A program made the translations under genes and the position numbers. Shown here piece by piece: positions 1-64,000 of a DNA stretch of 64,000 bases. Source of the DNA: Gammaproteobacteria bacterium (lineage in GTDB: Bacteria > Pseudomonadota > Gammaproteobacteria > Steroidobacterales > Steroidobacteraceae); contig JADZCS010000227.1 in the NCBI GenBank assembly GCA_020851435.1, positions 1 through 64,000 of the forward strand, in the 5' to 3' direction. The first letter of the stretch is position 1. Each line of letters begins with the position of its first letter. The notes under the pieces are model-generated. The model had not been told where the DNA came from and searched no databases. It saw only the letters and a program-made list of their open reading frames with translations.

Positions 1-654
1 GACCGCGAGGCGCGCGCGCCGGCCTTCGGCTACGAGAACCCGCTGTCCACGCCGGTGTGGGCCGCGGTCAAGACCGGCACCAGCGTCGACATGCGCGACA
101 ACTGGTGCATCGGCTTCACGCGCCGGCACACGATCGCGGTCTGGGTCGGCAACTTCGAGGGTGACTCGATGCGCGACGTCTCCGGCGTCAGCGGCGCGGC
201 GCCGGCATGGTTCGCGCTCGTGCGCCTGCTGCAGCAGCAGGAGGGCGAAGCGCCGCCGCCACCACCCGAAGGCGTGCTCGCCTCGACCGTCGAGTTCGTG
301 CCCGCGGTGGAGCCGCGGCGCCGCGAGTGGTTCCTCGCGGGCACCGAGGTCGAGCGTGTCGCGCGCGCCGAGGATGCGGCGCGCCGGCCGCGCATCGTCG
401 CGCCCGAGCACGGGCTGGTGGTCGCGCTGGATCCGGACATTCCGCCTGCGCGGCAGCGCCTGCCGCTGCTCGCGGACAGCAGCGAGGCCGGGCTCACGTT
501 CACGGTCGACAGCCAGGTCATCGGCGCCGCGGCGGGCGGCACGACCTGGCGTCCGACGCCGGGCCGGCACCGCATCGCGCTGACCGACAAGCGCGGCGCC
601 GTGCTCGACGAAGTGGAAGTCAGCGTGCGCGGCGGCACGGCCGGCGCGCGCTGA
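1..654 (+). CDS. pbpC: Penicillin-binding protein 1C, C-terminal part
   Basis: The gene enters from the left edge, so its N-terminal glycosyltransferase domain and most of its transpeptidase domain lie outside the window. The visible part opens with the third transpeptidase motif, KTGTS (fragment residues 24-28), followed by RDNWCIGFTRRHTIAVWVG, the usual sequence after KTG in class A PBPs. A beta-rich tail of about 90 residues at the end fits the C-terminal domain specific to PBP1C. Family members polymerise and crosslink peptidoglycan in the periplasm while anchored to the inner membrane. The gene ends two bases before the stop of the convergent MFS gene. Confident for family, limited by truncation. 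Confidence 0.88.
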   Translation, partial: DREARAPAFGYENPLSTPVWAAVKTGTSVDMRDNWCIGFTRRHTIAVWVGNFEGDSMRDVSGVSGAAPAWFALVRLLQQQEGEAPPPPPEGVLASTVEFVPAVEPRRREWFLAGTEVERVARAEDAARRPRIVAPEHGLVVALDPDIPPARQRLPLLADSSEAGLTFTVDSQVIGAAAGGTTWRPTPGRHRIALTDKRGAVLDEVEVSVRGGTAGAR

Positions 655-656
655 GC

Positions 657-1979
657 TCAGCGCGCCTGCGCGGCCTGTTCCTGCGCGAAGGCCTCGCGAT
701 AGGGCCGGCGCGCCGCCAGCAGCAGCGCCGCGGCCAGCGGGCCGCTGAGCCCGACGATCCAGGCCATCGACTCGCCGACGCGCAGTTCGTCGCCGAACAC
801 CTGGTCGGTGACGAAGCCCGTCAGGAACGAGCCCAGCCCGATGCCGGCGAGGTTGACCCAGAACAGGTAGACGGCCGAGACCTGGCCTCGCAGGCGGTTG
901 GGCGTGACAGCCTGCAGCGCGACGGCCGCGGCCGCGAACGAGAAGCTCGAGCACAGCATGAAGGCGGCGAAGACCGCGAGCGCCGACCAGCCGTCGCTCG
1001 CCAGCGTCGCGGCCAGGCCGGTCGGCACGATCGCCAGTCCGCTCAGGATGCCGGGCCACAGCTCGGCATCGGCGACGCCGCGGCGGCGAAGACGGTCGGC
1101 CAGCGCGCCGCCCGCGAAGATGCCGACGCCGCCGCCGATCGCGAGCGTGAAGCCCAGCGCCGTGCCGAATTCCGCGGGCGTCAGGCCGTGCGCGCGAGAG
1201 AGATAGGGCGCCATCCAGAAGCTCATGGCGTTGAAGGCCAGCGCGAGCAGGGCGACGCCCGTGAAGTGCCTCGCGAACAGGCCGCGCCGCGCGCGCAGGA
1301 AGCGCCAGGCCTCGCCGGCCGGCGGTGCGACCAGCTGCACGTTGCCCTGCCTGGCGGGCTCGCGCAGCGTCGCGATCCACGCCGCCACGAGCAGGCCCGG
1401 CAGGCCCACCACGAAGAAGGTCACCTGCCAGGCGCTGATCGAGCCGACCAGCGGCAGCACCAGCGGCGGCGATCCCGCGAGCCGGCCGACCACGGCGCCG
1501 CCGATGATCGCCGCGAGCCCGATGCCCAGGTAGACGCCCGTGGAGTAGAAGCCCATCGCGCGTCCGCGCCTCTCGGGCGGGAAGCAGTCGACGATCATCG
1601 AGTAGGCCGCCGGCCCCAGCGCGGCCTCGCCGACGCCCACGCCCACGCGCGCGAGGAACAGCTGGCCGTAGCTGCGCGCGAGGCCACAGGCCGCGGTGGC
1701 CAGGCTCCAGGCCAGCACGGCCCAGGCGATCAGCCGCCGGCGGTCGCCGCGATCCGCGAGCCGGCCCATGGGGATGCCCACCAGCGTGTAGAACACGGCG
1801 AAGGCGAAGCCCTGCAGCAGGCCTACCTGGGTGTCGCTGAGGCCGAGGTCGGCCTTGATCGGGCCGACCAGCATGGACAGGATCTGGCGATCGACGTACG
1901 ACAGCGTGTACGCGACCGTCAGCACGCCGGTCGCATACCAGGCGTAACGCGGCGCGGGCCAGGCCTGCGGGTCGCTCAC
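657..1979 (-). CDS. MFS transporter, spinster-like
   Basis: A 440-residue major facilitator protein with about 12 hydrophobic segments. The start region reads YVDRQILSMLVGPIKADLG, followed by GRLADRGDRRR (the loop 2-3 motif) and LARVGVGVGEAALGPAAYS, the pattern of the spinster-type MFS group often found in catabolic clusters. The start is GTG, four bases downstream of the stop of the bicupin gene, so the two are probably co-transcribed and translationally linked. The substrate cannot be read from sequence; the cupin partner suggests a small organic acid or aromatic compound, which is inference. It is an inner-membrane protein and is convergent with pbpC. Confidence 0.85.
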   Translation of the reverse strand: MSDPQAWPAPRYAWYATGVLTVAYTLSYVDRQILSMLVGPIKADLGLSDTQVGLLQGFAFAVFYTLVGIPMGRLADRGDRRRLIAWAVLAWSLATAACGLARSYGQLFLARVGVGVGEAALGPAAYSMIVDCFPPERRGRAMGFYSTGVYLGIGLAAIIGGAVVGRLAGSPPLVLPLVGSISAWQVTFFVVGLPGLLVAAWIATLREPARQGNVQLVAPPAGEAWRFLRARRGLFARHFTGVALLALAFNAMSFWMAPYLSRAHGLTPAEFGTALGFTLAIGGGVGIFAGGALADRLRRRGVADAELWPGILSGLAIVPTGLAATLASDGWSALAVFAAFMLCSSFSFAAAAVALQAVTPNRLRGQVSAVYLFWVNLAGIGLGSFLTGFVTDQVFGDELRVGESMAWIVGLSGPLAAALLLAARRPYREAFAQEQAAQAR

Positions 1980-1983
1980 GCGG

Positions 1984-2829
1984 TCAGTAGCGCGGCGGCA
2001 TGGCCAGCGGCTGGCCGTAGGGCTTGAGCTCGTCCGGCAGCGCGGGCCGGTGCTCGGGGTTCCAGGTGTGTGGCTTCTTGACCGTGTCGAAGGTGTTCAC
2101 GAGCGGGCCGCCGATCGTGCGCACGAACAGGTTGTAGCCGGTGTCGGTGCCCGACGGCCCGTGGTAGACGTCCTCGCGCCACCAGGCGTAGCCGCCGCGC
2201 TTCATGCGGCCGAGGTCGGCCCACACGTACTCGCCGTCCAGCACGTAGAGTTCCTCGACCATCGGATGCGTCCACTGCGGCTTCCACATGCCGGCGGGCA
2301 CGCGGTGCGGCGGCGAGCAGTACAGGAAGGAGGTTTCCTTCGTGTACGGGTCGGTGCGCAGGTGCTTGATGGCTACGCCCCTCGCGAGTTGCGGATCGAC
2401 CAGGCCGGGATCCCAGTCCATCGCCAGCGGATCGACGTGCCGGACCAACAGCTGCTCGTCGAAGGGCTGCGCGGGATCGCCGGTCCGCGTCTCGGCCTTG
2501 CCATAGAGCATGGTCAGCAGCACGGCGCCGCGTTCGGAACGCGCGCCCTCGCGCACGAAGCCGGCCGGCAGGAAGCCGTAGCTGTGCGTGTCGTACAGCT
2601 GGCCGCCGATCTCGATCGCGCCCTCCAGCACCAGGAATTCCTCGTGCGTGCCGAGGTGCTCGGCCGCGGGCCGGGCCCAGCCGGCCGGGTAGCGCACGAC
2701 CTGCGTGCTGCTGCCGTCCACGTCGTCGTGGGACAGCATCTTGGTCGACACCTCCGGCCGCGCCAGGCCGAGGCCCGCCTGCCACGGCAGCATTTGCGAC
2801 TGGATGAAACAGATGTGGGGACGCGCCAT
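1984..2829 (-). CDS. Two-domain cupin protein (DUF4437-like)
   Basis: A protein of 281 residues starting MARPHICFIQSQ. The frame is open further upstream, but a GGAGG sequence five bases before position 2829 fixes this start. Two similar beta-barrel halves are visible: the first has PAAEHLGTHEEFLVLEGAIE and the second has WTHPMVEELYVLDGEYVWAD. Both match the histidine/glutamate pattern of cupin metal sites. Proteins of this shape are usually small-molecule binding or dioxygenase-like, but the substrate is unknown. It is the first gene of a pair with the MFS transporter and is divergent from the VOC gene. The DUF4437 assignment is from memory of the family and is less certain than the bicupin fold. 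Confidence 0.72.
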   Translation of the reverse strand: MARPHICFIQSQMLPWQAGLGLARPEVSTKMLSHDDVDGSSTQVVRYPAGWARPAAEHLGTHEEFLVLEGAIEIGGQLYDTHSYGFLPAGFVREGARSERGAVLLTMLYGKAETRTGDPAQPFDEQLLVRHVDPLAMDWDPGLVDPQLARGVAIKHLRTDPYTKETSFLYCSPPHRVPAGMWKPQWTHPMVEELYVLDGEYVWADLGRMKRGGYAWWREDVYHGPSGTDTGYNLFVRTIGGPLVNTFDTVKKPHTWNPEHRPALPDELKPYGQPLAMPPRY

Positions 2830-2894
2830 GCTAGCCTCCGTGCGTGGGCGCGCCGCGCCCTCCATGTGTGCACGGATATTGCCACGGGTGACCC

Positions 2895-3755
2895 ATGGCG
2901 GCACTGCTCGATCACGCCGGCTTCGTCGGCCGCGACATGACCAGGATGCGCGCTGCGTTCACGCGCCTGGGGTTTTCGCCCACCGAGGCGCGCGCGCTGT
3001 CGCGTCGCGAGGCGGGTCAGAGCGTCCCGCTCGGGCAGTCGAGCGCGCACATCGTGTTCGGCGATACCTACCTCGAACTCAGCGCGGTCGAGACCGACTC
3101 GCCGACGCACCACCTCGCGGGCTACGCGGGCCGCTACGAGGGCCTGCACATCCTGGCCCTGCGCGATGCGGAGCTGCAGGCCGCCCATGCCGCCGCGGCG
3201 CGCGCGGGCGCGGCACCGATGCAGATCGCGGAGGCTTCGCGCGAGGTCGACTACGGCGCCGGCAGCCGGCCGGGACTGGCACGCTTCGATTGGTTCGCGC
3301 TGCCGCAGGCCGATTCGCCCGAAGGCCTGACCTGCCTCATGCGCCACCTCACGCCCGAACTGGTGTTCCAGCCGGCCGTGCAGCGCCACGCCAACGGCGC
3401 CCTGGCGCTGGACGCGGTCTGGGTCACCAGCGCCACGCCCGAGGCCACGGCGCGGCGTTTCGCGGGCTGGGCCAACGGCCGCGTCGAGCGCAGGAGCCGG
3501 GGATTCAGCGTCGCGCTGGGACAGGACCGCGGCCGCATAGAGGTCGTCGATCCGGCGGCCTTCGCCAGCCATTTCGCCGGCGCGCAGGCGCCCGCCGAGG
3601 CTTCTTTCGCCGGCCTGACGCTGCGCGTGGCCGACCTCGCCGTCACGCGCGCGCTGCTCGAGTCGCGCGGCGTGCCCCACGGCGGTTCGCTCTCGGGCGG
3701 GCTGTGGGTGGCGGCCACGGAGGCGGCCGGCGCGGTGCTGGAGTTCGTGGCCTGA
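2895..3755 (+). CDS. VOC-family protein (glyoxalase-like, two repeats)
   Basis: A 286-residue protein beginning MAALLDHAGFVGRDMTRM. It has the layout of the glyoxalase-like type: an N-terminal half starting DHAGFVGRD, with FGDTYLELS and GRYEGLHILAL, and a C-terminal half ending GLWVAATEAAGAVLEFV. This is the beta-alpha-beta-beta-beta duplication of the vicinal oxygen chelate superfamily. The metal ligands are incomplete by eye, so an enzymatic role is not certain. It is divergent from the bicupin gene and lies 40 bases before leuS on the same strand. No substrate can be named. Confidence 0.75.
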   Translation: MAALLDHAGFVGRDMTRMRAAFTRLGFSPTEARALSRREAGQSVPLGQSSAHIVFGDTYLELSAVETDSPTHHLAGYAGRYEGLHILALRDAELQAAHAAAARAGAAPMQIAEASREVDYGAGSRPGLARFDWFALPQADSPEGLTCLMRHLTPELVFQPAVQRHANGALALDAVWVTSATPEATARRFAGWANGRVERRSRGFSVALGQDRGRIEVVDPAAFASHFAGAQAPAEASFAGLTLRVADLAVTRALLESRGVPHGGSLSGGLWVAATEAAGAVLEFVA

Positions 3756-3781
3756 ACCTGCCGGCACGGTGCCGGGTCGGT

Positions 3782-3787
3782 TATCCT
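3782..3787 (+). promoter_or_regulatory. Candidate -10 hexamer of leuS
   Basis: TATCCT, eight bases before the leuS ATG. With normal spacing, transcription would begin at or next to the start codon. No convincing -35 is visible. Inference only. Confidence 0.35.
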
Positions 3788-3789
3788 AG

Positions 3790-6381
<2,592 letters not shown>

Positions 6382-6383
6382 GC

Positions 6384-6866
6384 ATGCGCGCCCGGCTCGC
6401 ACTGCTGGCCCTGCTCGCGACGCTGGCGGCTGGCTGCGGCTTCCACCTGCAGGGCGCGGCCACGCTGCCCGAGCGCCTGCGCGTGGGCTACCTCGACGCG
6501 CCGGACCGCTACAGCGACCTGCACGATGCGCTGGCCGAGGCCTGGACGGCCTCCGGCGGCCGGCTGGTGCCGACCGCGGGCGAGGCCGCGGCCGTGCTCA
6601 GGCTGCGCCGCGACGAATCGGGCGAACGCGTGCTGTCGATCTCGGCGAGCAACACGCCGCGCGAGTACGAGGTGTACTACACGGTGGAGTATTCGGTCAG
6701 CGTGGCCGGCAAGGAAGTGCTGCCGCCGCAGGTGCTGACGCTGACGCGCAGCTACAGCTACGACGAGACGGCCGTGCTCGCCAAGGAGCACGAGGAGCGC
6801 CAGATCCGCGAGGCGATGGCCCGCGAACTCGCGGCCCTCATGATGCGCCGGCTCGCGGCGCTCTGA
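6384..6866 (+). CDS. lptE: LPS-assembly lipoprotein LptE
   Basis: A 160-residue lipoprotein with a classic signal peptide and lipobox LAAGC; Cys18 would be lipidated. The mature protein begins GFHLQGAATLPERLR, the expected LptE start. It then has the family pattern of YEVYYTVEYSVSVAGKEV and a Tyr-rich SYSYDETAVLAKEHEE segment before a helical C-terminus. LptE plugs and assembles the LptD barrel in the outer membrane for lipopolysaccharide export. It starts two bases after the leuS stop. In most relatives holA follows directly; here the next genes are unrelated and holA is about 15 kb away. Confidence 0.95.
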   Translation: MRARLALLALLATLAAGCGFHLQGAATLPERLRVGYLDAPDRYSDLHDALAEAWTASGGRLVPTAGEAAAVLRLRRDESGERVLSISASNTPREYEVYYTVEYSVSVAGKEVLPPQVLTLTRSYSYDETAVLAKEHEERQIREAMARELAALMMRRLAAL

Positions 6867-6874
6867 GCGCCGGC

Positions 6875-7327
6875 ATGCGCCTGCTCGACGAGCCCGCGCT
6901 GCGCAGTGCCCTGGTCGCACTGCTCGGGCGCTACGGCCTGACGATCGAGTGGGTCGGCGACGGCCAGTCGATCCGCGGCTCCTACCACGGCGAGCCCGAG
7001 GCCGGCCTGCTGCAGAGCACGCTCTACCTGCGCCACGACACGCCCCTGCACTCGGCGCTGCACGAGGCCTGCCACTTCATCTGCATGGACCCGGCGCGTC
7101 GCGCCGCGCTCGACACCGATGCCGGCGGCGACTTCGCCGAGGAGGACGCGGTCTGCTACCTGCAGATCCTGCTGGCCGGCGAGCTCGGCGTCAGCCGCGC
7201 CGACGCCTGCGCCGACATGGACGAGTGGGGCTATACCTTCAGGCTGGGTTCCGCCGGCAAGTGGTTCGAGGCGGATGCCGCCGATGCCCGCGCCTGGCTC
7301 GTCAACCGCGGGCTGGCCGCCGCATAA
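6875..7327 (+). CDS. Small HExxH protein, putative minimal zincin
   Basis: A 150-residue protein eight bases after lptE, so probably in the same transcript. I do not recognise a named family. It carries HEACH at residues 63-67, a perfect HExxH zinc-protease motif in a hydrophobic helix ([13 protein letters not shown]). About 22 residues later [15 protein letters not shown] offers Glu89 or Glu90 as a third ligand in a second helix. This helix pair is what IrrE-like and other minimal gluzincins show, but no signal peptide or further domain is present. Active peptidase, inactive scaffold and a chance motif all remain possible. Base composition matches the housekeeping neighbours, so it does not look recently acquired. 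Confidence 0.75.
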
Positions 7328-7370
7328 GCGGGTCCTTGAGCCGGCGCCCACCTCGGGCCACACTGCGCGC

Positions 7371-8738
<1,368 letters not shown>

Positions 8739-8784
8739 GGCGGGGAGCGGTTCGGTAGAGGTTCAATTTCGGGACAGATAGCCG

Positions 8785-8804
8785 ATTCGTAGGTGTATAC
8801 GAAT
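8785..8804. repeat. Short inverted repeat at the edge of the AT-richer block
   Basis: Perfect 7-base arms ATTCGTA (8785-8791) and TACGAAT (8798-8804) separated by six bases. It lies in the 94-base gap between sdaA and the convergent gene below, where base composition drops. It could be a weak terminator, an operator or a remnant of an integration boundary. No T tract follows. Confidence 0.4.
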
Positions 8805-8832
8805 TGGTGGTCAATGACGACTGCGTGACCAT

Positions 8833-9453
8833 CTACCGACTTTCCTCAGCAGCGCCTTCGTTGTCGTTTTCTGCGGACGGAGGCGCGTACAGACGGGCGG
8901 GGCGCGGTGACTCGACTGGCAGTAGATCGCGCTCAAGCACGATTATGCCGACGTCCTCCCGCCGCCGGTTCGGCGGATACGGACCCGGCACCGTGAAGAC
9001 TCCCATCACCGGGGTGAACGGGTAATAGAGCGTTACTCCGGTCGGTGCGCGCGGAAGTTTGCCCGAGCCTTCAACGATTGTGATTGTGTCACCGAGGCAC
9101 GCCTGGCACAGCGCGGCGTCTACCGTCGCTGCAAGCACTGCGCGACGATCGGACCAGCGAACCGCTCCATAGACAAGCACCGTTCGTCCGTCGTATTCAG
9201 ATGGATGTGCGATCAGCCTCGACAGTGACGGTGAGCAGATTTCCTGCATCTGAATCCTGTCGGGATTCCAGAACGGCCACTCAACCTCCACGCACCCCAT
9301 GTCGTTGAACCGATACGCAGCATCACGTTGCCTGGTCTCGATGACCGCCCATACCGCAGCGACCAGGAACAACAACACCGCAAGACCCGCCATCACGTTG
9401 CGACGCAACGGAACGGCTGTTTCATCCGAGTCCACATTGCCAGTTTTCAGCAC
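8833..9453 (-). CDS. Unrecognised signal-anchored protein with conserved cysteines (paralogue A)
   Basis: About 206 residues from the GTG at 9453; ATGs at 9393 and 9507 are alternatives and none has a good ribosome site. After a basic stretch, MAGLAVLLFLVAAVWAVIE is a signal anchor or signal peptide. The outer domain has EICSPSLSRLIAHPSEYDGR, then YGAVRWSDRRAVLAA and a CQAC motif, ending in DVGIIVLERDLLP. The same pattern recurs in the divergent gene at 9664-10077, so the two are paralogues. The LxRLIxxPxEYxGR segment resembles a widespread small module of unknown function that I know only by pattern. Composition is AT-richer than the flanks. Function unknown. Confidence 0.6.
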   Translation of the reverse strand: MLKTGNVDSDETAVPLRRNVMAGLAVLLFLVAAVWAVIETRQRDAAYRFNDMGCVEVEWPFWNPDRIQMQEICSPSLSRLIAHPSEYDGRTVLVYGAVRWSDRRAVLAATVDAALCQACLGDTITIVEGSGKLPRAPTGVTLYYPFTPVMGVFTVPGPYPPNRRREDVGIIVLERDLLPVESPRPARLYAPPSAENDNEGAAEESR

Positions 9454-9663
9454 GTTGGATGTCCCGCGGCAGCTACCGGTGGAGATGGTCCGTAACGATA
9501 GCGGCATACTCCAGCCGGTATCGCCATGTACACTGCGACCAGACAGTCTGCTCTGGTAGCGGGCCATCCGCAGTGCTGAGTTCAGTAGAGATGCTTGTGA
9601 AGTCTAGCGAATTCCGCGCTCTCTCAACAATCATGGGCATATTGACACTGCTCGCCGCCGCCG

Positions 9664-10077
9664 GTGCGGGAAGAGAATCGCATCGATCAGCGGGAAGTAT
9701 GCACACCCTCGCTTCCTCGCCTGTTGGCGAACCCAGCGGAGTACGAGGGGCGGTTCCTCTGGGTCGTCGGGTCGGTCGCTTGGTCAGAGCGCGAGGCATT
9801 CCTGGCGACCAGCACTGATCTTGCCCTTTGCCCGGAATGTGCCACCAATGTCATCCGCCTTGCGAATGGTCCGTCCCGACTGCCGCCCGCTGGCGAAGGT
9901 GTTGTGCGCTACCATCCACTGGCGTATGTGGCGGGTAGGTTTCGGCTGGATAGAGCAGGAGCGGGGGAGCCGAAGCTTGAGGTCGGTGTGATTGAATTGG
10001 AGCGGGACGTTCACCTCCTGCCTGCACTACCGAATGCACAACCCTATGTATCGCAACGCGGATCAGAGGGCCCCTGA
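9664..10077 (+). CDS. Paralogue B of the cysteine-containing protein, possibly frameshifted
   Basis: From the GTG at 9664 this encodes 137 residues: REVCTPSLPRLLANPAEYEG, then VGSVAWSEREAFLA, CPEC, and EVGVIELERDVHLLP. These align one-to-one with paralogue A, including all three cysteines. What is missing is the membrane leader. A suitable leader, starting MLVKSSEFRALSTIMG and followed by a hydrophobic run, is encoded just upstream in another frame from the ATG at 9591 and runs into this frame near 9660-9670. The frame itself has a TGA at 9643. Either a one-base frameshift broke the gene, or the read carries an error, or the short GTG form is expressed without a leader. The pair is head to head. 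Confidence 0.5.
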   Translation: MREENRIDQREVCTPSLPRLLANPAEYEGRFLWVVGSVAWSEREAFLATSTDLALCPECATNVIRLANGPSRLPPAGEGVVRYHPLAYVAGRFRLDRAGAGEPKLEVGVIELERDVHLLPALPNAQPYVSQRGSEGP

Positions 10078-10147
10078 GCGTGACCCAAGCGTAGGTTGAG
10101 TGGGGTCCCGAGAATTTGGGGCGCACCGGGGCGATTCGCGAATGCGA

Positions 10148-10591
10148 TCAGAATAGTGTGGCGACCCCGACCGCCAGTACGAACGTCGATACACCAATCC
10201 AGAATCGCACGAATGCCCGGCGGCTGATGCGCGCTCCCGACAGGAGTTGAAGCCAGTAGCCGTCATAGGTGTTTCTTCCGGCCAGTCGCGCCAGCGCGAG
10301 AGTCAACGGCAACGACAGGAAGGCAAAGAGACCGATGAGCAGAAACGTCCACTTGCCAGGATTCGCGGGCTCAACGATCGACGACAACAGATAGCTGGCA
10401 AGTGGTGCCGCTACCAAAATCGCGCCAAAGATTGCGAAGATGACCTTCGGCCAAAGGGTGTTACCCGCTGTAGCGGATCGCGGCGATTCTCGATCCTGGC
10501 CAGACCATAATGCGCGGAACCCCTGAATAACCAGCCCAAGCGCAATCATCGCGATCGCAGCGGCCAGAAAGTTAGCAATCTCTATTGCCAT
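10148..10591 (-). CDS. Unrecognised small membrane protein
   Basis: 147 residues from the ATG at 10591; the frame is open to an ATG at 10639, but that extension is less hydrophobic and neither start has a clear ribosome site. Four hydrophobic segments are visible: NFLAAAIAMIALGLVIQG, VIFAIFGAILVAAPLASYLL, WTFLLIGLFAFLSLPLTLAL and FWIGVSTFVLAVGVATLF. A basic loop (GARISRRAFVR) precedes the last one. No enzyme motif is present. It lies between paralogue B (convergent) and another membrane protein gene on the same strand. Composition is AT-rich relative to the genome. Family and function unknown. Confidence 0.55.
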   Translation of the reverse strand: MAIEIANFLAAAIAMIALGLVIQGFRALWSGQDRESPRSATAGNTLWPKVIFAIFGAILVAAPLASYLLSSIVEPANPGKWTFLLIGLFAFLSLPLTLALARLAGRNTYDGYWLQLLSGARISRRAFVRFWIGVSTFVLAVGVATLF

Positions 10592-10674
10592 ATCAGCGCT
10601 GTTACGAAAGATGCTCGGGTTGACTCGCTGCTGCCCCATTCAACGGGCGCCGGGGCTCTGTGCAAGCCGCTTCC

Positions 10675-11439
10675 TCAGGGAACGAGCCTCACCTGCAATT
10701 CTGCCAGTCGATCTTCGAGCATGTGTTCGGTTGGATCGCGGAACTCGAGTGAGAAGAACCGGCCATCCACCAGCCATACCTTGCCGTCGTTTCTGGCTCC
10801 CTGCGCCGTGGTCAGGCTGAACTCAGCCAGCACCCTTTCGCCCTCGGCACCGCTGAGGCGCAGCGAGCTGTCGATTACTGGCTTTCCGTCCTTCATTTCG
10901 TAGACGTTCACTTCTCGGCCGCCATCCAACCGCTGGACCAGATTGATTCGCGCTATCCGTTCGCTTAAATTGCCTGCGCGTTCGGCATCGAGCTGCGCGA
11001 TCACCCCGTCCAGAATCTTCCTCTCCAGCGGTTTGAAGCCGGGTGTTCCCTTCCGGAAGAACGCAGTGAGTGACCGAAAGGCATCCATGGCCAACGCCCC
11101 GCGCCCGCGAGACCAACGCCGGCTCCGACGGCTCAACGGTTGTCCGATCGCGTAGTCCAGGAACACTCCCCAGTAGTAGCCGCCCCAAAGGCACATCGGG
11201 AGATAGTAAAACACCACGCCTGCCGCATTTGCCCAGTATTTCGGATCCTGCGGTCCCCGACCAGAGAAGTGAAGCGAAATCGCGCTGAGTCCCACCCACA
11301 CTACTGGTGCGAACCAGGTCACACCCGCGCTGACCGCTGACCCTCGATTCCGCCAAACGCCGCGCTTGCGAAATAGCCATAGTGTCCAGCCAATGAATGC
11401 GGACCACGCTATCACCCAGAGTACCGCCCACGCGCTCAT
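10675..11439 (-). CDS. Unrecognised membrane protein with cytoplasmic C-terminal domain
   Basis: 254 residues. The N-terminal third holds three probable membrane segments (MSAWAVLWVIAWSAFIGWTL, SAGVTWFAPVVWVGLSAISL, and ANAAGVVFYYLPMCLWGGYY). A highly basic stretch around SRRSRRWSRGRG follows, then a soluble domain of about 140 residues with alternating charged beta-like segments ending LEDRLAELQVRLVP. I do not recognise the domain. It is the probable upstream partner of the membrane protein at 10148-10591, with an 83-base gap. On the opposite strand an open frame begins over its 5' end. Confidence 0.55.
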   Translation of the reverse strand: MSAWAVLWVIAWSAFIGWTLWLFRKRGVWRNRGSAVSAGVTWFAPVVWVGLSAISLHFSGRGPQDPKYWANAAGVVFYYLPMCLWGGYYWGVFLDYAIGQPLSRRSRRWSRGRGALAMDAFRSLTAFFRKGTPGFKPLERKILDGVIAQLDAERAGNLSERIARINLVQRLDGGREVNVYEMKDGKPVIDSSLRLSGAEGERVLAEFSLTTAQGARNDGKVWLVDGRFFSLEFRDPTEHMLEDRLAELQVRLVP

Positions 11440-11649
11440 CTCACTGCAGCCTCAAGGCCCGGGGCGTTCGCGATTCGTGGTTCTCTGCTGCTATTCATCG
11501 CGCATCTAGTAATAGACTACGAAGGTACGGCAATAATTTCGGACGCGGTGCCCCAACCACTAGCACCTATTGCTCCTGCATCGTATGAAGAACTGAGCCT
11601 GCACATGCAGCGGCAAGACTTCTTTTGGCTGCGTCGCGGGGCGACATAG
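11383..11649 (+). other. Open reading frame without a normal start, coupled to the next gene
   Basis: Between stop codons at 11382 and 11647 this frame is open for 88 codons. Its second half reads like protein: a hydrophobic run LLLFIAHLVIDYEGTAIISD, then SYEELSLHMQRQDFFWLRRG. Its stop TAG (11647-11649) shares its last base with the GTG at 11649 of the next gene, a typical coupled junction. There is no ATG, GTG or TTG at a sensible place; only CTG or ATT codons near 11473-11485. It may be the 3' remnant of a gene whose start was lost, or chance. Confidence 0.3.
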
Positions 11650-12065
11650 TGCTCGATACTCTGCAGCGGACATGCGTTTTTTCGTCTCTATTGCTCGAAA
11701 GAATGTTTCGGGCGATCTCCGACGACGGTTTCTCGAAGTGGAAGGCAGGTGTCGTAACTATCGGAACAGAAGCGCTTCTAGTACTTGTTTCGGCCGCAAC
11801 TGTATCGGTAACGTTTGGATCAAGGCTCTACCTTCCGCGGTCAGAGCCGCAACGAGTCATTGTCGCCATAGCGATCGTCGCGACCCTGCTAGCGCTAAAT
11901 TGGCAGAGTGAACGACGTTGGGTCCTGAGATGTCAGGTGGAGTTGGATGGCTGGTCCTCGAAAAGAAGGCGCCTCAGGACTGTAGTGCTTCTGACGGCAA
12001 TCGCGGCAACTGTGGTAGCGGCGGGAATCTCTGCCAAGATCGTATCGCAGGAGTTCGGGCCATAA
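11649..12065 (+). CDS. Unrecognised small membrane protein
   Basis: 138 residues from the GTG at 11649, chosen because it overlaps the stop of the preceding open frame; TTG 11625 and ATG 11703 are in the same frame, and the ATG gives a tidier N-terminus, MFRAISDDGFSKWKAG. Three hydrophobic segments follow: TEALLVLVSAATVSVTFGS, VIVAIAIVATLLAL and VVLLTAIAATVVAAGISA, the last two separated by a basic loop (SSKRRRLR). No known motif. Codon use is AT-rich as in the rest of this block. Possibly a two- or three-pass inner-membrane protein; function unknown. Confidence 0.45.
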   Translation: MLDTLQRTCVFSSLLLERMFRAISDDGFSKWKAGVVTIGTEALLVLVSAATVSVTFGSRLYLPRSEPQRVIVAIAIVATLLALNWQSERRWVLRCQVELDGWSSKRRRLRTVVLLTAIAATVVAAGISAKIVSQEFGP

Positions 12066-12247
12066 TACGCCACTTGACCAGCATGCTGGAACTCGCCGAG
12101 GGGCTGCCGAGGGACTATTGATCCGACCTGAATCGCCTCGGGTTTCCCCGGCCGTCAGTAGGCAGACCGGATGTCCGATCAGGATGTGTCTGTGAAATCT
12201 GGTTCGGTTCAGTACCGCTCGGCGCAATGTCAACGGGGTGGCTAGAT

Positions 12248-12415
12248 ATGGATAACCTCAAGCCCTGGCGCTCGCCAAAAGCCTGGCTTAAGTCAGCCGC
12301 AACGGTCGGCATCGTCTGGTCTTTGGTGTACTTGATGACAGGGAGCTTGCGGGCAGCCACAACAGCCTCCGTCATCGTTGTTGTGGCTGGGATCGTTGGT
12401 GCGATGTATACGTGA
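12248..12415 (+). CDS. Very small membrane protein
   Basis: 55 residues from the ATG at 12248, preceded by GGGGTGG about ten bases upstream; an in-frame ATG at 12227 would add seven residues. The N-terminus is polar and basic (PWRSPKAWLKS), followed by two hydrophobic stretches, VGIVWSLVYLMTG and ATTASVIVVVAGIVGAMY, with positive charges between them. This is the layout of a small hairpin membrane protein. The antisense frame is also open, but reads as low-information sequence. No family recognised. Confidence 0.45.
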   Translation: MDNLKPWRSPKAWLKSAATVGIVWSLVYLMTGSLRAATTASVIVVVAGIVGAMYT

Positions 12416-12766
12416 GTCGATATTTGAGCGACCAACCGATGCCCGCCACTGCGACGCCCAGCGCGCCTCGTGACCAGGTCCTTCGCCGCGCGGAGTAAGG
12501 AAAGTGGGAAGCAGAGGGCTTCGTAGCGGATTCAGTTTGGGGTTCCGCACCGGCTCGCTGTGCTTTGCCGCCGGGAGAGCATCAACACTGAATTAGCGCC
12601 CGAGCTCCATGGCGTTCACTCTCCGACCCCGCTGCTTCCTCCCAGGCCACCACAGACATGTTGCTTCGGTCGTCGCTGGCGAGGCGCACGCCACGCACGG
12701 GCGCAACAACGTGCGACCGAGCAGTGGCGTGCATCGCTCAACCCCCATGGACGCCGACCGAGCGCC
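12416..12766. other. Non-coding stretch at the right edge of the AT-richer block
   Basis: About 350 bases between the small membrane gene and the end of the tricorn-like gene. Base composition changes back to the genomic pattern across it. I see no convincing start-plus-ribosome-site combination, no RNA gene, no hairpin with a T tract and no transposase remnant. Open frames here are short and lack protein-like character. Confidence 0.5.
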
Positions 12767-15700
12767 TTACTTCACCTTCACCGGATCAGCCGGCCGCGGC
12801 GGCAGGCCACGCGGCGTCGCCGGCAGCTTGCGCATCACCTCGGCTACGGCGCGATCGAGCTGGGCGTCCTCGCCGCGCATGACCGCGGCGGGCTCGTTCT
12901 CGACGACGATGTCCGGGCTCACGCCTTCGCCCTCGATCACGTAGCGCCCGTCGGCGCTCGCGGTCGCGTATTCGGGCACGAAGGTCAGTCCGCCGTCGAT
13001 GAGCGGGCCGTGGTCGGTGATGCCCACCACGCCGCCCCAGCTGCGCTTGCCGATCAGCGGGCCCAGGCCCGCCTCGCGGAACATGTACGGGAAGATGTCG
13101 CCGTCGGACGCGGAGGTCTCGTTGACCAGCGCCGCCATCGGCCCGACCTGTACGGCGCTCGGGTAGGTGTCGATCGTTTCCCCGTTGCGCGCGTAGCCCA
13201 GTCCGGTCAGCTTCCGCGACAGGCGCCCGATCAGCATCTGCGAGATGTTGCCGCCGCCGTTGCCGCGCACGTCGACGATCAGGCCTTCCTTGCGCTTCTG
13301 CGGGTACCACCACTTGGTGAACTCGCGGATGCCGTCCTCGCCCATGTCCGGGATGTGGATGTAGCCGAGTCGGCCGCCGCTGGCGCGCGCGACGCGCTCC
13401 ATATTGCCGTGCACCCACTCCAGGTACAGCAGGGAATCTTCGCTGCGGATCGGCTGCCAGGCGACAGTGCGCGCGCCCTTGCCATCGGCAGTTGAGGCGA
13501 CCTTCCATTCCACTGGCTTGCCGGTCTCGGCCTGCAGCAGCTGCCAGGGGTTGTCGCTCGCGCGCAGCTCCCGGCCGTTGATGGCCAGCACGTAGTCGCC
13601 AACCTTCACGTCCACGCCGACCTCGGTCAGCGGCGAGCGGTAGGTCTGCTCCTCGTTCTGGCCGGCGAAGATCTTCGAGATGCGGTAGCGGCCCGCGGCC
13701 GCGTCCAGCTCGAAGCGCGCGCCGGGCAGCGCGACCTTCGGCCTCGCCGGCAGCCGCGTGTCGCCGCCCTGGATGTAGGCGTGCGATACGTTCAGCTCGC
13801 CGATCATCTCGCCGATGATGTAGTTGAGGTCGCTGCGGTGCGCCACGTGGCGCACCAGCGGTGCATAGCGGTCGCGCAGCGCGGCCCAGTCGTAACCGTG
13901 CATGTTGGCCGCATAGAAGTGGTCGCGGAACCTGCGCCAGGTCTCGGCGAAGATGCCCGCGTACTCTTCGGACGGCACGCGATCGACCGCCAGGCCGTCG
14001 AGCGACACGCCCTTGGCGTCCTTGGCATCGGCGCCGGCCTCGGCGACCTTGAGTTCGCCGCCCGGGTAGCTCAGCAGCACCTTCTTGCCGTCGGCCGAGA
14101 GCTCGTAGCCCTGCACGTCCTCGCCGACGGTCTTGGCCTCGCGGTCCTCGATCGAGTAGGCGACCAGTCGCGGCTTTTCCGTTCCTTCCCGGCCGTAATA
14201 GAACGGGCTGATCACGCGATAGAGCAGGTGCTTGTCGGTGACGCTGAGGTCGGTGTAGTTGTCGGGGTCGACAGGCACGCGCAGCGCGCGCCCGACGAGG
14301 CCGTCGAACTCGATCCTCAGGTCCCTGGGCTTCTGCGGCGCCTCGTCGTCCGCCGGCTTCTTCTTCGCGTCCTTCTCCGCGGGCTTCTCGTCGTCGTTGC
14401 GCGCGGCGAACGGGTTGCCGACGTCGCGGCGCAGCGCCACGGCATAGATGCCGATGTTGCGGCTGCCCGCGAAATCGAACTCCTGGTTCGAGAGCTGCGG
14501 GTGGAACTCGCGCAGGCTCAGGAAGTACAGCAGTTCGCCCTTCGGGTCCCAGGCGGGGTTGCCGGCCTGGAAGTTCTCGGGCGTGACGCGGCGCGACTGG
14601 CCGTCGGCCGAACTCCACACCCACACAGACTGGAACTGCGCGTCGTCGGTGCGTGAGTAGGCGAGGTAGCGCGAGTCGGGCGAGAAGCGGTAGTCGGTGG
14701 GCGCCTCGGCTCGATCGTCGTAGACCTGCGTGAGCTTGCGGCTGGCCACGTCGACCACGAACAGGCGGCTGTCCTTGTCGCGCAGCGCGATGCGTGCCGA
14801 GTCGGGCGACCACACCGGGTGATACCAGCGGGTCTTGGACCCGGAGGTCAGGGCGCGCGCGGCGCCGCCGCCGTCGGCGGGCGTCACGTACAGTTCTTCC
14901 TCGCCGCTGGCGTCCGAGATGTAGGCGACGAGCTTGCCGTCCGGCGACCAGGCTGCCTCTCGGTCGTGCGCGCCCGAGGAGCGCGTGAGGTTGCGGGTCA
15001 CGCCGTCGCGCGCCGGCACCGTGAACACGTCGCCGCGTGCCACGATCAGCACGCGCTCGAGGCCAGGGCTGGCCTGCACGGATTCGACGTTGTCCTTGAC
15101 CGCGAGCCGCTCGGGCCGCGTTGCCACGCCGTCGGTGGGCACGTGCACGCTGAGCGCGCGGTCCGTTCCCGCGCGCGTGTCGAACACGTGCAGTTCGCCA
15201 CCCAGTTCATAGGCGATCTGGCCGGCGCCGTCGGCGCTGGGCCAGCGCACGTCGAAGCTGGTCGAGTGCGTTGCCTGCGTGGTCTGTCCGCTCGCGGTGT
15301 CGTAGCGGTAGAGGTTCAGCGTGCCGCTGCGATCCGAGGCGAACCAGACCGAGCCGCCGATCCACATCGGGTCGCGGTCGGTGCGCGCGTCGTCGGTGAT
15401 GCGCTGCAGGCCCTGGGTGGCGAGGTCCAGGATGTAGAGGTCCGAGGCCCAGCCGCCCTGGTAGCGCTTCCAGGTCCGGAAGTCGCGCCACAGCGGCGAA
15501 TACACGACGCGCTTGCCGTCGGGCGAGAAGTCCGCGCCGCCGCCCTTGGGAACCGGCAGCTGCACCGGCAGGCCGCCGGCCACGGGCACGGTGTACAGCT
15601 TGGCGTCGCTCATCCCGAAGGCGTCGCGCTTCGAGCGGAACAGGATGGACTTGCCGTCGGGGGTCCAGCCGTAGACGAGGTTGTCGTAACCCCAGCGGTC

Positions 15701-16036
15701 CGGCAGCGGGCCCGCTGCGGGGTAGAAGGTCAGCTGGCGCGGCACGCCGCCGGTTGCCGGCATCACGTAGACCTGCTCATCGCCGCCGTACTGGCCCGTG
15801 AAGGCGATCCACTGGCCGTCGGGCGAGAAGCGCGCGAACAGCTCGAGGCCCGGATGCGCGGTGAGCCGCACGGCCGTGCCGCCGCTCGTGGGCACGGTCC
15901 ACAGGTCGCCACCGTAGGTGAAGACGACCTTGTCGCCGTGGATGTCCGGGAAGCGCAGCAGGCGCGTCGGCTCGTCGGCCGCCTGGGCGGTCATCGAGCA
16001 GGCGAGCAGCGTGGCGGCGATCAGGTAACGATGCAT
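12767..16036 (-). CDS. Secreted tricorn-like S41 protease
   Basis: 1089 residues with a signal peptide (about residues 1-19, ending TAQA), so periplasmic. The first part, about residues 25-550, is beta-propeller with repeated [27 protein letters not shown] and SPDGKLVAY blades. A charged linker rich in Lys/Asp/Glu (around 550-590) separates it from a helical region, a PDZ-like segment near 770-860 ([12 protein letters not shown]) and an S41 core. By my count the catalytic set of Thermoplasma tricorn protease is present: Ser751-His752 (NVSHAY), Ser977-Asp978 (TSASDGD) and Glu1046 (IVVENEP). Tricorn trims short peptides from larger degradation machines. It has a GGGGGA ribosome site and follows the iminopeptidase gene by 36 bases. 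Confidence 0.92.
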
Positions 16037-16072
16037 GACATTTTCCCCCAGAAGAACTTGCGACGTCCTTGT

Positions 16073-17038
16073 TCAGCGTGCGCGGGCGAAGGCATCCGTG
16101 GCGGTCACGAGCTGGTGCGTGTTGCCGGCCTCCATGGCCGAGTGACCCGCATCGGGAACGACGTGGAACGCGGCCTCGGGCCAGGCCTGGTGCAGGGCCC
16201 AGGCAGACATCATCGGGCAGACCACGTCGTAGCGGCCCTGCACGATCACGCCCGGGATGTGCCGGATGCGGCCGACGTCGGCCAGCAGCTGGTCCTCGCG
16301 GCGGAAGAATCCGCCGTTGACGAAGTAGTGGCACTCGATGCGCGCGACCGCGAGCGCGAACTTGTCCTGGCCCCAGCTCGCCACGTTGGCCTCGTTGGGC
16401 AGCAGGAAGCTCGTCGAGCCTTCCCACACGGCCCAGGCGCGCGCGGCGGCGACCGCCTCGCGGCGATCGTCGCCCGTGAGGCGGCGGTAGAACGCGCGGA
16501 TCATGTCGCCGCGTTCCTTCGCGGGAATCGCCGCGGCGTAGGCCTGCCAGCGGTCCGGGTACAGCGCGCCGGCGCCGTGCGGATCCTGGTAGAACCAGTC
16601 GAGCTCGGTCTTGCGCAGCATGAAGATGCCGCGCAGCACGAGTTCGGTCACGCGCTCGGGATGGGTCTCGGCGTAGGCGAGGCCCAGCGTCGAGCCCCAG
16701 GATCCGCCGAACACCAGCCAGCGCTCGATGCCGAGGTGTTCGCGCAGCTGCTCCATGTCGGCCACGAGGTGCCAGGTGGTGTTGGCCACGAGGCTCGCAT
16801 GCGGCCGGCTGCGGCCGCAGCCGCGCTGGTCGAACACCACGATGCGGTAGCGCTTCGGGTCGAAGAAGCGCCGCGAGGTGGTGCCTGCGCCGGCGCCGGG
16901 GCCGCCGTGAACGAACACCGCGGGCTTGCCCTTGGGATTGCCGCATTCTTCCCAGTAGATGCGGTGACCGTCGCCGACCTTGAGGAAACCGTGCCGGTAG
17001 GGCTCGATCTCGGGATACAGCTTGCGTTGCCTGGCCAT
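16073..17038 (-). CDS. pip: Prolyl iminopeptidase
   Basis: 321 residues, alpha/beta hydrolase. VFVHGGPGAGAG is the oxyanion-hole segment, FDQRGCGRSRPHA is the conserved strand-turn, and VFGGSWGSTLGLAY holds the nucleophile serine in GGSWGS. Near the C-terminus GRYDVVCP and DAGHSAME supply the acid and histidine. It removes N-terminal proline from peptides in the cytoplasm; no signal peptide is visible. The start ATG has GAGGGG about ten bases upstream. It sits between the DUF3299 gene (13-base gap) and the tricorn-like gene. The archaeal tricorn partner F1 is also a prolyl iminopeptidase, which makes the adjacency notable. Confidence 0.95.
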   Translation of the reverse strand: MARQRKLYPEIEPYRHGFLKVGDGHRIYWEECGNPKGKPAVFVHGGPGAGAGTTSRRFFDPKRYRIVVFDQRGCGRSRPHASLVANTTWHLVADMEQLREHLGIERWLVFGGSWGSTLGLAYAETHPERVTELVLRGIFMLRKTELDWFYQDPHGAGALYPDRWQAYAAAIPAKERGDMIRAFYRRLTGDDRREAVAAARAWAVWEGSTSFLLPNEANVASWGQDKFALAVARIECHYFVNGGFFRREDQLLADVGRIRHIPGVIVQGRYDVVCPMMSAWALHQAWPEAAFHVVPDAGHSAMEAGNTHQLVTATDAFARAR

Positions 17039-17051
17039 CAGGATGTGCCCC

Positions 17052-17561
17052 TCAGAACTTGTATTCCTCGACCGCGGTGCCGGTGAGCGTGTAGGCCGCT
17101 GCGCCGAGGCGCGTGCTCTTTGACTTCGTGCCCATCTTGCCCGTGATCCAGTACGCGGCGTACATCGAGTCCAGCGACAGGCCCTTGTTCATGACCACGA
17201 ACACCATCTGGTTGGCCGGCGGCGGCGGGACGTGTATGCAGGCGCCGAAATAAGGCACCAGGAAGAACTCTGTGACCAGGCCTTTCTCGTCGAGTTCCAG
17301 GGGCACGATGAAGCCCGGGATCTTGACCTCGACGCCCTCGAGCGCCTTGTTGACGTTGAAGTTCATGCGCTGCTGGGCGGCAAGGCCGCCGGACTCGCCG
17401 CTCAGGTAATCGTGCGAGGGCGGCGGCGGCGCGAGGTCGTAGCTGCCGCGCTCGTTCTCGGGCAGCAGGTCGATCCAGTCGAGTTCACGCGGCGCGGCCT
17501 GCGCCGTGGCCACGACCAGGACCGAGAACAGGGCGATCAGCAGGGAACGGATTTTCATCAT
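17052..17561 (-). CDS. DUF3299 periplasmic protein of a metal-transport cluster
   Basis: 169 residues with signal peptide (MMKIRSLLIALFSVLVVATA, cleavage after AQA). The mature part starts APRELDWIDLLPENER and contains IPGFIVPLELDEKG, LVPYFGACIHVPPPPANQ and YWITGKM, the core pattern of DUF3299. GAGG is a few bases upstream of the ATG at 17561; ATG 17558, and ATG 17570 overlapping the permease stop as ATGA, are alternatives. Family members sit beside FtsX/MacB-like permeases and ABC ATPases in zinc-responsive operons of gammaproteobacteria. The role is unproven; a metal chaperone or a partner of the permease is a reasonable guess. Confidence 0.82.
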   Translation of the reverse strand: MMKIRSLLIALFSVLVVATAQAAPRELDWIDLLPENERGSYDLAPPPPSHDYLSGESGGLAAQQRMNFNVNKALEGVEVKIPGFIVPLELDEKGLVTEFFLVPYFGACIHVPPPPANQMVFVVMNKGLSLDSMYAAYWITGKMGTKSKSTRLGAAAYTLTGTAVEEYKF

Positions 17562-17566
17562 CGACC

Positions 17567-18913
17567 TCATGTGCGGATGGTCAGGCCATCCGCGAGCGAA
17601 TTGCGATAGGCACGCCAGGCCGGCAGCAGGCCGGCGGCCAGCCCGGCCAGGACGACCCCGCACAGGATGATCGCATCCTGCGCGGTGGGCAGTCCAAGCG
17701 TGATGTAGAGACCGTAGTGCGCGCCCAGGAACGGCGCGGCGGCGGCCAGCAGGCCGTAGGTGCCGGCCAGGCCCAGCACCACGCCGCCCAGCGCGAGCAG
17801 GCCCGATTCGAGCAGCATCAGCGCGAACACCTGTGCGGGCCGCGCGCCGACCGAGCGCAGGATCGCCATTTCGCGGCGCCGCTCGTTGAGGCTGGTGAGG
17901 ATCGCCGCGAGCATGCCCAGCAGGCCGGCCAGCACGACGCAGGCCGCGACCATCATGAGCGCCCTGTCGGCGACGCCCACGAGTTCCCACAGCTGCTGCA
18001 GGGCCACGCCCGGGATGATCGCGGTGAGCGGCTCGGCCTTGTACTCGTTGAGCGCGCGCTGCATCTGGAACAGCCCCGCGCGGTCCTTCATGCCCACGAG
18101 GAACGCGGTGATGGCCACGGGCTCGTGTGGTACTGGGGCTTCTTCATGCGCGTGTTCGTCGTGCGCATGGGTGTCCGCCTCGCTCGGAGGTGGCGGCGGC
18201 GGAGCAAGGCGCTGGCCGACGCGCGTGCCGATGGCCGGCGGCGCCGGCGCGGGCCGCTTCATGCCGCTCTCCCAGCCGACGTGGATCTCGTCGATCGCCG
18301 CGAGGTCGACGTGCACGGCGCGGTCGACCGGCGTGCCGGTCGGCTCGAGGATGCCGACGACCGTGAACGGATGGTCGTCGTGCTTCGCGAAACTCACCTC
18401 GCCGAGACCGTGCGCGACGGTGATGCTGCTGCCGACCGAGTAGCCGAGCTTGGCCGCGACCTCGGCGCCCAGCACGGCCTCGCGCGCGCCCACGAAGGGC
18501 TTTCCGGCCGCGAAAGCCAGCGGACGCTTGCGCCCGTAGCGGTAGTGCTCGAAGTAGGCGCCGCTGGTGCCCAGCACGCGATAGCCGCGGTGCGAATCGC
18601 CCAGCGAGATCGGGATGGTCCAGGCCACGTCGCGGTGGCGCGCGACGAGCTGGTAGCTCTGCCAGGACACGTTGGCCGTGGCGTCGCCGACCCTGAACAC
18701 CGAGTACAGCAGCAGGTTCAGCGGGCCGCTGCGCGCGCCGACCACGAGGTCGACGCCGGAGACGGTGCTGGCGAAGCTGTCGCGCGCCTCGGCGCGCAGT
18801 TTCTGCACGCCCAGCAGCAGCGTGACGCTCACGGCGATCGCGAACACGGTGAGTCCCGCGGTCAGGCGCCGGTTCCACAGCGAGCGCGCCGCCAGCCGCA
18901 CGAGCGGGCTCAT
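17567..18913 (-). CDS. FtsX/MacB-like ABC permease with His-rich loop
   Basis: 448 residues. One membrane helix near the N-terminus (LTVFAIAVSVTLLLGVQKL), a long periplasmic domain, then three helices at the C-terminus (MVAACVVLAGLLGMLAA, LMLLESGLLALGGVVLGL, and ILCGVVLAGLAAGLLP), the standard FtsX/MacB layout. The segment GVDLVVGARSGPLNLLLYSV follows the first helix. About residues 245-260 form a loop with THAHDEHAHEE, likely to bind metal. Start ATG 18913 overlaps the ATPase stop in an ATGA junction, and its own stop overlaps the possible start of DUF3299. Energy would come from the ATPase encoded upstream. Confidence 0.88.
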   Translation of the reverse strand: MSPLVRLAARSLWNRRLTAGLTVFAIAVSVTLLLGVQKLRAEARDSFASTVSGVDLVVGARSGPLNLLLYSVFRVGDATANVSWQSYQLVARHRDVAWTIPISLGDSHRGYRVLGTSGAYFEHYRYGRKRPLAFAAGKPFVGAREAVLGAEVAAKLGYSVGSSITVAHGLGEVSFAKHDDHPFTVVGILEPTGTPVDRAVHVDLAAIDEIHVGWESGMKRPAPAPPAIGTRVGQRLAPPPPPPSEADTHAHDEHAHEEAPVPHEPVAITAFLVGMKDRAGLFQMQRALNEYKAEPLTAIIPGVALQQLWELVGVADRALMMVAACVVLAGLLGMLAAILTSLNERRREMAILRSVGARPAQVFALMLLESGLLALGGVVLGLAGTYGLLAAAAPFLGAHYGLYITLGLPTAQDAIILCGVVLAGLAAGLLPAWRAYRNSLADGLTIRT

Positions 18914-19620
18914 GCGGCCTCCGCGGCGGGCCGGGCCCGGTTGATTTCGTCGAGCGCGATCCGCCGGTCGAAGCGCGCGCCCAGCGCGGTGTCGTGGCTC
19001 ACGAACAGCAGCGCCGCGCCGGCCGCGGCGCACTCGTCCATGAGCAGCGTCAGGAAGGCCTCGCGCGCATCCGTGTCCAGCGCCGAGGTGGGCTCGTCGG
19101 CGATGATCACCTCGGGCCGCCCGAGCAGCGCGCGCGCGACGGCCACGCGCTGCTGCTGGCCGATCGAGAGTTCCGTGACCGGCCGGGCCAGCATGCGCGG
19201 CTCCCGGAGGCCCAGCTCCGCCAGCAGCCGGCGCGCCTCGGCCGGCGCGTCGGCGCCGGCGCGCGCGCGCCGCGCGCTGGAAAAGCCCAGCGGCAGCAGC
19301 ACGTTGTCGAGCACGGGCAGGTAGGGGATCAGGTTGAACATCTGGAACACGAAGCCGACGTGGGCCGCGCGCAGGTGGTCGCGCTCGGCGCCCGAGGCGG
19401 CGACCAGGTCGTGGCCCAGCAGGCGCACGACGCCGGCCTGCGGTCGCAGCACGCCCGCGACCACGCCCAGCAGCGTGCTCTTGCCGCTGCCCGAGGGCCC
19501 GCGCAGGAACACGCGCTCGCCGGCCGCGACGCGGAAGTCCGGCACGTCCAGCACGTCGTGCCCCGGGGTCCACGCGAAGCGGACGTTCTCGAGTTCGATG
19601 GCCGCCGGGCTTGCTGGCAT
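18910..19620 (-). CDS. ABC transporter ATP-binding protein (MacB/LolD type)
   Basis: 236 residues, a single ABC domain. Walker A is GPSGSGKST, the Q-loop VGFVFQMFNLIPYL, the signature LSIGQQQRVAVARAL, Walker B VIIADEPTSALD, and the switch histidine in LLFVSHD. The signature starts LSIGQ rather than LSGGQ. The start at 19620 (MPASPAAIELENVRFAW) was chosen because the domain begins at once; the longer open frame is low-complexity. The gene lies 20 bases downstream of the TonB receptor and overlaps the permease, so these are one operon. Confidence 0.93.
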   Translation of the reverse strand: MPASPAAIELENVRFAWTPGHDVLDVPDFRVAAGERVFLRGPSGSGKSTLLGVVAGVLRPQAGVVRLLGHDLVAASGAERDHLRAAHVGFVFQMFNLIPYLPVLDNVLLPLGFSSARRARAGADAPAEARRLLAELGLREPRMLARPVTELSIGQQQRVAVARALLGRPEVIIADEPTSALDTDAREAFLTLLMDECAAAGAALLFVSHDTALGARFDRRIALDEINRARPAAEAA

Positions 19621-19640
19621 CGCTGCTCCGTGGTGAGTGT

Positions 19641-21575
19641 TCAGAACGCCATCCGCACGCCGGCCGCGATGCCGCGGCCGGGCAGGGGCAGGCTGTCCTT
19701 GAGCGGCGACGTGTGCTGGCGGATCTCCTCGTCCAGCAGGTTGCTGCCGTTCAGGAACACGCGCCACTCCTGCCGCCCGACCTGCATAGCATACGAGACG
19801 TCGAGCCCCAGCAGAGTGTAGGCCGCGCTGCTGTCCTCGTAGGCGGCCACCCGCTCCTGGCCGAAGGCGTGCTGCAGGTCGAGCGTCGCCGACCAGGCAT
19901 CCGAGGCGAACTCCAGGCCGGCGCCGAGCCGCAGCGGCGGGATGCGCGGCAGGTCCTGGCCGTCGGCCTCGCCGCGAACGTAATCCGCCGAGAGCAGCAG
20001 TTGCAGCCGCGGGTGCAGCGGCAGGCGGGCCTCGGCCTCGAAGCCGAAGAAACGCGCGTCGCGCTGCAGGAACTCGAACACCGGCAGGTCGTCCTCGACG
20101 GTGCCCGCCGGCGCCAGGAAGATGAAGCCTTGGTAGCGGTTATAGAAGGCGTTCAGCTCGAGCCGGACCGGGCCCGCCAGGCGGCGCAGGCCGACGTCGG
20201 CGGTCAGCGCGCGCTCGCTGCCGAAGCCGGGGTTGCCGACCTCGAACTGGCCGGTGGCCGCGTGCGGTCCGTCCGCGTAGAGCTCCGTGGCGCTGGGGTT
20301 GCGCTCGGTGCGCGTGAGCTGCAGCGCCAGGCCCCAGTCCGCCGACATGCGCCACAGCGCGCCGGCCGAGAGGCTCAGCGCGGTGCCGTCGTGGTCCGGC
20401 AGTTCGGCGACCGCGGCGTCGATGCGCTGGTTCTCGGCGCGCGCGCCGAACTCGGTCGTCCAGTCGCCGGTCTCGCGCTGCGCGAAGCCGTAGAGCGCCA
20501 GCGAACGCGTGCGCGAGGGCGGCACGAAGGCTTCCTCGCCGGCCGCGTCGAAGTCGAGGTCCTGCCACTGGAGGCCGGCGACACCCTTGAAGCCCAGCAC
20601 TTCGCCGAGTTCCGCGGCGACGCGCAGCTCGCGGCCGTCGAGCTGGAACTGCGTGCCGACTTCGCCTGTGGGCGCGATCTCGGCGTGCTCGTACTGGTTC
20701 GCCGCCGCGCGCAGCGACAGGGCCTCGACCACGCCGTCCAGCTCGAGCCGGCCCGCCAGGTCGAGCCGCCGCTGCTGCAGGGCGATATACGCGCCATCCT
20801 CCAGCGGGATGCCGTAGTCGCTGTCGTAGCGGCTGTAGGCCGCGCCGAGGTGGCCTGCGGAGCCGATCCACGAGGCGCCGACGGCGCCGCTGTGGGTGTC
20901 GGTCCAGGTGTTGGGCGCGATGCCGCCCGGGATGCTCGCGTCGTCCGTCTCGCGCCAGGCGCCGTCGAAGTGCAGCGCGACGCTGCCCGCCGCGAGGTCG
21001 ACGCGGCCGGCGGCTGCGCGCTCGTCCAGCGGCGTGTCGCCGCGCAGCTCCAGCGATCCCGATGCGCCGTCCGGCAGCACGGTGTGGATGCGGTTGGTGA
21101 CCACGTTCACCACGCCGCCCGCGGCGCCGCTGCCGAACAGCAGCGTGGCGGGGCCGCGGATGATCTCCACCTGGTCGGCGAGCGAGGGCTCCAGCGCGGC
21201 GGCGTGGTCCTCCGACAGGCCGGAGACGTCCAGCGACGGGTTGCCGTCCACCAGCAGCTGCACGCGGTCGCCGCCCAGGCCGCGGATCACGGGGCGCGAG
21301 GCGGCGGGCCCGAAGTAGGTCGAACTCACGCCGGGCTGGTCGGACAGCGTCTCGCCGAGCGAGGGCGCCACCTGTCGCGCCAGTTCCTCGCCCGTGAGGA
21401 CGGCGGTCGGCTGCACCACGTTCATGCGCGATTCGCCGAGGGCGCTCGCGGTGACGATCACTTCGTCGAGGTGCGGCGCGGCGGACGGTGCCAGCGGCGC
21501 GGACTGGGCCAGCGCGGCGGGCGCGCTGGCGAGGGTCGCGGCGATCGCCACGACCAGGGAACGTGATCTGTTCAA
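19641..21575 (-). CDS. TonB-dependent outer-membrane receptor, probably for metal
   Basis: 644 residues. Signal peptide ending PAALAQ; then a TonB-box-like stretch (DEVIVTASAL), a plug domain with PGVSSTYFGPAASRPVIRGL and GGDRVQLLVDGNPSLDVSG, and a beta-barrel ending in phenylalanine (GIAAGVRMAF), as required for outer-membrane insertion. The start appears to be TTG at 21575, with GAGAG just upstream; no better in-frame start exists. The plug pattern (SGLSEDHAAALEPSLADQVEI) resembles ZnuD-type zinc receptors. The neighbours, a His-rich peptide, permease and DUF3299, point to zinc or a similar metal rather than a siderophore. Specificity is inference. Confidence 0.9.
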   Translation of the reverse strand: MNRSRSLVVAIAATLASAPAALAQSAPLAPSAAPHLDEVIVTASALGESRMNVVQPTAVLTGEELARQVAPSLGETLSDQPGVSSTYFGPAASRPVIRGLGGDRVQLLVDGNPSLDVSGLSEDHAAALEPSLADQVEIIRGPATLLFGSGAAGGVVNVVTNRIHTVLPDGASGSLELRGDTPLDERAAAGRVDLAAGSVALHFDGAWRETDDASIPGGIAPNTWTDTHSGAVGASWIGSAGHLGAAYSRYDSDYGIPLEDGAYIALQQRRLDLAGRLELDGVVEALSLRAAANQYEHAEIAPTGEVGTQFQLDGRELRVAAELGEVLGFKGVAGLQWQDLDFDAAGEEAFVPPSRTRSLALYGFAQRETGDWTTEFGARAENQRIDAAVAELPDHDGTALSLSAGALWRMSADWGLALQLTRTERNPSATELYADGPHAATGQFEVGNPGFGSERALTADVGLRRLAGPVRLELNAFYNRYQGFIFLAPAGTVEDDLPVFEFLQRDARFFGFEAEARLPLHPRLQLLLSADYVRGEADGQDLPRIPPLRLGAGLEFASDAWSATLDLQHAFGQERVAAYEDSSAAYTLLGLDVSYAMQVGRQEWRVFLNGSNLLDEEIRQHTSPLKDSLPLPGRGIAAGVRMAF

Positions 21576-21597
21576 TGCAGGATCTCTCGTGTCTGGC

Positions 21598-21616
21598 GGC
21601 CGTCGAAGCGACGGCC
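21598..21616 (-). promoter_or_regulatory. Perfect hairpin in the leader of the TonB receptor gene
   Basis: Arms GGCCGTCG and CGACGGCC with a three-base loop, 22 bases before the receptor start and 46 bases after the stop of the His-rich gene. No T tract follows, so it is not a classical terminator. It could reduce read-through or occlude translation initiation. Confidence 0.4.
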
Positions 21617-21662
21617 GTGGGACGTACCGGCACCGACGCCTGGGCGCCGGGCCGGATCGAAC

Positions 21663-21983
21663 TCAGGCAGGCACGAGAGCGGGCGGCGCGCGGGCCGAGT
21701 AGGCTGCGGGAATCGAGGCTGCGAGCGGCAGGGGCAGGTCCCGCTGCGCGCACAGGCTGAGCGGCGTGGTGGCGGCGACGACCACGACCGGCGACGGCGC
21801 GGGCCCCATGCGGTCCTGCGCCACGCACAGCTCGCAGTAGTGGGCGTGCGACTGGCCGTGCGCGTGTCCGGTGTCGTGGGCGTGGCCGGCGGTCATGAAC
21901 TGCGCGCAGACCAGCAGTGCCGCCAGCGCCAGCAGCAGCCGGCGGGCAGTCAGGGTCGCGAGCAGTGAACGGACGCGGTTCAT
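21663..21983 (-). CDS. His-rich small secreted protein (DUF2946-like)
   Basis: 106 residues. The N-terminal half is a signal peptide or membrane anchor (RRLLLALAALLVCAQFM), then AGHAHDTGHAHGQSHAHYCE, a cluster of histidines running into the pair CELC. The rest is Ala/Pro/Val-rich. Small proteins with this layout (DUF2946 and relatives) are found next to TonB receptors and heavy-metal transporters. It is the first gene of the minus-strand run that continues to the receptor, ABC proteins and DUF3299, with an 87-base gap after it. A TATACT hexamer lies ten bases before its ATG. Likely role: periplasmic metal binding or sensing, by inference. Confidence 0.72.
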   Translation of the reverse strand: MNRVRSLLATLTARRLLLALAALLVCAQFMTAGHAHDTGHAHGQSHAHYCELCVAQDRMGPAPSPVVVVAATTPLSLCAQRDLPLPLAASIPAAYSARAPPALVPA

Positions 21984-21993
21984 GGCGGCGCGA

Positions 21994-21999
21994 AGTATA
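21994..21999 (-). promoter_or_regulatory. Candidate -10 hexamer of the His-rich gene
   Basis: TATACT on the minus strand, ten bases before the ATG at 21983, which would give a leader of only a few bases. I looked for a Zur-type palindrome around it and did not find a convincing one. Confidence 0.4.
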
Positions 22000-22035
22000 T
22001 CAGCCCGCCCGGTGGCGCCCGGGGCGGTACCCCCC

Positions 22036-22041
22036 GATAAT
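22036..22041 (+). promoter_or_regulatory. Candidate -10 hexamer of holA
   Basis: GATAAT, six bases before the GTG start of holA and within the gap shared with the divergent His-rich gene. The position implies a transcript starting at or next to the GTG. No good -35 is seen. Confidence 0.4.
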
Positions 22042-22047
22042 GCCCGG

Positions 22048-23052
22048 GTGAAGGTCTACCCCGAAAATCTCACCCGCGAACTCGAGAAGTCGCTGGCCTC
22101 CGTGTGGCTGGTCGGCGGCGAGGAGCCGCTGCTGGTCGCCGAGGCCTGCGACGCGATCCGCGCGAAGGCGCGTGCGGAGGGCTATGCCGGCCGCGACATC
22201 TTCTTCGGCGACCGCCAGTTCGACTGGGCCGGGCTGCTCGAGTCCTCGCAGTCGCTGTCGCTGTTCGCCGAGCGGCGCGTGATCGAGGTCAAGCTGCCCA
22301 CGGGCAAGCCGGGCGCCGAGGGCAGCAAGGTGCTCGCCAAGCTCGCCGGCGACCCGCCGCCGGACACGATCCTGCTCGTCGTGACGGGCAAGATGGATCG
22401 GGACGTCACGTCCTCGGCCTGGTACAAGGCCCTGGACAAGGAGGGCAAGGTCGTGGCCGTGCAGGCGGTCGAGATCGGCCGGCTGCCGCAGTGGATCCGT
22501 TCGCGCGCCAGCCGCCACGGCATCACGCTGGACGAGGATGGCGCGCGCCTGCTCGCCGAGCGCGTCGAGGGCAACCTGCTCGCCGCGCACCAGGAAATCG
22601 AGAAACTCGCGCTGCTGCAGGGCAAGGGCCCGGTCTCAGTCGAGACCGTGGCCGAGGTGGTCGCCAACAGCGCGCGCTACGACGTGTTCCAGCTCGGCGA
22701 GGCCGCGCTGTCCGGCGATGCCGCGCGCAGCCTGCGCGTGCTGGAAGGACTCAAGGCCGAGGGCACGGAACTGCCGATCGTGCTGTGGGCGCTGTGCCGC
22801 GACCTGCGTTCGCTGGCCGAGGCGCGCGCCAATCCCGGCGCCTCGTTCGGCTACGGTCGCCAGGGCGAGCGCCGCACCGAGATCATGCGCGCGGCTGCGC
22901 GCCGGCTCGCGAAACAGCGCATGGCGCCGCTCATCGAGCAGGCTGGCCGCGTCGACCGGCTGGTCAAGGGACTCGCCAAGGGCGACCCCTGGACCGAGAT
23001 CGCCGCGCTGGTGGCCACGCTCGCCGGCGCGCCGGCGCTCAAGGCGCCCTGA
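22048..23052 (+). CDS. holA: DNA polymerase III subunit delta
   Basis: 334 residues, the usual length. The start is GTG, giving VKVYPENLTRELEKSLASVW, then LVGGEEPLLVAEACDAIRA, the family's N-terminal hallmark. FFGDRQFDW, RRVIEVKLPTGKPG and LLVVTGKMDRD follow in the expected order. Delta is the clamp-loader subunit that opens the beta sliding clamp. The frame is open far upstream, but that sequence has no protein character and falls in the promoter region. The gene starts a run holA-nadD-rsfS-rlmH-maf-rng. In many gammaproteobacteria lptE immediately precedes it; here lptE is about 15 kb away. Confidence 0.95.
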   Translation: MKVYPENLTRELEKSLASVWLVGGEEPLLVAEACDAIRAKARAEGYAGRDIFFGDRQFDWAGLLESSQSLSLFAERRVIEVKLPTGKPGAEGSKVLAKLAGDPPPDTILLVVTGKMDRDVTSSAWYKALDKEGKVVAVQAVEIGRLPQWIRSRASRHGITLDEDGARLLAERVEGNLLAAHQEIEKLALLQGKGPVSVETVAEVVANSARYDVFQLGEAALSGDAARSLRVLEGLKAEGTELPIVLWALCRDLRSLAEARANPGASFGYGRQGERRTEIMRAAARRLAKQRMAPLIEQAGRVDRLVKGLAKGDPWTEIAALVATLAGAPALKAP

Positions 23053-23054
23053 GC

Positions 23055-23726
23055 ATGCCTTACAGTCCCGCGCAGGCGCCGCTCGGCATGTTCGGCGGCA
23101 CCTTCGACCCCATCCACAACGGGCACCTGCGCACGGCCTTCGAGTTCGCCGAGAGGCTCGATCTCGAGCGCGTGCTGTTCATTCCCGCGGCCGATCCGCC
23201 GCACCGTCCGCCGCCGCGCGTGACGGCCCGGCAGCGCCTGGAGTTCGTGCGTGCCGCGATCGACGACGAGCCCCGGTTTGCGCTGGACGACCGTGAATTG
23301 CGCCGTGGCGGCCGTTCCTACACCGTGCTGACGCTCGGCGAACTGCGCGCCGAGCACGGCGACCGGCCGCTGGTCCTGTGCCTGGGCATGGATGCGTTCC
23401 TGGGCCTTCCCTTCTGGCACCGCTGGGAAGAACTCGCCACGCTCGCGCACATCGCCGTGGCGCACCGGCCGGGCTTCCAGCCGCCCGTCGAGGGGCCGCT
23501 CGCGAAGCTGGTCGCCGAGCGGCGCAGCGAGGATCCCGCGGACCTCGCGGCCAGCCCCGCGGGACGGCTTTTCTTCTTCGCGGGCACGCAGCTGGAGCTG
23601 TCGGCGACCGAGTTGCGCGACGTGCTCGAGTCCGGCCGGGATCCACGCTACTTGATGCCCGAGGCAGTGCGTAGGATGATCCTCGCAACGGGTGCTTACG
23701 CCCGGCCAGGTGACCAAGAGGGATGA
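23055..23726 (+). CDS. nadD: Nicotinate-nucleotide adenylyltransferase
   Basis: 223 residues. GMFGGTFDPIHNGHLRTAFE gives the nucleotidyltransferase motif with the HxGH signature, and SATELRDVLESGRDPRYLMP near the end is the second ATP-binding motif. The enzyme makes nicotinate adenine dinucleotide from nicotinate mononucleotide and ATP in NAD synthesis. It starts two bases after holA and its stop overlaps the rsfS start in an ATGA junction. Confidence 0.97.
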   Translation: MPYSPAQAPLGMFGGTFDPIHNGHLRTAFEFAERLDLERVLFIPAADPPHRPPPRVTARQRLEFVRAAIDDEPRFALDDRELRRGGRSYTVLTLGELRAEHGDRPLVLCLGMDAFLGLPFWHRWEELATLAHIAVAHRPGFQPPVEGPLAKLVAERRSEDPADLAASPAGRLFFFAGTQLELSATELRDVLESGRDPRYLMPEAVRRMILATGAYARPGDQEG

Positions 23727-24292
23727 CCACCAAAACGTCGAAGCCGAAGTCCTCCAAGACCACTGCCGCAAAGCCCCGGGCCGCCAAGCCCGCCGCCGCG
23801 CGCAAGACCGCCAGGCCCGCCGCCCCGGCCGTGGGCCTGCCCCACCGCAAGGCCATCGCCAAGCGACCCGCAGCTGCGAAAGTTCCAGCCAAGACCGCCG
23901 CGAAGGCCCCGGTCAAGGCCGGCGCGCGCAAGCCGGCTGCGAAGCCGAAGGCGCCCAGCCTTGCCCAGATCGCCGTTACGGCGCTCGAGGACCTCAAGGC
24001 GCACAACATCAAGGTCCTCGACGTCAGGAAGCTGACGGACGTCGCCGACACGATGATCATCGCCACCGGCACCTCCAATCGCCACGTGCAGTCGCTCGCG
24101 ACCCGCGTGGTCGACCGCATCGAGGAAGCCGGATACCGCGCGCTGGGCATCGAGGGCCAGAGCGAGGGCGAGTGGGTGCTCGTCGACCTGCAGGACGTGC
24201 TGGTGCACGTGATGCAGCCGCGCATCCGCGAGTTCTACGGGCTCGAGAAGCTCTGGGAATCGCGCGAATCGCGCGACAGCTCCGCCGCCTGA
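23723..24292 (+). CDS. rsfS: Ribosomal silencing factor RsfS with a long basic N-terminal tail
   Basis: 189 residues against about 105-120 for typical members. The conserved core starts near residue 79 (SLAQIAVTALEDLKAHNIKV) and has DTMIIATGTSNRHVQSLA, GIEGQSEGEWVLVDLQDVL and VHVMQPRIREFYGLEKLW, all classical. RsfS binds ribosomal protein uL14 and blocks subunit joining. The first 78 residues are almost only Lys, Ala, Pro, Arg and Thr (for example KTSKPKSSKTTAAKPRAAKP), like the tail of histone H1-like proteins. No ATG near the core could give a shorter product, and the ATGA overlap with nadD supports the long form. The role of the tail is unknown. Confidence 0.93.
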   Translation: MTTKTSKPKSSKTTAAKPRAAKPAAARKTARPAAPAVGLPHRKAIAKRPAAAKVPAKTAAKAPVKAGARKPAAKPKAPSLAQIAVTALEDLKAHNIKVLDVRKLTDVADTMIIATGTSNRHVQSLATRVVDRIEEAGYRALGIEGQSEGEWVLVDLQDVLVHVMQPRIREFYGLEKLWESRESRDSSAA

Positions 24293-24311
24293 GGCGGCGG
24301 GGCCGCCGCGC

Positions 24312-24782
24312 ATGCTGATCCGCCTGATCGCCGCCGGCACGCGGCTGCCGGGCTGGGTCAACGACGGTTACGCGGAATACGCCGCGCGGCTCGGGCCGAA
24401 GATCCGGCTCGAGCTGCGCGAGATCCCCGTCACCCCCCGCAGCAAGAACGCCGACCTCGCGCGCGCGCGCGCCGAGGAAGGCCGGCGCATGCAGGCGGCG
24501 ATCGAGCCGGGCATGTACGTGGTGGCGCTGGAGGTCGGCGGCAAGGCGCTGTCGACCGAGGGGCTCGCGAAGTGGATGGCGCAGCGACTGCAGGACGGTC
24601 GTGACGTCGCGCTGCTCGTGGGCGGCCCCGACGGCCTCGAACCCGAACTCTCCAGGGGCGCCGACCTGCGCTGGTCGCTGTCGGCCCTGACCTACCCCCA
24701 CGCTCTGGTGCGCGTGGTGCTGGCCGAGCAGCTGTACCGGGCCCAGTCGATCCTGGACGGCCACCCCTACCACCGCGCCTGA
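24312..24782 (+). CDS. rlmH: 23S rRNA pseudouridine-1915 N3-methyltransferase
   Basis: 156 residues, the normal size. It begins MLIRLIAAGTRLPGWVNDGY and carries the SPOUT-fold signature LLVGGPDGLEPELSRGADLR followed by LSALTYPHALVRVVLAEQLY, which forms the trefoil knot that binds S-adenosylmethionine. It methylates the pseudouridine in helix 69 of 23S rRNA. It lies 19 bases after rsfS, the usual partner. Confidence 0.97.
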   Translation: MLIRLIAAGTRLPGWVNDGYAEYAARLGPKIRLELREIPVTPRSKNADLARARAEEGRRMQAAIEPGMYVVALEVGGKALSTEGLAKWMAQRLQDGRDVALLVGGPDGLEPELSRGADLRWSLSALTYPHALVRVVLAEQLYRAQSILDGHPYHRA

Positions 24783-24867
24783 TTCGCTCGCCCCGGAGTG
24801 ACCGGACGGGCTATCCTTGAGGGCTCGACTCCCCGGTCCCGGTCCCAGGCAAAGATTAAACCCTTCA

Positions 24868-25464
24868 ATGACTTACGCCCCCATCGTGCTGGCCTCCGCC
24901 TCTCCCCGCCGCAGCGCCCTGCTGACCCAGATCGGCGTGGCCCACGAGGTGCTGGCTACCGACCTCGACGAGGCGCGCCTGCCGGGCGAGCCGCCGCACG
25001 TCTACGTCGAACGCCTCGCGCGCGACAAGGCGCTTGCGGCGCGCGCGGCGCTGGGCAATGCGGATCGCGTGCTGCTCGCCGCCGACACCTCGGTGGTGCT
25101 CGGCGACGAGATCTTCGGCAAGCCCGAGGACGAGGCCCACTGCGTGCGCATGCTCATGGCGCTGTCCGGGCGCACGCACGAGGTGATGACGGGCATCGCC
25201 GTGCTCGCGGGCGAGACGCTGCTCGCGGACGTCAACGTCAGCCGCGTGAGTTTCCGCGCGCTCGATGACGAAGAGTGCCGCCGCTACTGGCGCACGGGCG
25301 AGCCGCGCGGCAAGGCCGGCGGTTACGCCGTGCAGGGATTCGCAGCGACTTTCATCGAGCGCATCGACGGCAGCTACTCGAGCGTGATGGGCCTGCCGCT
25401 GTTCGAAACCGCGCGCCTGCTGGCCGCGGCGGGCGTGCCGGCCTGGCGGCAGGAGGGCGCATGA
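24868..25464 (+). CDS. maf: Maf-type nucleotide pyrophosphatase
   Basis: 198 residues. The Maf signature IVLASASPRRSALLTQIG is at the start, with YVERLARDKALAARAA, LLAADTSVVLGDEIFGKP and GKAGGYAVQGFAATFIERI after it. These proteins hydrolyse dTTP, UTP or modified nucleotides. Which subgroup this is cannot be decided by eye. A TATCCT hexamer about 50 bases upstream of the ATG suggests its own promoter after rlmH. The last four bases overlap the start of rng (ATGA). Confidence 0.93.
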   Translation: MTYAPIVLASASPRRSALLTQIGVAHEVLATDLDEARLPGEPPHVYVERLARDKALAARAALGNADRVLLAADTSVVLGDEIFGKPEDEAHCVRMLMALSGRTHEVMTGIAVLAGETLLADVNVSRVSFRALDDEECRRYWRTGEPRGKAGGYAVQGFAATFIERIDGSYSSVMGLPLFETARLLAAAGVPAWRQEGA

Positions 25465-26927
25465 GCAACGAGATCCTGGTCAACGTCACGCCGCGCGAAA
25501 GCCGCGTCGCGCTGGTCGAGAACGGCGTGCTGCAGGAGATCTACGTCGAGCGCGCCAATCGCCTCGGCCTGATCAGCAACATCTACAAGGGCCGCGTATC
25601 GCGTGTGCTGCCCGGCATGCAGGCGGCCTTCATCGAGATCGGCCTGGACCGCACGGCGTTCCTGCACGCGGCCGACGTCGCGCCGCCGGCCGGCTGCGAC
25701 GAGGGCATCGAGCCGCCGCGTCCCGAGAGCATCCGCGAGCTGCTGGCCGAGGGCAGCGACATCCTGGTGCAGGTCCTCAAGGATCCGCTGGGCACCAAGG
25801 GCGCGCGGCTGACGACCTACATCACGCTGCCCTCGCGTTACCTGGTCTACATGCCCAAGGGCCGCGGCATCGGCGTCTCCTCGCGCATCGAGGAGGAAGC
25901 CGAAAGACAGCGACTGCGCGACGCGCTGCAGGACGGCGAGGCGGACATGCCGGGCGGCTGGATCGTGCGCACGGCGGCCGAGGGCGCCAGCGTCGAGGCG
26001 CTGCGCGCGGACATGCTGTACCTGCGCCAGCTGTGGCGCATGGTCGCGGAGCGCGGCCTCTACGCGCGGGCCGGCGAGCTCGTGCACGAGGACCTGCCGC
26101 TGCACGTGCGCAGCCTGCGCGACCTGCTCGGCGAGGGCATCGAGCGCGTGCTGGTCGACGCGCCCGCCGCGCACGTGCAGATGGTAGAGTTCACGCGCAG
26201 CTTCATGCCGGGGTCTGAGGCGCGCATCGAGGCCTATACCGGCTCGCGGCCGATCTTCGACCTGTACGGCGTCGAGGAGGAGATCGACAAGGCGCTGGAG
26301 CGCAAGGTGCCGCTCAAGTCCGGCGGCTACCTCATGATCGATCAGACCGAGGCGATGACCACGATCGACGTCAATACCGGCGCGTTCGTGGGCCATCGCA
26401 ACCTCGAGGACACGATCTTCCGCACCAACCTCGAGGCGGCGGTGGCCATCGCCCGCCAGCTGCGCCTGCGCAACCTCGGCGGCATCATCATCATCGACTT
26501 CATCGACATGCAGGACGTCGAGCACCGCCGGCAGGTGCTGCAGGCCCTGGAGAAGTCGCTGGTGGCCGATCACGCCAAGACCAGCATCTCCTCGGTGTCG
26601 CCGCTGGGCCTCGTCGAAATGACCCGCAAGCGCACGCGCGAAAGCCTGGAACATCTGCTGTGCCGGCCTTGTCCAAGCTGCGAGGGACGCGGATTCCTGA
26701 AGACGCCGGAGACGGTCGCCTACGAGATCTTTCGCGAGGTGCTCCGGCAGGCGCGGCAGTTCGAGTTCCAGGAGGTCCGCGTGCTCGCGCACGAGGACGT
26801 CGTGGCCCTGCTGCTGGACGAGGAATCGGCGCCGCTGGGCGAGCTCGAGCTCGCGGTGGGCAAGCCGATCCGCCTGCAGGCGGAGGCGCTGTACGGCGGC
26901 GACCAGTACGACGTGGTCCTGATGTAG
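25461..26927 (+). CDS. rng: Ribonuclease G
   Basis: 488 residues, the usual length. It begins MSNEILVNVTPRESRVALVE, then an S1 domain (NIYKGRVSRVLPGMQAAFIE), the catalytic region with MIDQTEAMTTIDVNTGAFVG and LGGIIIIDFIDMQDVEHRRQ, and the zinc-link cysteines CRPCPSCEGRG near the end. The two aspartates in TIDVN and IIDFID coordinate the catalytic magnesium. RNase G processes the 5' end of 16S rRNA and some mRNAs. Overlaps maf by four bases and is followed by yhdP. Confidence 0.97.
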   Translation: MSNEILVNVTPRESRVALVENGVLQEIYVERANRLGLISNIYKGRVSRVLPGMQAAFIEIGLDRTAFLHAADVAPPAGCDEGIEPPRPESIRELLAEGSDILVQVLKDPLGTKGARLTTYITLPSRYLVYMPKGRGIGVSSRIEEEAERQRLRDALQDGEADMPGGWIVRTAAEGASVEALRADMLYLRQLWRMVAERGLYARAGELVHEDLPLHVRSLRDLLGEGIERVLVDAPAAHVQMVEFTRSFMPGSEARIEAYTGSRPIFDLYGVEEEIDKALERKVPLKSGGYLMIDQTEAMTTIDVNTGAFVGHRNLEDTIFRTNLEAAVAIARQLRLRNLGGIIIIDFIDMQDVEHRRQVLQALEKSLVADHAKTSISSVSPLGLVEMTRKRTRESLEHLLCRPCPSCEGRGFLKTPETVAYEIFREVLRQARQFEFQEVRVLAHEDVVALLLDEESAPLGELELAVGKPIRLQAEALYGGDQYDVVLM

Positions 26928-26937
26928 GCGGTGATGA

Positions 26938-29900
26938 TTGGGTCCTACGGCACGCAGGATATGGCGATGGAGCGCGGGCGTACTGGCCGCGATCGCCATC
27001 CTGTCCGCGCTGGTCGTCGCCGGCCTGCGCATAGCGTTCGATAGCCTGCCCGGCTACCAGGCCCAGGTCGCGGCGCAGGTCCGCGCGCTGACCGGCCTGG
27101 AACTGCGCTTCAAGCGCCTGGACGCGCGGCTTGGCTGGTCCGGCCCCGAGGTGTTCTTCGAGGAAGCCGCCGTACTCATGCCGAACGGGCGCGAGGTGCT
27201 GGTCAGCGCCGCGGCCGGCCGTGTCAGCTTCTCGCTGTGGCGCAGCGCCATCAACCGGCGTATCGAGGTCGGGCGCATCGCGCTCGAGAAGCCGCGCATC
27301 AACGTCGTGATCCTGGACGACGAGCGCGTCGAACTCGTGGGCCAGTCGATGCTGCCGCGCGCGAGCGCCGATGGCGTTGAAGGCTTCAACCTCGGCAAGC
27401 TGAGGCAGGGCCGCCTGTTGATCGCTGATGCGACCGTGCGCTTCGTCGACCTGCGCTCGCACGAGGCCTGGGAGGTCACCGACGTCACGCTGGACCTCAC
27501 GCGCGACGGCGGGGGCCTGCGGTTCGACGGCCACGTGGACCTGCCGCGCCGGCTCGGCTCGAGCATCGACCTCGACGGCGAACTGCAGGGCGACCTCGGC
27601 AATTTCGACGCGGTGGCCTGGAAGGCCCGCGCGACCGCGCGCAACGCCGACCTCGGCGGCTGGGCGCGGCTGGTGCCGGCTAGCCTGTCGCCGCCGCTGA
27701 CCGGTCGCGGCTACCTGCGCGTGATGGGCAGCGGCACGGGCCGGCGCTTCGACGGCGGGCGACTGGCGCTGGAACTGCGCGACGTGTGGGTGGGCGGTAA
27801 CGAAGGCCCTGCGGAACGCTACAAGGTCATCGCGGGCGAATACCGCCTGGAACGACAGGGCGCGCGCTGGGCACTGTCGGGCAAGGACGTCGAGTTCTCG
27901 CGCCCCGGCGCCCCGTGGTCGCCCGCATCGCTGGAGGCGAGCGTCACGCTCGGCGACGGCCGCCTGCAGGCAGCCACGCTCAGGACGAAGTTCCTCGATC
28001 TCTCCAGCCTGGCGCCGATCGCGCGCGTGCTGCCGGCGGGCGCGCTGCACGACGCGCTGGTCGCAGCGGACCCGTCGGGCCAGCTGCGCGATGTCTCGCT
28101 GACTCTGGCGTGGAACGACCGCGGCGCCATGCCCTCGGCCACGGGCGGGTTCTCGTTCGAGGACCTGGGCATCGGCGCGATCGGCCGTGCGCCCGGACTG
28201 CGCGGTCTCGCGGGGCGCCTCGATGCAACCGGCGACGTGGGCAAGCTCAGCATCGCGTCGCAGGGCGTCGAGTTTCGCTGGCCCAGCCAGTTCCGCGACG
28301 TCATCGGTCTGACCGCCGGCCTCACCGCGGGCTGGCGCAGCGTGCCCAACGGCGTGCAGCTGTGGGTCGACGACGCGCGCCTCGACACCGGCCACGGTCG
28401 CGCATCGGCCAGCCTGCGCATGCTGCTGCCCGGCGACGGCAGCACGCCGCTCATGAACCTCTCGGGCGTCGTCACGGATGCCGAGGTCACCCAGACCTGG
28501 CGCTACCTGCCGATCGGCATGCTGTCGCCGGGTGCGCTGAGCTGGCTGGATCCGGCCTTCCGCGCCGGCAAGCTGACCCACGGCACCATCTCGATCGTCG
28601 GGCCGGTCCACGGCTTCCCGTATCGCGAGGGCCAGGGCCTGTTCAAGGCTCTTGCCCACATCGAGGGCCTCACGCTCGACTATGCGACGGGCTGGGCGCC
28701 GCTCGAGGGCGCCACTGCCGACGCGGAGTTCGTCAACGTCGGCCTGCGCGCGCGTTCCAGCGTCGCGAGCGTGCGCGGCATTCCGCTGGGCCCGGTCGAG
28801 GCGGAGATCGCGGACTGGCGCGAGATGCTGCTGCTGGTGCGGACCTCGGCCGAGGCGCCCGTCAAGCCCGTGCTCGACTTCCTGCAGCTGAGCCCGCTCG
28901 GCAAGACGCTCGGCCCCAGCTTCATGGGCCTGACCGGCGCGGGCCGCGTCAGCGGCGACGTCGTGCTGTTCCTGCCGATCAAGCGCTTCAAGGACCGCGC
29001 GATCAACGCCACCGCGCGGCTGGAGGACGTGACGCTCGGCACGCGCGACGGCACGGAACAGCTGACGCATCTCGCCGGCACGCTGACGGTCATGAACCGC
29101 GAACTCTACATGCCGCGCTTCACCGCGGAGGCGCTGGGCGGCGCCGTCGCCGGCACGCTGAACACGCGCCGCGGCAAGCGCGAGGCGCTGCTCACGGTGC
29201 TCGAGGCACGCGGACGCTTCGACGGCCAGCGGCTGCAGAAGTTTGCGAAGCTGCCGCTCAATTCCGGCCTCGAGGGCAGCACCGACTACGCGCTGCGCGT
29301 CGACATCGACCGGCCGTCCTCGACGAAGCCTTCAAAATATCTAGTGAAAGTGGACAGCAGCCTGGTCGGAATGGCCATGGGCCTGCCGGGCCCGCTGACC
29401 AAGCCTGCCTCGAAGGCGCTGCCCATCAGCATTTCCGTCGACGCCGGCGCGCCGGACGTGATCGCTTCGCGCATCGAACTGGCCGACGTGGCGCGCGCGC
29501 AGCTGGAGTTCCGCAAGCCCGGCGAGCACTGGCAGATCGATCGCGGCGAGGCCGTGTTCGGCAGCGCGCGCGAGCCGGTGCTGGCCGACGAGCCGGGCCT
29601 GCGCATCACCGGCAGCGTGCCGCGCGCGAGCCTCAGCGAGGTGCTCGACCTGCGCTGGGCGGAGCCGTCGAAGCGGCGCGTATCGGAGTGGCTCACGCTC
29701 ATCGACCTGTCGGTAGGCGAGGCCGAGGCGCTGGGCTATGCCTTCGACCGTCCGCACGTGCGCATGGTGCCGGGCAACGAGGCCTGGCAGATCGACGTCG
29801 ACGGGCCGATGGTCCGCGGGCGGCTGACCGTACCCTTCGAGTTCCCGGGACAGGTGCCGATGGTGCTCGACATGGACAGGCTGCACGTGGGCGAGCGCGT

Positions 29901-30801
29901 GCGCGCCGGCGGCGGCGAGATCGACCCGCGGCGCCTGCCGAGCATCCGCTTCGACGTACGCGACCTGCTGTTCGACCGCCGCCGCTTCGGCGCGGTGCGC
30001 GCCGAGCTCACGCGCGGCACGCAGGGCCTGTCGTTGGGCCGGCTCGACGTGCACCACGCGGACTTCCAAGCCACGGGCCGCGGCGGCTGGATCGTCGACG
30101 AATCCGGCGCGCAGCGCTGCAACGTGGCCATCGATGCCACGAGCACCAACGTTGCGGGCTTCCTCAAGGCCATGGGTTACGCGCCCATGCTCGAATCGAA
30201 CCAGGGCAAGGGTCGCGCCGACCTGAGCTGGCCCGGCGGTCCCGACGGCAGCTTCTACGAGCGCCTGAATGGCACGATCAAGCTGTCGCTGGGCCAGGGG
30301 CGCATTCCGGAGCTGGATCCGGGCGCGGGGCGCGTGCTGGGGCTCATGAGCCTCGCGCACCTGCCGCGCCGCCTCGCGCTGGACTTCAAGGACGTGACTG
30401 GCGAGGGCCTGGTGTTCGATTCGATCGGCGGTGACTTCTCGCTCAAGTCGGGCGAGGCCTACACGCGCAACCTGACGCTGCGCGGATCGGCGGCCGAGAT
30501 CGGCGTGGTGGGGCGCACCAACCTGCGCACGCGCCAGTACGACCAGACGGCGGTGGTCACGGGCGACATCGGCGGCACGATCGGGCTCGCGGGCGTGCTC
30601 GCCGGCGGGCCTGCGATCGGTGCCGCGCTGCTGCTGTTCACGCAGGTGTTCAAGGAGCCCCTCAAGGGCATGACCCGCGCCTACTATCGCATCAGCGGTT
30701 CCTGGGACCAGCCCAACGTCGAGCGCATCGGCGCGGCCCAGGCGCGCGAGTCGCGCGAGGAGCCTGCGACGCAGACACCGGAAACCGGAGGACCCCAGTG
30801 A
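26938..30801 (+). CDS. yhdP: YhdP-like AsmA-family phospholipid-transport protein
   Basis: 1287 residues, typical for YhdP. One N-terminal membrane anchor ([19 protein letters not shown]), then a very long series of beta-rich repeats of the AsmA/VPS13-like type, ending with the conserved [20 protein letters not shown] helix and a short tail. In E. coli, YhdP with TamB and YdbH bridges the periplasm and moves phospholipid to the outer membrane. The only workable start is TTG at 26938, with an AGGCGG site upstream. A run of unusually AT-rich codons occurs at residues 799-804. It is 10 bases after rng and overlaps the nitrilase start by four. Confidence 0.92.
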
Positions 30802-31616
30802 ACGACACTCTCGTTGCCGCCCTGCAGATGACCTCGCTGGACGACGTGCAGGCGAACCTCGCCACCGCGCGGCGCCTGCTGGGCGAGGCGCGCGCGCGCG
30901 GCGCCTGCCTGGCCGTGCTGCCGGAGAACTTCTCGTTCATGGGCCGCAGCGAGGCCGCGCGGCGCGCGGTCGTCGAGCAGCCCGGCGACGGACCCGTGCA
31001 GTCGTTCCTGGCCGAGACGTCGTTCGAACTCGGCTTGTGGATCGTCGCGGGCACGCTGCCGATCGCGTTGAGCGGCGACCCGCGACCCGCCAACGCCTGC
31101 CTCGTGTACGGGGCCAACGGCAGTCTCGCGGCGCGTTACGACAAGATCCACCTGTTCGACGTCGACATCCCGGGCAAGGACGAGTCCTACCGCGAGTCGG
31201 CCAACGCGGCGCCGGGCCACGAGCCCGTGGTGGTCGACACCCCGGCGGGAAGGCTGGGTTTGTCCGTGTGCTACGATCTTCGCTTCCCCGAGTTGTACCG
31301 GCGCCTGGTCGCCGCGGGCGCCGAGATCTTCTCCGTGCCGGCGGCGTTCACGGCGCCGACCGGCCGGGCGCACTGGGACGTGCTGCTGCGGGCCCGGGCG
31401 ATCGAGGACCTCTGCTACGTGGTCGCGGCCGCGCAGGCCGGCCTGCACGCCAATGGCCGCGAGACCTACGGCGACAGCCTGGTCGCCGACTACTGGGGTC
31501 GCGTGCTCGCGCGCCGCCCGCGAGGGGAGGGCGTGGTAGTCGCGCCCATCGACCGCGAGGCGCAGCAGCGCGCGCGTTCGGGTTTCCCCGCCCTGTCCCA
31601 TCGAGTGCTGGAGTGA
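30798..31616 (+). CDS. Carbon-nitrogen hydrolase (nitrilase family, Nit-like amidase)
   Basis: 272 residues. The catalytic triad of the superfamily is visible: Glu in [10 protein letters not shown], Lys in [11 protein letters not shown], and Cys in [15 protein letters not shown]. The Nit1/NitA group that matches this pattern repairs deaminated glutathione or acts as omega-amidase; which of these applies is inference from the neighbourhood, since in many gammaproteobacteria this gene lies between yhdP and tldD. It overlaps yhdP by four bases (ATGA) and is followed two bases later by tldD. Confidence 0.92.
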
Positions 31617-31618
31617 CG

Positions 31619-33082
31619 ATGACCGCCGATACCCTGCCTGTCGCCCCCGACGCCCTCGCCTTCGCGCGCGGCGGACTGCTCGACCCCGCCGGCCTCGACG
31701 AGGGTGGGCTCACGCGCACGCTGGGGACGCTGCTGGGCCACGCGGTCGACTACGGCGACCTCTACTTCCAGTCCTCGCGCGAGGAGCACTGGTCGCTGGA
31801 GGACGGCATCGTCAAGGACGGCACCTACAGCGTCGAGCAGGGCGTGGGCGTTCGCGCCATCGCGGGCGAACGCACGGGCTTCGCCTATTCGGACGAGATT
31901 TCCGCCGAGGCGCTCACGGAAGCCGCGCGCGCCGCGCGCGCCATCGCCGCCCACGGCGGCACCACCGGCCCGCGCGGCTTCGTGGTCCCGGCCTCGCGCG
32001 CGCTCTATACGCCGGTCGATCCGCTCGCGACCATGGCCGACGCCGACAAGGTAGCGCTGCTCGGCCGCATCGACCGCGAGACCCGCGCGATCGACCCGCG
32101 CGTGCGCCAGGTCATGGCCAGCCTCGCGGCCGTCCACGAGGTCGTGCTGGTCGCGGCGTCCGACGGCGCCTACGCGGCCGACGTGCGGCCGCTCACGCGC
32201 GTCAACGTCTCGGTCATCGTCGAGCAGGACGGCCGGCGCGAGCAGGGCTACGCCGGCGCCGGCGGCCGCTACGGGCTCGACGAGCTGGTGAGTTCCGGCA
32301 AGCCCATGCAGGTCGCGCGCGAGGCCGTGCGCCAGGCGCTCGTGAACCTGGAGGCCGTGCCGGCGCCCGCGGGTCCGATGACGGTCGTGCTGGGCCCGGG
32401 CTGGCCCGGCGTGCTGCTGCACGAGGCGATCGGTCACGGCCTCGAGGGCGACTTCAACCGCAAGGGCACCTCGGCCTTCTCGAACCGCGTCGGCCAGAGC
32501 GTCGCGTCGCCGCTGTGCACGGTGGTCGACGACGGCACGCTCGCGCGCCGGCGCGGCTCCCTCAACGTCGACGACGAGGGCACGCCCACGCAGTGCACGA
32601 CGCTGATCGAGAACGGCATCCTGCGCGGCTACCTGCAGGACAAGCTCAACGCCCGGCTGATGGGCGTGAAGCCCACGGGCAACGGCCGCCGCGAGTCCTT
32701 CGCGCACACGACGATGCCGCGCATGACCAACACCTACATGCTGCCCGGTCCGCACGAGCACGACGAGATCCTGCGCTCGGTCAAGAAGGGCCTCTACGCC
32801 GTCAATTTCGGCGGCGGCCAGGTCGACATCACTTCGGGCAAGTTCGTGTTCTCGGCCAGCGAGGCCTACCTCATCGAGGACGGCCGCATCACCACGCCGG
32901 TCAAGGGCGCGACGCTGATCGGCAACGGCCCGGACGTGCTCACGCGCGTCAGCATGGTCGGCAACGACCTGAAGCTCGACGAGGGCGTGGGCAGCTGCGG
33001 CAAGGAAGGTCAGACGGTGCCGGTGGGCGTCGGCCAGCCGACGCTGCGCGTCGACGGGCTCACGGTCGGCGGCACCGGCTGA
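31619..33082 (+). CDS. tldD: Metalloprotease TldD
   Basis: 487 residues. [20 protein letters not shown] contains the HExxxH zinc motif of TldD, and [20 protein letters not shown] the conserved C-terminal region. TldD forms a heterodimer with TldE/PmbA that threads unfolded peptides to the active site; it matures some peptide antibiotics and degrades CcdA. PmbA is encoded separately at 36547-37893. It is the last gene of the long plus-strand housekeeping run and converges with the FHA-ATPase gene nine bases away. Confidence 0.97.
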
Positions 33083-33091
33083 GCGCCGGCG

Positions 33092-34318
33092 CTAGTCGGC
33101 GGCGGGCGGTTCGGCCGCGGCTTCTTCTTCGCGCTCGCGCGCCAGCGCGGCGCGCTCGTCCAGGTACATGAGTTCGTGCCGGCCGAGCACGATCACGTCG
33201 CCGTCGTTGAGGTGATGGCGGCGCACGCGCTTCTTCTTGATGAACACGCCGTTCGTGCTGTTGAGGTCCTCGAGCACGCTGCCCTCGGGCGTGGTCGTGA
33301 TCTGGCAGTGGTGCCGGCTCACGAACTTGCTGTCCACGGGGATGTCGTTGTCGCTGGTGCGGCCGATGATCACGCGGCCCGAATGCAGCTCGAACTGGCC
33401 CACCGTGGTGCCGTCGTGCGTCAGGATCAGGCGCGCGAGCACCTGGCTCGGATCAGCCGGGCGCAGCAGCCGCATCTGCGGCGACAGCATGCGGCTCGTG
33501 CGCGCGGCAAACTCAACCCACTGCAGCTCGTCGATCGCGGCGCGCAGGGTTTCCCTGCTGACCTCGGTCTGCTCCAGCGCGAAGGCGCTCATCATCGCCG
33601 TGTCGCACAGCGTGTTGACGAGTCGCGGCACGCCGCCCGTGTAGCGATAGAGCAGCGGGAAGGTGTCGTCGTGGAAGATGGTCCGGCCCTGCGATCCGGC
33701 CACGTCGAGGCGGTGCAGGACGTAGGCGCGCATGTCCTCGGGCGACAGCGCCGTGAGGTGGAAGCGCAGGCGCACGCGCTGCGAGAGCTGGATGAGTTCC
33801 GGCGAGTCGAGCTTGTCGGAGAGCTCTGGCTGGCCCGCCAGGATGATGCGCAGCACCTTGTCCTTGGTGGTCTCGACGCCAGACAGCATGCGCAGTTCTT
33901 CCAGCACCTTGTTCGCGAGGTTCTGGGCCTCGTCGACGATCAGCAGCACCTTTCGGCTCGCGGCGTACTGCTCGACCAGGAACTGGTTGAGCGTGGCGAG
34001 CAGCTCGGCCTTCTTCATCTTGAACGGCGAGAACCCGAACTGGACCAGCACCGACTGCAGGAACTCGATCGCCGAGACCTGGGTCTGGTTGACCTGTGCC
34101 ACCACCACGTCCTTCTCGAGTTCGTGGATGAAGGACTCGATCAGCGTCGTCTTGCCGGAGCCGATCTCGCCCGTGATGACCACGAAGCCGTCGGTGAACC
34201 AGACGGTGGACTCCATGTAGGCCTTGGCCCGCGCATGGTGCTTCGAGAGGTACAGGAAGGCCGGGTCCGGCGAGAGCCGGAACGGCAGTTCGTGCAGTCC
34301 GAAATGTTCGAGGTACAT
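33092..34318 (-). CDS. ExeA/GspA-type AAA ATPase fused to an FHA domain
   Basis: 408 residues. The N-terminal two-thirds is an ExeA-type ATPase: MYLEHFGLHELPFRLSPDPA is the family start, Walker A is GEIGSGKTT (50-58), Walker B LLIVDEAQNL, and GVPRLVNTLCDTAMM marks the helical end. A forkhead-associated domain follows: VIIGRTSDNDIPV, SKFVSRHHCQI, and LEDLNSTNGVFIKKKRV hold the GR, SxxH and NG residues that read phosphothreonine. A Glu/Ala tail ends the protein. In many relatives the C-terminus is a peptidoglycan-binding domain instead. The gene starts seven bases after purK, so it is likely part of that operon. Target unknown. Confidence 0.88.
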   Translation of the reverse strand: MYLEHFGLHELPFRLSPDPAFLYLSKHHARAKAYMESTVWFTDGFVVITGEIGSGKTTLIESFIHELEKDVVVAQVNQTQVSAIEFLQSVLVQFGFSPFKMKKAELLATLNQFLVEQYAASRKVLLIVDEAQNLANKVLEELRMLSGVETTKDKVLRIILAGQPELSDKLDSPELIQLSQRVRLRFHLTALSPEDMRAYVLHRLDVAGSQGRTIFHDDTFPLLYRYTGGVPRLVNTLCDTAMMSAFALEQTEVSRETLRAAIDELQWVEFAARTSRMLSPQMRLLRPADPSQVLARLILTHDGTTVGQFELHSGRVIIGRTSDNDIPVDSKFVSRHHCQITTTPEGSVLEDLNSTNGVFIKKKRVRRHHLNDGDVIVLGRHELMYLDERAALAREREEEAAAEPPAAD

Positions 34319-34325
34319 GGCGGCC

Positions 34326-35420
34326 TCAGCCCGGGTCCCGGCCCGCGATCGCCAGCAGCGCGCGGGCCACGCCGTCGCGCTCGGCCTTCGACGGCGAGAC
34401 GAAGGTCAGGTGTCCCAGCTTGCGGCCCGGCCGCGCTTCCTTGCCGTAGTCGTGCAAGTGCACGCCGGGAATCGCCAGCACGCCGTCGACGGGCGGCATT
34501 TCGCCGAGCAGGTTGACCATCACCGAGTGACCGCGGGGTCGGGTGCTGCCCAGCGGCAGGCCGGCCAGCGCGCGCACGTGGTTCTCGAACTGGCTGGTCT
34601 CGGCGCCTTCGATGGTCCAGTGCCCCGAGTTGTGCACGCGCGGCGCCATCTCGTTGGCGACCAGCCGACCCTTCTCGACGAAGAACTCGATGGTCAGCAC
34701 GCCGACGTAGTCGAAGTGCTCCAGCACGCGGCGCATGTGCCGCTCGGCCTCGGCCTGCAGCTTCGCGTTGACGTAGGGGGCGCGCGACACGGACAGGACT
34801 CCCGCCTCGTGGACGTTCTCGGCGAGCGGATAGAAGGCGATCTCGCCGTCGTGGCCGCGCACGGCGACCAGCGACACCTCGCGGCTGAAGCGCACGAAGG
34901 CCTCGTACACCAGCGGCTGGCTGCCGAGCTGCTCGAACGCGGGGGCAATCTCTTCGAGGCGGCGCAGCACGGCCTGGCCCTTGCCGTCGTAGCCGAGACG
35001 GCGGGTCTTCAGCACGCCCGGCAGCCCGAGGCGGCGCACCGCGCGCTTGAGGCTGGCCAGCGAGTCGACGGCGGCGAAGTCCGGCGTCGGGATGCGCAGC
35101 TTGCGGAACAGGGTCTTTTCCGGGACGCGGTCCTGGGCGATCGCGAGCGCGCGCGGCGGCGGCCACACGGGCACGTGCTGCGCGATCAGCTCCGCGGATG
35201 CGACCGGCACGTTCTCCCAGTCGAAGGTGACGACCTCGCAGCGCTTGGCGAACTGCACGAGGCGGCGCGCGTCGTCGAACTCGCCCGTGACGATCGGCGC
35301 GACCTGCCCGCCGGGCGTGTCGTGCGAGCGGTCGTACATGAAGAACCGGCAGCCCAGCGGGTAGCCCGCGAGGGCCATCATCCTGCCGAGTTGTCCGGCG
35401 CCTACGATTCCGATGCGCAT
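34326..35420 (-). CDS. purK: N5-carboxyaminoimidazole ribonucleotide synthase
   Basis: 364 residues. MRIGIVGAGQLGRMMALAGY is the conserved N-terminus, with ATP-grasp features GVLKTRRLGYDGKGQ and NEMAPRVHNSGHWTIEGAET. The enzyme carboxylates AIR using ATP and bicarbonate in purine synthesis, feeding PurE. It lies 13 bases downstream of purE. Confidence 0.98.
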   Translation of the reverse strand: MRIGIVGAGQLGRMMALAGYPLGCRFFMYDRSHDTPGGQVAPIVTGEFDDARRLVQFAKRCEVVTFDWENVPVASAELIAQHVPVWPPPRALAIAQDRVPEKTLFRKLRIPTPDFAAVDSLASLKRAVRRLGLPGVLKTRRLGYDGKGQAVLRRLEEIAPAFEQLGSQPLVYEAFVRFSREVSLVAVRGHDGEIAFYPLAENVHEAGVLSVSRAPYVNAKLQAEAERHMRRVLEHFDYVGVLTIEFFVEKGRLVANEMAPRVHNSGHWTIEGAETSQFENHVRALAGLPLGSTRPRGHSVMVNLLGEMPPVDGVLAIPGVHLHDYGKEARPGRKLGHLTFVSPSKAERDGVARALLAIAGRDPG

Positions 35421-35433
35421 GGCGTGGGGCGGG

Positions 35434-35925
35434 TCATGGCTCGCGCGGATCGGGACGCGCGAGCACCTCGGCGGTCTGGCGCGCGCGGAACGCGTCCAGC
35501 GCCGCGGTGACTTCCGGATGGCGGTTGGCGACGATGGCGGCCGCGAGCAGCGCGGCGTTCTTGGCGCCGGCCGGGCCGATGGCGACCGTCGCGACGGGAA
35601 CGCCCGCCGGCATCTGCACGATCGACAGCAGCGAGTCGAGGCCGTTGAGCGTCTTCGACTGCACGGGCACGCCGATCACGGGCAGCGAGGTCTTGGCGGC
35701 CGTCATGCCCGGCAGGTGCGCCGCGCCGCCGGCGCCGGCGATGATCGCCTCGAGGCCGCGGCTGCGCGCCGTTTCGGCGTATTCGAACAGCAGGTCTGGG
35801 GTGCGGTGCGCCGAGACGACGCGCACCTCGTGCGGCACGCCGAGCGCCGTGAGCATGTCCGCCGCGCCCTGCATCGTCTCCCAGTCGGAAGACGAACCCA
35901 TGATGATGCCAACGAGTGGATTCAT
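35434..35925 (-). CDS. purE: N5-carboxyaminoimidazole ribonucleotide mutase
   Basis: 163 residues. [38 protein letters not shown] and [20 protein letters not shown] are the class I PurE signatures. It moves the carboxyl group from N5 to C4 of the imidazole ring. It heads the purE-purK-ATPase operon and is tail-to-head with darP on the same strand (46 bases apart). Confidence 0.98.
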
Positions 35926-35971
35926 CGAAGAATCTTAGCATGGCCCGCGAGGCGGGCCAGTGAGGCGCGTC

Positions 35972-36481
35972 TCAGGGCGCGAGCGCGATGTCGCGCACCC
36001 GCTTGAACAGCTCCCGGGCGGCTGCCGGCGGGCGGTCCGCGCTGCGTTCGGCGTGGGCCTGGGCGACGAGCCGGCCGAGTTCGGCGAGGTCGGCGGCCGG
36101 GTGCTCGGCGCCGAAGGCCGCGAGCGCCTCGGCGCCGCCGTCGAGCAGTCGGTCGCGCCAGTCCTCGATGGACTGGAAGCGGCGCGCCTCGGTCTTCTGC
36201 TGCTGGTCGCGCGCCTCGAGCGCGGCGCGGATGGCCTCGACGTCGGCGTGCCGCATGAGCTTGCCGACGTACTGGCGCTGCCGGGCGAGGCCGCCGTGGG
36301 CGGTGATGCGCCGGGCCAGGTCGATGGCGTCGCGCAGCTTCTCGGGCAGGTCCAGCGAGTCGAGCAGCGTCTCGGGCGCCGCGATGAGTTCGTCGGCGAG
36401 GTCCTGGACGGCATGGGCAGCCCGCTTGAGCATGCCCTTGGAGGGGGGTTCCGGTTCACCGGGAATCTGGCGGCGTCGCAT
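35972..36481 (-). CDS. darP: Ribosome biogenesis factor DarP (YjgA, DUF615)
   Basis: 169 residues from the ATG at 36481 (MRRRQIPGEPEPPSKGMLKR); the longer open frame would add Cys-rich sequence lying in the pmbA promoter. The core has DLPEKLRDAIDLARRI, GGLARQRQYVGKLMRHADVE and AEHPAADLAELGRLV, all typical of DarP, which assists late assembly of the 50S subunit. Divergent from pmbA, its usual neighbour in gammaproteobacteria. Confidence 0.95.
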   Translation of the reverse strand: MRRRQIPGEPEPPSKGMLKRAAHAVQDLADELIAAPETLLDSLDLPEKLRDAIDLARRITAHGGLARQRQYVGKLMRHADVEAIRAALEARDQQQKTEARRFQSIEDWRDRLLDGGAEALAAFGAEHPAADLAELGRLVAQAHAERSADRPPAAARELFKRVRDIALAP

Positions 36482-36510
36482 GGCGCGAATGCTAGCACGG
36501 CACCCGCTGC

Positions 36511-36516
36511 TACAAT
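36511..36516 (+). promoter_or_regulatory. Candidate -10 hexamer of pmbA
   Basis: TACAAT preceded by TGC, 30 bases before the pmbA ATG. It fits the GCTANNAT pattern seen before several other genes here. The -35 region is unconvincing. Confidence 0.4.
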
Positions 36517-36546
36517 GCGCGCCACACCACCCCACGGATCCAGCGC

Positions 36547-37893
36547 ATGCCCGAAGTTCCCGCTTCCGCGAGCCACACCCAGGCCGACCTGGAGGACATC
36601 GTCGGGCGCGCGCTCGAGGCGGCGAAGCGGGCAGGCGCCACGGCGGCCGAGGCCGGCGTCAGCGTGGACACGGGGCTCTCGGTGACGGTGCGCCTGGGCG
36701 AGGTCGAGACCCTCGAGTACCAGCGCGACCGCGGCATGGGCATCACGGTCTATGTCGGCCACCGCAAGGGCTCGGCCAGCACCGCCGACCTGGTCTGGGG
36801 CTCGGTCGAGCAGACCGTCGCCAAGGCGCTGTCGATCGCCAGCTTCACGGCCGAGGATCCCTACGCCGGCCTGGCTGACCCGGCCGCGCTGGCAACGCAG
36901 GTGCCGGACCTCGACCTCTCGCATCCCTGGGACCTCGAGGTCGGTCGGGCGATCGAGCTCGCGCGGGCCAGCGAGGCCACGGCGCTGGGCTTCGACGCGC
37001 GCATCACCAATTCCGAGGGCGGCTCGGTGTCCACGCACCGCGGGCTGCGCGTCTACGGCAACTCGCTGGGCTTCCTGGGCGGCTATCCGACCACCTCGCA
37101 CAGCGTCAGCTGCGTCGTGCTGGCGCAGCAGGGCGAGGACATGCAGCGCGACTACTGGTACAGCAGCGCGCGCGACTGGCGCGAACTGGAACAGGCCGAG
37201 GCCGTGGGCCTGCACGCCGCGCAGCGCGCCATACAGCGGCTCGGCGCGGTCAAGCTGACCACGCGCCGCGCGCCCGTGCTGTTCGTGCCCGAGCTTGCGC
37301 GGGGGCTCGTGGGCCACTTCGTCAGCGCGATCCGCGGCGGCCCGCAGTACCGCCGCAGCTCGTTCCTGCTCGATGCCGCCGGCCAGCAGGTGTTCCCGTC
37401 CTGGCTGTCGATGCACGAGCGGCCGCACATCGCCAAGGCACTGGGTTCCGCGCCCTTCGACAGCGAGGGCGTGGCGACGCGCGACCGCGACCTGGTACGC
37501 GACGGCGTGCTCGACGGCTACGTGCTCGACAGCTATGCCGCGCGCAAGCTCGGCCTCGCGACCACCGGCAATGCCGGCGGCGTGCACAACCTAATCGTCG
37601 GGCCCGGCAGCGAGGATTTCGCCGGCCTGCTGCGCCGCATGGGCAGCGGCCTGGTCGTGACCGAACTCATGGGCCAGGGCATCAATGCCGTGACCGGCGA
37701 CTATTCGCGCGGCGCGGCGGGTTTCTGGGTGGAGGGTGGCGAGATCGGTTCGCCGGTCCACGAGATCACCATCGCCGGCAACCTCAAGGACATGTTCCTC
37801 GACATCGTCGCGGTCGGCAGCGACCTCGACGTGCGCGGCGGCATCCGCACGGGCTCGATCCTGCTCGGCGAGATGACGATCGCCGGCGACTGA
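36547..37893 (+). CDS. pmbA: Metalloprotease subunit PmbA (TldE)
   Basis: 448 residues. The TldE pattern is clear: YQRDRGMGITVYVGHRKGSA, RRAPVLFVPELARGLVGHFV, and NAVTGDYSRGAAGFWVEGGE near the end. Unlike TldD it lacks an HExxxH zinc site, as expected for the non-catalytic partner of the TldD-TldE heterodimer. A -10 hexamer and a short leader precede the ATG. It is convergent with the YihY gene (four-base gap). Confidence 0.97.
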   Translation: MPEVPASASHTQADLEDIVGRALEAAKRAGATAAEAGVSVDTGLSVTVRLGEVETLEYQRDRGMGITVYVGHRKGSASTADLVWGSVEQTVAKALSIASFTAEDPYAGLADPAALATQVPDLDLSHPWDLEVGRAIELARASEATALGFDARITNSEGGSVSTHRGLRVYGNSLGFLGGYPTTSHSVSCVVLAQQGEDMQRDYWYSSARDWRELEQAEAVGLHAAQRAIQRLGAVKLTTRRAPVLFVPELARGLVGHFVSAIRGGPQYRRSSFLLDAAGQQVFPSWLSMHERPHIAKALGSAPFDSEGVATRDRDLVRDGVLDGYVLDSYAARKLGLATTGNAGGVHNLIVGPGSEDFAGLLRRMGSGLVVTELMGQGINAVTGDYSRGAAGFWVEGGEIGSPVHEITIAGNLKDMFLDIVAVGSDLDVRGGIRTGSILLGEMTIAGD

Positions 37894-37897
37894 ACGC

Positions 37898-39229
37898 TCA
37901 GGCCTTGAGCGCGTCGTCGCGCGCCACGGCGTCCCGCAGGGTCATTTCCCCCGTGCGCTCGCGGATCGCCGCGTCGATCGACGCCGCGAGCACGTCGGCT
38001 TCGGGTTCGGTGCGGGCCCGGTACAGCAGCCAGGACTCGTACTGACGCTCGTCGCGCACGGCCGTGAGGATCGCGTGCACGCCGATCGTCGCAGGATCGC
38101 GGCCCGGCACGAGGTGCTCGTCCTCGCTGGTGATCACGAGGCCGGCCTTCTCCAGCGAATCGACCACCTGGCCGAGGGCGCCGGCCGGCATGGCCAGGCG
38201 CTCGGCGAGCGCGCCGAGCGTCCAGCGCCGCGTGCCGGATGCGAAGTCGCGCCCGACCAGCAGCATCACCGACAGCGCCAGGCGTTCGCGCAGGCAGCTC
38301 GTCAGGCGGACGGGCGTCTGGCCGGCGCGCAGGTAGTGCGGCTGCTGCAGGTAGAAGGACAGCTGCGCGCCCAGCAGCAGGATCAGCCAGCTCAGGTAGA
38401 TCCAGATCAGCGCGACCAGGAAGATGGCGAAGCCTGCATAGATGGCCACCATGTTGCTGGAGGCCGATACCACGCGCGCGAACGCGGCCCCGCTCGCCGC
38501 CCACAGCACGCCGGCCACGAGACCTCCGCCCAGCGCCGAACGCAGGCGGACGCGGGTGTTCGGCACGAAGGCGTAGAGGAACGTGAAGACCGCGGTGACG
38601 AACAGGTAGGGCCCGCCCTGGCCTAGCGTGACCATCAGGGTGCCGAAGGGTTCGTGCGCGGCGAGCCAGATCACCCAGTCCTGTTCGTGCATGCCCTTGA
38701 TGAGCCCGAAGGTAACCACGAGGAAGATCGGCGCGATCACCATGAGGCTCAGGTATTCGGCGGCGCGGCGCATGAAGCTGCGCGGGCGTTCGACGTGCCA
38801 GGCGAAGTTGAAGCTTTCCTCGACCTTCTGCACGGCCGACAGGATGGACAGCAGCAGGAAGGCCAGGCCCAGGGCGCCCAGCACGCCGCCGCTGGCGTTC
38901 TCGACGAAGCCCATGACCTGCTGGGTCACCGTGAAGGCGGGGTCGCCCAACGGGCTCAGGAACTCGTACAGCAGCGGCTCGAGGTCGCGATAGACGCCGA
39001 GGCCCTTGAGCACGGCGAACGCGAAGGCGACCAGCGGCACCAGCGAGAACAGCGTCGTGTAGACGAGGCCCATCGCGCGCAGGTTGAGGTCGCCCTGCCA
39101 GAGGTCGCGCAACAGGGCGTAGGGATAGCGCAGGAGCTCCAGCGCCAGCTCGGCCGGCCGCGGCAGCGGGTGCTCGCGATCGAACAACAGGCGTTCGAGG
39201 CGCTTCTGCAGGGACAGCTCGACGTGCAT
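37898..39229 (-). CDS. YihY/BrkB-family membrane protein with a C-terminal extension
   Basis: 443 residues; the plain YihY protein is nearer 290. The membrane part has about six segments, with RAMGLVYTTLFSLVPLVAFA at the first helix and AIYAGFAIFLVALIWIYLSW near the last, both family hallmarks. After residue 310 or so comes a soluble region with TLGALAERLAMPAGALGQVV and DSLEKAGLVITSEDEHLVPG, which reads like a winged helix. Members were once called RNase BN, which is a misassignment; their true role is unclear. It converges with pmbA and is divergent from the cobalamin-binding-like gene. Confidence 0.88.
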   Translation of the reverse strand: MHVELSLQKRLERLLFDREHPLPRPAELALELLRYPYALLRDLWQGDLNLRAMGLVYTTLFSLVPLVAFAFAVLKGLGVYRDLEPLLYEFLSPLGDPAFTVTQQVMGFVENASGGVLGALGLAFLLLSILSAVQKVEESFNFAWHVERPRSFMRRAAEYLSLMVIAPIFLVVTFGLIKGMHEQDWVIWLAAHEPFGTLMVTLGQGGPYLFVTAVFTFLYAFVPNTRVRLRSALGGGLVAGVLWAASGAAFARVVSASSNMVAIYAGFAIFLVALIWIYLSWLILLLGAQLSFYLQQPHYLRAGQTPVRLTSCLRERLALSVMLLVGRDFASGTRRWTLGALAERLAMPAGALGQVVDSLEKAGLVITSEDEHLVPGRDPATIGVHAILTAVRDERQYESWLLYRARTEPEADVLAASIDAAIRERTGEMTLRDAVARDDALKA

Positions 39230-39319
39230 GCCTGCAGGGTGTCACAGCGGCACGGTTCCCGGCAATCGCGCCTGCCGCAGGATTGCTAGAGTGGCGCCTC
39301 CGCCCCGGGAGCCCTGGCA

Positions 39320-40159
39320 ATGACCGACCCTTACCCGCAGCGCATCGTGTGCATGACCGAGGAGACGACCGAGACGCTCTACCTGCTGGGCGAGGAGCGG
39401 CGCATCGTCGGCATCTCGGGATTCACGGTGCGTCCGCCGCGGGCGCGACGCGAGAAGCCGCGCGTGTCCGCTTTCACGAGCGCGAAGATCGACCGCATCC
39501 TGGAGCTGCAGCCCGACCTCGTGCTGGGCTTTTCGGACCTGCAGGCCGACATCGCGGCCGACCTCGTGCGCGGGGGCGTCGAGGTGCACGTGTTCAACCA
39601 CCGCAGCGTCGCCGGGATCCTGGGCATGATCCTGACGCTGGGCGGGATGATCGGCTGCGGCGACAAGGCACGGGCGCTCGTGGCCTCGCTCGAGTCGGGC
39701 CTGGACGGCATCCGTACGGCGGCGGCAGCGCTGCCGCGCCGGCCGCGCGTCTACTTCGAGGAGTGGGACGAGCCGCAGATCTCGGGTATCCGCTGGGTCT
39801 CGGAACTCGTCGAACTCGCCGGTGGCATCGACTGCTTCCCCGAGCTCGCGCGCGAGTCGCTGGGCCGCAACCGCATCATCGCCGACCCGCTGGAAGTGCC
39901 GCGGCGCGCCCCGGACATCATCCTGGGCTCCTGGTGCGGCAAGAAGTTTCGCCCCGAGCGGGTAGCCGCCAGGCCCGGCTGGCAGGACGTGCCGGCCGTG
40001 CGCGACGGCCAGCTGTTCGAGGTGAAGTCCTCGATCATCCTGCAGCCCGGCCCCGCCGGCCTGACCGACGGCGTGAGAGAAATCCAACGCCGAATAGTGG
40101 GCTGGGCGTCGGTGCAGGCTGGCCAGCGATCGCTGCGAGTCGATCCTCCGCGGCCCTGA
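39320..40159 (+). CDS. BtuF/cobalamin-binding-like protein without signal peptide
   Basis: 279 residues of the helical-backbone metal/cobalamin receptor fold: RIVCMTEETTETLYLLGEER, KIDRILELQPDLVLGFSDLQ, VEVHVFNHRSVAGILGMI, and WVSELVELAGGIDCFPELAR. This matches the cobalamin-binding BtuF group. It begins MTDPYPQRIV with no signal peptide, and no upstream in-frame start would give one, so it should stay in the cytoplasm. No BtuC/BtuD genes are nearby. GGGAG is eight bases before the ATG. The last 14 codons overlap a copy of the 34-base repeat described below, so the C-terminal residues come from the repeat. Confidence 0.82.
   Translation: MTDPYPQRIVCMTEETTETLYLLGEERRIVGISGFTVRPPRARREKPRVSAFTSAKIDRILELQPDLVLGFSDLQADIAADLVRGGVEVHVFNHRSVAGILGMILTLGGMIGCGDKARALVASLESGLDGIRTAAAALPRRPRVYFEEWDEPQISGIRWVSELVELAGGIDCFPELARESLGRNRIIADPLEVPRRAPDIILGSWCGKKFRPERVAARPGWQDVPAVRDGQLFEVKSSIILQPGPAGLTDGVREIQRRIVGWASVQAGQRSLRVDPPRP
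40119..40152 (+). repeat. Inverted-repeat element, copy 1
   Basis: A 34-base unit running CTGGCCAGCGATCGCTGCG at its left end to CTCCGCG at its right. It matches the reverse complement of copy 3 with two mismatches and shares both ends with copy 2. It lies inside the 3' end of the cobalamin-binding-like gene and encodes part of its tail. The left end includes the palindrome CTGGCCAG. Confidence 0.85.
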
Positions 40160-40179
40160 GGACAGGGCCTGATCGCTAC

Positions 40180-40207
40180 GGATCGACTCGCAACACTCGC
40201 TGGCCAG
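40180..40207 (-). repeat. Inverted-repeat element, copy 2 (degenerate)
   Basis: A 28-base, minus-strand copy. Its ends match copy 1, while four bases in the middle differ. It is intergenic, between the cobalamin-binding-like gene and purC. Confidence 0.75.
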
Positions 40208-40237
40208 CGTGTCACGCCGCTAACAGCCGCCAGTCCG

Positions 40238-40271
40238 CGCGGAGGATCGACTCGCAGCGACCGCTGGTCAG
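40238..40271 (-). repeat. Inverted-repeat element, copy 3
   Basis: A 34-base minus-strand copy with two mismatches against copy 1. It stops four bases before the purC stop codon. With copy 1 it could form a long cruciform or a bidirectional terminator, since both flanking genes point towards it. Confidence 0.85.
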
Positions 40272-40275
40272 TTCG

Positions 40276-41160
40276 CTACGCCGTGAGCAGTCTCACGGCC
40301 TCCGCGTATTTCGCGGCCGTGCGCGCGATGACCTCGGCCGGCACGCGCGGTCCCGGCGCCTTCTTGTTCCAGTCCAGGGTCTCGAGGTAGTCGCGCACGA
40401 ACTGCTTGTCGAACGACGGCGGGCTGGTGCCCGGCGCGTAGGTCGCGACGGGCCAGAAGCGCGAAGAGTCCGGGGTCAGCACCTCGTCCATGAGCACGAC
40501 GTTGCCCGCTTCGTCGAGGCCGAACTCGAACTTGGTGTCGGCGATGATGATGCCGCGCTCCAGGGCATAGGCGGCGGCGAACGCGTAGACCTTGAGCGAC
40601 AGGTCGCGCACCTGCTCGGCGATGTCCTGGCCGACCAGTCCGGCGATGTCGCCGAAACTGATGTTCTCGTCGTGTTCGCCGACGGCCGCCTTGGTGGCGG
40701 GCGTGAAGATCGGTTCCGGCAGCCGGTCGGCCATGCGCAGGCCCGCGGGCAGGCGGATGCCGCAGATTTCGCCGCTGCGCTGGTAGTCCTTCCAGCCGGA
40801 GCCGATCAGGTAGCCGCGAACCACGGCTTCGATCGGCAGGGCCTTGAGGCGCCTCACGACGACGCTGCGGCCCTCGAGCATGGCCTGCTCGGCGGGATCG
40901 TGCGTGAGGCCGCTGATCGGCCAGTCGACCAGGTGGTTGCGCACGAGGTGCGCGGTCTTCGCGAACCAGAAATTGGAGATTTCGGTGAGCATCTTCCCCT
41001 TGCCCGGGATCGGGTCGGGGAGGATCACGTCGAAGGCCGACAGCCGGTCCGTGGCCACGATCAGCATGTGGTGGGCGTCGATCTCGTAGAGGTCGCGCAC
41101 CTTGCCCTGATGGATCTTGCGGAGCCCCGTCAGCCGGGACTCGAATACGGCGTCGCTCAT
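40276..41160 (-). CDS. purC: SAICAR synthetase
   Basis: 294 residues, the longer form (E. coli is near 240). [40 protein letters not shown] and [20 protein letters not shown] are the family hallmarks. The enzyme joins CAIR and aspartate in purine synthesis. A GGAG site is six bases before the ATG. Divergent from djlA; its 3' end abuts the inverted-repeat cluster. Confidence 0.97.
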
Positions 41161-41293
41161 GGGGAACTCCGGGGAGGGGGGGGAAGCGGCGGAATGCCGG
41201 AGAGGCTCTTGCTACCATACGGGCGGCGCGCGGCTGCCCAGGGGGCCTGCGGGAATTGTTGCAGGCCGCTCGCGAGGCGGTCAAGGAAAGTGC

Positions 41294-42121
41294 ATGAACT
41301 GGATCGGCAAGCTGGTGGGTGCCGTGCTCGGCGCGGCCACCGGCCTGGGCGTCGCGGGCGCCCTGGTGGGCATCGTCATCGGGCACGCCTACGACGAGAA
41401 GATGTCCGGCGACGACGACGCGCCCAATCGCGATGCCGCGGGCACGCGCCTGGTGTTCTTCCGCGCCACCTTCACCGTGATGGGCCACGCCGCCAAGGCG
41501 GACGGCCGCGTGTCCGAGCAGGAAATCCTGGCCGCGCGGCAGGTGTTCCGCCATCTGCGCCTGGGCGAGGCCGAAACGCGCGAGGCTATGGACTGCTTCA
41601 CGCGCGGCAAGGCGGCCGGCTTCGACCTGGGCGCGACGCTCGCCGAACTGCGCAAGGCCTGCGGCGGCCGCCACGACCTGCTGCGCTACTTCCTCGACAT
41701 CCAGATGCGCACCGCGCTGCTGGGCAACGACCTGCAGGGCCCGGTGCGCCCGCTGCTCATGCGCGTGGCCCAGGCGCTGGGTATCTCGGGCTTCGAGTTC
41801 GCGCACATGGAGGCGATCCTGCGCATGCAGGGCTTCGGCACCGCCCACCAGTACTCGCGGGCCGGGGGGGAGGGCGGCGGCCCGCGCGGCGCCCGGCCCC
41901 AGGCCGGCGCGCTCGCGGACGCCTACGAGATCCTCGAGGTCAAGCCGGACTGCACCGAGGCGGAGCTCAAGAAGGCCTACCGCCGGCAGATGAGCCAGAA
42001 CCATCCGGACAAGCTGCTGTCGCGGGGCCTGCCCGAATCGATGCTCGAGATCGCCAAGGAAAAAACCCAGGCGATCCGGGCTGCCTACGAGCGCATCAAG
42101 GAAGCCAGGGGCATAAACTAG
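41294..42121 (+). CDS. djlA: DjlA-like membrane-anchored co-chaperone
   Basis: 275 residues. N-terminal membrane segment rich in glycine (VGAVLGAATGLGVAGALVGI), then a TerB-like helical domain (FFRATFTVMGHAAKADGRVS), and a C-terminal J domain with the essential HPD (MSQNHPDKLLSRGLP). DjlA stimulates DnaK at the inner membrane. A Gly/Arg linker (GGEGGGPRGARP) joins the domains and contains a run of seven G bases at 41864-41870. TACCAT at 41213 is a possible -10. Confidence 0.92.
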   Translation: MNWIGKLVGAVLGAATGLGVAGALVGIVIGHAYDEKMSGDDDAPNRDAAGTRLVFFRATFTVMGHAAKADGRVSEQEILAARQVFRHLRLGEAETREAMDCFTRGKAAGFDLGATLAELRKACGGRHDLLRYFLDIQMRTALLGNDLQGPVRPLLMRVAQALGISGFEFAHMEAILRMQGFGTAHQYSRAGGEGGGPRGARPQAGALADAYEILEVKPDCTEAELKKAYRRQMSQNHPDKLLSRGLPESMLEIAKEKTQAIRAAYERIKEARGIN

Positions 42122-42151
42122 GCCAGAGGACCCCTCCCGAAGGAAACCGTC

Positions 42152-42820
42152 ATGCTGCCTGCCGTCATCGCGCCCTCGATCCTCTCCGCCGACTTCGCCC
42201 GCCTCGGCGACGAGGTCACGCAGGTGCTGGCCGCCGGCGCGGACTGGGTGCACTTCGACGTGATGGACAGCCACTACGTGCCCAACCTGACGATCGGGCC
42301 GCTGGTCTGCGAGGCGCTGCGCAAGCACGGCGTGACGGCGCCGATCGACGTGCACCTCATGGTCAAGCCCGTCGATCGCATCGTGCCGGACTTCGCGAAG
42401 GCCGGTGCGACCTACATCACCTTCCATCCCGAGGCGAGCGAGCACGTCGATCGCACCATCGCGCTGATCCGCGAGTCGGGCTGCAGGCCGGGGCTGGTGT
42501 TCAATCCCGCCACGCCGCTGTCCTGGCTCGACTACACGCTCGACAAGATCGACCTGGTGCTGCTGATGTCGGTGAACCCGGGTTTCGGCGGGCAGAAGTT
42601 CATTCCGGGCGCGCTGGCCAAGCTGGCCGAGGCGCGCCGGCGCATCGATGCGAGCGGACGCGAAGTTCGGCTGGAGATCGACGGGGGCGTGAAGGCCGAG
42701 AATATCGGCGAGATCGCGCGCGCCGGCGCCGACACCTTCGTGGCGGGCAGCGCGATCTTCGGCGCGAAGGATTACGCGGAGGTCATCCGGCTGATGCGCT
42801 CCGAGATCGCCGCGACCTGA
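42152..42820 (+). CDS. rpe: Ribulose-phosphate 3-epimerase
   Basis: 222 residues. [53 protein letters not shown] and [20 protein letters not shown] are the signatures of this TIM-barrel enzyme, which interconverts ribulose 5-phosphate and xylulose 5-phosphate. An AAGGAAA ribosome site precedes the ATG. Thirty bases after djlA; convergent with crp. Confidence 0.98.
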
Positions 42821-42826
42821 GGCGCC

Positions 42827-43570
42827 TTACTCGTCGTCGTCCTCGTCGTCGGCCGGCGCGGCCTTCTTGCCGGCCTTGCCCGCAGGGCCCGACCTGGGCA
42901 GCGTGCTGGGCATCGGCCGCAGCCGCGACTTGGCGCGGGCACCGAACACCACTACGGTCTTGCCGCGCGCGGTGAGCAGGCCCTGTTCCTCGAGCGCCTT
43001 GAGCACGCGGCCCGCCATTTCGCGGGAGCAGCCGACCAGCCGCGACAGTTCCTGGCGGCTGACCTTGATCTGCATGCCCTGCGGATGCGTCATCGCATCG
43101 GGCTCGTTGCAGAGGTCCATGATCTGGTGCGCGACGCGGCCCGTGACGTCGACGAAGGCCAGGTCGCCCAGCTTCTGGTTGGTGCGGTCCAGCCGCGTCG
43201 CGAGCTGCGTGGCGAGCTCGAACACGAGGCCGGGGCTTTCCGAGGCGATCTGGCGGAAGCGCGGATAGGTCATCTCGGCGAGTTCGCACTGCGTGCGAGT
43301 GCGAACCCAGGCGCTGCGCTGCTGGTTGTCCGCGAACAGGCCCATCTCGCCGAAGAACTGGCCCTTGTTGAGGTAGGCCAGCACCATCTCGTTGCCTTCC
43401 TCGTCCTCGATCATCACTTCCACGGAGCCGCGGATGATGTAGTAGAGGACGTCCGGCGTGTCGCCGGCGTGGATCAGTACGGTCTTGGAGGGGACGGCGC
43501 GCACCCGGCAGTAGCCCAGGAAGCGGTTGATCGCCGGTATGTCCGTGAAAGCTTTGACGGTGTCTTGCAT
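42827..43570 (-). CDS. crp: CRP/Vfr-type cAMP-responsive regulator with an acidic tail
   Basis: 247 residues; E. coli CRP has 210. The cAMP pocket is intact: GQFFGEMGLFADNQQRSAWV carries the Glu and Arg-Ser residues, and the dimer-helix Thr is kept (DRTNQKLGDLAF, where E. coli has TS). The DNA-reading helix is SRQELSRLVGCSREMAGRVL, nearly identical to CRP, so the target is probably a TGTGA-N6-TCACA-like site. After the usual end (VVVFGAR) there are about 35 extra residues, first basic (SGPAGKAGKKAAP) then acidic (DDEDDDE). The cAMP residues make it more CRP/Vfr-like than the cyclic-di-GMP-responsive Clp. Its leader contains a hairpin. Confidence 0.93.
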   Translation of the reverse strand: MQDTVKAFTDIPAINRFLGYCRVRAVPSKTVLIHAGDTPDVLYYIIRGSVEVMIEDEEGNEMVLAYLNKGQFFGEMGLFADNQQRSAWVRTRTQCELAEMTYPRFRQIASESPGLVFELATQLATRLDRTNQKLGDLAFVDVTGRVAHQIMDLCNEPDAMTHPQGMQIKVSRQELSRLVGCSREMAGRVLKALEEQGLLTARGKTVVVFGARAKSRLRPMPSTLPRSGPAGKAGKKAAPADDEDDDE

Positions 43571-43580
43571 GCGTCCCTCG

Positions 43581-43615
43581 CACCGACGGCCCTGTCGGTG
43601 GCATTCCTTGTATTA
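43581..43615 (-). promoter_or_regulatory. crp promoter region and leader hairpin
   Basis: On the minus strand TAATAC at 43610-43615 is a plausible -10. Between it and the ATG, CACCGAC and GTCGGTG (43581-43600) form a perfect seven-base stem with a six-base loop, just upstream of the GAGGGA ribosome site. The hairpin would lie at the very 5' end of the mRNA. Confidence 0.45.
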
Positions 43616-43668
43616 CACGCCGAGGCGCGCTGCAACAGAAGTCCGCTAAAAGGGATGCGCGGACGGGG

Positions 43669-44310
43669 TCACAGGCGGTAGGCGGTGTGCGTCATCACCT
43701 TCGAGACGAGCGTCATGGCACTGCGTACCGGCAGTGGCAGAGGCGCGCCACCGGCATCGATCGCGGACTTTCCGTGTTCGACCTCGTCCTGCTTCATCTG
43801 CTCGAGGATGGCGCGACTGCGCTCGTCGTCGGCGGGCAGTCGGCGCAGGTGATCCTCCAGGTGTCCTTCCACCTGACGCTCGGTCTCGGCCATGAAGCCG
43901 AGGCTCCAGCGGTCGCCGAGCTTGCCGGCGATGGCGCCGAGCGTGACCGACCCGGCATACCACAGGGGGTTGAGCAGGCTGGTCCGCGAACCGAGTTCGT
44001 CCAGGCGCGACTTGCACCAGGCCAGGTGGTCGCCTTCCTCGACGGCGGCGTGCTCCAGCATCGCCCGGATCGCCGGTTGTTCGGCGGTCAGGGACTGGCC
44101 GTGATAGAGGCCCTGGGCGGCCACTTCGCCGGCGTGGTTGATGCGCATGAGTCCGGCCACGTGGCGGCGGCTGGCGGGGTCGGTTACCGCCTCCGGCTGG
44201 TTGCCGGCCGGGTTCGGGCGGCTGGCAGGGGGGGTGCCGAAGGTGGCCCGGAGGGCCTGGTCGGCGCGGGAAATCCATTCGTCGAGCGGCGTCAGGGTGC
44301 GATCTGGCAT
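43669..44310 (-). CDS. coq7: 2-polyprenyl-3-methyl-6-methoxy-1,4-benzoquinone monooxygenase
   Basis: 213 residues from the ATG at 44310. The di-iron ligands of the Coq7 fold are visible in [31 protein letters not shown], and [13 protein letters not shown], with [12 protein letters not shown] in between. It hydroxylates ubiquinone precursors under aerobic conditions. The longer open frame upstream covers the promoter and lacks protein character. TATAAT lies nine bases before the ATG and no ribosome site is visible. A seven-base C run occurs within codons near residue 25. Confidence 0.95.
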
Positions 44311-44319
44311 GATGTAGAC

Positions 44320-44325
44320 ATTATA
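44320..44325 (-). promoter_or_regulatory. -10 hexamer of coq7
   Basis: A perfect TATAAT on the minus strand, ending nine bases before the ATG at 44310. Expected start of transcription is one to three bases before the start codon. The -35 is poor. Confidence 0.55.
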
Positions 44326-44406
44326 TAGGCACGGTGGATTCGGGGTGTCCCGGCCGGGTTGCAGGGGGTCCAGGGACGGCCCCGTGACCGGGTCCAAAAT
44401 ACCCCT

Positions 44407-44435
44407 TTGCATTGCGGCCCGATAACCACTAAAAT
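44407..44435 (+). promoter_or_regulatory. Promoter of rplM-rpsI
   Basis: TTGCAT (44407-44412) and TAAAAT (44430-44435) with exact 17-base spacing, 41 bases before the rplM ATG. The leader of about 35 bases may hold the L13 autoregulatory element known in this group; I could not confirm its fold. Confidence 0.6.
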
Positions 44436-44476
44436 TGCCGCCCTTTCAAGCACCCGACCCTTCTCAGGGGCTCAAG

Positions 44477-44908
44477 ATGAAGACGGTTTTTGCGAAACCA
44501 GAGACGGTTCGCCGCGACTGGTATGTAGTTGATGCGTCCGGCCGTACCCTCGGCAGGCTCGCGTCTGAAATTGCTTTCCGCCTGCGCGGCAAGCACAAGC
44601 CCGAGTTCACCCCGCACGTGGATTGCGGTGACAACATCATCGTCGTCAACGCCGAGCGCGTGGCCGTCACCGGCCACAAGCTGCGCGACAAGATGTATCA
44701 CCACCACACGGGGTACATGGGCAACCTCAAGTCGATCTCCCTGGGCAAGCTCCTCAACGAGCACCCCGAGCGGGCGATCGAGTTCGCGGTCAAGGGGATG
44801 CTCCCCAAGAACATCCTCGGCCGCGCGATGTTCAAGAAGCTGCACGTGTTCGCGGGTCCCGCGCACCCGCACGCGGCCCAGCAGCCCAAGCCGCTCGAGC
44901 TCGCGTAA
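44477..44908 (+). CDS. rplM: 50S ribosomal protein L13
   Basis: 143 residues. It begins [20 protein letters not shown], and has [20 protein letters not shown] and [19 protein letters not shown], then [26 protein letters not shown] is upstream of the ATG. Standard two-gene operon with rpsI. Confidence 0.99.
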
Positions 44909-44934
44909 GCGGGCGGCCACATAGGAACCGACAG

Positions 44935-45327
44935 ATGCCCGTGAACACGAACAACGGCACCGGCCGCCGCAAGACGGCCACCGCCCGCGTCCGCCTGCTG
45001 CCCGGCAGCGGCAAGATCACCGTCAATGGCCGTCCGGTGGACGAGTTCTTCGGCCGCAAGACTGGCCCGATGATCGTCCGCCAGCCGCTCGAACTCACCC
45101 AGATGACCGACAAGTTCGACATCTTCGTGCAGGTCGATGGCGGCGGCGTCACCGGCCAGGCCGGCGCGATCCGTCACGGCATCACCCGTGCGTTGATGCA
45201 GTACGACGAGACGCTGCGCAGCCCGCTGCGCGTCGCCGGCTTCGTGACGCGCGACGCCCGTGAGGTCGAGCGCAAGAAGGTCGGTCGTCGCAAGGCCCGC
45301 CGCGGCACGCAGTTCAGCAAGCGCTGA
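44935..45327 (+). CDS. rpsI: 30S ribosomal protein S9
   Basis: 130 residues: [20 protein letters not shown] at the start, [20 protein letters not shown] in the middle and the basic C-terminal tail [17 protein letters not shown], whose last residues reach the ribosomal P site. 26 bases after rplM and probably followed in the same transcript by tRNA-Gln. Confidence 0.99.
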
Positions 45328-45365
45328 TCCGCGGGCTCCTGGCGAACCCTTCTCCGACACGCTTT

Positions 45366-45439
45366 TGGGGGATCGTCTAGCGGTAGGACAACGGACTCTG
45401 ACTCCGTTTACCTAGGTTCGAATCCTAGTCCCCCAGCCA
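45366..45439 (+). tRNA. tRNA-Gln (CTG)
   Basis: 74 bases including an encoded CCA. Acceptor TGGGGGA pairs with TCCCCCA, discriminator G. The anticodon stem ACGGA/TCCGT encloses loop CTCTGAC, anticodon CTG, reading CAG. T arm CTAGG-TTCGAAT-CCTAG is perfect. The U1-A72 pair is typical of glutamine tRNA. It follows rpsI with no terminator between. Confidence 0.96.
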
Positions 45440-45446
45440 ATGCCAG

Positions 45447-45481
45447 CAGGGCCGGTCGAAAGACCGGCCCTGTTTGCTTTT
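45447..45481 (+). terminator. Rho-independent terminator after tRNA-Gln
   Basis: An 11-base perfect stem (45447-45457 with 45462-45472), GAAA loop, followed by a T-rich run. It would end the rplM-rpsI-tRNA transcript just before the marR operon. Confidence 0.93.
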
Positions 45482-45537
45482 GGGCCCGCGGAAAACATAT
45501 CCCTGCTTCTGGCCGGCCGGAAACGTGTGCTAGGCTC

Positions 45538-45558
45538 ATCATAAGCATTGCTTATGAT
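45538..45558. promoter_or_regulatory. Palindromic operator for the MarR regulator
   Basis: Perfect nine-base arms ATCATAAGC and GCTTATGAT around ATT. The right arm contains TATGAT, a good -10, 12 bases before the marR ATG, so a bound repressor would block transcription. TTGCTTATGAT-type sites are usual for SlyA/MarR proteins. AT-rich against a GC-rich background. Confidence 0.8.
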
Positions 45559-45570
45559 AGGGCGCCCCGC

Positions 45571-46047
45571 ATGGCCGATTCTCCCATCCAGGACCCGGGC
45601 CTCGGCTTCCTGATCACCGACCTCGCGCGGCTGATCCGCGACGACTTCACCGCGCGCATGGCCGACATCGGCATGACCCAGGCGCAGTGGCGCGTGCTCA
45701 CGCATCTCGCGCGCATGGAGGGTTGCCGCCAGGCCGAGCTCGCCGAGATCCTCGAGGTCGCGCCGATAACGCTCGCCCGCCTGCTCGACCGCCTCGAGGA
45801 ATCGGGCCTCATCGAGCGACGCCCCCGGCCCGGCGACCGCCGCGCCGTGCAGCTGATGCTGACGCCCAAGGCGCGCCCGCTCATCCGCAAGATCTGGGCG
45901 CGCGGCGCGCAGACGCGCACCGTCGCGCTGACCGGCGTCAGCGACGCGGAACGCGATGCGATGTTCGCGACGCTCATCCGCATGCGCGACAACCTCGCCG
46001 CGCGTCCCGCGCCGTCGCGGCGCACGGGAGGCAGCCATGGCCGCTGA
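45571..46047 (+). CDS. MarR-family repressor of the efflux operon
   Basis: 158 residues. A winged helix-turn-helix in DIGMTQAQWRVLTHLARMEG, RQAELAEILEVAPITLARLL and RPGDRRAVQLMLTPKARPL, with flanking dimerisation helices. Members release DNA on binding phenolic or drug-like ligands. It overlaps emrA by 11 bases, and the palindrome upstream makes autorepression very likely. Same order as emrR-emrA-emrB in E. coli. Confidence 0.93.
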   Translation: MADSPIQDPGLGFLITDLARLIRDDFTARMADIGMTQAQWRVLTHLARMEGCRQAELAEILEVAPITLARLLDRLEESGLIERRPRPGDRRAVQLMLTPKARPLIRKIWARGAQTRTVALTGVSDAERDAMFATLIRMRDNLAARPAPSRRTGGSHGR

Positions 46048-47077
46048 ACGCCCGAACTGGATTCGCCGGATATTCCTCTGGGGCCTGCCGGCGGTGGCGG
46101 TCGCCGGCCTGGTTGCGTTCATGCTCGCGCCCGTGATCGAAGTGTCGACGGAGGACGCCTACATCAAGGCCGACAAGACCGTCGTCGGCGCCGAGATCGA
46201 CGGCGTGGTCCGCGAGCGGCTCGTGGCAGAGAACGAGGCGGTGAAGGCCGGCCAGCTGGTGCTCGTGCTCGACACGCGCGAAGCGGAGATCGACCTCGCC
46301 GAGGCGGAGTCAACGCTGGCCGGCGTGCGGCGTGACTACGCGACGCTGCGCGCGCAGCTCGCCTCGCGCAAGGCGGAACTCGAGGCCGCCAGGCGCGAGG
46401 CAGCCTATGCGGCCCGCGAGCAGGCGCGGCAGCGCGAACTCGAGTCGCTGAAGCTGGTCTCGGTAGCAAGGCTCGACGAGGCCGCGCACGTCGCCGACCT
46501 CGCGGCGGGGCGTGTCGCGGTCCTCGAGGGGCAGGTTGCCGAGATCGAGACCCGCCTGGGCATGCCGCGCATCACGCGGGTCGAGGACGGCGCCGATTAC
46601 CAGCGCGCGGCGACCGCGGTGGCGCGCGCCCGGCTGACCCTCGAGCGCGCGCGCGTAGTGGCGCCGCGCGCCGGCATCGCCAGCAAGCTCCCGCAGGTGG
46701 GCGACCGCCTGCGCCAGGGCTCGCCGGCGTTCGCGATCATCGACGATTCGCGGCCGTGGCTGGAGGCCAACTTCAAGGAAACCGAGCTGGGCCACCTGCG
46801 CGTCGGCCAGGCGGCGGAACTGCAGGTCGATGCCTATCCCGGCGAGACCTGGCAGGGTCGGGTCGAGAGCATCGCGCAGGCGACCGGCGCCGAGTTCTCG
46901 GTGCTGCCCCCGCAGAATGCGAGCGGCAACTGGGTGAAGGTCGTGCAGCGCGTACCGGTGCGCATCGCCGTGACCGGTGGCCCCGAAGGCCATGCGCTGC
47001 GCGCTGGAATGAGCGTCGTGGTCACGGTCGACGTCCGCCCCGCGGCCAGGCCCGCGACAGGTACCGGCGGTGTCTGA
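46037..47077 (+). CDS. emrA: Membrane-fusion protein of an EmrAB-type efflux pump
   Basis: 346 residues. A single N-terminal membrane segment (GLPAVAVAGLVAFMLAPVIE), then the barrel-sandwich start STEDAYIKADKTVVGAEIDG, an alpha-helical hairpin of about 110 residues rich in Ala/Glu/Arg, and FKETELGHLRVGQAAELQVD in the beta domain. Sequence and gene order fit the HlyD/EmrA family, which links an MFS pump to TolC. It overlaps emrB by eight bases. No outer-membrane channel gene is in the operon. Confidence 0.93.
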   Translation: MAAERPNWIRRIFLWGLPAVAVAGLVAFMLAPVIEVSTEDAYIKADKTVVGAEIDGVVRERLVAENEAVKAGQLVLVLDTREAEIDLAEAESTLAGVRRDYATLRAQLASRKAELEAARREAAYAAREQARQRELESLKLVSVARLDEAAHVADLAAGRVAVLEGQVAEIETRLGMPRITRVEDGADYQRAATAVARARLTLERARVVAPRAGIASKLPQVGDRLRQGSPAFAIIDDSRPWLEANFKETELGHLRVGQAAELQVDAYPGETWQGRVESIAQATGAEFSVLPPQNASGNWVKVVQRVPVRIAVTGGPEGHALRAGMSVVVTVDVRPAARPATGTGGV

Positions 47078-48611
47078 AGCCGCGGTCAAGATGACGCCGG
47101 CGGCCCGCAGGCTGCTGGTCGCGTCGCTGATGTGCGCGACCGTCATGTACACGCTGGACACCACGATTGCGAACGTGGCGCTGCCGCACATGCAGGGCAG
47201 CGTGCAGGCTTCGCAGGAACAGATCGCCTGGGTGCTGACCTCCTACATCGTGCTCAGCGCGATCGTCACGCCGCTGACCGGATTCCTGGCGCAGCGTTTC
47301 GGCCAGCGCAGGCTGCTGCTGTCCTGCGTCGGCGGCTTTACGGTGGCGTCGATGGCCTGCGGACTAGCCACCTCGCTGCCGGAACTCGTGGCCTTCCGCA
47401 TGCTGCAGGGCGCATTCGGCGCCGGGCTCGTGCCGATTTCCCAGATCGTGCTGCTGCAGGTCTACGCGCGCGAGCAGTACGGGTCGGCGACCGCAGTGTG
47501 GGGCATGGGCATCATGGTCGGGCCGATCCTCGGGCCCACCCTCGGCGGCTGGCTCACCGAGATGTATGGCTGGCGCTGGGTATTCTTCATCAACCTGCCG
47601 GTCGGCATCCTGGCGATGATCGGGCTCGCCGCCGCGGTACCCCGCGACCGCGACCTGAAGCCCAAGTCCTTCGATGCCCTGGGCTACGGGCTGCTCGCCA
47701 TCGCGATCGCCTGCTTCCAGATGTGCCTCGATCGCGGCAACGGCGAGGACTGGTTTGCCTCGACCGAGATCCAGCTGACGGCTTTCGGCTCGGTGCTGTT
47801 CCTGTACATGTTCGTGGCGCATTCGATGACTGCGCCGCGGCCGTTCTTCGAGCGGGCGCTGTTCCGCGACCACAACTTCGTGGTCGGGGCGCTGCTGATC
47901 TTCGCCCTGGGCCTGATGATGCTGTCGACGATGGTGCTGATGCCGGGGTTCCTGGAACAGCTGCAGGGATACCCTGTGTCCACCGTCGGCTGGCTGCTCG
48001 CACCGCGCGGCGTCGGCACCATGCTCACCATGTTCGTGGTCGGCAAGGTGACGAACCGCGTCGACGCACGCTGGCTGGCAGGGGTCGGCATCGTGTTGAT
48101 CGCGGTGTCCATGCTGCAGGCGGCAGCCTTCAACATCGACGTCGGCTGGGAAGCCGTCGCCTTCTCTGGCTTCGTCCAGGGACTGGGCATGGGCCTGACC
48201 TTCGTGCCCATCACCACCGCCGCCTTCATGACGCTCGCGCCGGAACTCCGCGCCGAGGGCAGCGCGCTGTTCAGCCTGCTGCGCAACCTGGGCGCCAGCG
48301 TCGGGATCTCGATCGTGGTGACTCTGCTGTCGCGCGACCTGCAGGCCAACCAGGCGCGCCTCGTCGAGCACCTCGGCACTTTCGACGAAGCCAAGTGGCG
48401 CCTGGCGGAGGAGGTCGCGGGCAGCACGATGGCGCCGCAGCTACTCGCCGCCGAGGTACAGCGCCAGGCGGCCTCGATTGCCTACATCAACGAGTTCGCC
48501 GTGATGATCGTCGTGACCGTGGTGGCCTTTCCGCTGCTGTTCCTGATGCGCCCCCCGGCCAGGGAGCAGGCCCGGCGCGCCGCGGCTGCCCCGGTCGCCG
48601 CCGCGGACTGA
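47070..48611 (+). CDS. emrB: MFS drug:proton antiporter, EmrB/QacA type
   Basis: 513 residues, about 14 membrane segments. MYTLDTTIANVALPHMQGSV is the DHA2 signature at helix 1, LQGAFGAGLVPISQIVL that at helix 4, and GIMVGPILGPTLGGWLTEMY is motif C of antiporters. GTG start. Ends MRPPAREQARRAAAAPVAAA. Exports hydrophobic compounds together with EmrA. Convergent with rpiA, one base apart. Confidence 0.94.
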   Translation: MSEAAVKMTPAARRLLVASLMCATVMYTLDTTIANVALPHMQGSVQASQEQIAWVLTSYIVLSAIVTPLTGFLAQRFGQRRLLLSCVGGFTVASMACGLATSLPELVAFRMLQGAFGAGLVPISQIVLLQVYAREQYGSATAVWGMGIMVGPILGPTLGGWLTEMYGWRWVFFINLPVGILAMIGLAAAVPRDRDLKPKSFDALGYGLLAIAIACFQMCLDRGNGEDWFASTEIQLTAFGSVLFLYMFVAHSMTAPRPFFERALFRDHNFVVGALLIFALGLMMLSTMVLMPGFLEQLQGYPVSTVGWLLAPRGVGTMLTMFVVGKVTNRVDARWLAGVGIVLIAVSMLQAAAFNIDVGWEAVAFSGFVQGLGMGLTFVPITTAAFMTLAPELRAEGSALFSLLRNLGASVGISIVVTLLSRDLQANQARLVEHLGTFDEAKWRLAEEVAGSTMAPQLLAAEVQRQAASIAYINEFAVMIVVTVVAFPLLFLMRPPAREQARRAAAAPVAAAD

Positions 48612-48612
48612 C

Positions 48613-49272
48613 TCAGCGCTTCAGGGTCGTGATGCCGCTCGCGCCCGCGATCACCAGCACGTCGGCCGGCCGGCGCGCGAACAAGCCGTTGCACACCACG
48701 CCCGCCAGCTGGTTGATCTCGCCCTCCAGCGCGGCGGGATCGGTGATCTCGAGGTTGTGCACGTCCAGGATCACGTTGCCGTTGTCGGTGACGACCCCCT
48801 CGCGATAGACGGGCTGGCCGCCCAGGCGCACGAGCTGCCGGGCCACGTAGGAACGCGCCATGGGCACGACCTCTACCGGCAGGGGGAATCGGCCGAGTAC
48901 GTCCACGAGCTTGGAGTCGTCGACGATGCAGACGAAGCGCTGCGATGCGGCCGCCACTATTTTCTCGCGGGTGAGGGCCGCGCCGCCGCCCTTGATGAGC
49001 TGCAGGTGGCGGGTCGCCTCGTCGGCGCCGTCCACGTAGACCTCGAGTTCGCCGACGGAGTTGAGGTCCATGACCTCGATGCCGGCTGCCTGCAGGCGCG
49101 CGGTGCTGGCCTGCGACGAGGACACGGCGCCCTTGATGCGCTGCCGCATGGAAACGAGGCAGTCGATGAAGTGATTGACCGTCGAGCCGGTGCCGACACC
49201 GACCACCATCCCGTCCTTTACCCATTCAAGCGCCGCTTCGGCTGCGGCACGCTTCCTGGCGTCTGCGCTCAT
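48613..49272 (-). CDS. rpiA: Ribose-5-phosphate isomerase A
   Basis: 219 residues from the ATG at 49272 ([18 protein letters not shown]). [39 protein letters not shown] and [15 protein letters not shown] are the RpiA hallmarks. Interconverts ribose and ribulose 5-phosphates; works with Rpe, which is encoded about 6 kb away. An upstream in-frame start would reach into the hairpin region and is unlikely. Confidence 0.98.
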
Positions 49273-49312
49273 GCCGTGTTCTCCTGGCTGCAATCACCGT
49301 ACCCCGGAAACG

Positions 49313-49338
49313 ACTGTGCCCGCTTTCGCGGGCACAGT
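49313..49338 (-). terminator. Strong hairpin between the Lys/Ala peptide gene and rpiA
   Basis: Perfect 11-base stem (49313-49323 with 49328-49338) and a four-base loop. The T run after it is short. Read on the minus strand it would terminate the peptide transcript before rpiA. A second weaker hairpin (arms at 49355-49360 and 49374-49379) lies between it and the peptide stop. Confidence 0.7.
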
Positions 49339-49397
49339 TGAGTCTGCAGAACAGCGGCGGGTCTTTCGATCAACCGCCGTTCCGGCTACTCGAGGGC

Positions 49398-49460
49398 TTA
49401 CTTCTTCTTAGCAGCCTTCTTCGTAGCCTTCTTCTTCGCAGCTTTCTTCTTCGTTGCCAT
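49398..49460 (-). CDS. 20-residue Lys/Ala-rich histone-like peptide
   Basis: The peptide starts MATKKKAAKKK and continues with Lys, Ala and Thr only, 12 lysines in all, ending in three lysines before TAA. AGGAG lies eight bases before the ATG, and a good promoter (TATACT at -10) is 34 bases upstream of the ATG; a strong hairpin follows the gene. So, although tiny, it has all the parts of a real gene. The composition matches the C-terminal repeats of histone H1-like bacterial proteins, suggesting nucleic-acid binding, which is inference. Confidence 0.7.
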   Translation of the reverse strand: MATKKKAAKKKATKKAAKKK

Positions 49461-49493
49461 GATCGGATCTCCTGTCGGGTTAATCCGGGGACG

Positions 49494-49521
49494 AGTATAT
49501 ACATGCTTGACGGGATTGCAA
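49494..49521 (-). promoter_or_regulatory. Promoter of the Lys/Ala peptide gene
   Basis: On the minus strand TTGCAA (49516-49521) and TATACT (49494-49499) with 16-base spacing; the -10 lies in an AT-rich run. Expected leader about 27 bases. Confidence 0.6.
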
Positions 49522-49689
49522 GCAAGCGCTAGTCACAAAAAAATTCCGCGATGGAACCGTCGCCGCGCCGCGCGTGATGCAAGAGTCGTGCAAGCGCGCG
49601 AAGCGCCGCCGATCACGCGCGCCGGCGGCGAATTTTCCGCGAATGTCGCGATCGACGGAAACACCGTAAATTTCCCTGCGAAATTCATC

Positions 49690-50220
49690 TCAGTCGATGC
49701 GCTCGCCGGCGCGCGCCATCACGCAGCGGAACTCGGCGGGACTGACCGGCGTGATCGAGAGGCGGTTGCCTCGCCTGAGCACCTGCATGTCGCGCAGATC
49801 CCGCTCGGAAAGCGCTCGAAGCGCCTCCAGCGTCACCGGTTGCGCAAATCTGCGCAGCAGCTGGACGTCGACGACGTACCACGTCGGCTTCGACGGGTCG
49901 CTCTTCGGATCGAAGTGTGAGTCGTCCGGATCGAACGCGCTCGGGTCGGGATAGCCCTCCCTCGCGATCCGCATGACGCCGTAGATGCCGGGCACCTCGC
50001 AGCTCGAGTGATAGAAGAAGGCGAGGTCGCCCTTCTTCATTTCGTCGCGGAGCATGTTGCGGGCCTGGAAGTTGCGAACGCCGTCCCAGTGCGTGGTCTT
50101 GCGCGGGCGCCTCGCGAGGTCGTCGATGCTGAAAACCGAGGGCTCCGACTTCATGAGCCAGTAGCGCGGGCCTTCATCCGGAGCTGTTTTTTGCCTTGCA
50201 GCAGGCTTCGCGACGGGCAT
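49690..50220 (-). CDS. EVE-domain protein
   Basis: 176 residues. YWLMKSEPSVFSIDDLARRP, HWDGVRNFQARNMLRDEMKK, and GDLAFFYHSSCEVPGIYGVM match the EVE fold, related to PUA and YTH domains that bind modified nucleobases. A charged N-terminal extension (about 18 residues) precedes it. It starts one base before the fau stop. Its partner modification is unknown. Confidence 0.93.
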   Translation of the reverse strand: MPVAKPAARQKTAPDEGPRYWLMKSEPSVFSIDDLARRPRKTTHWDGVRNFQARNMLRDEMKKGDLAFFYHSSCEVPGIYGVMRIAREGYPDPSAFDPDDSHFDPKSDPSKPTWYVVDVQLLRRFAQPVTLEALRALSERDLRDMQVLRRGNRLSITPVSPAEFRCVMARAGERID

Positions 50221-50793
50221 TCAGACTCCTTGGGGTTCATGTGGCCGACTGCGTTGAAAGCCGGCGGGCGTGACGATGCCCCAGACCGGCACGTCCCAGG
50301 CGTGGGACGGCAGTTCGGGCAGCAACTGGAATTCGTGGACGAAGGCGACCAGGCGCGGTTGACGCCAGTGGCTGCGTTGCGCGAGGAAGGCGAAGTGCCG
50401 GTCGTAGAAACCGGCGCCCATGCCGAGCCGGTTGCCGCTGAGGTCGATCGCCACGGCGGGAACGATGACGAGGTCGAGCCAGCGCGGGGCGATGGCTCGT
50501 CCGTCCATCGCGAAGTGCATGCGGCGGCGGCGGAAGTCGTCGATGACCGGCAGGTAGACCTGGCAGCCGCGGCGCGTTGCGGCCGCGATGAGCGGCCGCG
50601 GGTCGAGTTCGCCGTCCATCGGCAGGTAGGCGGCGATGCGCGCGCCCGGTCGCAGCAGGCCCGCAGCCGCGAACGCGCGGCATGCGGCCAGCGCCGCGAT
50701 GCGCTGGTGTTCGGCCCCAAGGCCGCGGCGTGTGCTGCGCAGGGCGCGGCGCAACTCGCGGCGATCATCGACCGGCATGGTCACCTGGTTCAT
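50221..50793 (-). CDS. fau: 5-formyltetrahydrofolate cyclo-ligase
   Basis: 190 residues from the ATG at 50793. RRELRRALRSTRRGLGAEHQ at the start, AAYLPMDGELDPRPLIAAA, and the motif LGMGAGFYDRHFAFLAQR identify the family. It converts 5-formyl-THF to 5,10-methenyl-THF. It lies immediately downstream of the 6S RNA, as ygfA does in E. coli. The longer open frame would run into the RNA gene. There is no clear ribosome site. Confidence 0.95.
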   Translation of the reverse strand: MNQVTMPVDDRRELRRALRSTRRGLGAEHQRIAALAACRAFAAAGLLRPGARIAAYLPMDGELDPRPLIAAATRRGCQVYLPVIDDFRRRRMHFAMDGRAIAPRWLDLVIVPAVAIDLSGNRLGMGAGFYDRHFAFLAQRSHWRQPRLVAFVHEFQLLPELPSHAWDVPVWGIVTPAGFQRSRPHEPQGV

Positions 50794-50803
50794 CGGGAGA
50801 GGA

Positions 50804-50991
50804 GGCGCCACCCGCCTGTGCCGTATTGGATCGTCGCTCCCGACCGGAGCAACAGGTGGGGCTAACTGCAGCAGTAAAGGCTTCCCGCTCGAGGCGGGCC
50901 TGCACACTCTTGCCGCAAGATACGGCCCCTGGGTTTTTCAAATTAGGGTCGAGAGGTTCCCGAACCCGCCTCGAACACCGCAGGTGGCGCC
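50804..50991 (-). ncRNA. ssrS: 6S RNA
   Basis: About 188 bases between zapA and fau, the standard location. The ends pair: 50804-50812 with 50983-50991 (nine perfect base pairs, then a wobble and two more pairs). On the minus strand the stretch GGGAAGCCTTTACTGC lines up with GAGAAGCCTTAAAACTGC of E. coli 6S, and CTTGCGGCAAGAGTGTGCAG lies where the other side of the central bubble is expected. 6S RNA mimics an open promoter and sequesters sigma-70 RNA polymerase. The exact ends are my estimate from the closing stem. Confidence 0.88.
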
Positions 50992-51031
50992 AGACCATAG
51001 CCTGCGCGTCGGGACGGCAGGCGTCAAACTG

Positions 51032-51352
51032 TCAGAGTTCCAGCTGCTGGCCCTGCTCGAGGGCCGACTCGACGCGCTCGCGCAAGGAGCGCAGGCGCGC
51101 GGCGAGTTCCGCGTCGGCGTCTTCGTCGGGCACGGCATTGCGCGCCACGAGCAGCTCGGCCGCGATGTTGAGCGCCGCCATCACCGCCACGCGGTCGAGG
51201 CCGACCACCTTGCCGGTGTCACGGATCTCTTTCATCTTGCCGCTCAGGTATTCGGCAGAAGCGATCAGCGCAGGGCGCTCGTCCACCGGGCAGGCCACCT
51301 GGTATTCCTTCTCGAGGATGCGGATGCCCACTCGCGTGACTTCGGCGTTCAT
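51032..51352 (-). CDS. zapA: Cell-division protein ZapA
   Basis: 106 residues. It begins MNAEVTRVGIRILEKEYQVA and has CPVDERPALIASAEYLSGKM, VVGLDRVAVMAALNIAAELL and a coiled-coil end. ZapA crosslinks FtsZ filaments at the division site. The first four bases overlap the stop of the upstream coiled-coil gene (ATGA). Confidence 0.94.
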   Translation of the reverse strand: MNAEVTRVGIRILEKEYQVACPVDERPALIASAEYLSGKMKEIRDTGKVVGLDRVAVMAALNIAAELLVARNAVPDEDADAELAARLRSLRERVESALEQGQQLEL

Positions 51353-51582
51353 GCCCCGCTCTCCATGGACTTGAGCCGTCCGATCATCGCCTCGACGCGC
51401 GCCCGCACCTGCTCGTTCTTCTGCAGCAGGGCGGCCCGCTCGCCGGCGAGCGCCTCGTGGCGCTGGCGCAGGGCGCGGTTCTCGTCCTTCAGTTGCGTGA
51501 CGACCTCGACGAGATCCTGGATGCGCCTTTCCAGGCGCTTCAGTTCCGCATCGACGGCCGATCTGGGCTGTACGTCCGACAT
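51349..51582 (-). CDS. Small coiled-coil protein upstream of zapA (TIGR02449-like)
   Basis: 77 residues from the ATG at 51582. Almost all helical with heptads: ELKRLERRIQDLVEVVTQLK, NRALRQRHEALAGERAALL, then RARVEAMIGRLKSMESG. This is the small coiled-coil family regularly found before zapA in gammaproteobacteria; a role with ZapA in the division ring is inferred from its position. Divergent from ygfB. Confidence 0.82.
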   Translation of the reverse strand: MSDVQPRSAVDAELKRLERRIQDLVEVVTQLKDENRALRQRHEALAGERAALLQKNEQVRARVEAMIGRLKSMESGA

Positions 51583-51676
51583 GCGCTGATTATCAAGCCT
51601 TGGATCGCGGCGGGTCAAACGAGCCTGCCGGAGGCGCGGTTTCCTCGAAGCGCTGCGCACACGCCCCCCGTCGCGC

Positions 51677-51682
51677 TAACAT
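51677..51682 (+). promoter_or_regulatory. Candidate -10 of ygfB, which decides its start
   Basis: TAACAT in a GCTANNAT setting. It overlaps the ATG at 51681; if this is the -10, translation must begin at 51714. Confidence 0.4.
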
Positions 51683-51713
51683 GGCGTTCCCGCCGCCAGG
51701 GTCCGTAATTCCC

Positions 51714-52280
51714 ATGCTTTCCGTGGCCTTCCGTGAAGTCGACCGCTTGCTGGCCGACGCCGACTCCGAGGTGGACGCCGCCGAAGCCCACGGCTGCCTG
51801 ACCGGCGCGCTGTGCGCCGCGCCGGGTTATCGCGCAAGCGACTGGATCGAGGAGATCCTGCAGGACGGGGCGGTCGCGTCGCTGGATCCGCGTTCCGCGG
51901 TCGCGCTCGAGACCCTGCACGCCGAGACCCTGCAGTCGCTGGGCGGCGGCGAGATGACCTTCCTGCCGCTACTGCCCGACGACGATGCGCCGCTGGCGTC
52001 CCGCGTCCGCGCGCTGGCGTTCTGGTGCTCGGGATTCCTGTACGGCATGGGCGTGGGCCAGGTGCCGTCGCTCGAGCACGTGCCCGGCGACGTCGGCGAG
52101 ATCCTCCGCGACCTTTCCGAGATCAGCCGCGCCAGCCTCGATGAGTCCGAGACGGGGGATGCGGGCGAGGACGCCTACATCGAACTCGTCGAATTCGTCC
52201 GCGCGGGCGTGCAGCTTGCCTATGACGAACTGGCCGACCTGCGCGAAGGCGGCGACAAACCGGCCTCCGCGTCGCACTGA
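51714..52280 (+). CDS. ygfB: UPF0149-family protein YgfB
   Basis: 188 residues from the ATG at 51714 (MLSVAFREVDRLL); an ATG at 51681 is in frame but overlaps a likely -10. EVDAAEAHGCLTGALCAAPG, FWCSGFLYGMGVGQVPSLEH and DAYIELVEFVRAGVQLAYDE are typical. In pseudomonads YgfB affects beta-lactam resistance by damping ampDh3 expression; elsewhere its role is vague. First gene of the ygfB-pepP-ubiH-ubiI operon. Confidence 0.9.
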   Translation: MLSVAFREVDRLLADADSEVDAAEAHGCLTGALCAAPGYRASDWIEEILQDGAVASLDPRSAVALETLHAETLQSLGGGEMTFLPLLPDDDAPLASRVRALAFWCSGFLYGMGVGQVPSLEHVPGDVGEILRDLSEISRASLDESETGDAGEDAYIELVEFVRAGVQLAYDELADLREGGDKPASASH

Positions 52281-52304
52281 CGCCCCACGGGCCAACGGAG
52301 CCGC

Positions 52305-53612
52305 ATGAAGAAGGAAGAATTCACCCGCCGCAGGCGCCAGCTCATGCGCATGCTCGGCAAGGACACGATCGCCATCGTGCCGGCCGCGCCGGTGCGCCAC
52401 CGCAACAGCGACGTCGAGTACGCCTACCGGCAGGACAGCAATTTCTACTACCTGACGGGCTTCGACGAGCCCGAGGCGGTCGCGGTGCTGATGCCCGGCC
52501 GGCCGCAGGGCGAGTACGTGCTGTTCGTGCGCGATCGCGACCCCGTGCGCGAGGCCTGGGACGGATCGCGCGCAGGGCCGGAAGGGGCGGTCGCGCGCCA
52601 CGGCGCGGACGACGCCTTTCCGGTCGCCGACATCGACGAGATCCTGCCCGGGCTGCTGGAGCGCTGCTCGAGCGTGCACTACACCATGGGCATCCACCCG
52701 GACTTCGACCAGCGCATCATCGGCTGGGTCAACGGCCTGCGCGCCCAGGCCAAGCACGGCCTGCACACGCCGCAGGAGTTCGTCGCGCTCGATCACCTGC
52801 TGCACGACATGCGCGTGTACAAGAGCTCCCCGGAGCTGGATACCCTGCGCCGCTCGGCCACGATCGCGGCCGGCGCCCACCGGCGCGCCATGAAGTTCGC
52901 GGCGCCGGGGCGCCACGAATACGAGGTCATGGCCGAGATCCTCCACGAGTTCCACCGCCACAAGGCCGACATCTCCTATCACCCGATCGTCGGCGGCGGC
53001 GCCAACTCCTGCGTGCTTCACTACCGGGCGAACTCCGCACGCCTCGAGGACGGCGACCTGCTGCTCATCGACGCCGGCTGCGAGTACGACTACTACGCCT
53101 CCGACATCACGCGGACCTTCCCCATCAACGGCCGCTTCAGCGAGCGCCAGCGCGCGATCTACGAGGTGGTGCTCGAGGCGCAGCAGGCCGCCATCGACAA
53201 GGTCAGGCCGGGCAACCACTGGAATGAACCCCACGAGGCGGCGGTGAAAGCCGTGACCCAGGGGCTGCTCCGGCTGGGGCTGCTCAAGGGCAAGCTGCCG
53301 AAGCTGATCAAGGACGAGGCCTACAAGCCCTTCTTCATGCACCGTTCGGGCCACTGGCTGGGCATGGATGTCCACGACGTCGGCGAGTACAAGGTCGGCG
53401 AAGATTGGCGGCTGCTGGAACCCGGCATGGTGACGACCATCGAGCCGGGCATCTACATCCCGCCGGGCACGAAGATCGCCCCGCGCGACTGGTGGGGCAT
53501 CGGCGTCCGCATCGAGGACGACGTGGTGGTGACCAAGGGCGATCCGGAGGTCATCAGCGGCGGCGTCCCGACCGACCCGGACGAGATCGAACGCTTCATG
53601 CAGTCGGCCTGA
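52305..53612 (+). CDS. pepP: Xaa-Pro aminopeptidase (aminopeptidase P)
   Basis: 435 residues, the normal length. N-terminal domain with SDVEYAYRQDSNFYYLTGFD; C-terminal pita-bread fold with metal ligands in LLIDAGCEYDYYASDITRTF, FFMHRSGHWLGMDVHD, TTIEPGIYI and VRIEDDVVV. Removes the residue before proline from peptides, using two manganese ions. Confidence 0.97.
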   Translation: MKKEEFTRRRRQLMRMLGKDTIAIVPAAPVRHRNSDVEYAYRQDSNFYYLTGFDEPEAVAVLMPGRPQGEYVLFVRDRDPVREAWDGSRAGPEGAVARHGADDAFPVADIDEILPGLLERCSSVHYTMGIHPDFDQRIIGWVNGLRAQAKHGLHTPQEFVALDHLLHDMRVYKSSPELDTLRRSATIAAGAHRRAMKFAAPGRHEYEVMAEILHEFHRHKADISYHPIVGGGANSCVLHYRANSARLEDGDLLLIDAGCEYDYYASDITRTFPINGRFSERQRAIYEVVLEAQQAAIDKVRPGNHWNEPHEAAVKAVTQGLLRLGLLKGKLPKLIKDEAYKPFFMHRSGHWLGMDVHDVGEYKVGEDWRLLEPGMVTTIEPGIYIPPGTKIAPRDWWGIGVRIEDDVVVTKGDPEVISGGVPTDPDEIERFMQSA

Positions 53613-53630
53613 GGAGATCCGCGAGCCATC

Positions 53631-54866
53631 ATGAGCACATCCCTGCGGTGCGACGTCGCGATCGTCGGCGGCGGCATGGTCGGCCTGTCCCTGGCCGCCG
53701 CGCTGTCGCGGCTGCCGCTGGACGTCGTGGTGATCGAACCGGTGCCGGCGGGCGAGGCCGGCCAGCCCAGCTTCGACTCGAGGACCAGCGCGCTGTCGAA
53801 CGGTACGCGCCGCATCCTCGAAGGGCTCGGCGTCTGGCGTTCGGTGGCCGCCGAGGCGACCCCGATCAAGCGCATCCACGTCTCGGATCGCGGCCGTTTC
53901 GCCTTCGCGAGGCTCTCGGCGGAACAACAGGGCGTTCCCGCGCTGGGTTATACGCTGGAGAACCGCCTGCTCGGCGCCGCGCTGTGGCGCGCGGTGTCGG
54001 CGGCGCCGCGCGTGAAGATCCTGAGTCCGGCGCAGGTCACGCAGGTCACGCCGGGTGCCGAGCGCGTGGACCTCGCCGTGGAAGGCTGCGGAGAGACGGG
54101 CGTGTCGGCCAGGCTGGTCGTGGCTGCAGATGGCGCGAAGTCCGCCGTGCGCGAGGCCTTCGGCATCGACGCCACGGTCTGGGACTACGGCCAGCACGCG
54201 GTGATCGCCAATGTCGCGGCGGGCCGCTTCCACGACTTCGTCGCCTACGAACGCTTCACCGAGACCGGCCCGATCGCCGTGCTGCCGCTGGCCGACGGGC
54301 GCTGCACGATCGTCTGGACGCTCGCGCCGGATGCCGCGCGCGAGGCGTTGGAACTCGACGACGCCGCGTTCCTGGCGGCCTTCCAGGAACGCTTCGGCCA
54401 TCGCCTGGGACAGTTCACGCGCGTGGGCAAGCGTCATGCGTATCCGCTGGCGCTCACGCGCTCGGAGCGGCAGGTCGCGCCGCGCGCCGTCATCATCGGT
54501 AACGCGGCACAGGGCCTGCACCCGATCGCCGGCCAGGGCTTCAACCTCGGGCTGCGCGACGTCGCGACGCTCGCCGAGGTGATCGCCGACGAGGTGCGCG
54601 CGTCCGGGGCGACGATGGATCCGGGCAGCCCCGCCGTGCTCGAGCGCTATGCCGACTGGCGTCGCGCCGATCGCCGGACCGTCATCGCCTTCACGGACGG
54701 CCTGGTGCGCCTCTTCGGCAATCCGCTGGCGCCGGTCGCGGCCGCGCGTTCGGCAGGCCTGCTGCTGTTCGACCTGCTGCCGCCCGCCAAGGATGCATTC
54801 GCGCGCGTCACCATGGGCCTCGCGGGCCGCGTCCCGAAGCTGGGCCGCGGGGTGCCCGTCGCATGA
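53631..54866 (+). CDS. ubiH: 2-octaprenyl-6-methoxyphenol hydroxylase-type flavoprotein UbiH
   Basis: 411 residues. FAD-binding VAIVGGGMVGLSLAAALSRL at the N-terminus, the middle DG motif (LVVAADGAKSAVREAFGI), and the GD-type motif IIGNAAQGLHPIAGQGFNLG near residue 290. Ring hydroxylase of ubiquinone synthesis. Overlaps the next gene by four bases. Assignment to UbiH rests on order (pepP-ubiH-ubiI) as much as on sequence. Confidence 0.92.
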   Translation: MSTSLRCDVAIVGGGMVGLSLAAALSRLPLDVVVIEPVPAGEAGQPSFDSRTSALSNGTRRILEGLGVWRSVAAEATPIKRIHVSDRGRFAFARLSAEQQGVPALGYTLENRLLGAALWRAVSAAPRVKILSPAQVTQVTPGAERVDLAVEGCGETGVSARLVVAADGAKSAVREAFGIDATVWDYGQHAVIANVAAGRFHDFVAYERFTETGPIAVLPLADGRCTIVWTLAPDAAREALELDDAAFLAAFQERFGHRLGQFTRVGKRHAYPLALTRSERQVAPRAVIIGNAAQGLHPIAGQGFNLGLRDVATLAEVIADEVRASGATMDPGSPAVLERYADWRRADRRTVIAFTDGLVRLFGNPLAPVAAARSAGLLLFDLLPPAKDAFARVTMGLAGRVPKLGRGVPVA

Positions 54867-56095
54867 AGGCCGGACAGGACTTCGACGTCGTCATCGTCGG
54901 CGGCGGGATGGTCGGTGCCGCCGTCGCCGCGCTGCTCGCGACGCAGCGCGCCACCGCGCGCCTGTCGATCGCCGTGCTCGAGCCGCGGCCGGTTGCCCCG
55001 CCGCTGGCGGACGAGCCCTTCGACATCCGCGTCTCGGCCGTCTCGCGCGGGTCGCAGCGCTTGCTGGAGCACGTCGGTGCCTGGCCCGCGATCGCCGCGC
55101 GCGGCGCGGGTCCCTATCGGCGCATGGTGGTGTGGGATGCGGCGGGTTCGGCGGGCGGCGAGGGCTCGATCAGCTTCGATGCCGCCGACCTGGGCGAGCC
55201 GGACCTCGGCCACCTGTGCGAGAACCGCGCGATCCAGGCTGCGCTGACGGAGCGCGCGATGGAACTGGGCGTGACGCTGCTGCGCGCCAACGTCGAGGGC
55301 CTGGAACTCGGCGCCGAAGCCGCGCAGCTTGCGCTCGGCGACGGCCGGCGCCTGTCGGCCGCGCTCGTGGTCGCCGCCGACGGCGCGGACTCCGCGATCC
55401 GCGGCATGGCCGGCATCGACACCAAGGGCTGGGCCTACGGTCAGCACGGCGTGGTCGCCAATCTTCAGCCCGCCTTGCCGCACGGCGAGACGGCGTATCA
55501 GCGTTTCCTGCCGACGGGCCCGCTGGCGCTGCTGCCGCTGGCCGACGGGCGGGTGTCGATCGTCTGGTCGACCACTCAGGCCGAGGCGGAGTCGCTGCTG
55601 GCGCTGGACGATGCGGCCTTCGGCATGCGCGTGACCGAGGCCTCCTGCGCCGTGCTCGGCGAGCTGGCGGCCTCGGGTCCGCGCGGCGCGTTCCCGCTGC
55701 GCCTGATCCACGCCCTCGAGTACACGCGGCCGCGCCTCGCGCTGGTCGGCGACGCGGCCCACGCGGTGCACCCGCTGGCGGGGCAGGGCGTCAACCTGGG
55801 ATTCATGGACGCTGCGGCGCTGGCCGAGGTGCTGGGCCAGTCGGTCGCGACCGGCGCCGACGCCGGTGATCCGCGCGCGCTGCGCCGCTACGAGCGCTGG
55901 CGCAAGGCCGAGAACCTGCCTGCCATGGCGATGTTCGACGGCCTCAAGCGGCTGTTCTCCAATTCGGACCCGGTGTTGTCCTGGGCCCGTCGCAGCGGCT
56001 TGTCGTTCTTCGACGCCGCCGCCCCCGTCAAGAGGCTGCTCATGCGCCGCGCGCTGGGTACCGTCGGCGACGTGCCGGCGATCATGCGGCGCTGA
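54863..56095 (+). CDS. ubiI: Ubiquinone-synthesis flavoprotein hydroxylase, UbiI-like
   Basis: 410 residues. VVIVGGGMVGAAVAALLATQ, LVVAADGADSAIRGMAGI and LVGDAAHAVHPLAGQGVNLG give the three FAD motifs. It is a second member of the UbiH/UbiI/UbiF group. UbiI hydroxylates C5 of the ring, but UbiM-like dual specificity cannot be excluded. Convergent with the DUF2189 gene, with one base between them. Confidence 0.88.
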   Translation: MKAGQDFDVVIVGGGMVGAAVAALLATQRATARLSIAVLEPRPVAPPLADEPFDIRVSAVSRGSQRLLEHVGAWPAIAARGAGPYRRMVVWDAAGSAGGEGSISFDAADLGEPDLGHLCENRAIQAALTERAMELGVTLLRANVEGLELGAEAAQLALGDGRRLSAALVVAADGADSAIRGMAGIDTKGWAYGQHGVVANLQPALPHGETAYQRFLPTGPLALLPLADGRVSIVWSTTQAEAESLLALDDAAFGMRVTEASCAVLGELAASGPRGAFPLRLIHALEYTRPRLALVGDAAHAVHPLAGQGVNLGFMDAAALAEVLGQSVATGADAGDPRALRRYERWRKAENLPAMAMFDGLKRLFSNSDPVLSWARRSGLSFFDAAAPVKRLLMRRALGTVGDVPAIMRR

Positions 56096-56096
56096 A

Positions 56097-56873
56097 TCAG
56101 CGCGGCGACCAGGCCACCGCGTCGATCGTGTCGCGGTAGGCGTGCCAGGTCGCGTGCCCCAGCAGCGGGATCACGATGGCCAGGCCGACCAGTCCCGTGG
56201 CGAAGCCGATGGCCGTCAGGGTCACGATCGTCCCCGACCAGACCAGCATCGCGCGCTTGTTGCGCAGCACCGCGTTGAAGCTCGTCACCACCGCCGTGAC
56301 GGCATCGACCTCCCGGTCGGCGATCATGGGCAGCGCGAAGGCGCTGCACGCGAAGGTGATCGCCGCGAAGATGGACCCGACCGCCGAGCCGATGCCCAGG
56401 AACAGCGACAGCGCGCGCCAGTCCGGGTGGGCTTCGACCGGAAAGAACACGTGCACCATCGAGCCCGCGCGTGCCCACACCAGGAACACCACGAGCAGCA
56501 CCAGCGCGAACACCATGAGCGTCGCGAAGTCCTCGCGTTGCTCGGCGAAGCAGCGGCGCAGCGAGGGACGTTCCTCGCGCGACAGCTGCCGGCTGATCGA
56601 GTACAGGCCGATCGCCAGCACGGGTGCCACGAACACGAAGCCGGACAGCAGGGTCAGGACGACCCAGTAGCTGCCGAAGCGCCAGCCGACCAGCGTGACG
56701 GCCCAGCTGATGAGCATGATGACGAGCCCGTAGGTCAGGCTTTGCCTGGGCGCCCGGGTGAGGTCGCGCCAGCCCAGCGAGACCCAGCGCAGCGCCGCGT
56801 GGGTATCCAGCCTGCGGCAGGGCGCGACGAACGGCAGGGCTTCCGCCCCATCCTGGTTTGCGGGTTCACTCAT
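56097..56873 (-). CDS. DUF2189 membrane protein
   Basis: 258 residues with about six hydrophobic segments. LRWVSLGWRDLTRAPRQSLT at the start is the DUF2189 hallmark, along with GFVFVAPVLAIGLYSISRQL and a C-terminal TWHAYRDTIDAVAWSP. Function unknown. The ribosome-binding position is occupied by a run of ten G residues five bases before the ATG. Confidence 0.9.
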   Translation of the reverse strand: MSEPANQDGAEALPFVAPCRRLDTHAALRWVSLGWRDLTRAPRQSLTYGLVIMLISWAVTLVGWRFGSYWVVLTLLSGFVFVAPVLAIGLYSISRQLSREERPSLRRCFAEQREDFATLMVFALVLLVVFLVWARAGSMVHVFFPVEAHPDWRALSLFLGIGSAVGSIFAAITFACSAFALPMIADREVDAVTAVVTSFNAVLRNKRAMLVWSGTIVTLTAIGFATGLVGLAIVIPLLGHATWHAYRDTIDAVAWSPR

Positions 56874-56878
56874 CCAAT

Positions 56879-56888
56879 CCCCCCCCCC
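56879..56888 (-). repeat. G10 homopolymer in the ribosome-binding position
   Basis: Ten consecutive G on the minus strand, separated by ATTGG from the ATG at 56873. Slipped-strand changes in length would alter the spacing or strength of translation initiation. It also lies downstream of the lrp-type gene's stop. Confidence 0.85.
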
Positions 56889-56895
56889 GAGCAGA

Positions 56896-57363
56896 TCACG
56901 TGTTCACAAGGTCCAGCGGCAACTCCGTGGTGTTCTTGGTTTCCTCGATCACGATCCTGGACTCGATCGCCTGCACACCTGGAATCTGCGACAGCCGCTT
57001 CTGCAGGAACTCGTTGTAGTCGTTGATCGTACGCGTAGTCACGAGCAGGACAAAGTCCGTGTCGCCCATGACCATGAAGCACTGCATCACTTCCGGGTAG
57101 CTCAGCACCTTCTGCTTGAACTTCGGCAGTGACTGCCAGCCGTGGCTCGCGAGCTTGACGTGCACGAGCACCAGCACGTCGAGCCCGAGCTTCTCGCGCG
57201 ACAGCACCGCGACCTGGCGGCGGATCACCCCGGTCTCCTCGAGCAGGCTGATGCGTCGCCAGCACGGCGACTGTGAAAGCCCTACGCGCTGGGCCACTTC
57301 GGCGGTCGAGAGCGACGCGTCTTTTTGCAGTGCACCCAGGATCTTCAAGTCGATTCTATCCAT
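56896..57363 (-). CDS. Lrp/AsnC-family regulator next to bkd
   Basis: 155 residues. RIDLKILGALQKDASLSTAE, VAQRVGLSQSPCWRRISLLE is the helix-turn-helix, and the C-terminal effector domain has VMQCFMVMGDTDFVLLVTTR and EFLQKRLSQIPGVQAIESRI. By position it is the candidate activator of the divergent keto-acid dehydrogenase operon, as BkdR is in pseudomonads. It would sense leucine, valine or isoleucine. Confidence 0.93.
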   Translation of the reverse strand: MDRIDLKILGALQKDASLSTAEVAQRVGLSQSPCWRRISLLEETGVIRRQVAVLSREKLGLDVLVLVHVKLASHGWQSLPKFKQKVLSYPEVMQCFMVMGDTDFVLLVTTRTINDYNEFLQKRLSQIPGVQAIESRIVIEETKNTTELPLDLVNT

Positions 57364-57429
57364 GACGGTGGATGATCCTTTCTGAAGGGCGTGTCGGGAC
57401 AGATAAACTATCCATCACTTCGGCCTGAG

Positions 57430-57439
57430 GCAAGCTTGC
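57430..57439. promoter_or_regulatory. Palindrome in the lrp-bkd intergenic region
   Basis: GCAAGCTTGC, a perfect ten-base palindrome in the 202-base space between divergent genes, a possible Lrp-type binding site. No strong hexamer pair was found for either gene. Confidence 0.35.
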
Positions 57440-57565
57440 TTGGCTGAATCGTTCCGCGGGCAGCGACTACACTTGTTCATATCCGTGCATTCCTGCTCTG
57501 GCGGGAGATGTCGTCGCGAGTGATGATGCGAGATCGCCAGCGGGCGGCCATCGGTCCTGGGAGTC

Positions 57566-58807
57566 ATGTCTATGCCAACGAAGCCACGCCTGCACGTGCC
57601 ACATCCTCCCGCCAGGCCCGGCGAAGCACCGAACTTCAGCTATGTGCGGCTGTCGCCGGCCGGCGCGGTGCCGCGCCCCGACGTCAACGCGCCGACGCGC
57701 GAGATCGAGTACCTCGCGGTGGACCTGGTGCGCGTGCTCGACGACAACCACACGGCCGTCGGTCCCTGGAATCCGCACCTGGAAGTCCACGACCTGCAGA
57801 TCGGCCTGCGCCACATGATGCTGACGCGCAGCTTCGACGAGCGCATGCAGAAGACGCAGCGGCAGGGAAAGATCTCCTTCTACATGAAGTCGACCGGCGA
57901 GGAGGCTGTGTCCGTCGCCGCCGCCATGGCGCTGCGGCCCGCCGACATGCTGTTCCCGTCCTACCGCAACCAGGGCCTGCAGATGGTCCGCGGCAGCAGC
58001 CTGGTCGACATGATGTGCCAGCTGCTGTCCAACACCCGCGACATGTGCAAGGGCCGGCAGCTGCCCGTCATGTACCACTCGGTCCCCGGCCGCCTGTTCT
58101 CGATCTCGGGCAACCTGACCACCCAGTTCCCGCAGGCGGTGGGCTGGGCCATGGCGTCCGCCATCAAGGGCGAGGACCACATCGCGGCGACCTGGATCGG
58201 CGAAGGCTCCAGCGCCGAGGCCGATTTCCATCACGCGCTGCTGTTCGCGTCGGTCTATCGCGCGCCGGTCATCCTCAACGTCGTCAACAACCAGTGGGCG
58301 ATCTCGACCTTCCAGGGCTTCGCCGGAGGCGAGCAGGCTTCTTTCGCAGCCCGCGGACCCGGTTACGGCATCCCGGGCCTGCGCGTCGACGGCAACGACT
58401 TCCTCGCCGTGCACGCCGCCACGCAGTGGGCCGCCGAGCGCGCGCGCACCGGGGCCGGCGCGACGCTGATCGAACTGGTCACCTACCGGGCCGCGCCGCA
58501 CTCGACCAGCGACGATCCCTCGCGCTACCGCCCGAAGGACGACTACGAACGCTGGCCGCTCGGCGACCCCATCGAGCGCCTCAAGGGCCACCTGATCTCG
58601 CTCGGCGAGTGGTCCGAGGACCGGCACGCCGCGCTCGCCCGGGAACTCGAGGGCATCGTCGCCACGGCCTGGAAGGAAGCCTCCGGCTACGGCACGCTGA
58701 CAGAGGGCCCGCGCCTGGATCGCGACCTCATGTTCCAGGACGTGTTCAAGGACATGCCGGCGCACCTCAAGCGCCAGCGCGACCAACTCAAGGCGGAGCT
58801 CGGCTGA
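57566..58807 (+). CDS. bkdA1: Branched-chain 2-oxoacid dehydrogenase E1 alpha
   Basis: 413 residues. Thiamine-diphosphate motif region WIGEGSSAEADFHHALLFAS followed by NVVNNQWAIS, and EEAVSVAAAMALRPADMLFP. DDPSRYRPKDDYERW contains the phosphorylation-loop region of the family. It starts at ATG 57566; a second ATG at 57572 has better spacing to GGGAG. First gene of bkdA1-bkdA2-bkdB. Decarboxylates the 2-oxo acids of valine, leucine and isoleucine. Confidence 0.95.
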   Translation: MSMPTKPRLHVPHPPARPGEAPNFSYVRLSPAGAVPRPDVNAPTREIEYLAVDLVRVLDDNHTAVGPWNPHLEVHDLQIGLRHMMLTRSFDERMQKTQRQGKISFYMKSTGEEAVSVAAAMALRPADMLFPSYRNQGLQMVRGSSLVDMMCQLLSNTRDMCKGRQLPVMYHSVPGRLFSISGNLTTQFPQAVGWAMASAIKGEDHIAATWIGEGSSAEADFHHALLFASVYRAPVILNVVNNQWAISTFQGFAGGEQASFAARGPGYGIPGLRVDGNDFLAVHAATQWAAERARTGAGATLIELVTYRAAPHSTSDDPSRYRPKDDYERWPLGDPIERLKGHLISLGEWSEDRHAALARELEGIVATAWKEASGYGTLTEGPRLDRDLMFQDVFKDMPAHLKRQRDQLKAELG

Positions 58808-58808
58808 C

Positions 58809-59825
58809 ATGGCACAGATGAACATGATCCAGGCGCTCAACTCCGCCATGGACATCATGCTGGGGCGCGACCGCTCGGTGGTGGTCCTCGGCCAGGACGT
58901 CGGCTACTTCGGCGGCGTGTTCCGCTGCACCGACGGCCTGCAGCGCAAGTACGGCGAGCACCGCGTGATCGACACGCCGATCGCCGAGGGCGGCATCGTG
59001 GCCGCGGCGATCGGCATGGGCGTCAACGGGCTCCGGCCCGTCGCGGAGGTGCAGTTCGCCGACTACATCTATCCCGCCTACGACCAGATCGTCAGCGAGC
59101 TCGCGCGCCTGCGCTATCGCAGCGCCGGCGAGTACTTCGCGCCCGTGACCATCCGCACGCCCTGCGGCGGCGGCATCCGCGGCGGCCAGACGCACTCGCA
59201 GAGCCCCGAGGCGGTGTTCGCGCACGTCTGCGGCCTCAAGGTCGTGATGCCCTCGAACCCCTACGACGCGAAGGGCCTGCTGATCGCCTCGATCGAGGAC
59301 GACGACCCGGTGATCTTCCTCGAGCCAAAGCGCCTCTATAACGGTCCCTTCGACGGTGACCCGAACAAGCCGGCCGTTCCCTGGAGCACGCACGCCAAGG
59401 GCGAGGTTCCCGAGGGCTACTACACGGTGCCGATCGGCAAGGCCGACGTGATCCGCGAGGGCAACGACGTCACGATCGTCACCTACGGCACCATGGGTTA
59501 CGTGGCCGAGGCCGCGGCGCGGGGCCTGGGACTCGACGCCGAGATCATCGACCTGCGCACGATCGTGCCGCTGGACCTCGAGACCGTGTGCCGCTCGGTG
59601 CGCAAGACCGGCCGCTGCGTCATCGCGCACGAGGCGACGCGTTTCGGCGGCTTCGGCGCGGAACTGGCCGCATCGATCCAGGAAGAATGCTTCTGGAGCC
59701 TCGAGGCGCCCATCCAGCGCGTGGGCGGTTGGGATACTCCCTATCCGCACGCGTTCGAGTGGGAATACTTCCCGGGCCAGGCGCGCGTCGCGACGGCGCT
59801 CAAGGCCGCGATGGGGGATGCATGA
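58809..59825 (+). CDS. bkdA2: Branched-chain 2-oxoacid dehydrogenase E1 beta
   Basis: 338 residues. MNMIQALNSAMDIMLGRDRS at the start, VLGQDVGYFGGVFRCTDGLQ, then VMPSNPYDAKGLLIASIEDD and HEATRFGGFGAELAASIQEE. It forms the alpha2-beta2 E1 with the previous gene. The gene starts two bases after E1 alpha and overlaps bkdB by four. Confidence 0.97.
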   Translation: MAQMNMIQALNSAMDIMLGRDRSVVVLGQDVGYFGGVFRCTDGLQRKYGEHRVIDTPIAEGGIVAAAIGMGVNGLRPVAEVQFADYIYPAYDQIVSELARLRYRSAGEYFAPVTIRTPCGGGIRGGQTHSQSPEAVFAHVCGLKVVMPSNPYDAKGLLIASIEDDDPVIFLEPKRLYNGPFDGDPNKPAVPWSTHAKGEVPEGYYTVPIGKADVIREGNDVTIVTYGTMGYVAEAAARGLGLDAEIIDLRTIVPLDLETVCRSVRKTGRCVIAHEATRFGGFGAELAASIQEECFWSLEAPIQRVGGWDTPYPHAFEWEYFPGQARVATALKAAMGDA

Positions 59826-61075
59826 GCCGCTACGTATTCAAGCTGCCCGACCTGGGCGAAGGCACGGTTTCATCCGAGATCGTCAGCTGGCGCGTCAAGG
59901 CGGGCGACCTGGTCGGCGAGGACCAGCCGCTGGTCGAGATGTCGACGGACAAGGCCGTGATCGAGGTGCCGAGCCCCGTGTCCGGTCGCGTGGTGTCGAT
60001 CGCGGGTGTGCCGGGCGACCAGATCGCGGTGGGCGCCGACCTCGTGGTATTCGAGACCGGCGAGGACGTGGCCGTCGAAGCGCCGCCGGCCGCAGTCGCG
60101 CCCACGCCTGCGCCAACGCCGCCGGCCGCCGCCGCCGTGGCTCGCGTGGCGCCGGGCCGGCCCGCCGCAGCCGTGGCCGCCGGCAACGGTCGCGTCATGG
60201 CCTCGCCGGCCACGCGCCGGCGCGCGCGCGAGGCGGGCATCGCGCTGGCCGGCATGGCTGGTTCGGGTCCGGGTGGCCGCATCGAACGCCGCGATCTCGA
60301 CGCCGCGCTCGCGGCCCAGGGTTCGGCGCCGGCGCAGGAGCCGGTATCCGCCGCGGCAGGACCCGCTCGCCGAACCGGAACCGAAGAGGTCAAGGTCATC
60401 GGCGTGCGCCGCGTGATCGCCAACCGCATGTCCGAGGCCAAGCGCAACATCCCGCACTTCGCCTATGTCGAGGAAGTCGACGTCACCGAGCTCGAGTCGC
60501 TGCGCGCGCACCTGAATTCGCGGGCGCCGAAGGGAACGCCGCCGCTGACCTACCTGCCGTTCATCGTGGCTGCGCTGGCCCGCGTGCTGGAGGACTTCCC
60601 CCAGTGCAACGCGCACTACGACGCCGAGCGCAACGTGATCATCCGGCACCGGGCCGTGCACGTCGGGGTCGCAACCCAGACGCCCGACGGGCTCAAGGTG
60701 CCGGTGCTGCGCCATGCCGAGGGCCGCAGGCTGCGCGACATCGCCGACGAGGTCCGGCGCATCTCGGACGCCGCGCGCAACAACACGGCCAGGCGCGACG
60801 AGCTGACGGGCTCGACGATCACCATCACGAGTCTCGGTCGGCTCGGCGGCATCGTCAGCACGCCGGTCATCAACGCACCCGAGGTCGCCATCATCGGCAT
60901 CAACAAGGCCATCGACAGGCCCGTGGTTCTCCACGGTGCCGTGGTCGTGCGCCGCATGATGAACTTGTCTTCTTCCTTCGATCACCGCTTCGTCGACGGC
61001 TTCGACGGGGCCGCGATGATCCAGGCGCTAAAGGATCTCCTCGAGCATCCCGCGACCATCTTCATGGCTGAGTAA
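59822..61075 (+). CDS. bkdB: Branched-chain 2-oxoacid dehydrogenase E2 (dihydrolipoyl acyltransferase)
   Basis: 417 residues. One lipoyl domain with the attachment lysine at position 44 (EMSTDKAVIEVPSP), an Ala/Pro-rich linker, the E1/E3-binding domain ASPATRRRAREAGIALAGMA and a catalytic domain ending in SSSFDHRFVDGFDGA, the HRxxDG motif. Transfers acyl groups to CoA. No E3 (lipoamide dehydrogenase) gene follows, so a shared one elsewhere must serve. Confidence 0.96.
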   Translation: MSRYVFKLPDLGEGTVSSEIVSWRVKAGDLVGEDQPLVEMSTDKAVIEVPSPVSGRVVSIAGVPGDQIAVGADLVVFETGEDVAVEAPPAAVAPTPAPTPPAAAAVARVAPGRPAAAVAAGNGRVMASPATRRRAREAGIALAGMAGSGPGGRIERRDLDAALAAQGSAPAQEPVSAAAGPARRTGTEEVKVIGVRRVIANRMSEAKRNIPHFAYVEEVDVTELESLRAHLNSRAPKGTPPLTYLPFIVAALARVLEDFPQCNAHYDAERNVIIRHRAVHVGVATQTPDGLKVPVLRHAEGRRLRDIADEVRRISDAARNNTARRDELTGSTITITSLGRLGGIVSTPVINAPEVAIIGINKAIDRPVVLHGAVVVRRMMNLSSSFDHRFVDGFDGAAMIQALKDLLEHPATIFMAE

Positions 61076-61089
61076 TCCGGAGAGAGTCC

Positions 61090-62100
61090 ATGTCGAGCAA
61101 CCCGGCGCGCAGCGCGCCCTTTGGCAGCATCCTCACCGACTTCATGGCCGTGGCCCAGTATCGCGACGGCGCCTGGGGCCCGCACGACGTCCGGCCGGTC
61201 GCACCGCTGCCGATGCACCCGGCCGCTCACGTGCTGCACTACGGCAGCACCTGCTTCGAGGGCTTCAAGGCCTATCGCCACGACGACGGCAGCGTGCACG
61301 TGTTCCGCATGGACCGTCACATCGCCCGCCTGCGCCAGAGTGCGCGCAGCCTCGTGCTGCCGGAGCCCGATGCGGCCCAGGTCGAGGCGATGGTGCTGGC
61401 CGTCATCGATCGCAACCGCGACGCGGTGCCGGAAGCGCCGGGCGCCCTGTACCTGCGGCCGCTGCTGATCGGCACCATGCCCAACATCGGCGCCGCGGCA
61501 ACGCCCTCGAACGAGGCCATGCTGGTGGTGCTCGCCAGCCCGGTCTGGGACTACTTCGCGGGCGGCGCCAAGGCGCTGCGCATCTTCGTCGACGACAAGA
61601 ACAACCGCTGCGCCGGCCACCTCGGCGTGGTCAAGACCGGCGGCAACTATGCTGCCGCCCTGGGCCCCACGCTCGCGGCGCGCAAGGAGTTCGGCGTCGA
61701 CCAGGTGCTGTTCTGCCCGGGCGGCGAGGTCCAGGAGACCGGCGCGGCCAACTTCCTGCTGTTCCGCGACGGGCGCATCCTGACCCGCAGCCTCGACAGC
61801 ACGTTCCTGCACGGCGTGACGCGCGATTCGCTGCTGCACATGGCGCCTGACCTCGGCTACCAGGTCGAGGAACGCGTCTTCACCGTCGCCGAGATGCTGG
61901 AGTGGGTGAAGGACGGCGAAGCCGCGCTGTCCGGCACGGCGGCCGTACTGTCGGGCGTGGGCACGCTGATCTACCAGGGCCGCGAGATCACCTGCGGCGC
62001 CGGCGGCATCGGGCCCCACACCCAGAAGCTGCGCGCGGCGCTGGTCGCGATCCAGACCGGCAAGGCGCCCGACACACGGGGCTGGTTGCGCAAGGTCTGA
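61090..62100 (+). CDS. ilvE: Branched-chain amino-acid aminotransferase
   Basis: 336 residues, class IV PLP fold of the longer, eukaryote-like type. HVLHYGSTCFEGFKAYRHDD near the start; the PLP lysine is Lys182 in GVVKTGGNYAAALG; QETGAANFLLFRDGRILT and GTAAVLSGVGTLIYQGREIT follow. It interconverts branched-chain amino and 2-oxo acids and here probably feeds the bkd complex. Located 14 bases after bkdB. Confidence 0.96.
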   Translation: MSSNPARSAPFGSILTDFMAVAQYRDGAWGPHDVRPVAPLPMHPAAHVLHYGSTCFEGFKAYRHDDGSVHVFRMDRHIARLRQSARSLVLPEPDAAQVEAMVLAVIDRNRDAVPEAPGALYLRPLLIGTMPNIGAAATPSNEAMLVVLASPVWDYFAGGAKALRIFVDDKNNRCAGHLGVVKTGGNYAAALGPTLAARKEFGVDQVLFCPGGEVQETGAANFLLFRDGRILTRSLDSTFLHGVTRDSLLHMAPDLGYQVEERVFTVAEMLEWVKDGEAALSGTAAVLSGVGTLIYQGREITCGAGGIGPHTQKLRAALVAIQTGKAPDTRGWLRKV

Positions 62101-62120
62101 GGCCGGCTGGGGCCGGCCTC
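62099..62120. terminator. GC-rich hairpin after ilvE
   Basis: Perfect nine-base arms (62099-62107, 62112-62120) with a four-base loop, overlapping the ilvE stop codon. It sits between convergent genes and could act in both directions, although no T tract is present. Confidence 0.55.
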
Positions 62121-62124
62121 GCCG

Positions 62125-62928
62125 TCAGCCGAACATCGCCACCGTCTGGTGGCTGACGGCGAAGGCATGGCCGGCCGCGCCCCACAGGATTGCGGTCTGG
62201 CTCAGGTAGCCATCGGCGCCGGCCCTGACCTCGGCGCCGATCAGCGCCCACTGCCGGGCATCGAACAGATCGGGATCCCCGAGCAGTTCCAGCGTCCAGT
62301 TCAGCGAGCTCGCAGGCGCGGGTTCGCGCAGCGTCGACAGCGCCGGCGGCGGGATCACGTCGCCCAGGGCGACCAGCGCATCCTCCGGCGCGCAACTGCC
62401 GTCGCGCAGGCGCGCATACATCGTCGCCCGCGGTTCGTGGTAGCCCGTGTAGGGATACTGTCCCTCGACCCAGCGCAGCTGGACGTGCCGCGTGAAGGCG
62501 GGCGACATGCCCTCGACGTGGGGTTGGTCGGGTAGCGCATCGGCCTCGGCGCTCACCACCGGTCGCGGAATTTCCAGCGCAAAGCTCGAACGCCGGGCCG
62601 CGCCGAAGATCGCGACCACGGTGCAGGCCATGGCGCCGTCGTGCACGACGTCGCAGCGCGCGTGCGTGACCGACTTGCCGCTGCGCAGCACGCTGGCGCG
62701 CAGGCGTACTTCGACGCCGGCGGGCATCGGGCCGACGAAGGTGGCCTGCAGGCTGCGCAGTGGCAGACGCGGCGCGCCGGGCGGCAGCAGCGCGCGCATC
62801 GCGCGCACGGCCAGCGCCACCTGCATGCCGCCGAACACCGTCCGGCCCTGCAGCCAGTCTTCACCCACTTCCGCGACCCAGTCCGCGCCGTCGGGGCGCA
62901 GCTGTTCGAGCACCTTGCGATAGTCCAC
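62125..62928 (-). CDS. Acyl-CoA thioesterase-like protein (double hotdog)
   Basis: 267 residues. WLQGRTVFGGMQVALAVRAM, PLRSLQATFVGPMPAGVEVR and the second half with TRHVQLRWVEGQYPY and FDARQWALIGAEVRAGADGY fit the TesB-type double-hotdog thioesterase family. It probably hydrolyses a short- or medium-chain acyl-CoA. Convergent with ilvE and divergent from the acyl-CoA ligase, so a role in acyl-CoA pools is plausible but not proven. Confidence 0.86.
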   Translation of the reverse strand: MDYRKVLEQLRPDGADWVAEVGEDWLQGRTVFGGMQVALAVRAMRALLPPGAPRLPLRSLQATFVGPMPAGVEVRLRASVLRSGKSVTHARCDVVHDGAMACTVVAIFGAARRSSFALEIPRPVVSAEADALPDQPHVEGMSPAFTRHVQLRWVEGQYPYTGYHEPRATMYARLRDGSCAPEDALVALGDVIPPPALSTLREPAPASSLNWTLELLGDPDLFDARQWALIGAEVRAGADGYLSQTAILWGAAGHAFAVSHQTVAMFG

Positions 62929-62995
62929 TCCGATCCTCCCGCACAGCGACCGCGCGCAGCATACCGCTACTGGCGCAGCATGCGCGCGCGCCTGC

Positions 62996-63001
62996 TAGCA
63001 T
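62996..63001 (+). promoter_or_regulatory. Candidate -10 of the acyl-CoA ligase gene
   Basis: TAGCAT in a TGCTANNAT setting, 25 bases before the ATG at 63027; leader about 18 bases with GGGGGGCG before the start. Confidence 0.4.
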
Positions 63002-63026
63002 TGCGACCGTTCAAGCGGGGGGCGTC

Positions 63027-64000
63027 ATGACGAGTCGATTCGGCCTGGTGGTGGACTGGCTGGCGTACTACGCCGGCCGCGACGGTGAACGGCTGGCCGC
63101 CGTCGACCTCGCGAGCGGGCGGCGTTACAGCTACGCTCAGTTCAACGACCGCGCCACGCGCCTGGCCACCGGCCTCCGCGACCGGCATGCCGTGCGCAAG
63201 GGCGACCGCGTCGGGCTGCTCGCGCGCAACAGCACCGACCACTTCGAGCTGATGTTCGCCTGCTGGAAGCTCGGCGCGATCTTCATGCCGCTCAACTGGC
63301 GGCTCAGCCCGGCCGAGCTCGGCGGCGTGCTCGCCGACTCGACGCCGCGCCTGCTGTTCGTCGATGCGGATTTCGTGCCGCTCGCGGCGGGGGCCGCCGC
63401 GCCCATCGTGCAGCGTGCCGGGGTGGCCGCCGACTGCGGCTACGAGGCGCTGATCCGTGATCACCCGCCGGCCGTGACGATGGCTGGCGTCGACCTCGAC
63501 GACCCCAACACCCTGCTGTACACCTCGGGCACGACCGGCGAGCAGAAGGGCGTGGTCGGCACGCACCTGAATTCCATGACCAACGTGCTGCAGAGCGCCG
63601 CGGCCGGCGTCGTCGGCAGCGACACCGTCTGCCTCACGTTTGCGCCGCTGTTCCACACGGCCGGGCTCAACAGCTTCGCCATGCCGCTGTTCCACTTCGG
63701 CGGCACGCTGTACGTGATGCAGAACTGGGATGCGGCCGCCGCGCTCGGCTACCTGCGCGATCCCGCGCTCGGCATTACCCACACGCTGGGCGTGCCCTTC
63801 CACCTCGCGACGATGGCGGCGCTGCCGGCCTTCGCCGAGGCCAGGTTCCCGGCGCTGCGCCTGATCGGCGTGGGCGGAGCGCCGGCCAACCGCAAGCTCA
63901 TCGACACCTGGGCCGCGAAGGGCATTCCCCTGTCGCAGTCCTACGGCATGACCGAAGTGTTCGGCCTGGGCTTCCAGCCGCCCGCCGCGGCGCGCGAGAA
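63027..64000 (+). CDS. AMP-dependent acyl-CoA ligase, N-terminal part
   Basis: 324 complete codons, cut by the right edge. The ATP-binding loop is YTSGTTGEQKGVVGTH near residue 167, preceded by KGDRVGLLARNSTDHFELMF and FMPLNWRLSPAEL, and followed by the second motif SQSYGMTEVFGLGFQ. The family activates fatty or aromatic acids as CoA thioesters through acyl-AMP. FadD-like medium- or long-chain substrates are likely, but the specificity region is cut off. Confidence 0.93.
   Translation, partial: MTSRFGLVVDWLAYYAGRDGERLAAVDLASGRRYSYAQFNDRATRLATGLRDRHAVRKGDRVGLLARNSTDHFELMFACWKLGAIFMPLNWRLSPAELGGVLADSTPRLLFVDADFVPLAAGAAAPIVQRAGVAADCGYEALIRDHPPAVTMAGVDLDDPNTLLYTSGTTGEQKGVVGTHLNSMTNVLQSAAAGVVGSDTVCLTFAPLFHTAGLNSFAMPLFHFGGTLYVMQNWDAAAALGYLRDPALGITHTLGVPFHLATMAALPAFAEARFPALRLIGVGGAPANRKLIDTWAAKGIPLSQSYGMTEVFGLGFQPPAAARE

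Follow-up and report, generated by a model that had tools for sequence, protein, structure and literature searches.

Candidate orphan immunity genes in an AT-rich insert at the sdaA/pip junction of a Steroidobacteraceae genome

We analyzed a block of AT-rich genes, P1 to P6, within a 64,000-nucleotide stretch of DNA (the window) from a member of the Steroidobacteraceae. Our preferred reading, which we hold with slightly better than even confidence, takes the block for a small acquired island that is made up of orphan immunity genes and sits at a hotspot between sdaA and the gene for a pip-like hydrolase. Two of its six genes, P4 and P5, have a link to immunity. Because these two lead independently to the immunity position of Rhs loci and the block itself is toxin-free, we read its contents as orphan immunity genes. 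The putative immunity role is best founded for P5 and P4, and it extends to P1, P2, P3, and P6 only by the company they keep. The original prediction had pointed to the block as the likeliest place for an undescribed system; we find it better described as unassigned genes of a known kind. What is new is the protein families, and the kind of system is already known. With this reading, a set of "hypothetical membrane proteins" becomes a set of testable immunity candidates. Two families that Pfam and NCBIfam do not recognize are tied to Rhs immunity positions, one of them with a relative on conjugative IncC plasmids, and a convergent core-gene junction is seen to vary in cargo from genus to genus with no mobility gene present.

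Composition and coding status of the block

The block and its flanks comprise the following features (TM, transmembrane).

7374 to 8738, plus strand: sdaA (L-serine dehydratase), left flank, assigned by Pfam SDH_alpha/SDH_beta and synteny
8739 to 12766, no strand: AT-rich insert, missing at the same junction in relatives; composition normal from about 12.6 kb
8833 to 9567, minus strand: P1, a single TM helix followed by a domain in which cysteines (CxxC) are conserved
9664 to 10077, plus strand: P2, paralog of P1, with its TM part out of frame (about 9591 to 9663)
10148 to 10639, minus strand: P3, membrane protein with four predicted TM helices
10675 to 11439, minus strand: P4, N-terminal TM domain and soluble C-terminal domain (INxVQR...VWxVDGxxFSLEF family)
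11649 to 12065, plus strand: P5, 138 aa, three TM helices, GTG start at 11649
12227 to 12415, plus strand: P6, 62-aa hydrophobic frame of uncertain coding status
12767 to 16036, minus strand: tricorn-like S41 peptidase, native composition, absent from the sdaA/pip junction in relatives
16073 to 17038, minus strand: pip-like alpha/beta hydrolase, right flank, convergent with sdaA

The sdaA frame is listed from 7119; its conserved part begins at about 7374. In 4-kb windows, positions 8739 to 12766 form the lowest-GC stretch of the window (GC 0.594), compared to a mean of 0.702 (sd 0.016, minimum 0.666) outside the block. The fall in GC starts at the sdaA stop codon (8738), and GC is back up at ~12.55 to 12.7 kb, just short of the 3' end of the tricorn-like gene. 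GC3 is 0.58 to 0.69 in the block genes and 0.90 to 0.95 in neighboring genes. These values confirm the original prediction of an AT-richer block with a matching change in codon choice. The prediction that no transposase, integrase, or tRNA marks the edges also held: profile libraries detected no integrase or transposase at the site, no tRNA lies in the block region, and candidate terminal or attachment-site repeats at the block were matches of chance length only. We found no second copy of the block elsewhere in the genome and no pieces of the flanking genes within it, such as occur in an island of another genome described below. Across the window, the structured RNAs detected at gathering thresholds were a 6S RNA (50805 to 50989) and a tRNA-Gln (45366 to 45439), and no others.

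A mobile-element remnant (phage, plasmid, or other) would account for the foreign composition, and a relative of the P4 domain does occur on conjugative IncC plasmids. We nevertheless regard such an origin as very unlikely, given that neither an integrase, a transposase, a tRNA, nor a terminal repeat was found and that searches with the block genes returned no PHROG or viral relatives. We rejected phage or plasmid origin as a candidate explanation; apart from the P4 domain on IncC plasmids, searches for it yielded no relatives.

Six candidate frames lie in the block, on strands - + - - + + in the order P1 to P6, with intergenic gaps of about 35 to 210 bases. As a null for coding status we simulated order-2 Markov sequences, which contain ~4 ORFs of at least 135 aa per region. 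We rejected ORF length as evidence of coding, as simulated sequence of the same composition often yields 160-aa ORFs, and instead relied on TM content, codon-phase statistics, and homology. P3 and P5, with four and three TM helices, exceed all simulated ORFs (at least three TM segments in 0 of 400 regions). Phase statistics for P1 and P2, homologs of P4 and P5, and TM content of P3 and P5 support the coding status of P1 to P5. TM segments are predicted in P1, P3, P4, P5, and P6 (five of the six frames), in agreement with the earlier description of the block as mostly membrane associated.

P1 and P2 are about 41% identical, bearing out the predicted pair of paralogs. Over 112 codons they differ at 51, 33, and 78 first, second, and third codon positions, respectively, so that differences fall mostly at the third. 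The start of P1 is uncertain (9567, 9507, or 9393). P2 is missing the linker that P1 has between its TM helix and its domain, and the TM start lies in another frame; P2 is probably a frameshifted, decayed copy of P1 and hence a pseudogene. AlphaFold models of P1 (pLDDT 51) and P4 (pLDDT 48) were poor. A fold search with the low-confidence P1 model hinted at an OB-fold (best E 0.015), a hint that is weak because the model is poor.

None of the profile family libraries recognized a family among P1 to P6, and the block genes had no match to the Pfam Imm families. PADLOC gave no match up to E 1, so none of the block genes falls in a known defense family, and PDB sequence searches with the block proteins returned nothing credible. 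We searched for P3, P4, and P5 in 217 genomes of the family, for P1 also in 59 relatives, and for P1/P2 and the P4 C-terminal domain in 369 genomes spread evenly over the class. The genes are nearly absent from these sets. Three relatives were recovered in all: one of the P5 type (genome G059), one of the P4 C-terminal domain (G200), and one of the P4 N-terminal domain (G060). P3 had no relatives, including in the 217 family genomes. The earlier statement that the genes belong to no recognized family therefore stands for the profile libraries and fails for P4 and P5, both of which have relatives beside Rhs genes.

The sdaA/pip junction in relatives

We located sdaA and the pip-like hydrolase gene in the 217 family genomes and read their surroundings. 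The order leuS - sdaA - pip is kept in three genera, with sdaA and pip convergent. Counted between their last codons, the two genes are separated in six genomes by only -2 (G008), 9 (G189), 16 (G197), 22 (G191), 61 (G190), or 291 (G194) bases. The spacing is 7,340 bases here and 3,972 bases in G024, and the extra 7.3 kb here consist of the AT-rich block plus the tricorn-like gene. The insert in G024 is also AT-rich (core GC 0.58 to 0.62) but encodes different proteins and includes a BrnT-type toxin gene (PF04365, E 1.6e-19) adjoining a weak BrnA match. The suggested comparison downstream of sdaA made the insertion visible, and the original description of accessory DNA acquired within a housekeeping region is supported: the core genes are adjacent in six relatives, G024 carries a different AT-rich cargo, and the block genes are nearly absent elsewhere.

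Genome comparison, with the site unoccupied in six genomes and holding other cargo in G024, shows the junction to be a gene hotspot with cargo turnover and without mobility genes. Foreign genes lie between adjacent core genes, they turn over among relatives, and no mobility-associated protein accompanies them. Hotspots of this type have been described: 27% of hotspots had none of the integrases and transposases that were sought, and recombination is more frequent in core genes bordering hotspots (Oliveira et al. 2017, PMC5635113). The sdaA/pip junction resembles them in its foreign genes between core genes, varied cargo, and lack of mobility genes; however, those hotspots were defined within one species, whereas our comparison spans genera.

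An artifact of assembly or binning deserves mention, since the source assembly has 348 contigs and 6.4% contamination and the composition of the block deviates. We give this explanation hardly any weight. A single 65-kb contig carries both flanks of the block, with leuS-sdaA and pip/TonB-receptor in the conserved arrangement seen in relatives, and the insert in another genome sits at precisely this junction.

Several features of the region stand apart from the block itself. The tricorn-like gene (GC 0.70, GC3 0.93) is extra at the junction relative to all compared genomes; its homologs lie elsewhere, and its best relative (53%) is in another family. A 117-bp direct repeat (88%) brackets the G024 insert (L010, G024:C91, 3869 to 3985 and 7669 to 7784), with a 17-mer also present in locus L036, and the brnT-like frame (L010, 5851 to 6111) apparently has no normal start. 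Palindromes occur at gene-free junctions in two relatives, as a long hairpin in G190 (L030, ~3016 to 3300) and as inverted repeats in G194 (L036, ~4937 to 4995). In several relatives (L031, L033, L039 to L044), leuS adjoins pip, without sdaA. A stretch next to pip in G196 (L032, 7333 to 7476) still resembles the sdaA N terminus, a remnant that suggests loss of sdaA.

Homologs of P5 and P4 at Rhs loci

The P5 relative in G059 is a 138-aa protein with three TM helices (L050, 1441 to 1857) and 27% identity to P5. Read from the GTG at 11649, P5 aligns with it nearly end to end, with a single three-residue internal gap, and the local score of 96 exceeds the maximum of 78 among 2,000 hydrophobicity-preserving shuffles. 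Just ahead of the G059 gene is a long YD/RHS-repeat gene with an RHS-associated core (TIGR03696, E 2.4e-15), and the stop codon of this repeat gene overlaps the start of the G059 gene. Judged by gene order, the relative occupies the position of a cognate immunity gene. This one locus (L050/L051) provides a P5 homolog that immediately follows an Rhs toxin gene and overlaps it. P5 and this homolog are alike in length and topology, but the G059 gene directly follows its Rhs gene, whereas P5 stands alone. The G059 Rhs gene and its immunity-position gene (L051, G059:C1:5000-17000) lie beside a tyrosine-recombinase gene, next to guaA/guaB.

The relatives of P4 correspond to its two domains. A 101-aa protein in G060 is related to the N-terminal TM domain and has no toxin nearby. 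The C-terminal domain has a relative in G200, a stand-alone 147-aa protein with 35% identity that is not beside an Rhs gene. A two-row profile of this domain matched a hypothetical protein of IncC plasmid pN069_1 (hhalign 97.7%, E 2.3e-12, 31% over 100 columns); the stretches INxVQR and VWxVDGxxFSLEF are common to both, and the shuffle z score is about 14. The matching gene lies in an IncC array (NZ_AP019818.1, 74895 to 88026), after an eroded RHS-core fragment, which puts a P4-domain homolog inside an array of Rhs tips and immunity genes. At the head of the array is an annotated RHS gene, and next come genes for barstar, a hypothetical protein, and DUF2247, the last being Imm38 (PMC3482391). 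Further on, the array contains unannotated RHS-core tips trailed by small genes, and it is also rich in small proteins with two to three TM helices. This is a single array present on four plasmids. As in the block, small soluble proteins and proteins with two to three TM helices surround the P4 relative; unlike the block, the array lies on one strand and has a full RHS gene and several RHS-core tips, and its P4 relative is without the TM anchor that P4 has. In locus L053 (NZ_AP019818.1 58000-92000), positions 23757 to 30027 hold several RHS-core tips that are absent from the gene table and interleaved with small genes.

Rhs-type and toxin genes also occur beside pip or at the junction in relatives. 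A 1,470-aa YD/RHS-repeat protein with an HNH-like tip is encoded immediately beyond pip in G183 (L040, G183:C1, 23 to 4435). This gene favors the orphan-immunity reading, and so do the BrnT gene at the sdaA/pip junction in G024, the Rhs immunity positions occupied by relatives of P5 and of the P4 C-terminal domain, and the variation of the junction itself, which is unoccupied in six genomes and has other contents in G024. Against it, P1, P2, P3, and P6 had no toxin link, each Rhs link of P4 and P5 comes from one locus, P4 has a TM domain missing from its array relative, and the gene orientation is mixed. Within the block itself, no Rhs remnant or toxin gene was detected in searches that included two Rhs-core probes.

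A generic hotspot offers a different account, in which AT-rich orphan genes of assorted origin share no function and have gathered at a convergent junction where insertion does no harm, and the Rhs links are incidental because immunity genes are common cargo. Mixed orientation, the lack of a shared operon, the four genes without a toxin link, and the entirely different cargo of G024 all fit this account, which we consider possible though rather unlikely. It does not readily explain why both genes with informative neighborhoods lead independently to Rhs immunity positions. We find it improbable that the genes form a single undescribed membrane-associated system, for example a defense or envelope-stress module whose products act together. 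Five of six frames encode membrane proteins of no known family, as such a system might; however, the relatives of P4 and P5 occur in different genomes and contexts, none of them with P1 or P3, and the block has alternating strands, one broken gene, and no PADLOC match.

Comparison with known polyimmunity loci

A polyimmunity locus contains several immunity genes uninterrupted by toxin genes, with small gaps and in the same orientation (Zhang et al. 2012, PMC3482391). Like such loci and orphan immunity arrays (PMC5361080), the block is made up of small genes without a toxin, of which P4 and P5 at least are related to proteins in Rhs immunity position, and relatives differ in content at the site, the relatives compared here belonging to other genera. 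It differs in having genes on both strands, mostly membrane proteins, and no attachment to a toxin or secretion cluster. The block fails on shared orientation, so that it departs from the canonical polyimmunity locus and calls for a qualifier if classed as one. A bolder reading, which we think rather unlikely, is that it holds several undescribed immunity families, including the TM-anchored P4 domain and the membrane-anchored, possibly OB-fold CxxC proteins P1/P2 acting in the periplasm, within a mixed-orientation, membrane-focused island at a convergent core-gene junction.

If the block is an island of orphan immunity genes, its cargo may have come from lower-GC donors, with homologous recombination through the core genes on either side as the way in. 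P5, with its three TM helices, and P4, with a TM anchor and a soluble domain, would act at or close to the inner membrane to neutralize toxin tips delivered by neighboring cells, a location that would suit toxins acting on or crossing that membrane. P1, P3, and perhaps P6 would be more cargo of the immunity kind. In Vibrio cholerae, DNA of the T6SS orphan immunity arrays moves by homologous recombination without fixed sites (PMC5361080); we liken the block to those arrays in its putative working.

In G200, the gene related to the P4 C-terminal domain lies in an island (L007, G200:C11:400000-413000, 3200 to 7700) that repeats 3'-end pieces of both its flanking genes. A coxE-like VWA gene is represented at 3218 to 3741 and 5564 to 6061 (79%) and an SPFH gene at 5421 to 5559 and 7506 to 7644 (90%). 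The repeats look as if left by additive recombination through the flanks, which would add whole flank-cargo-flank units.
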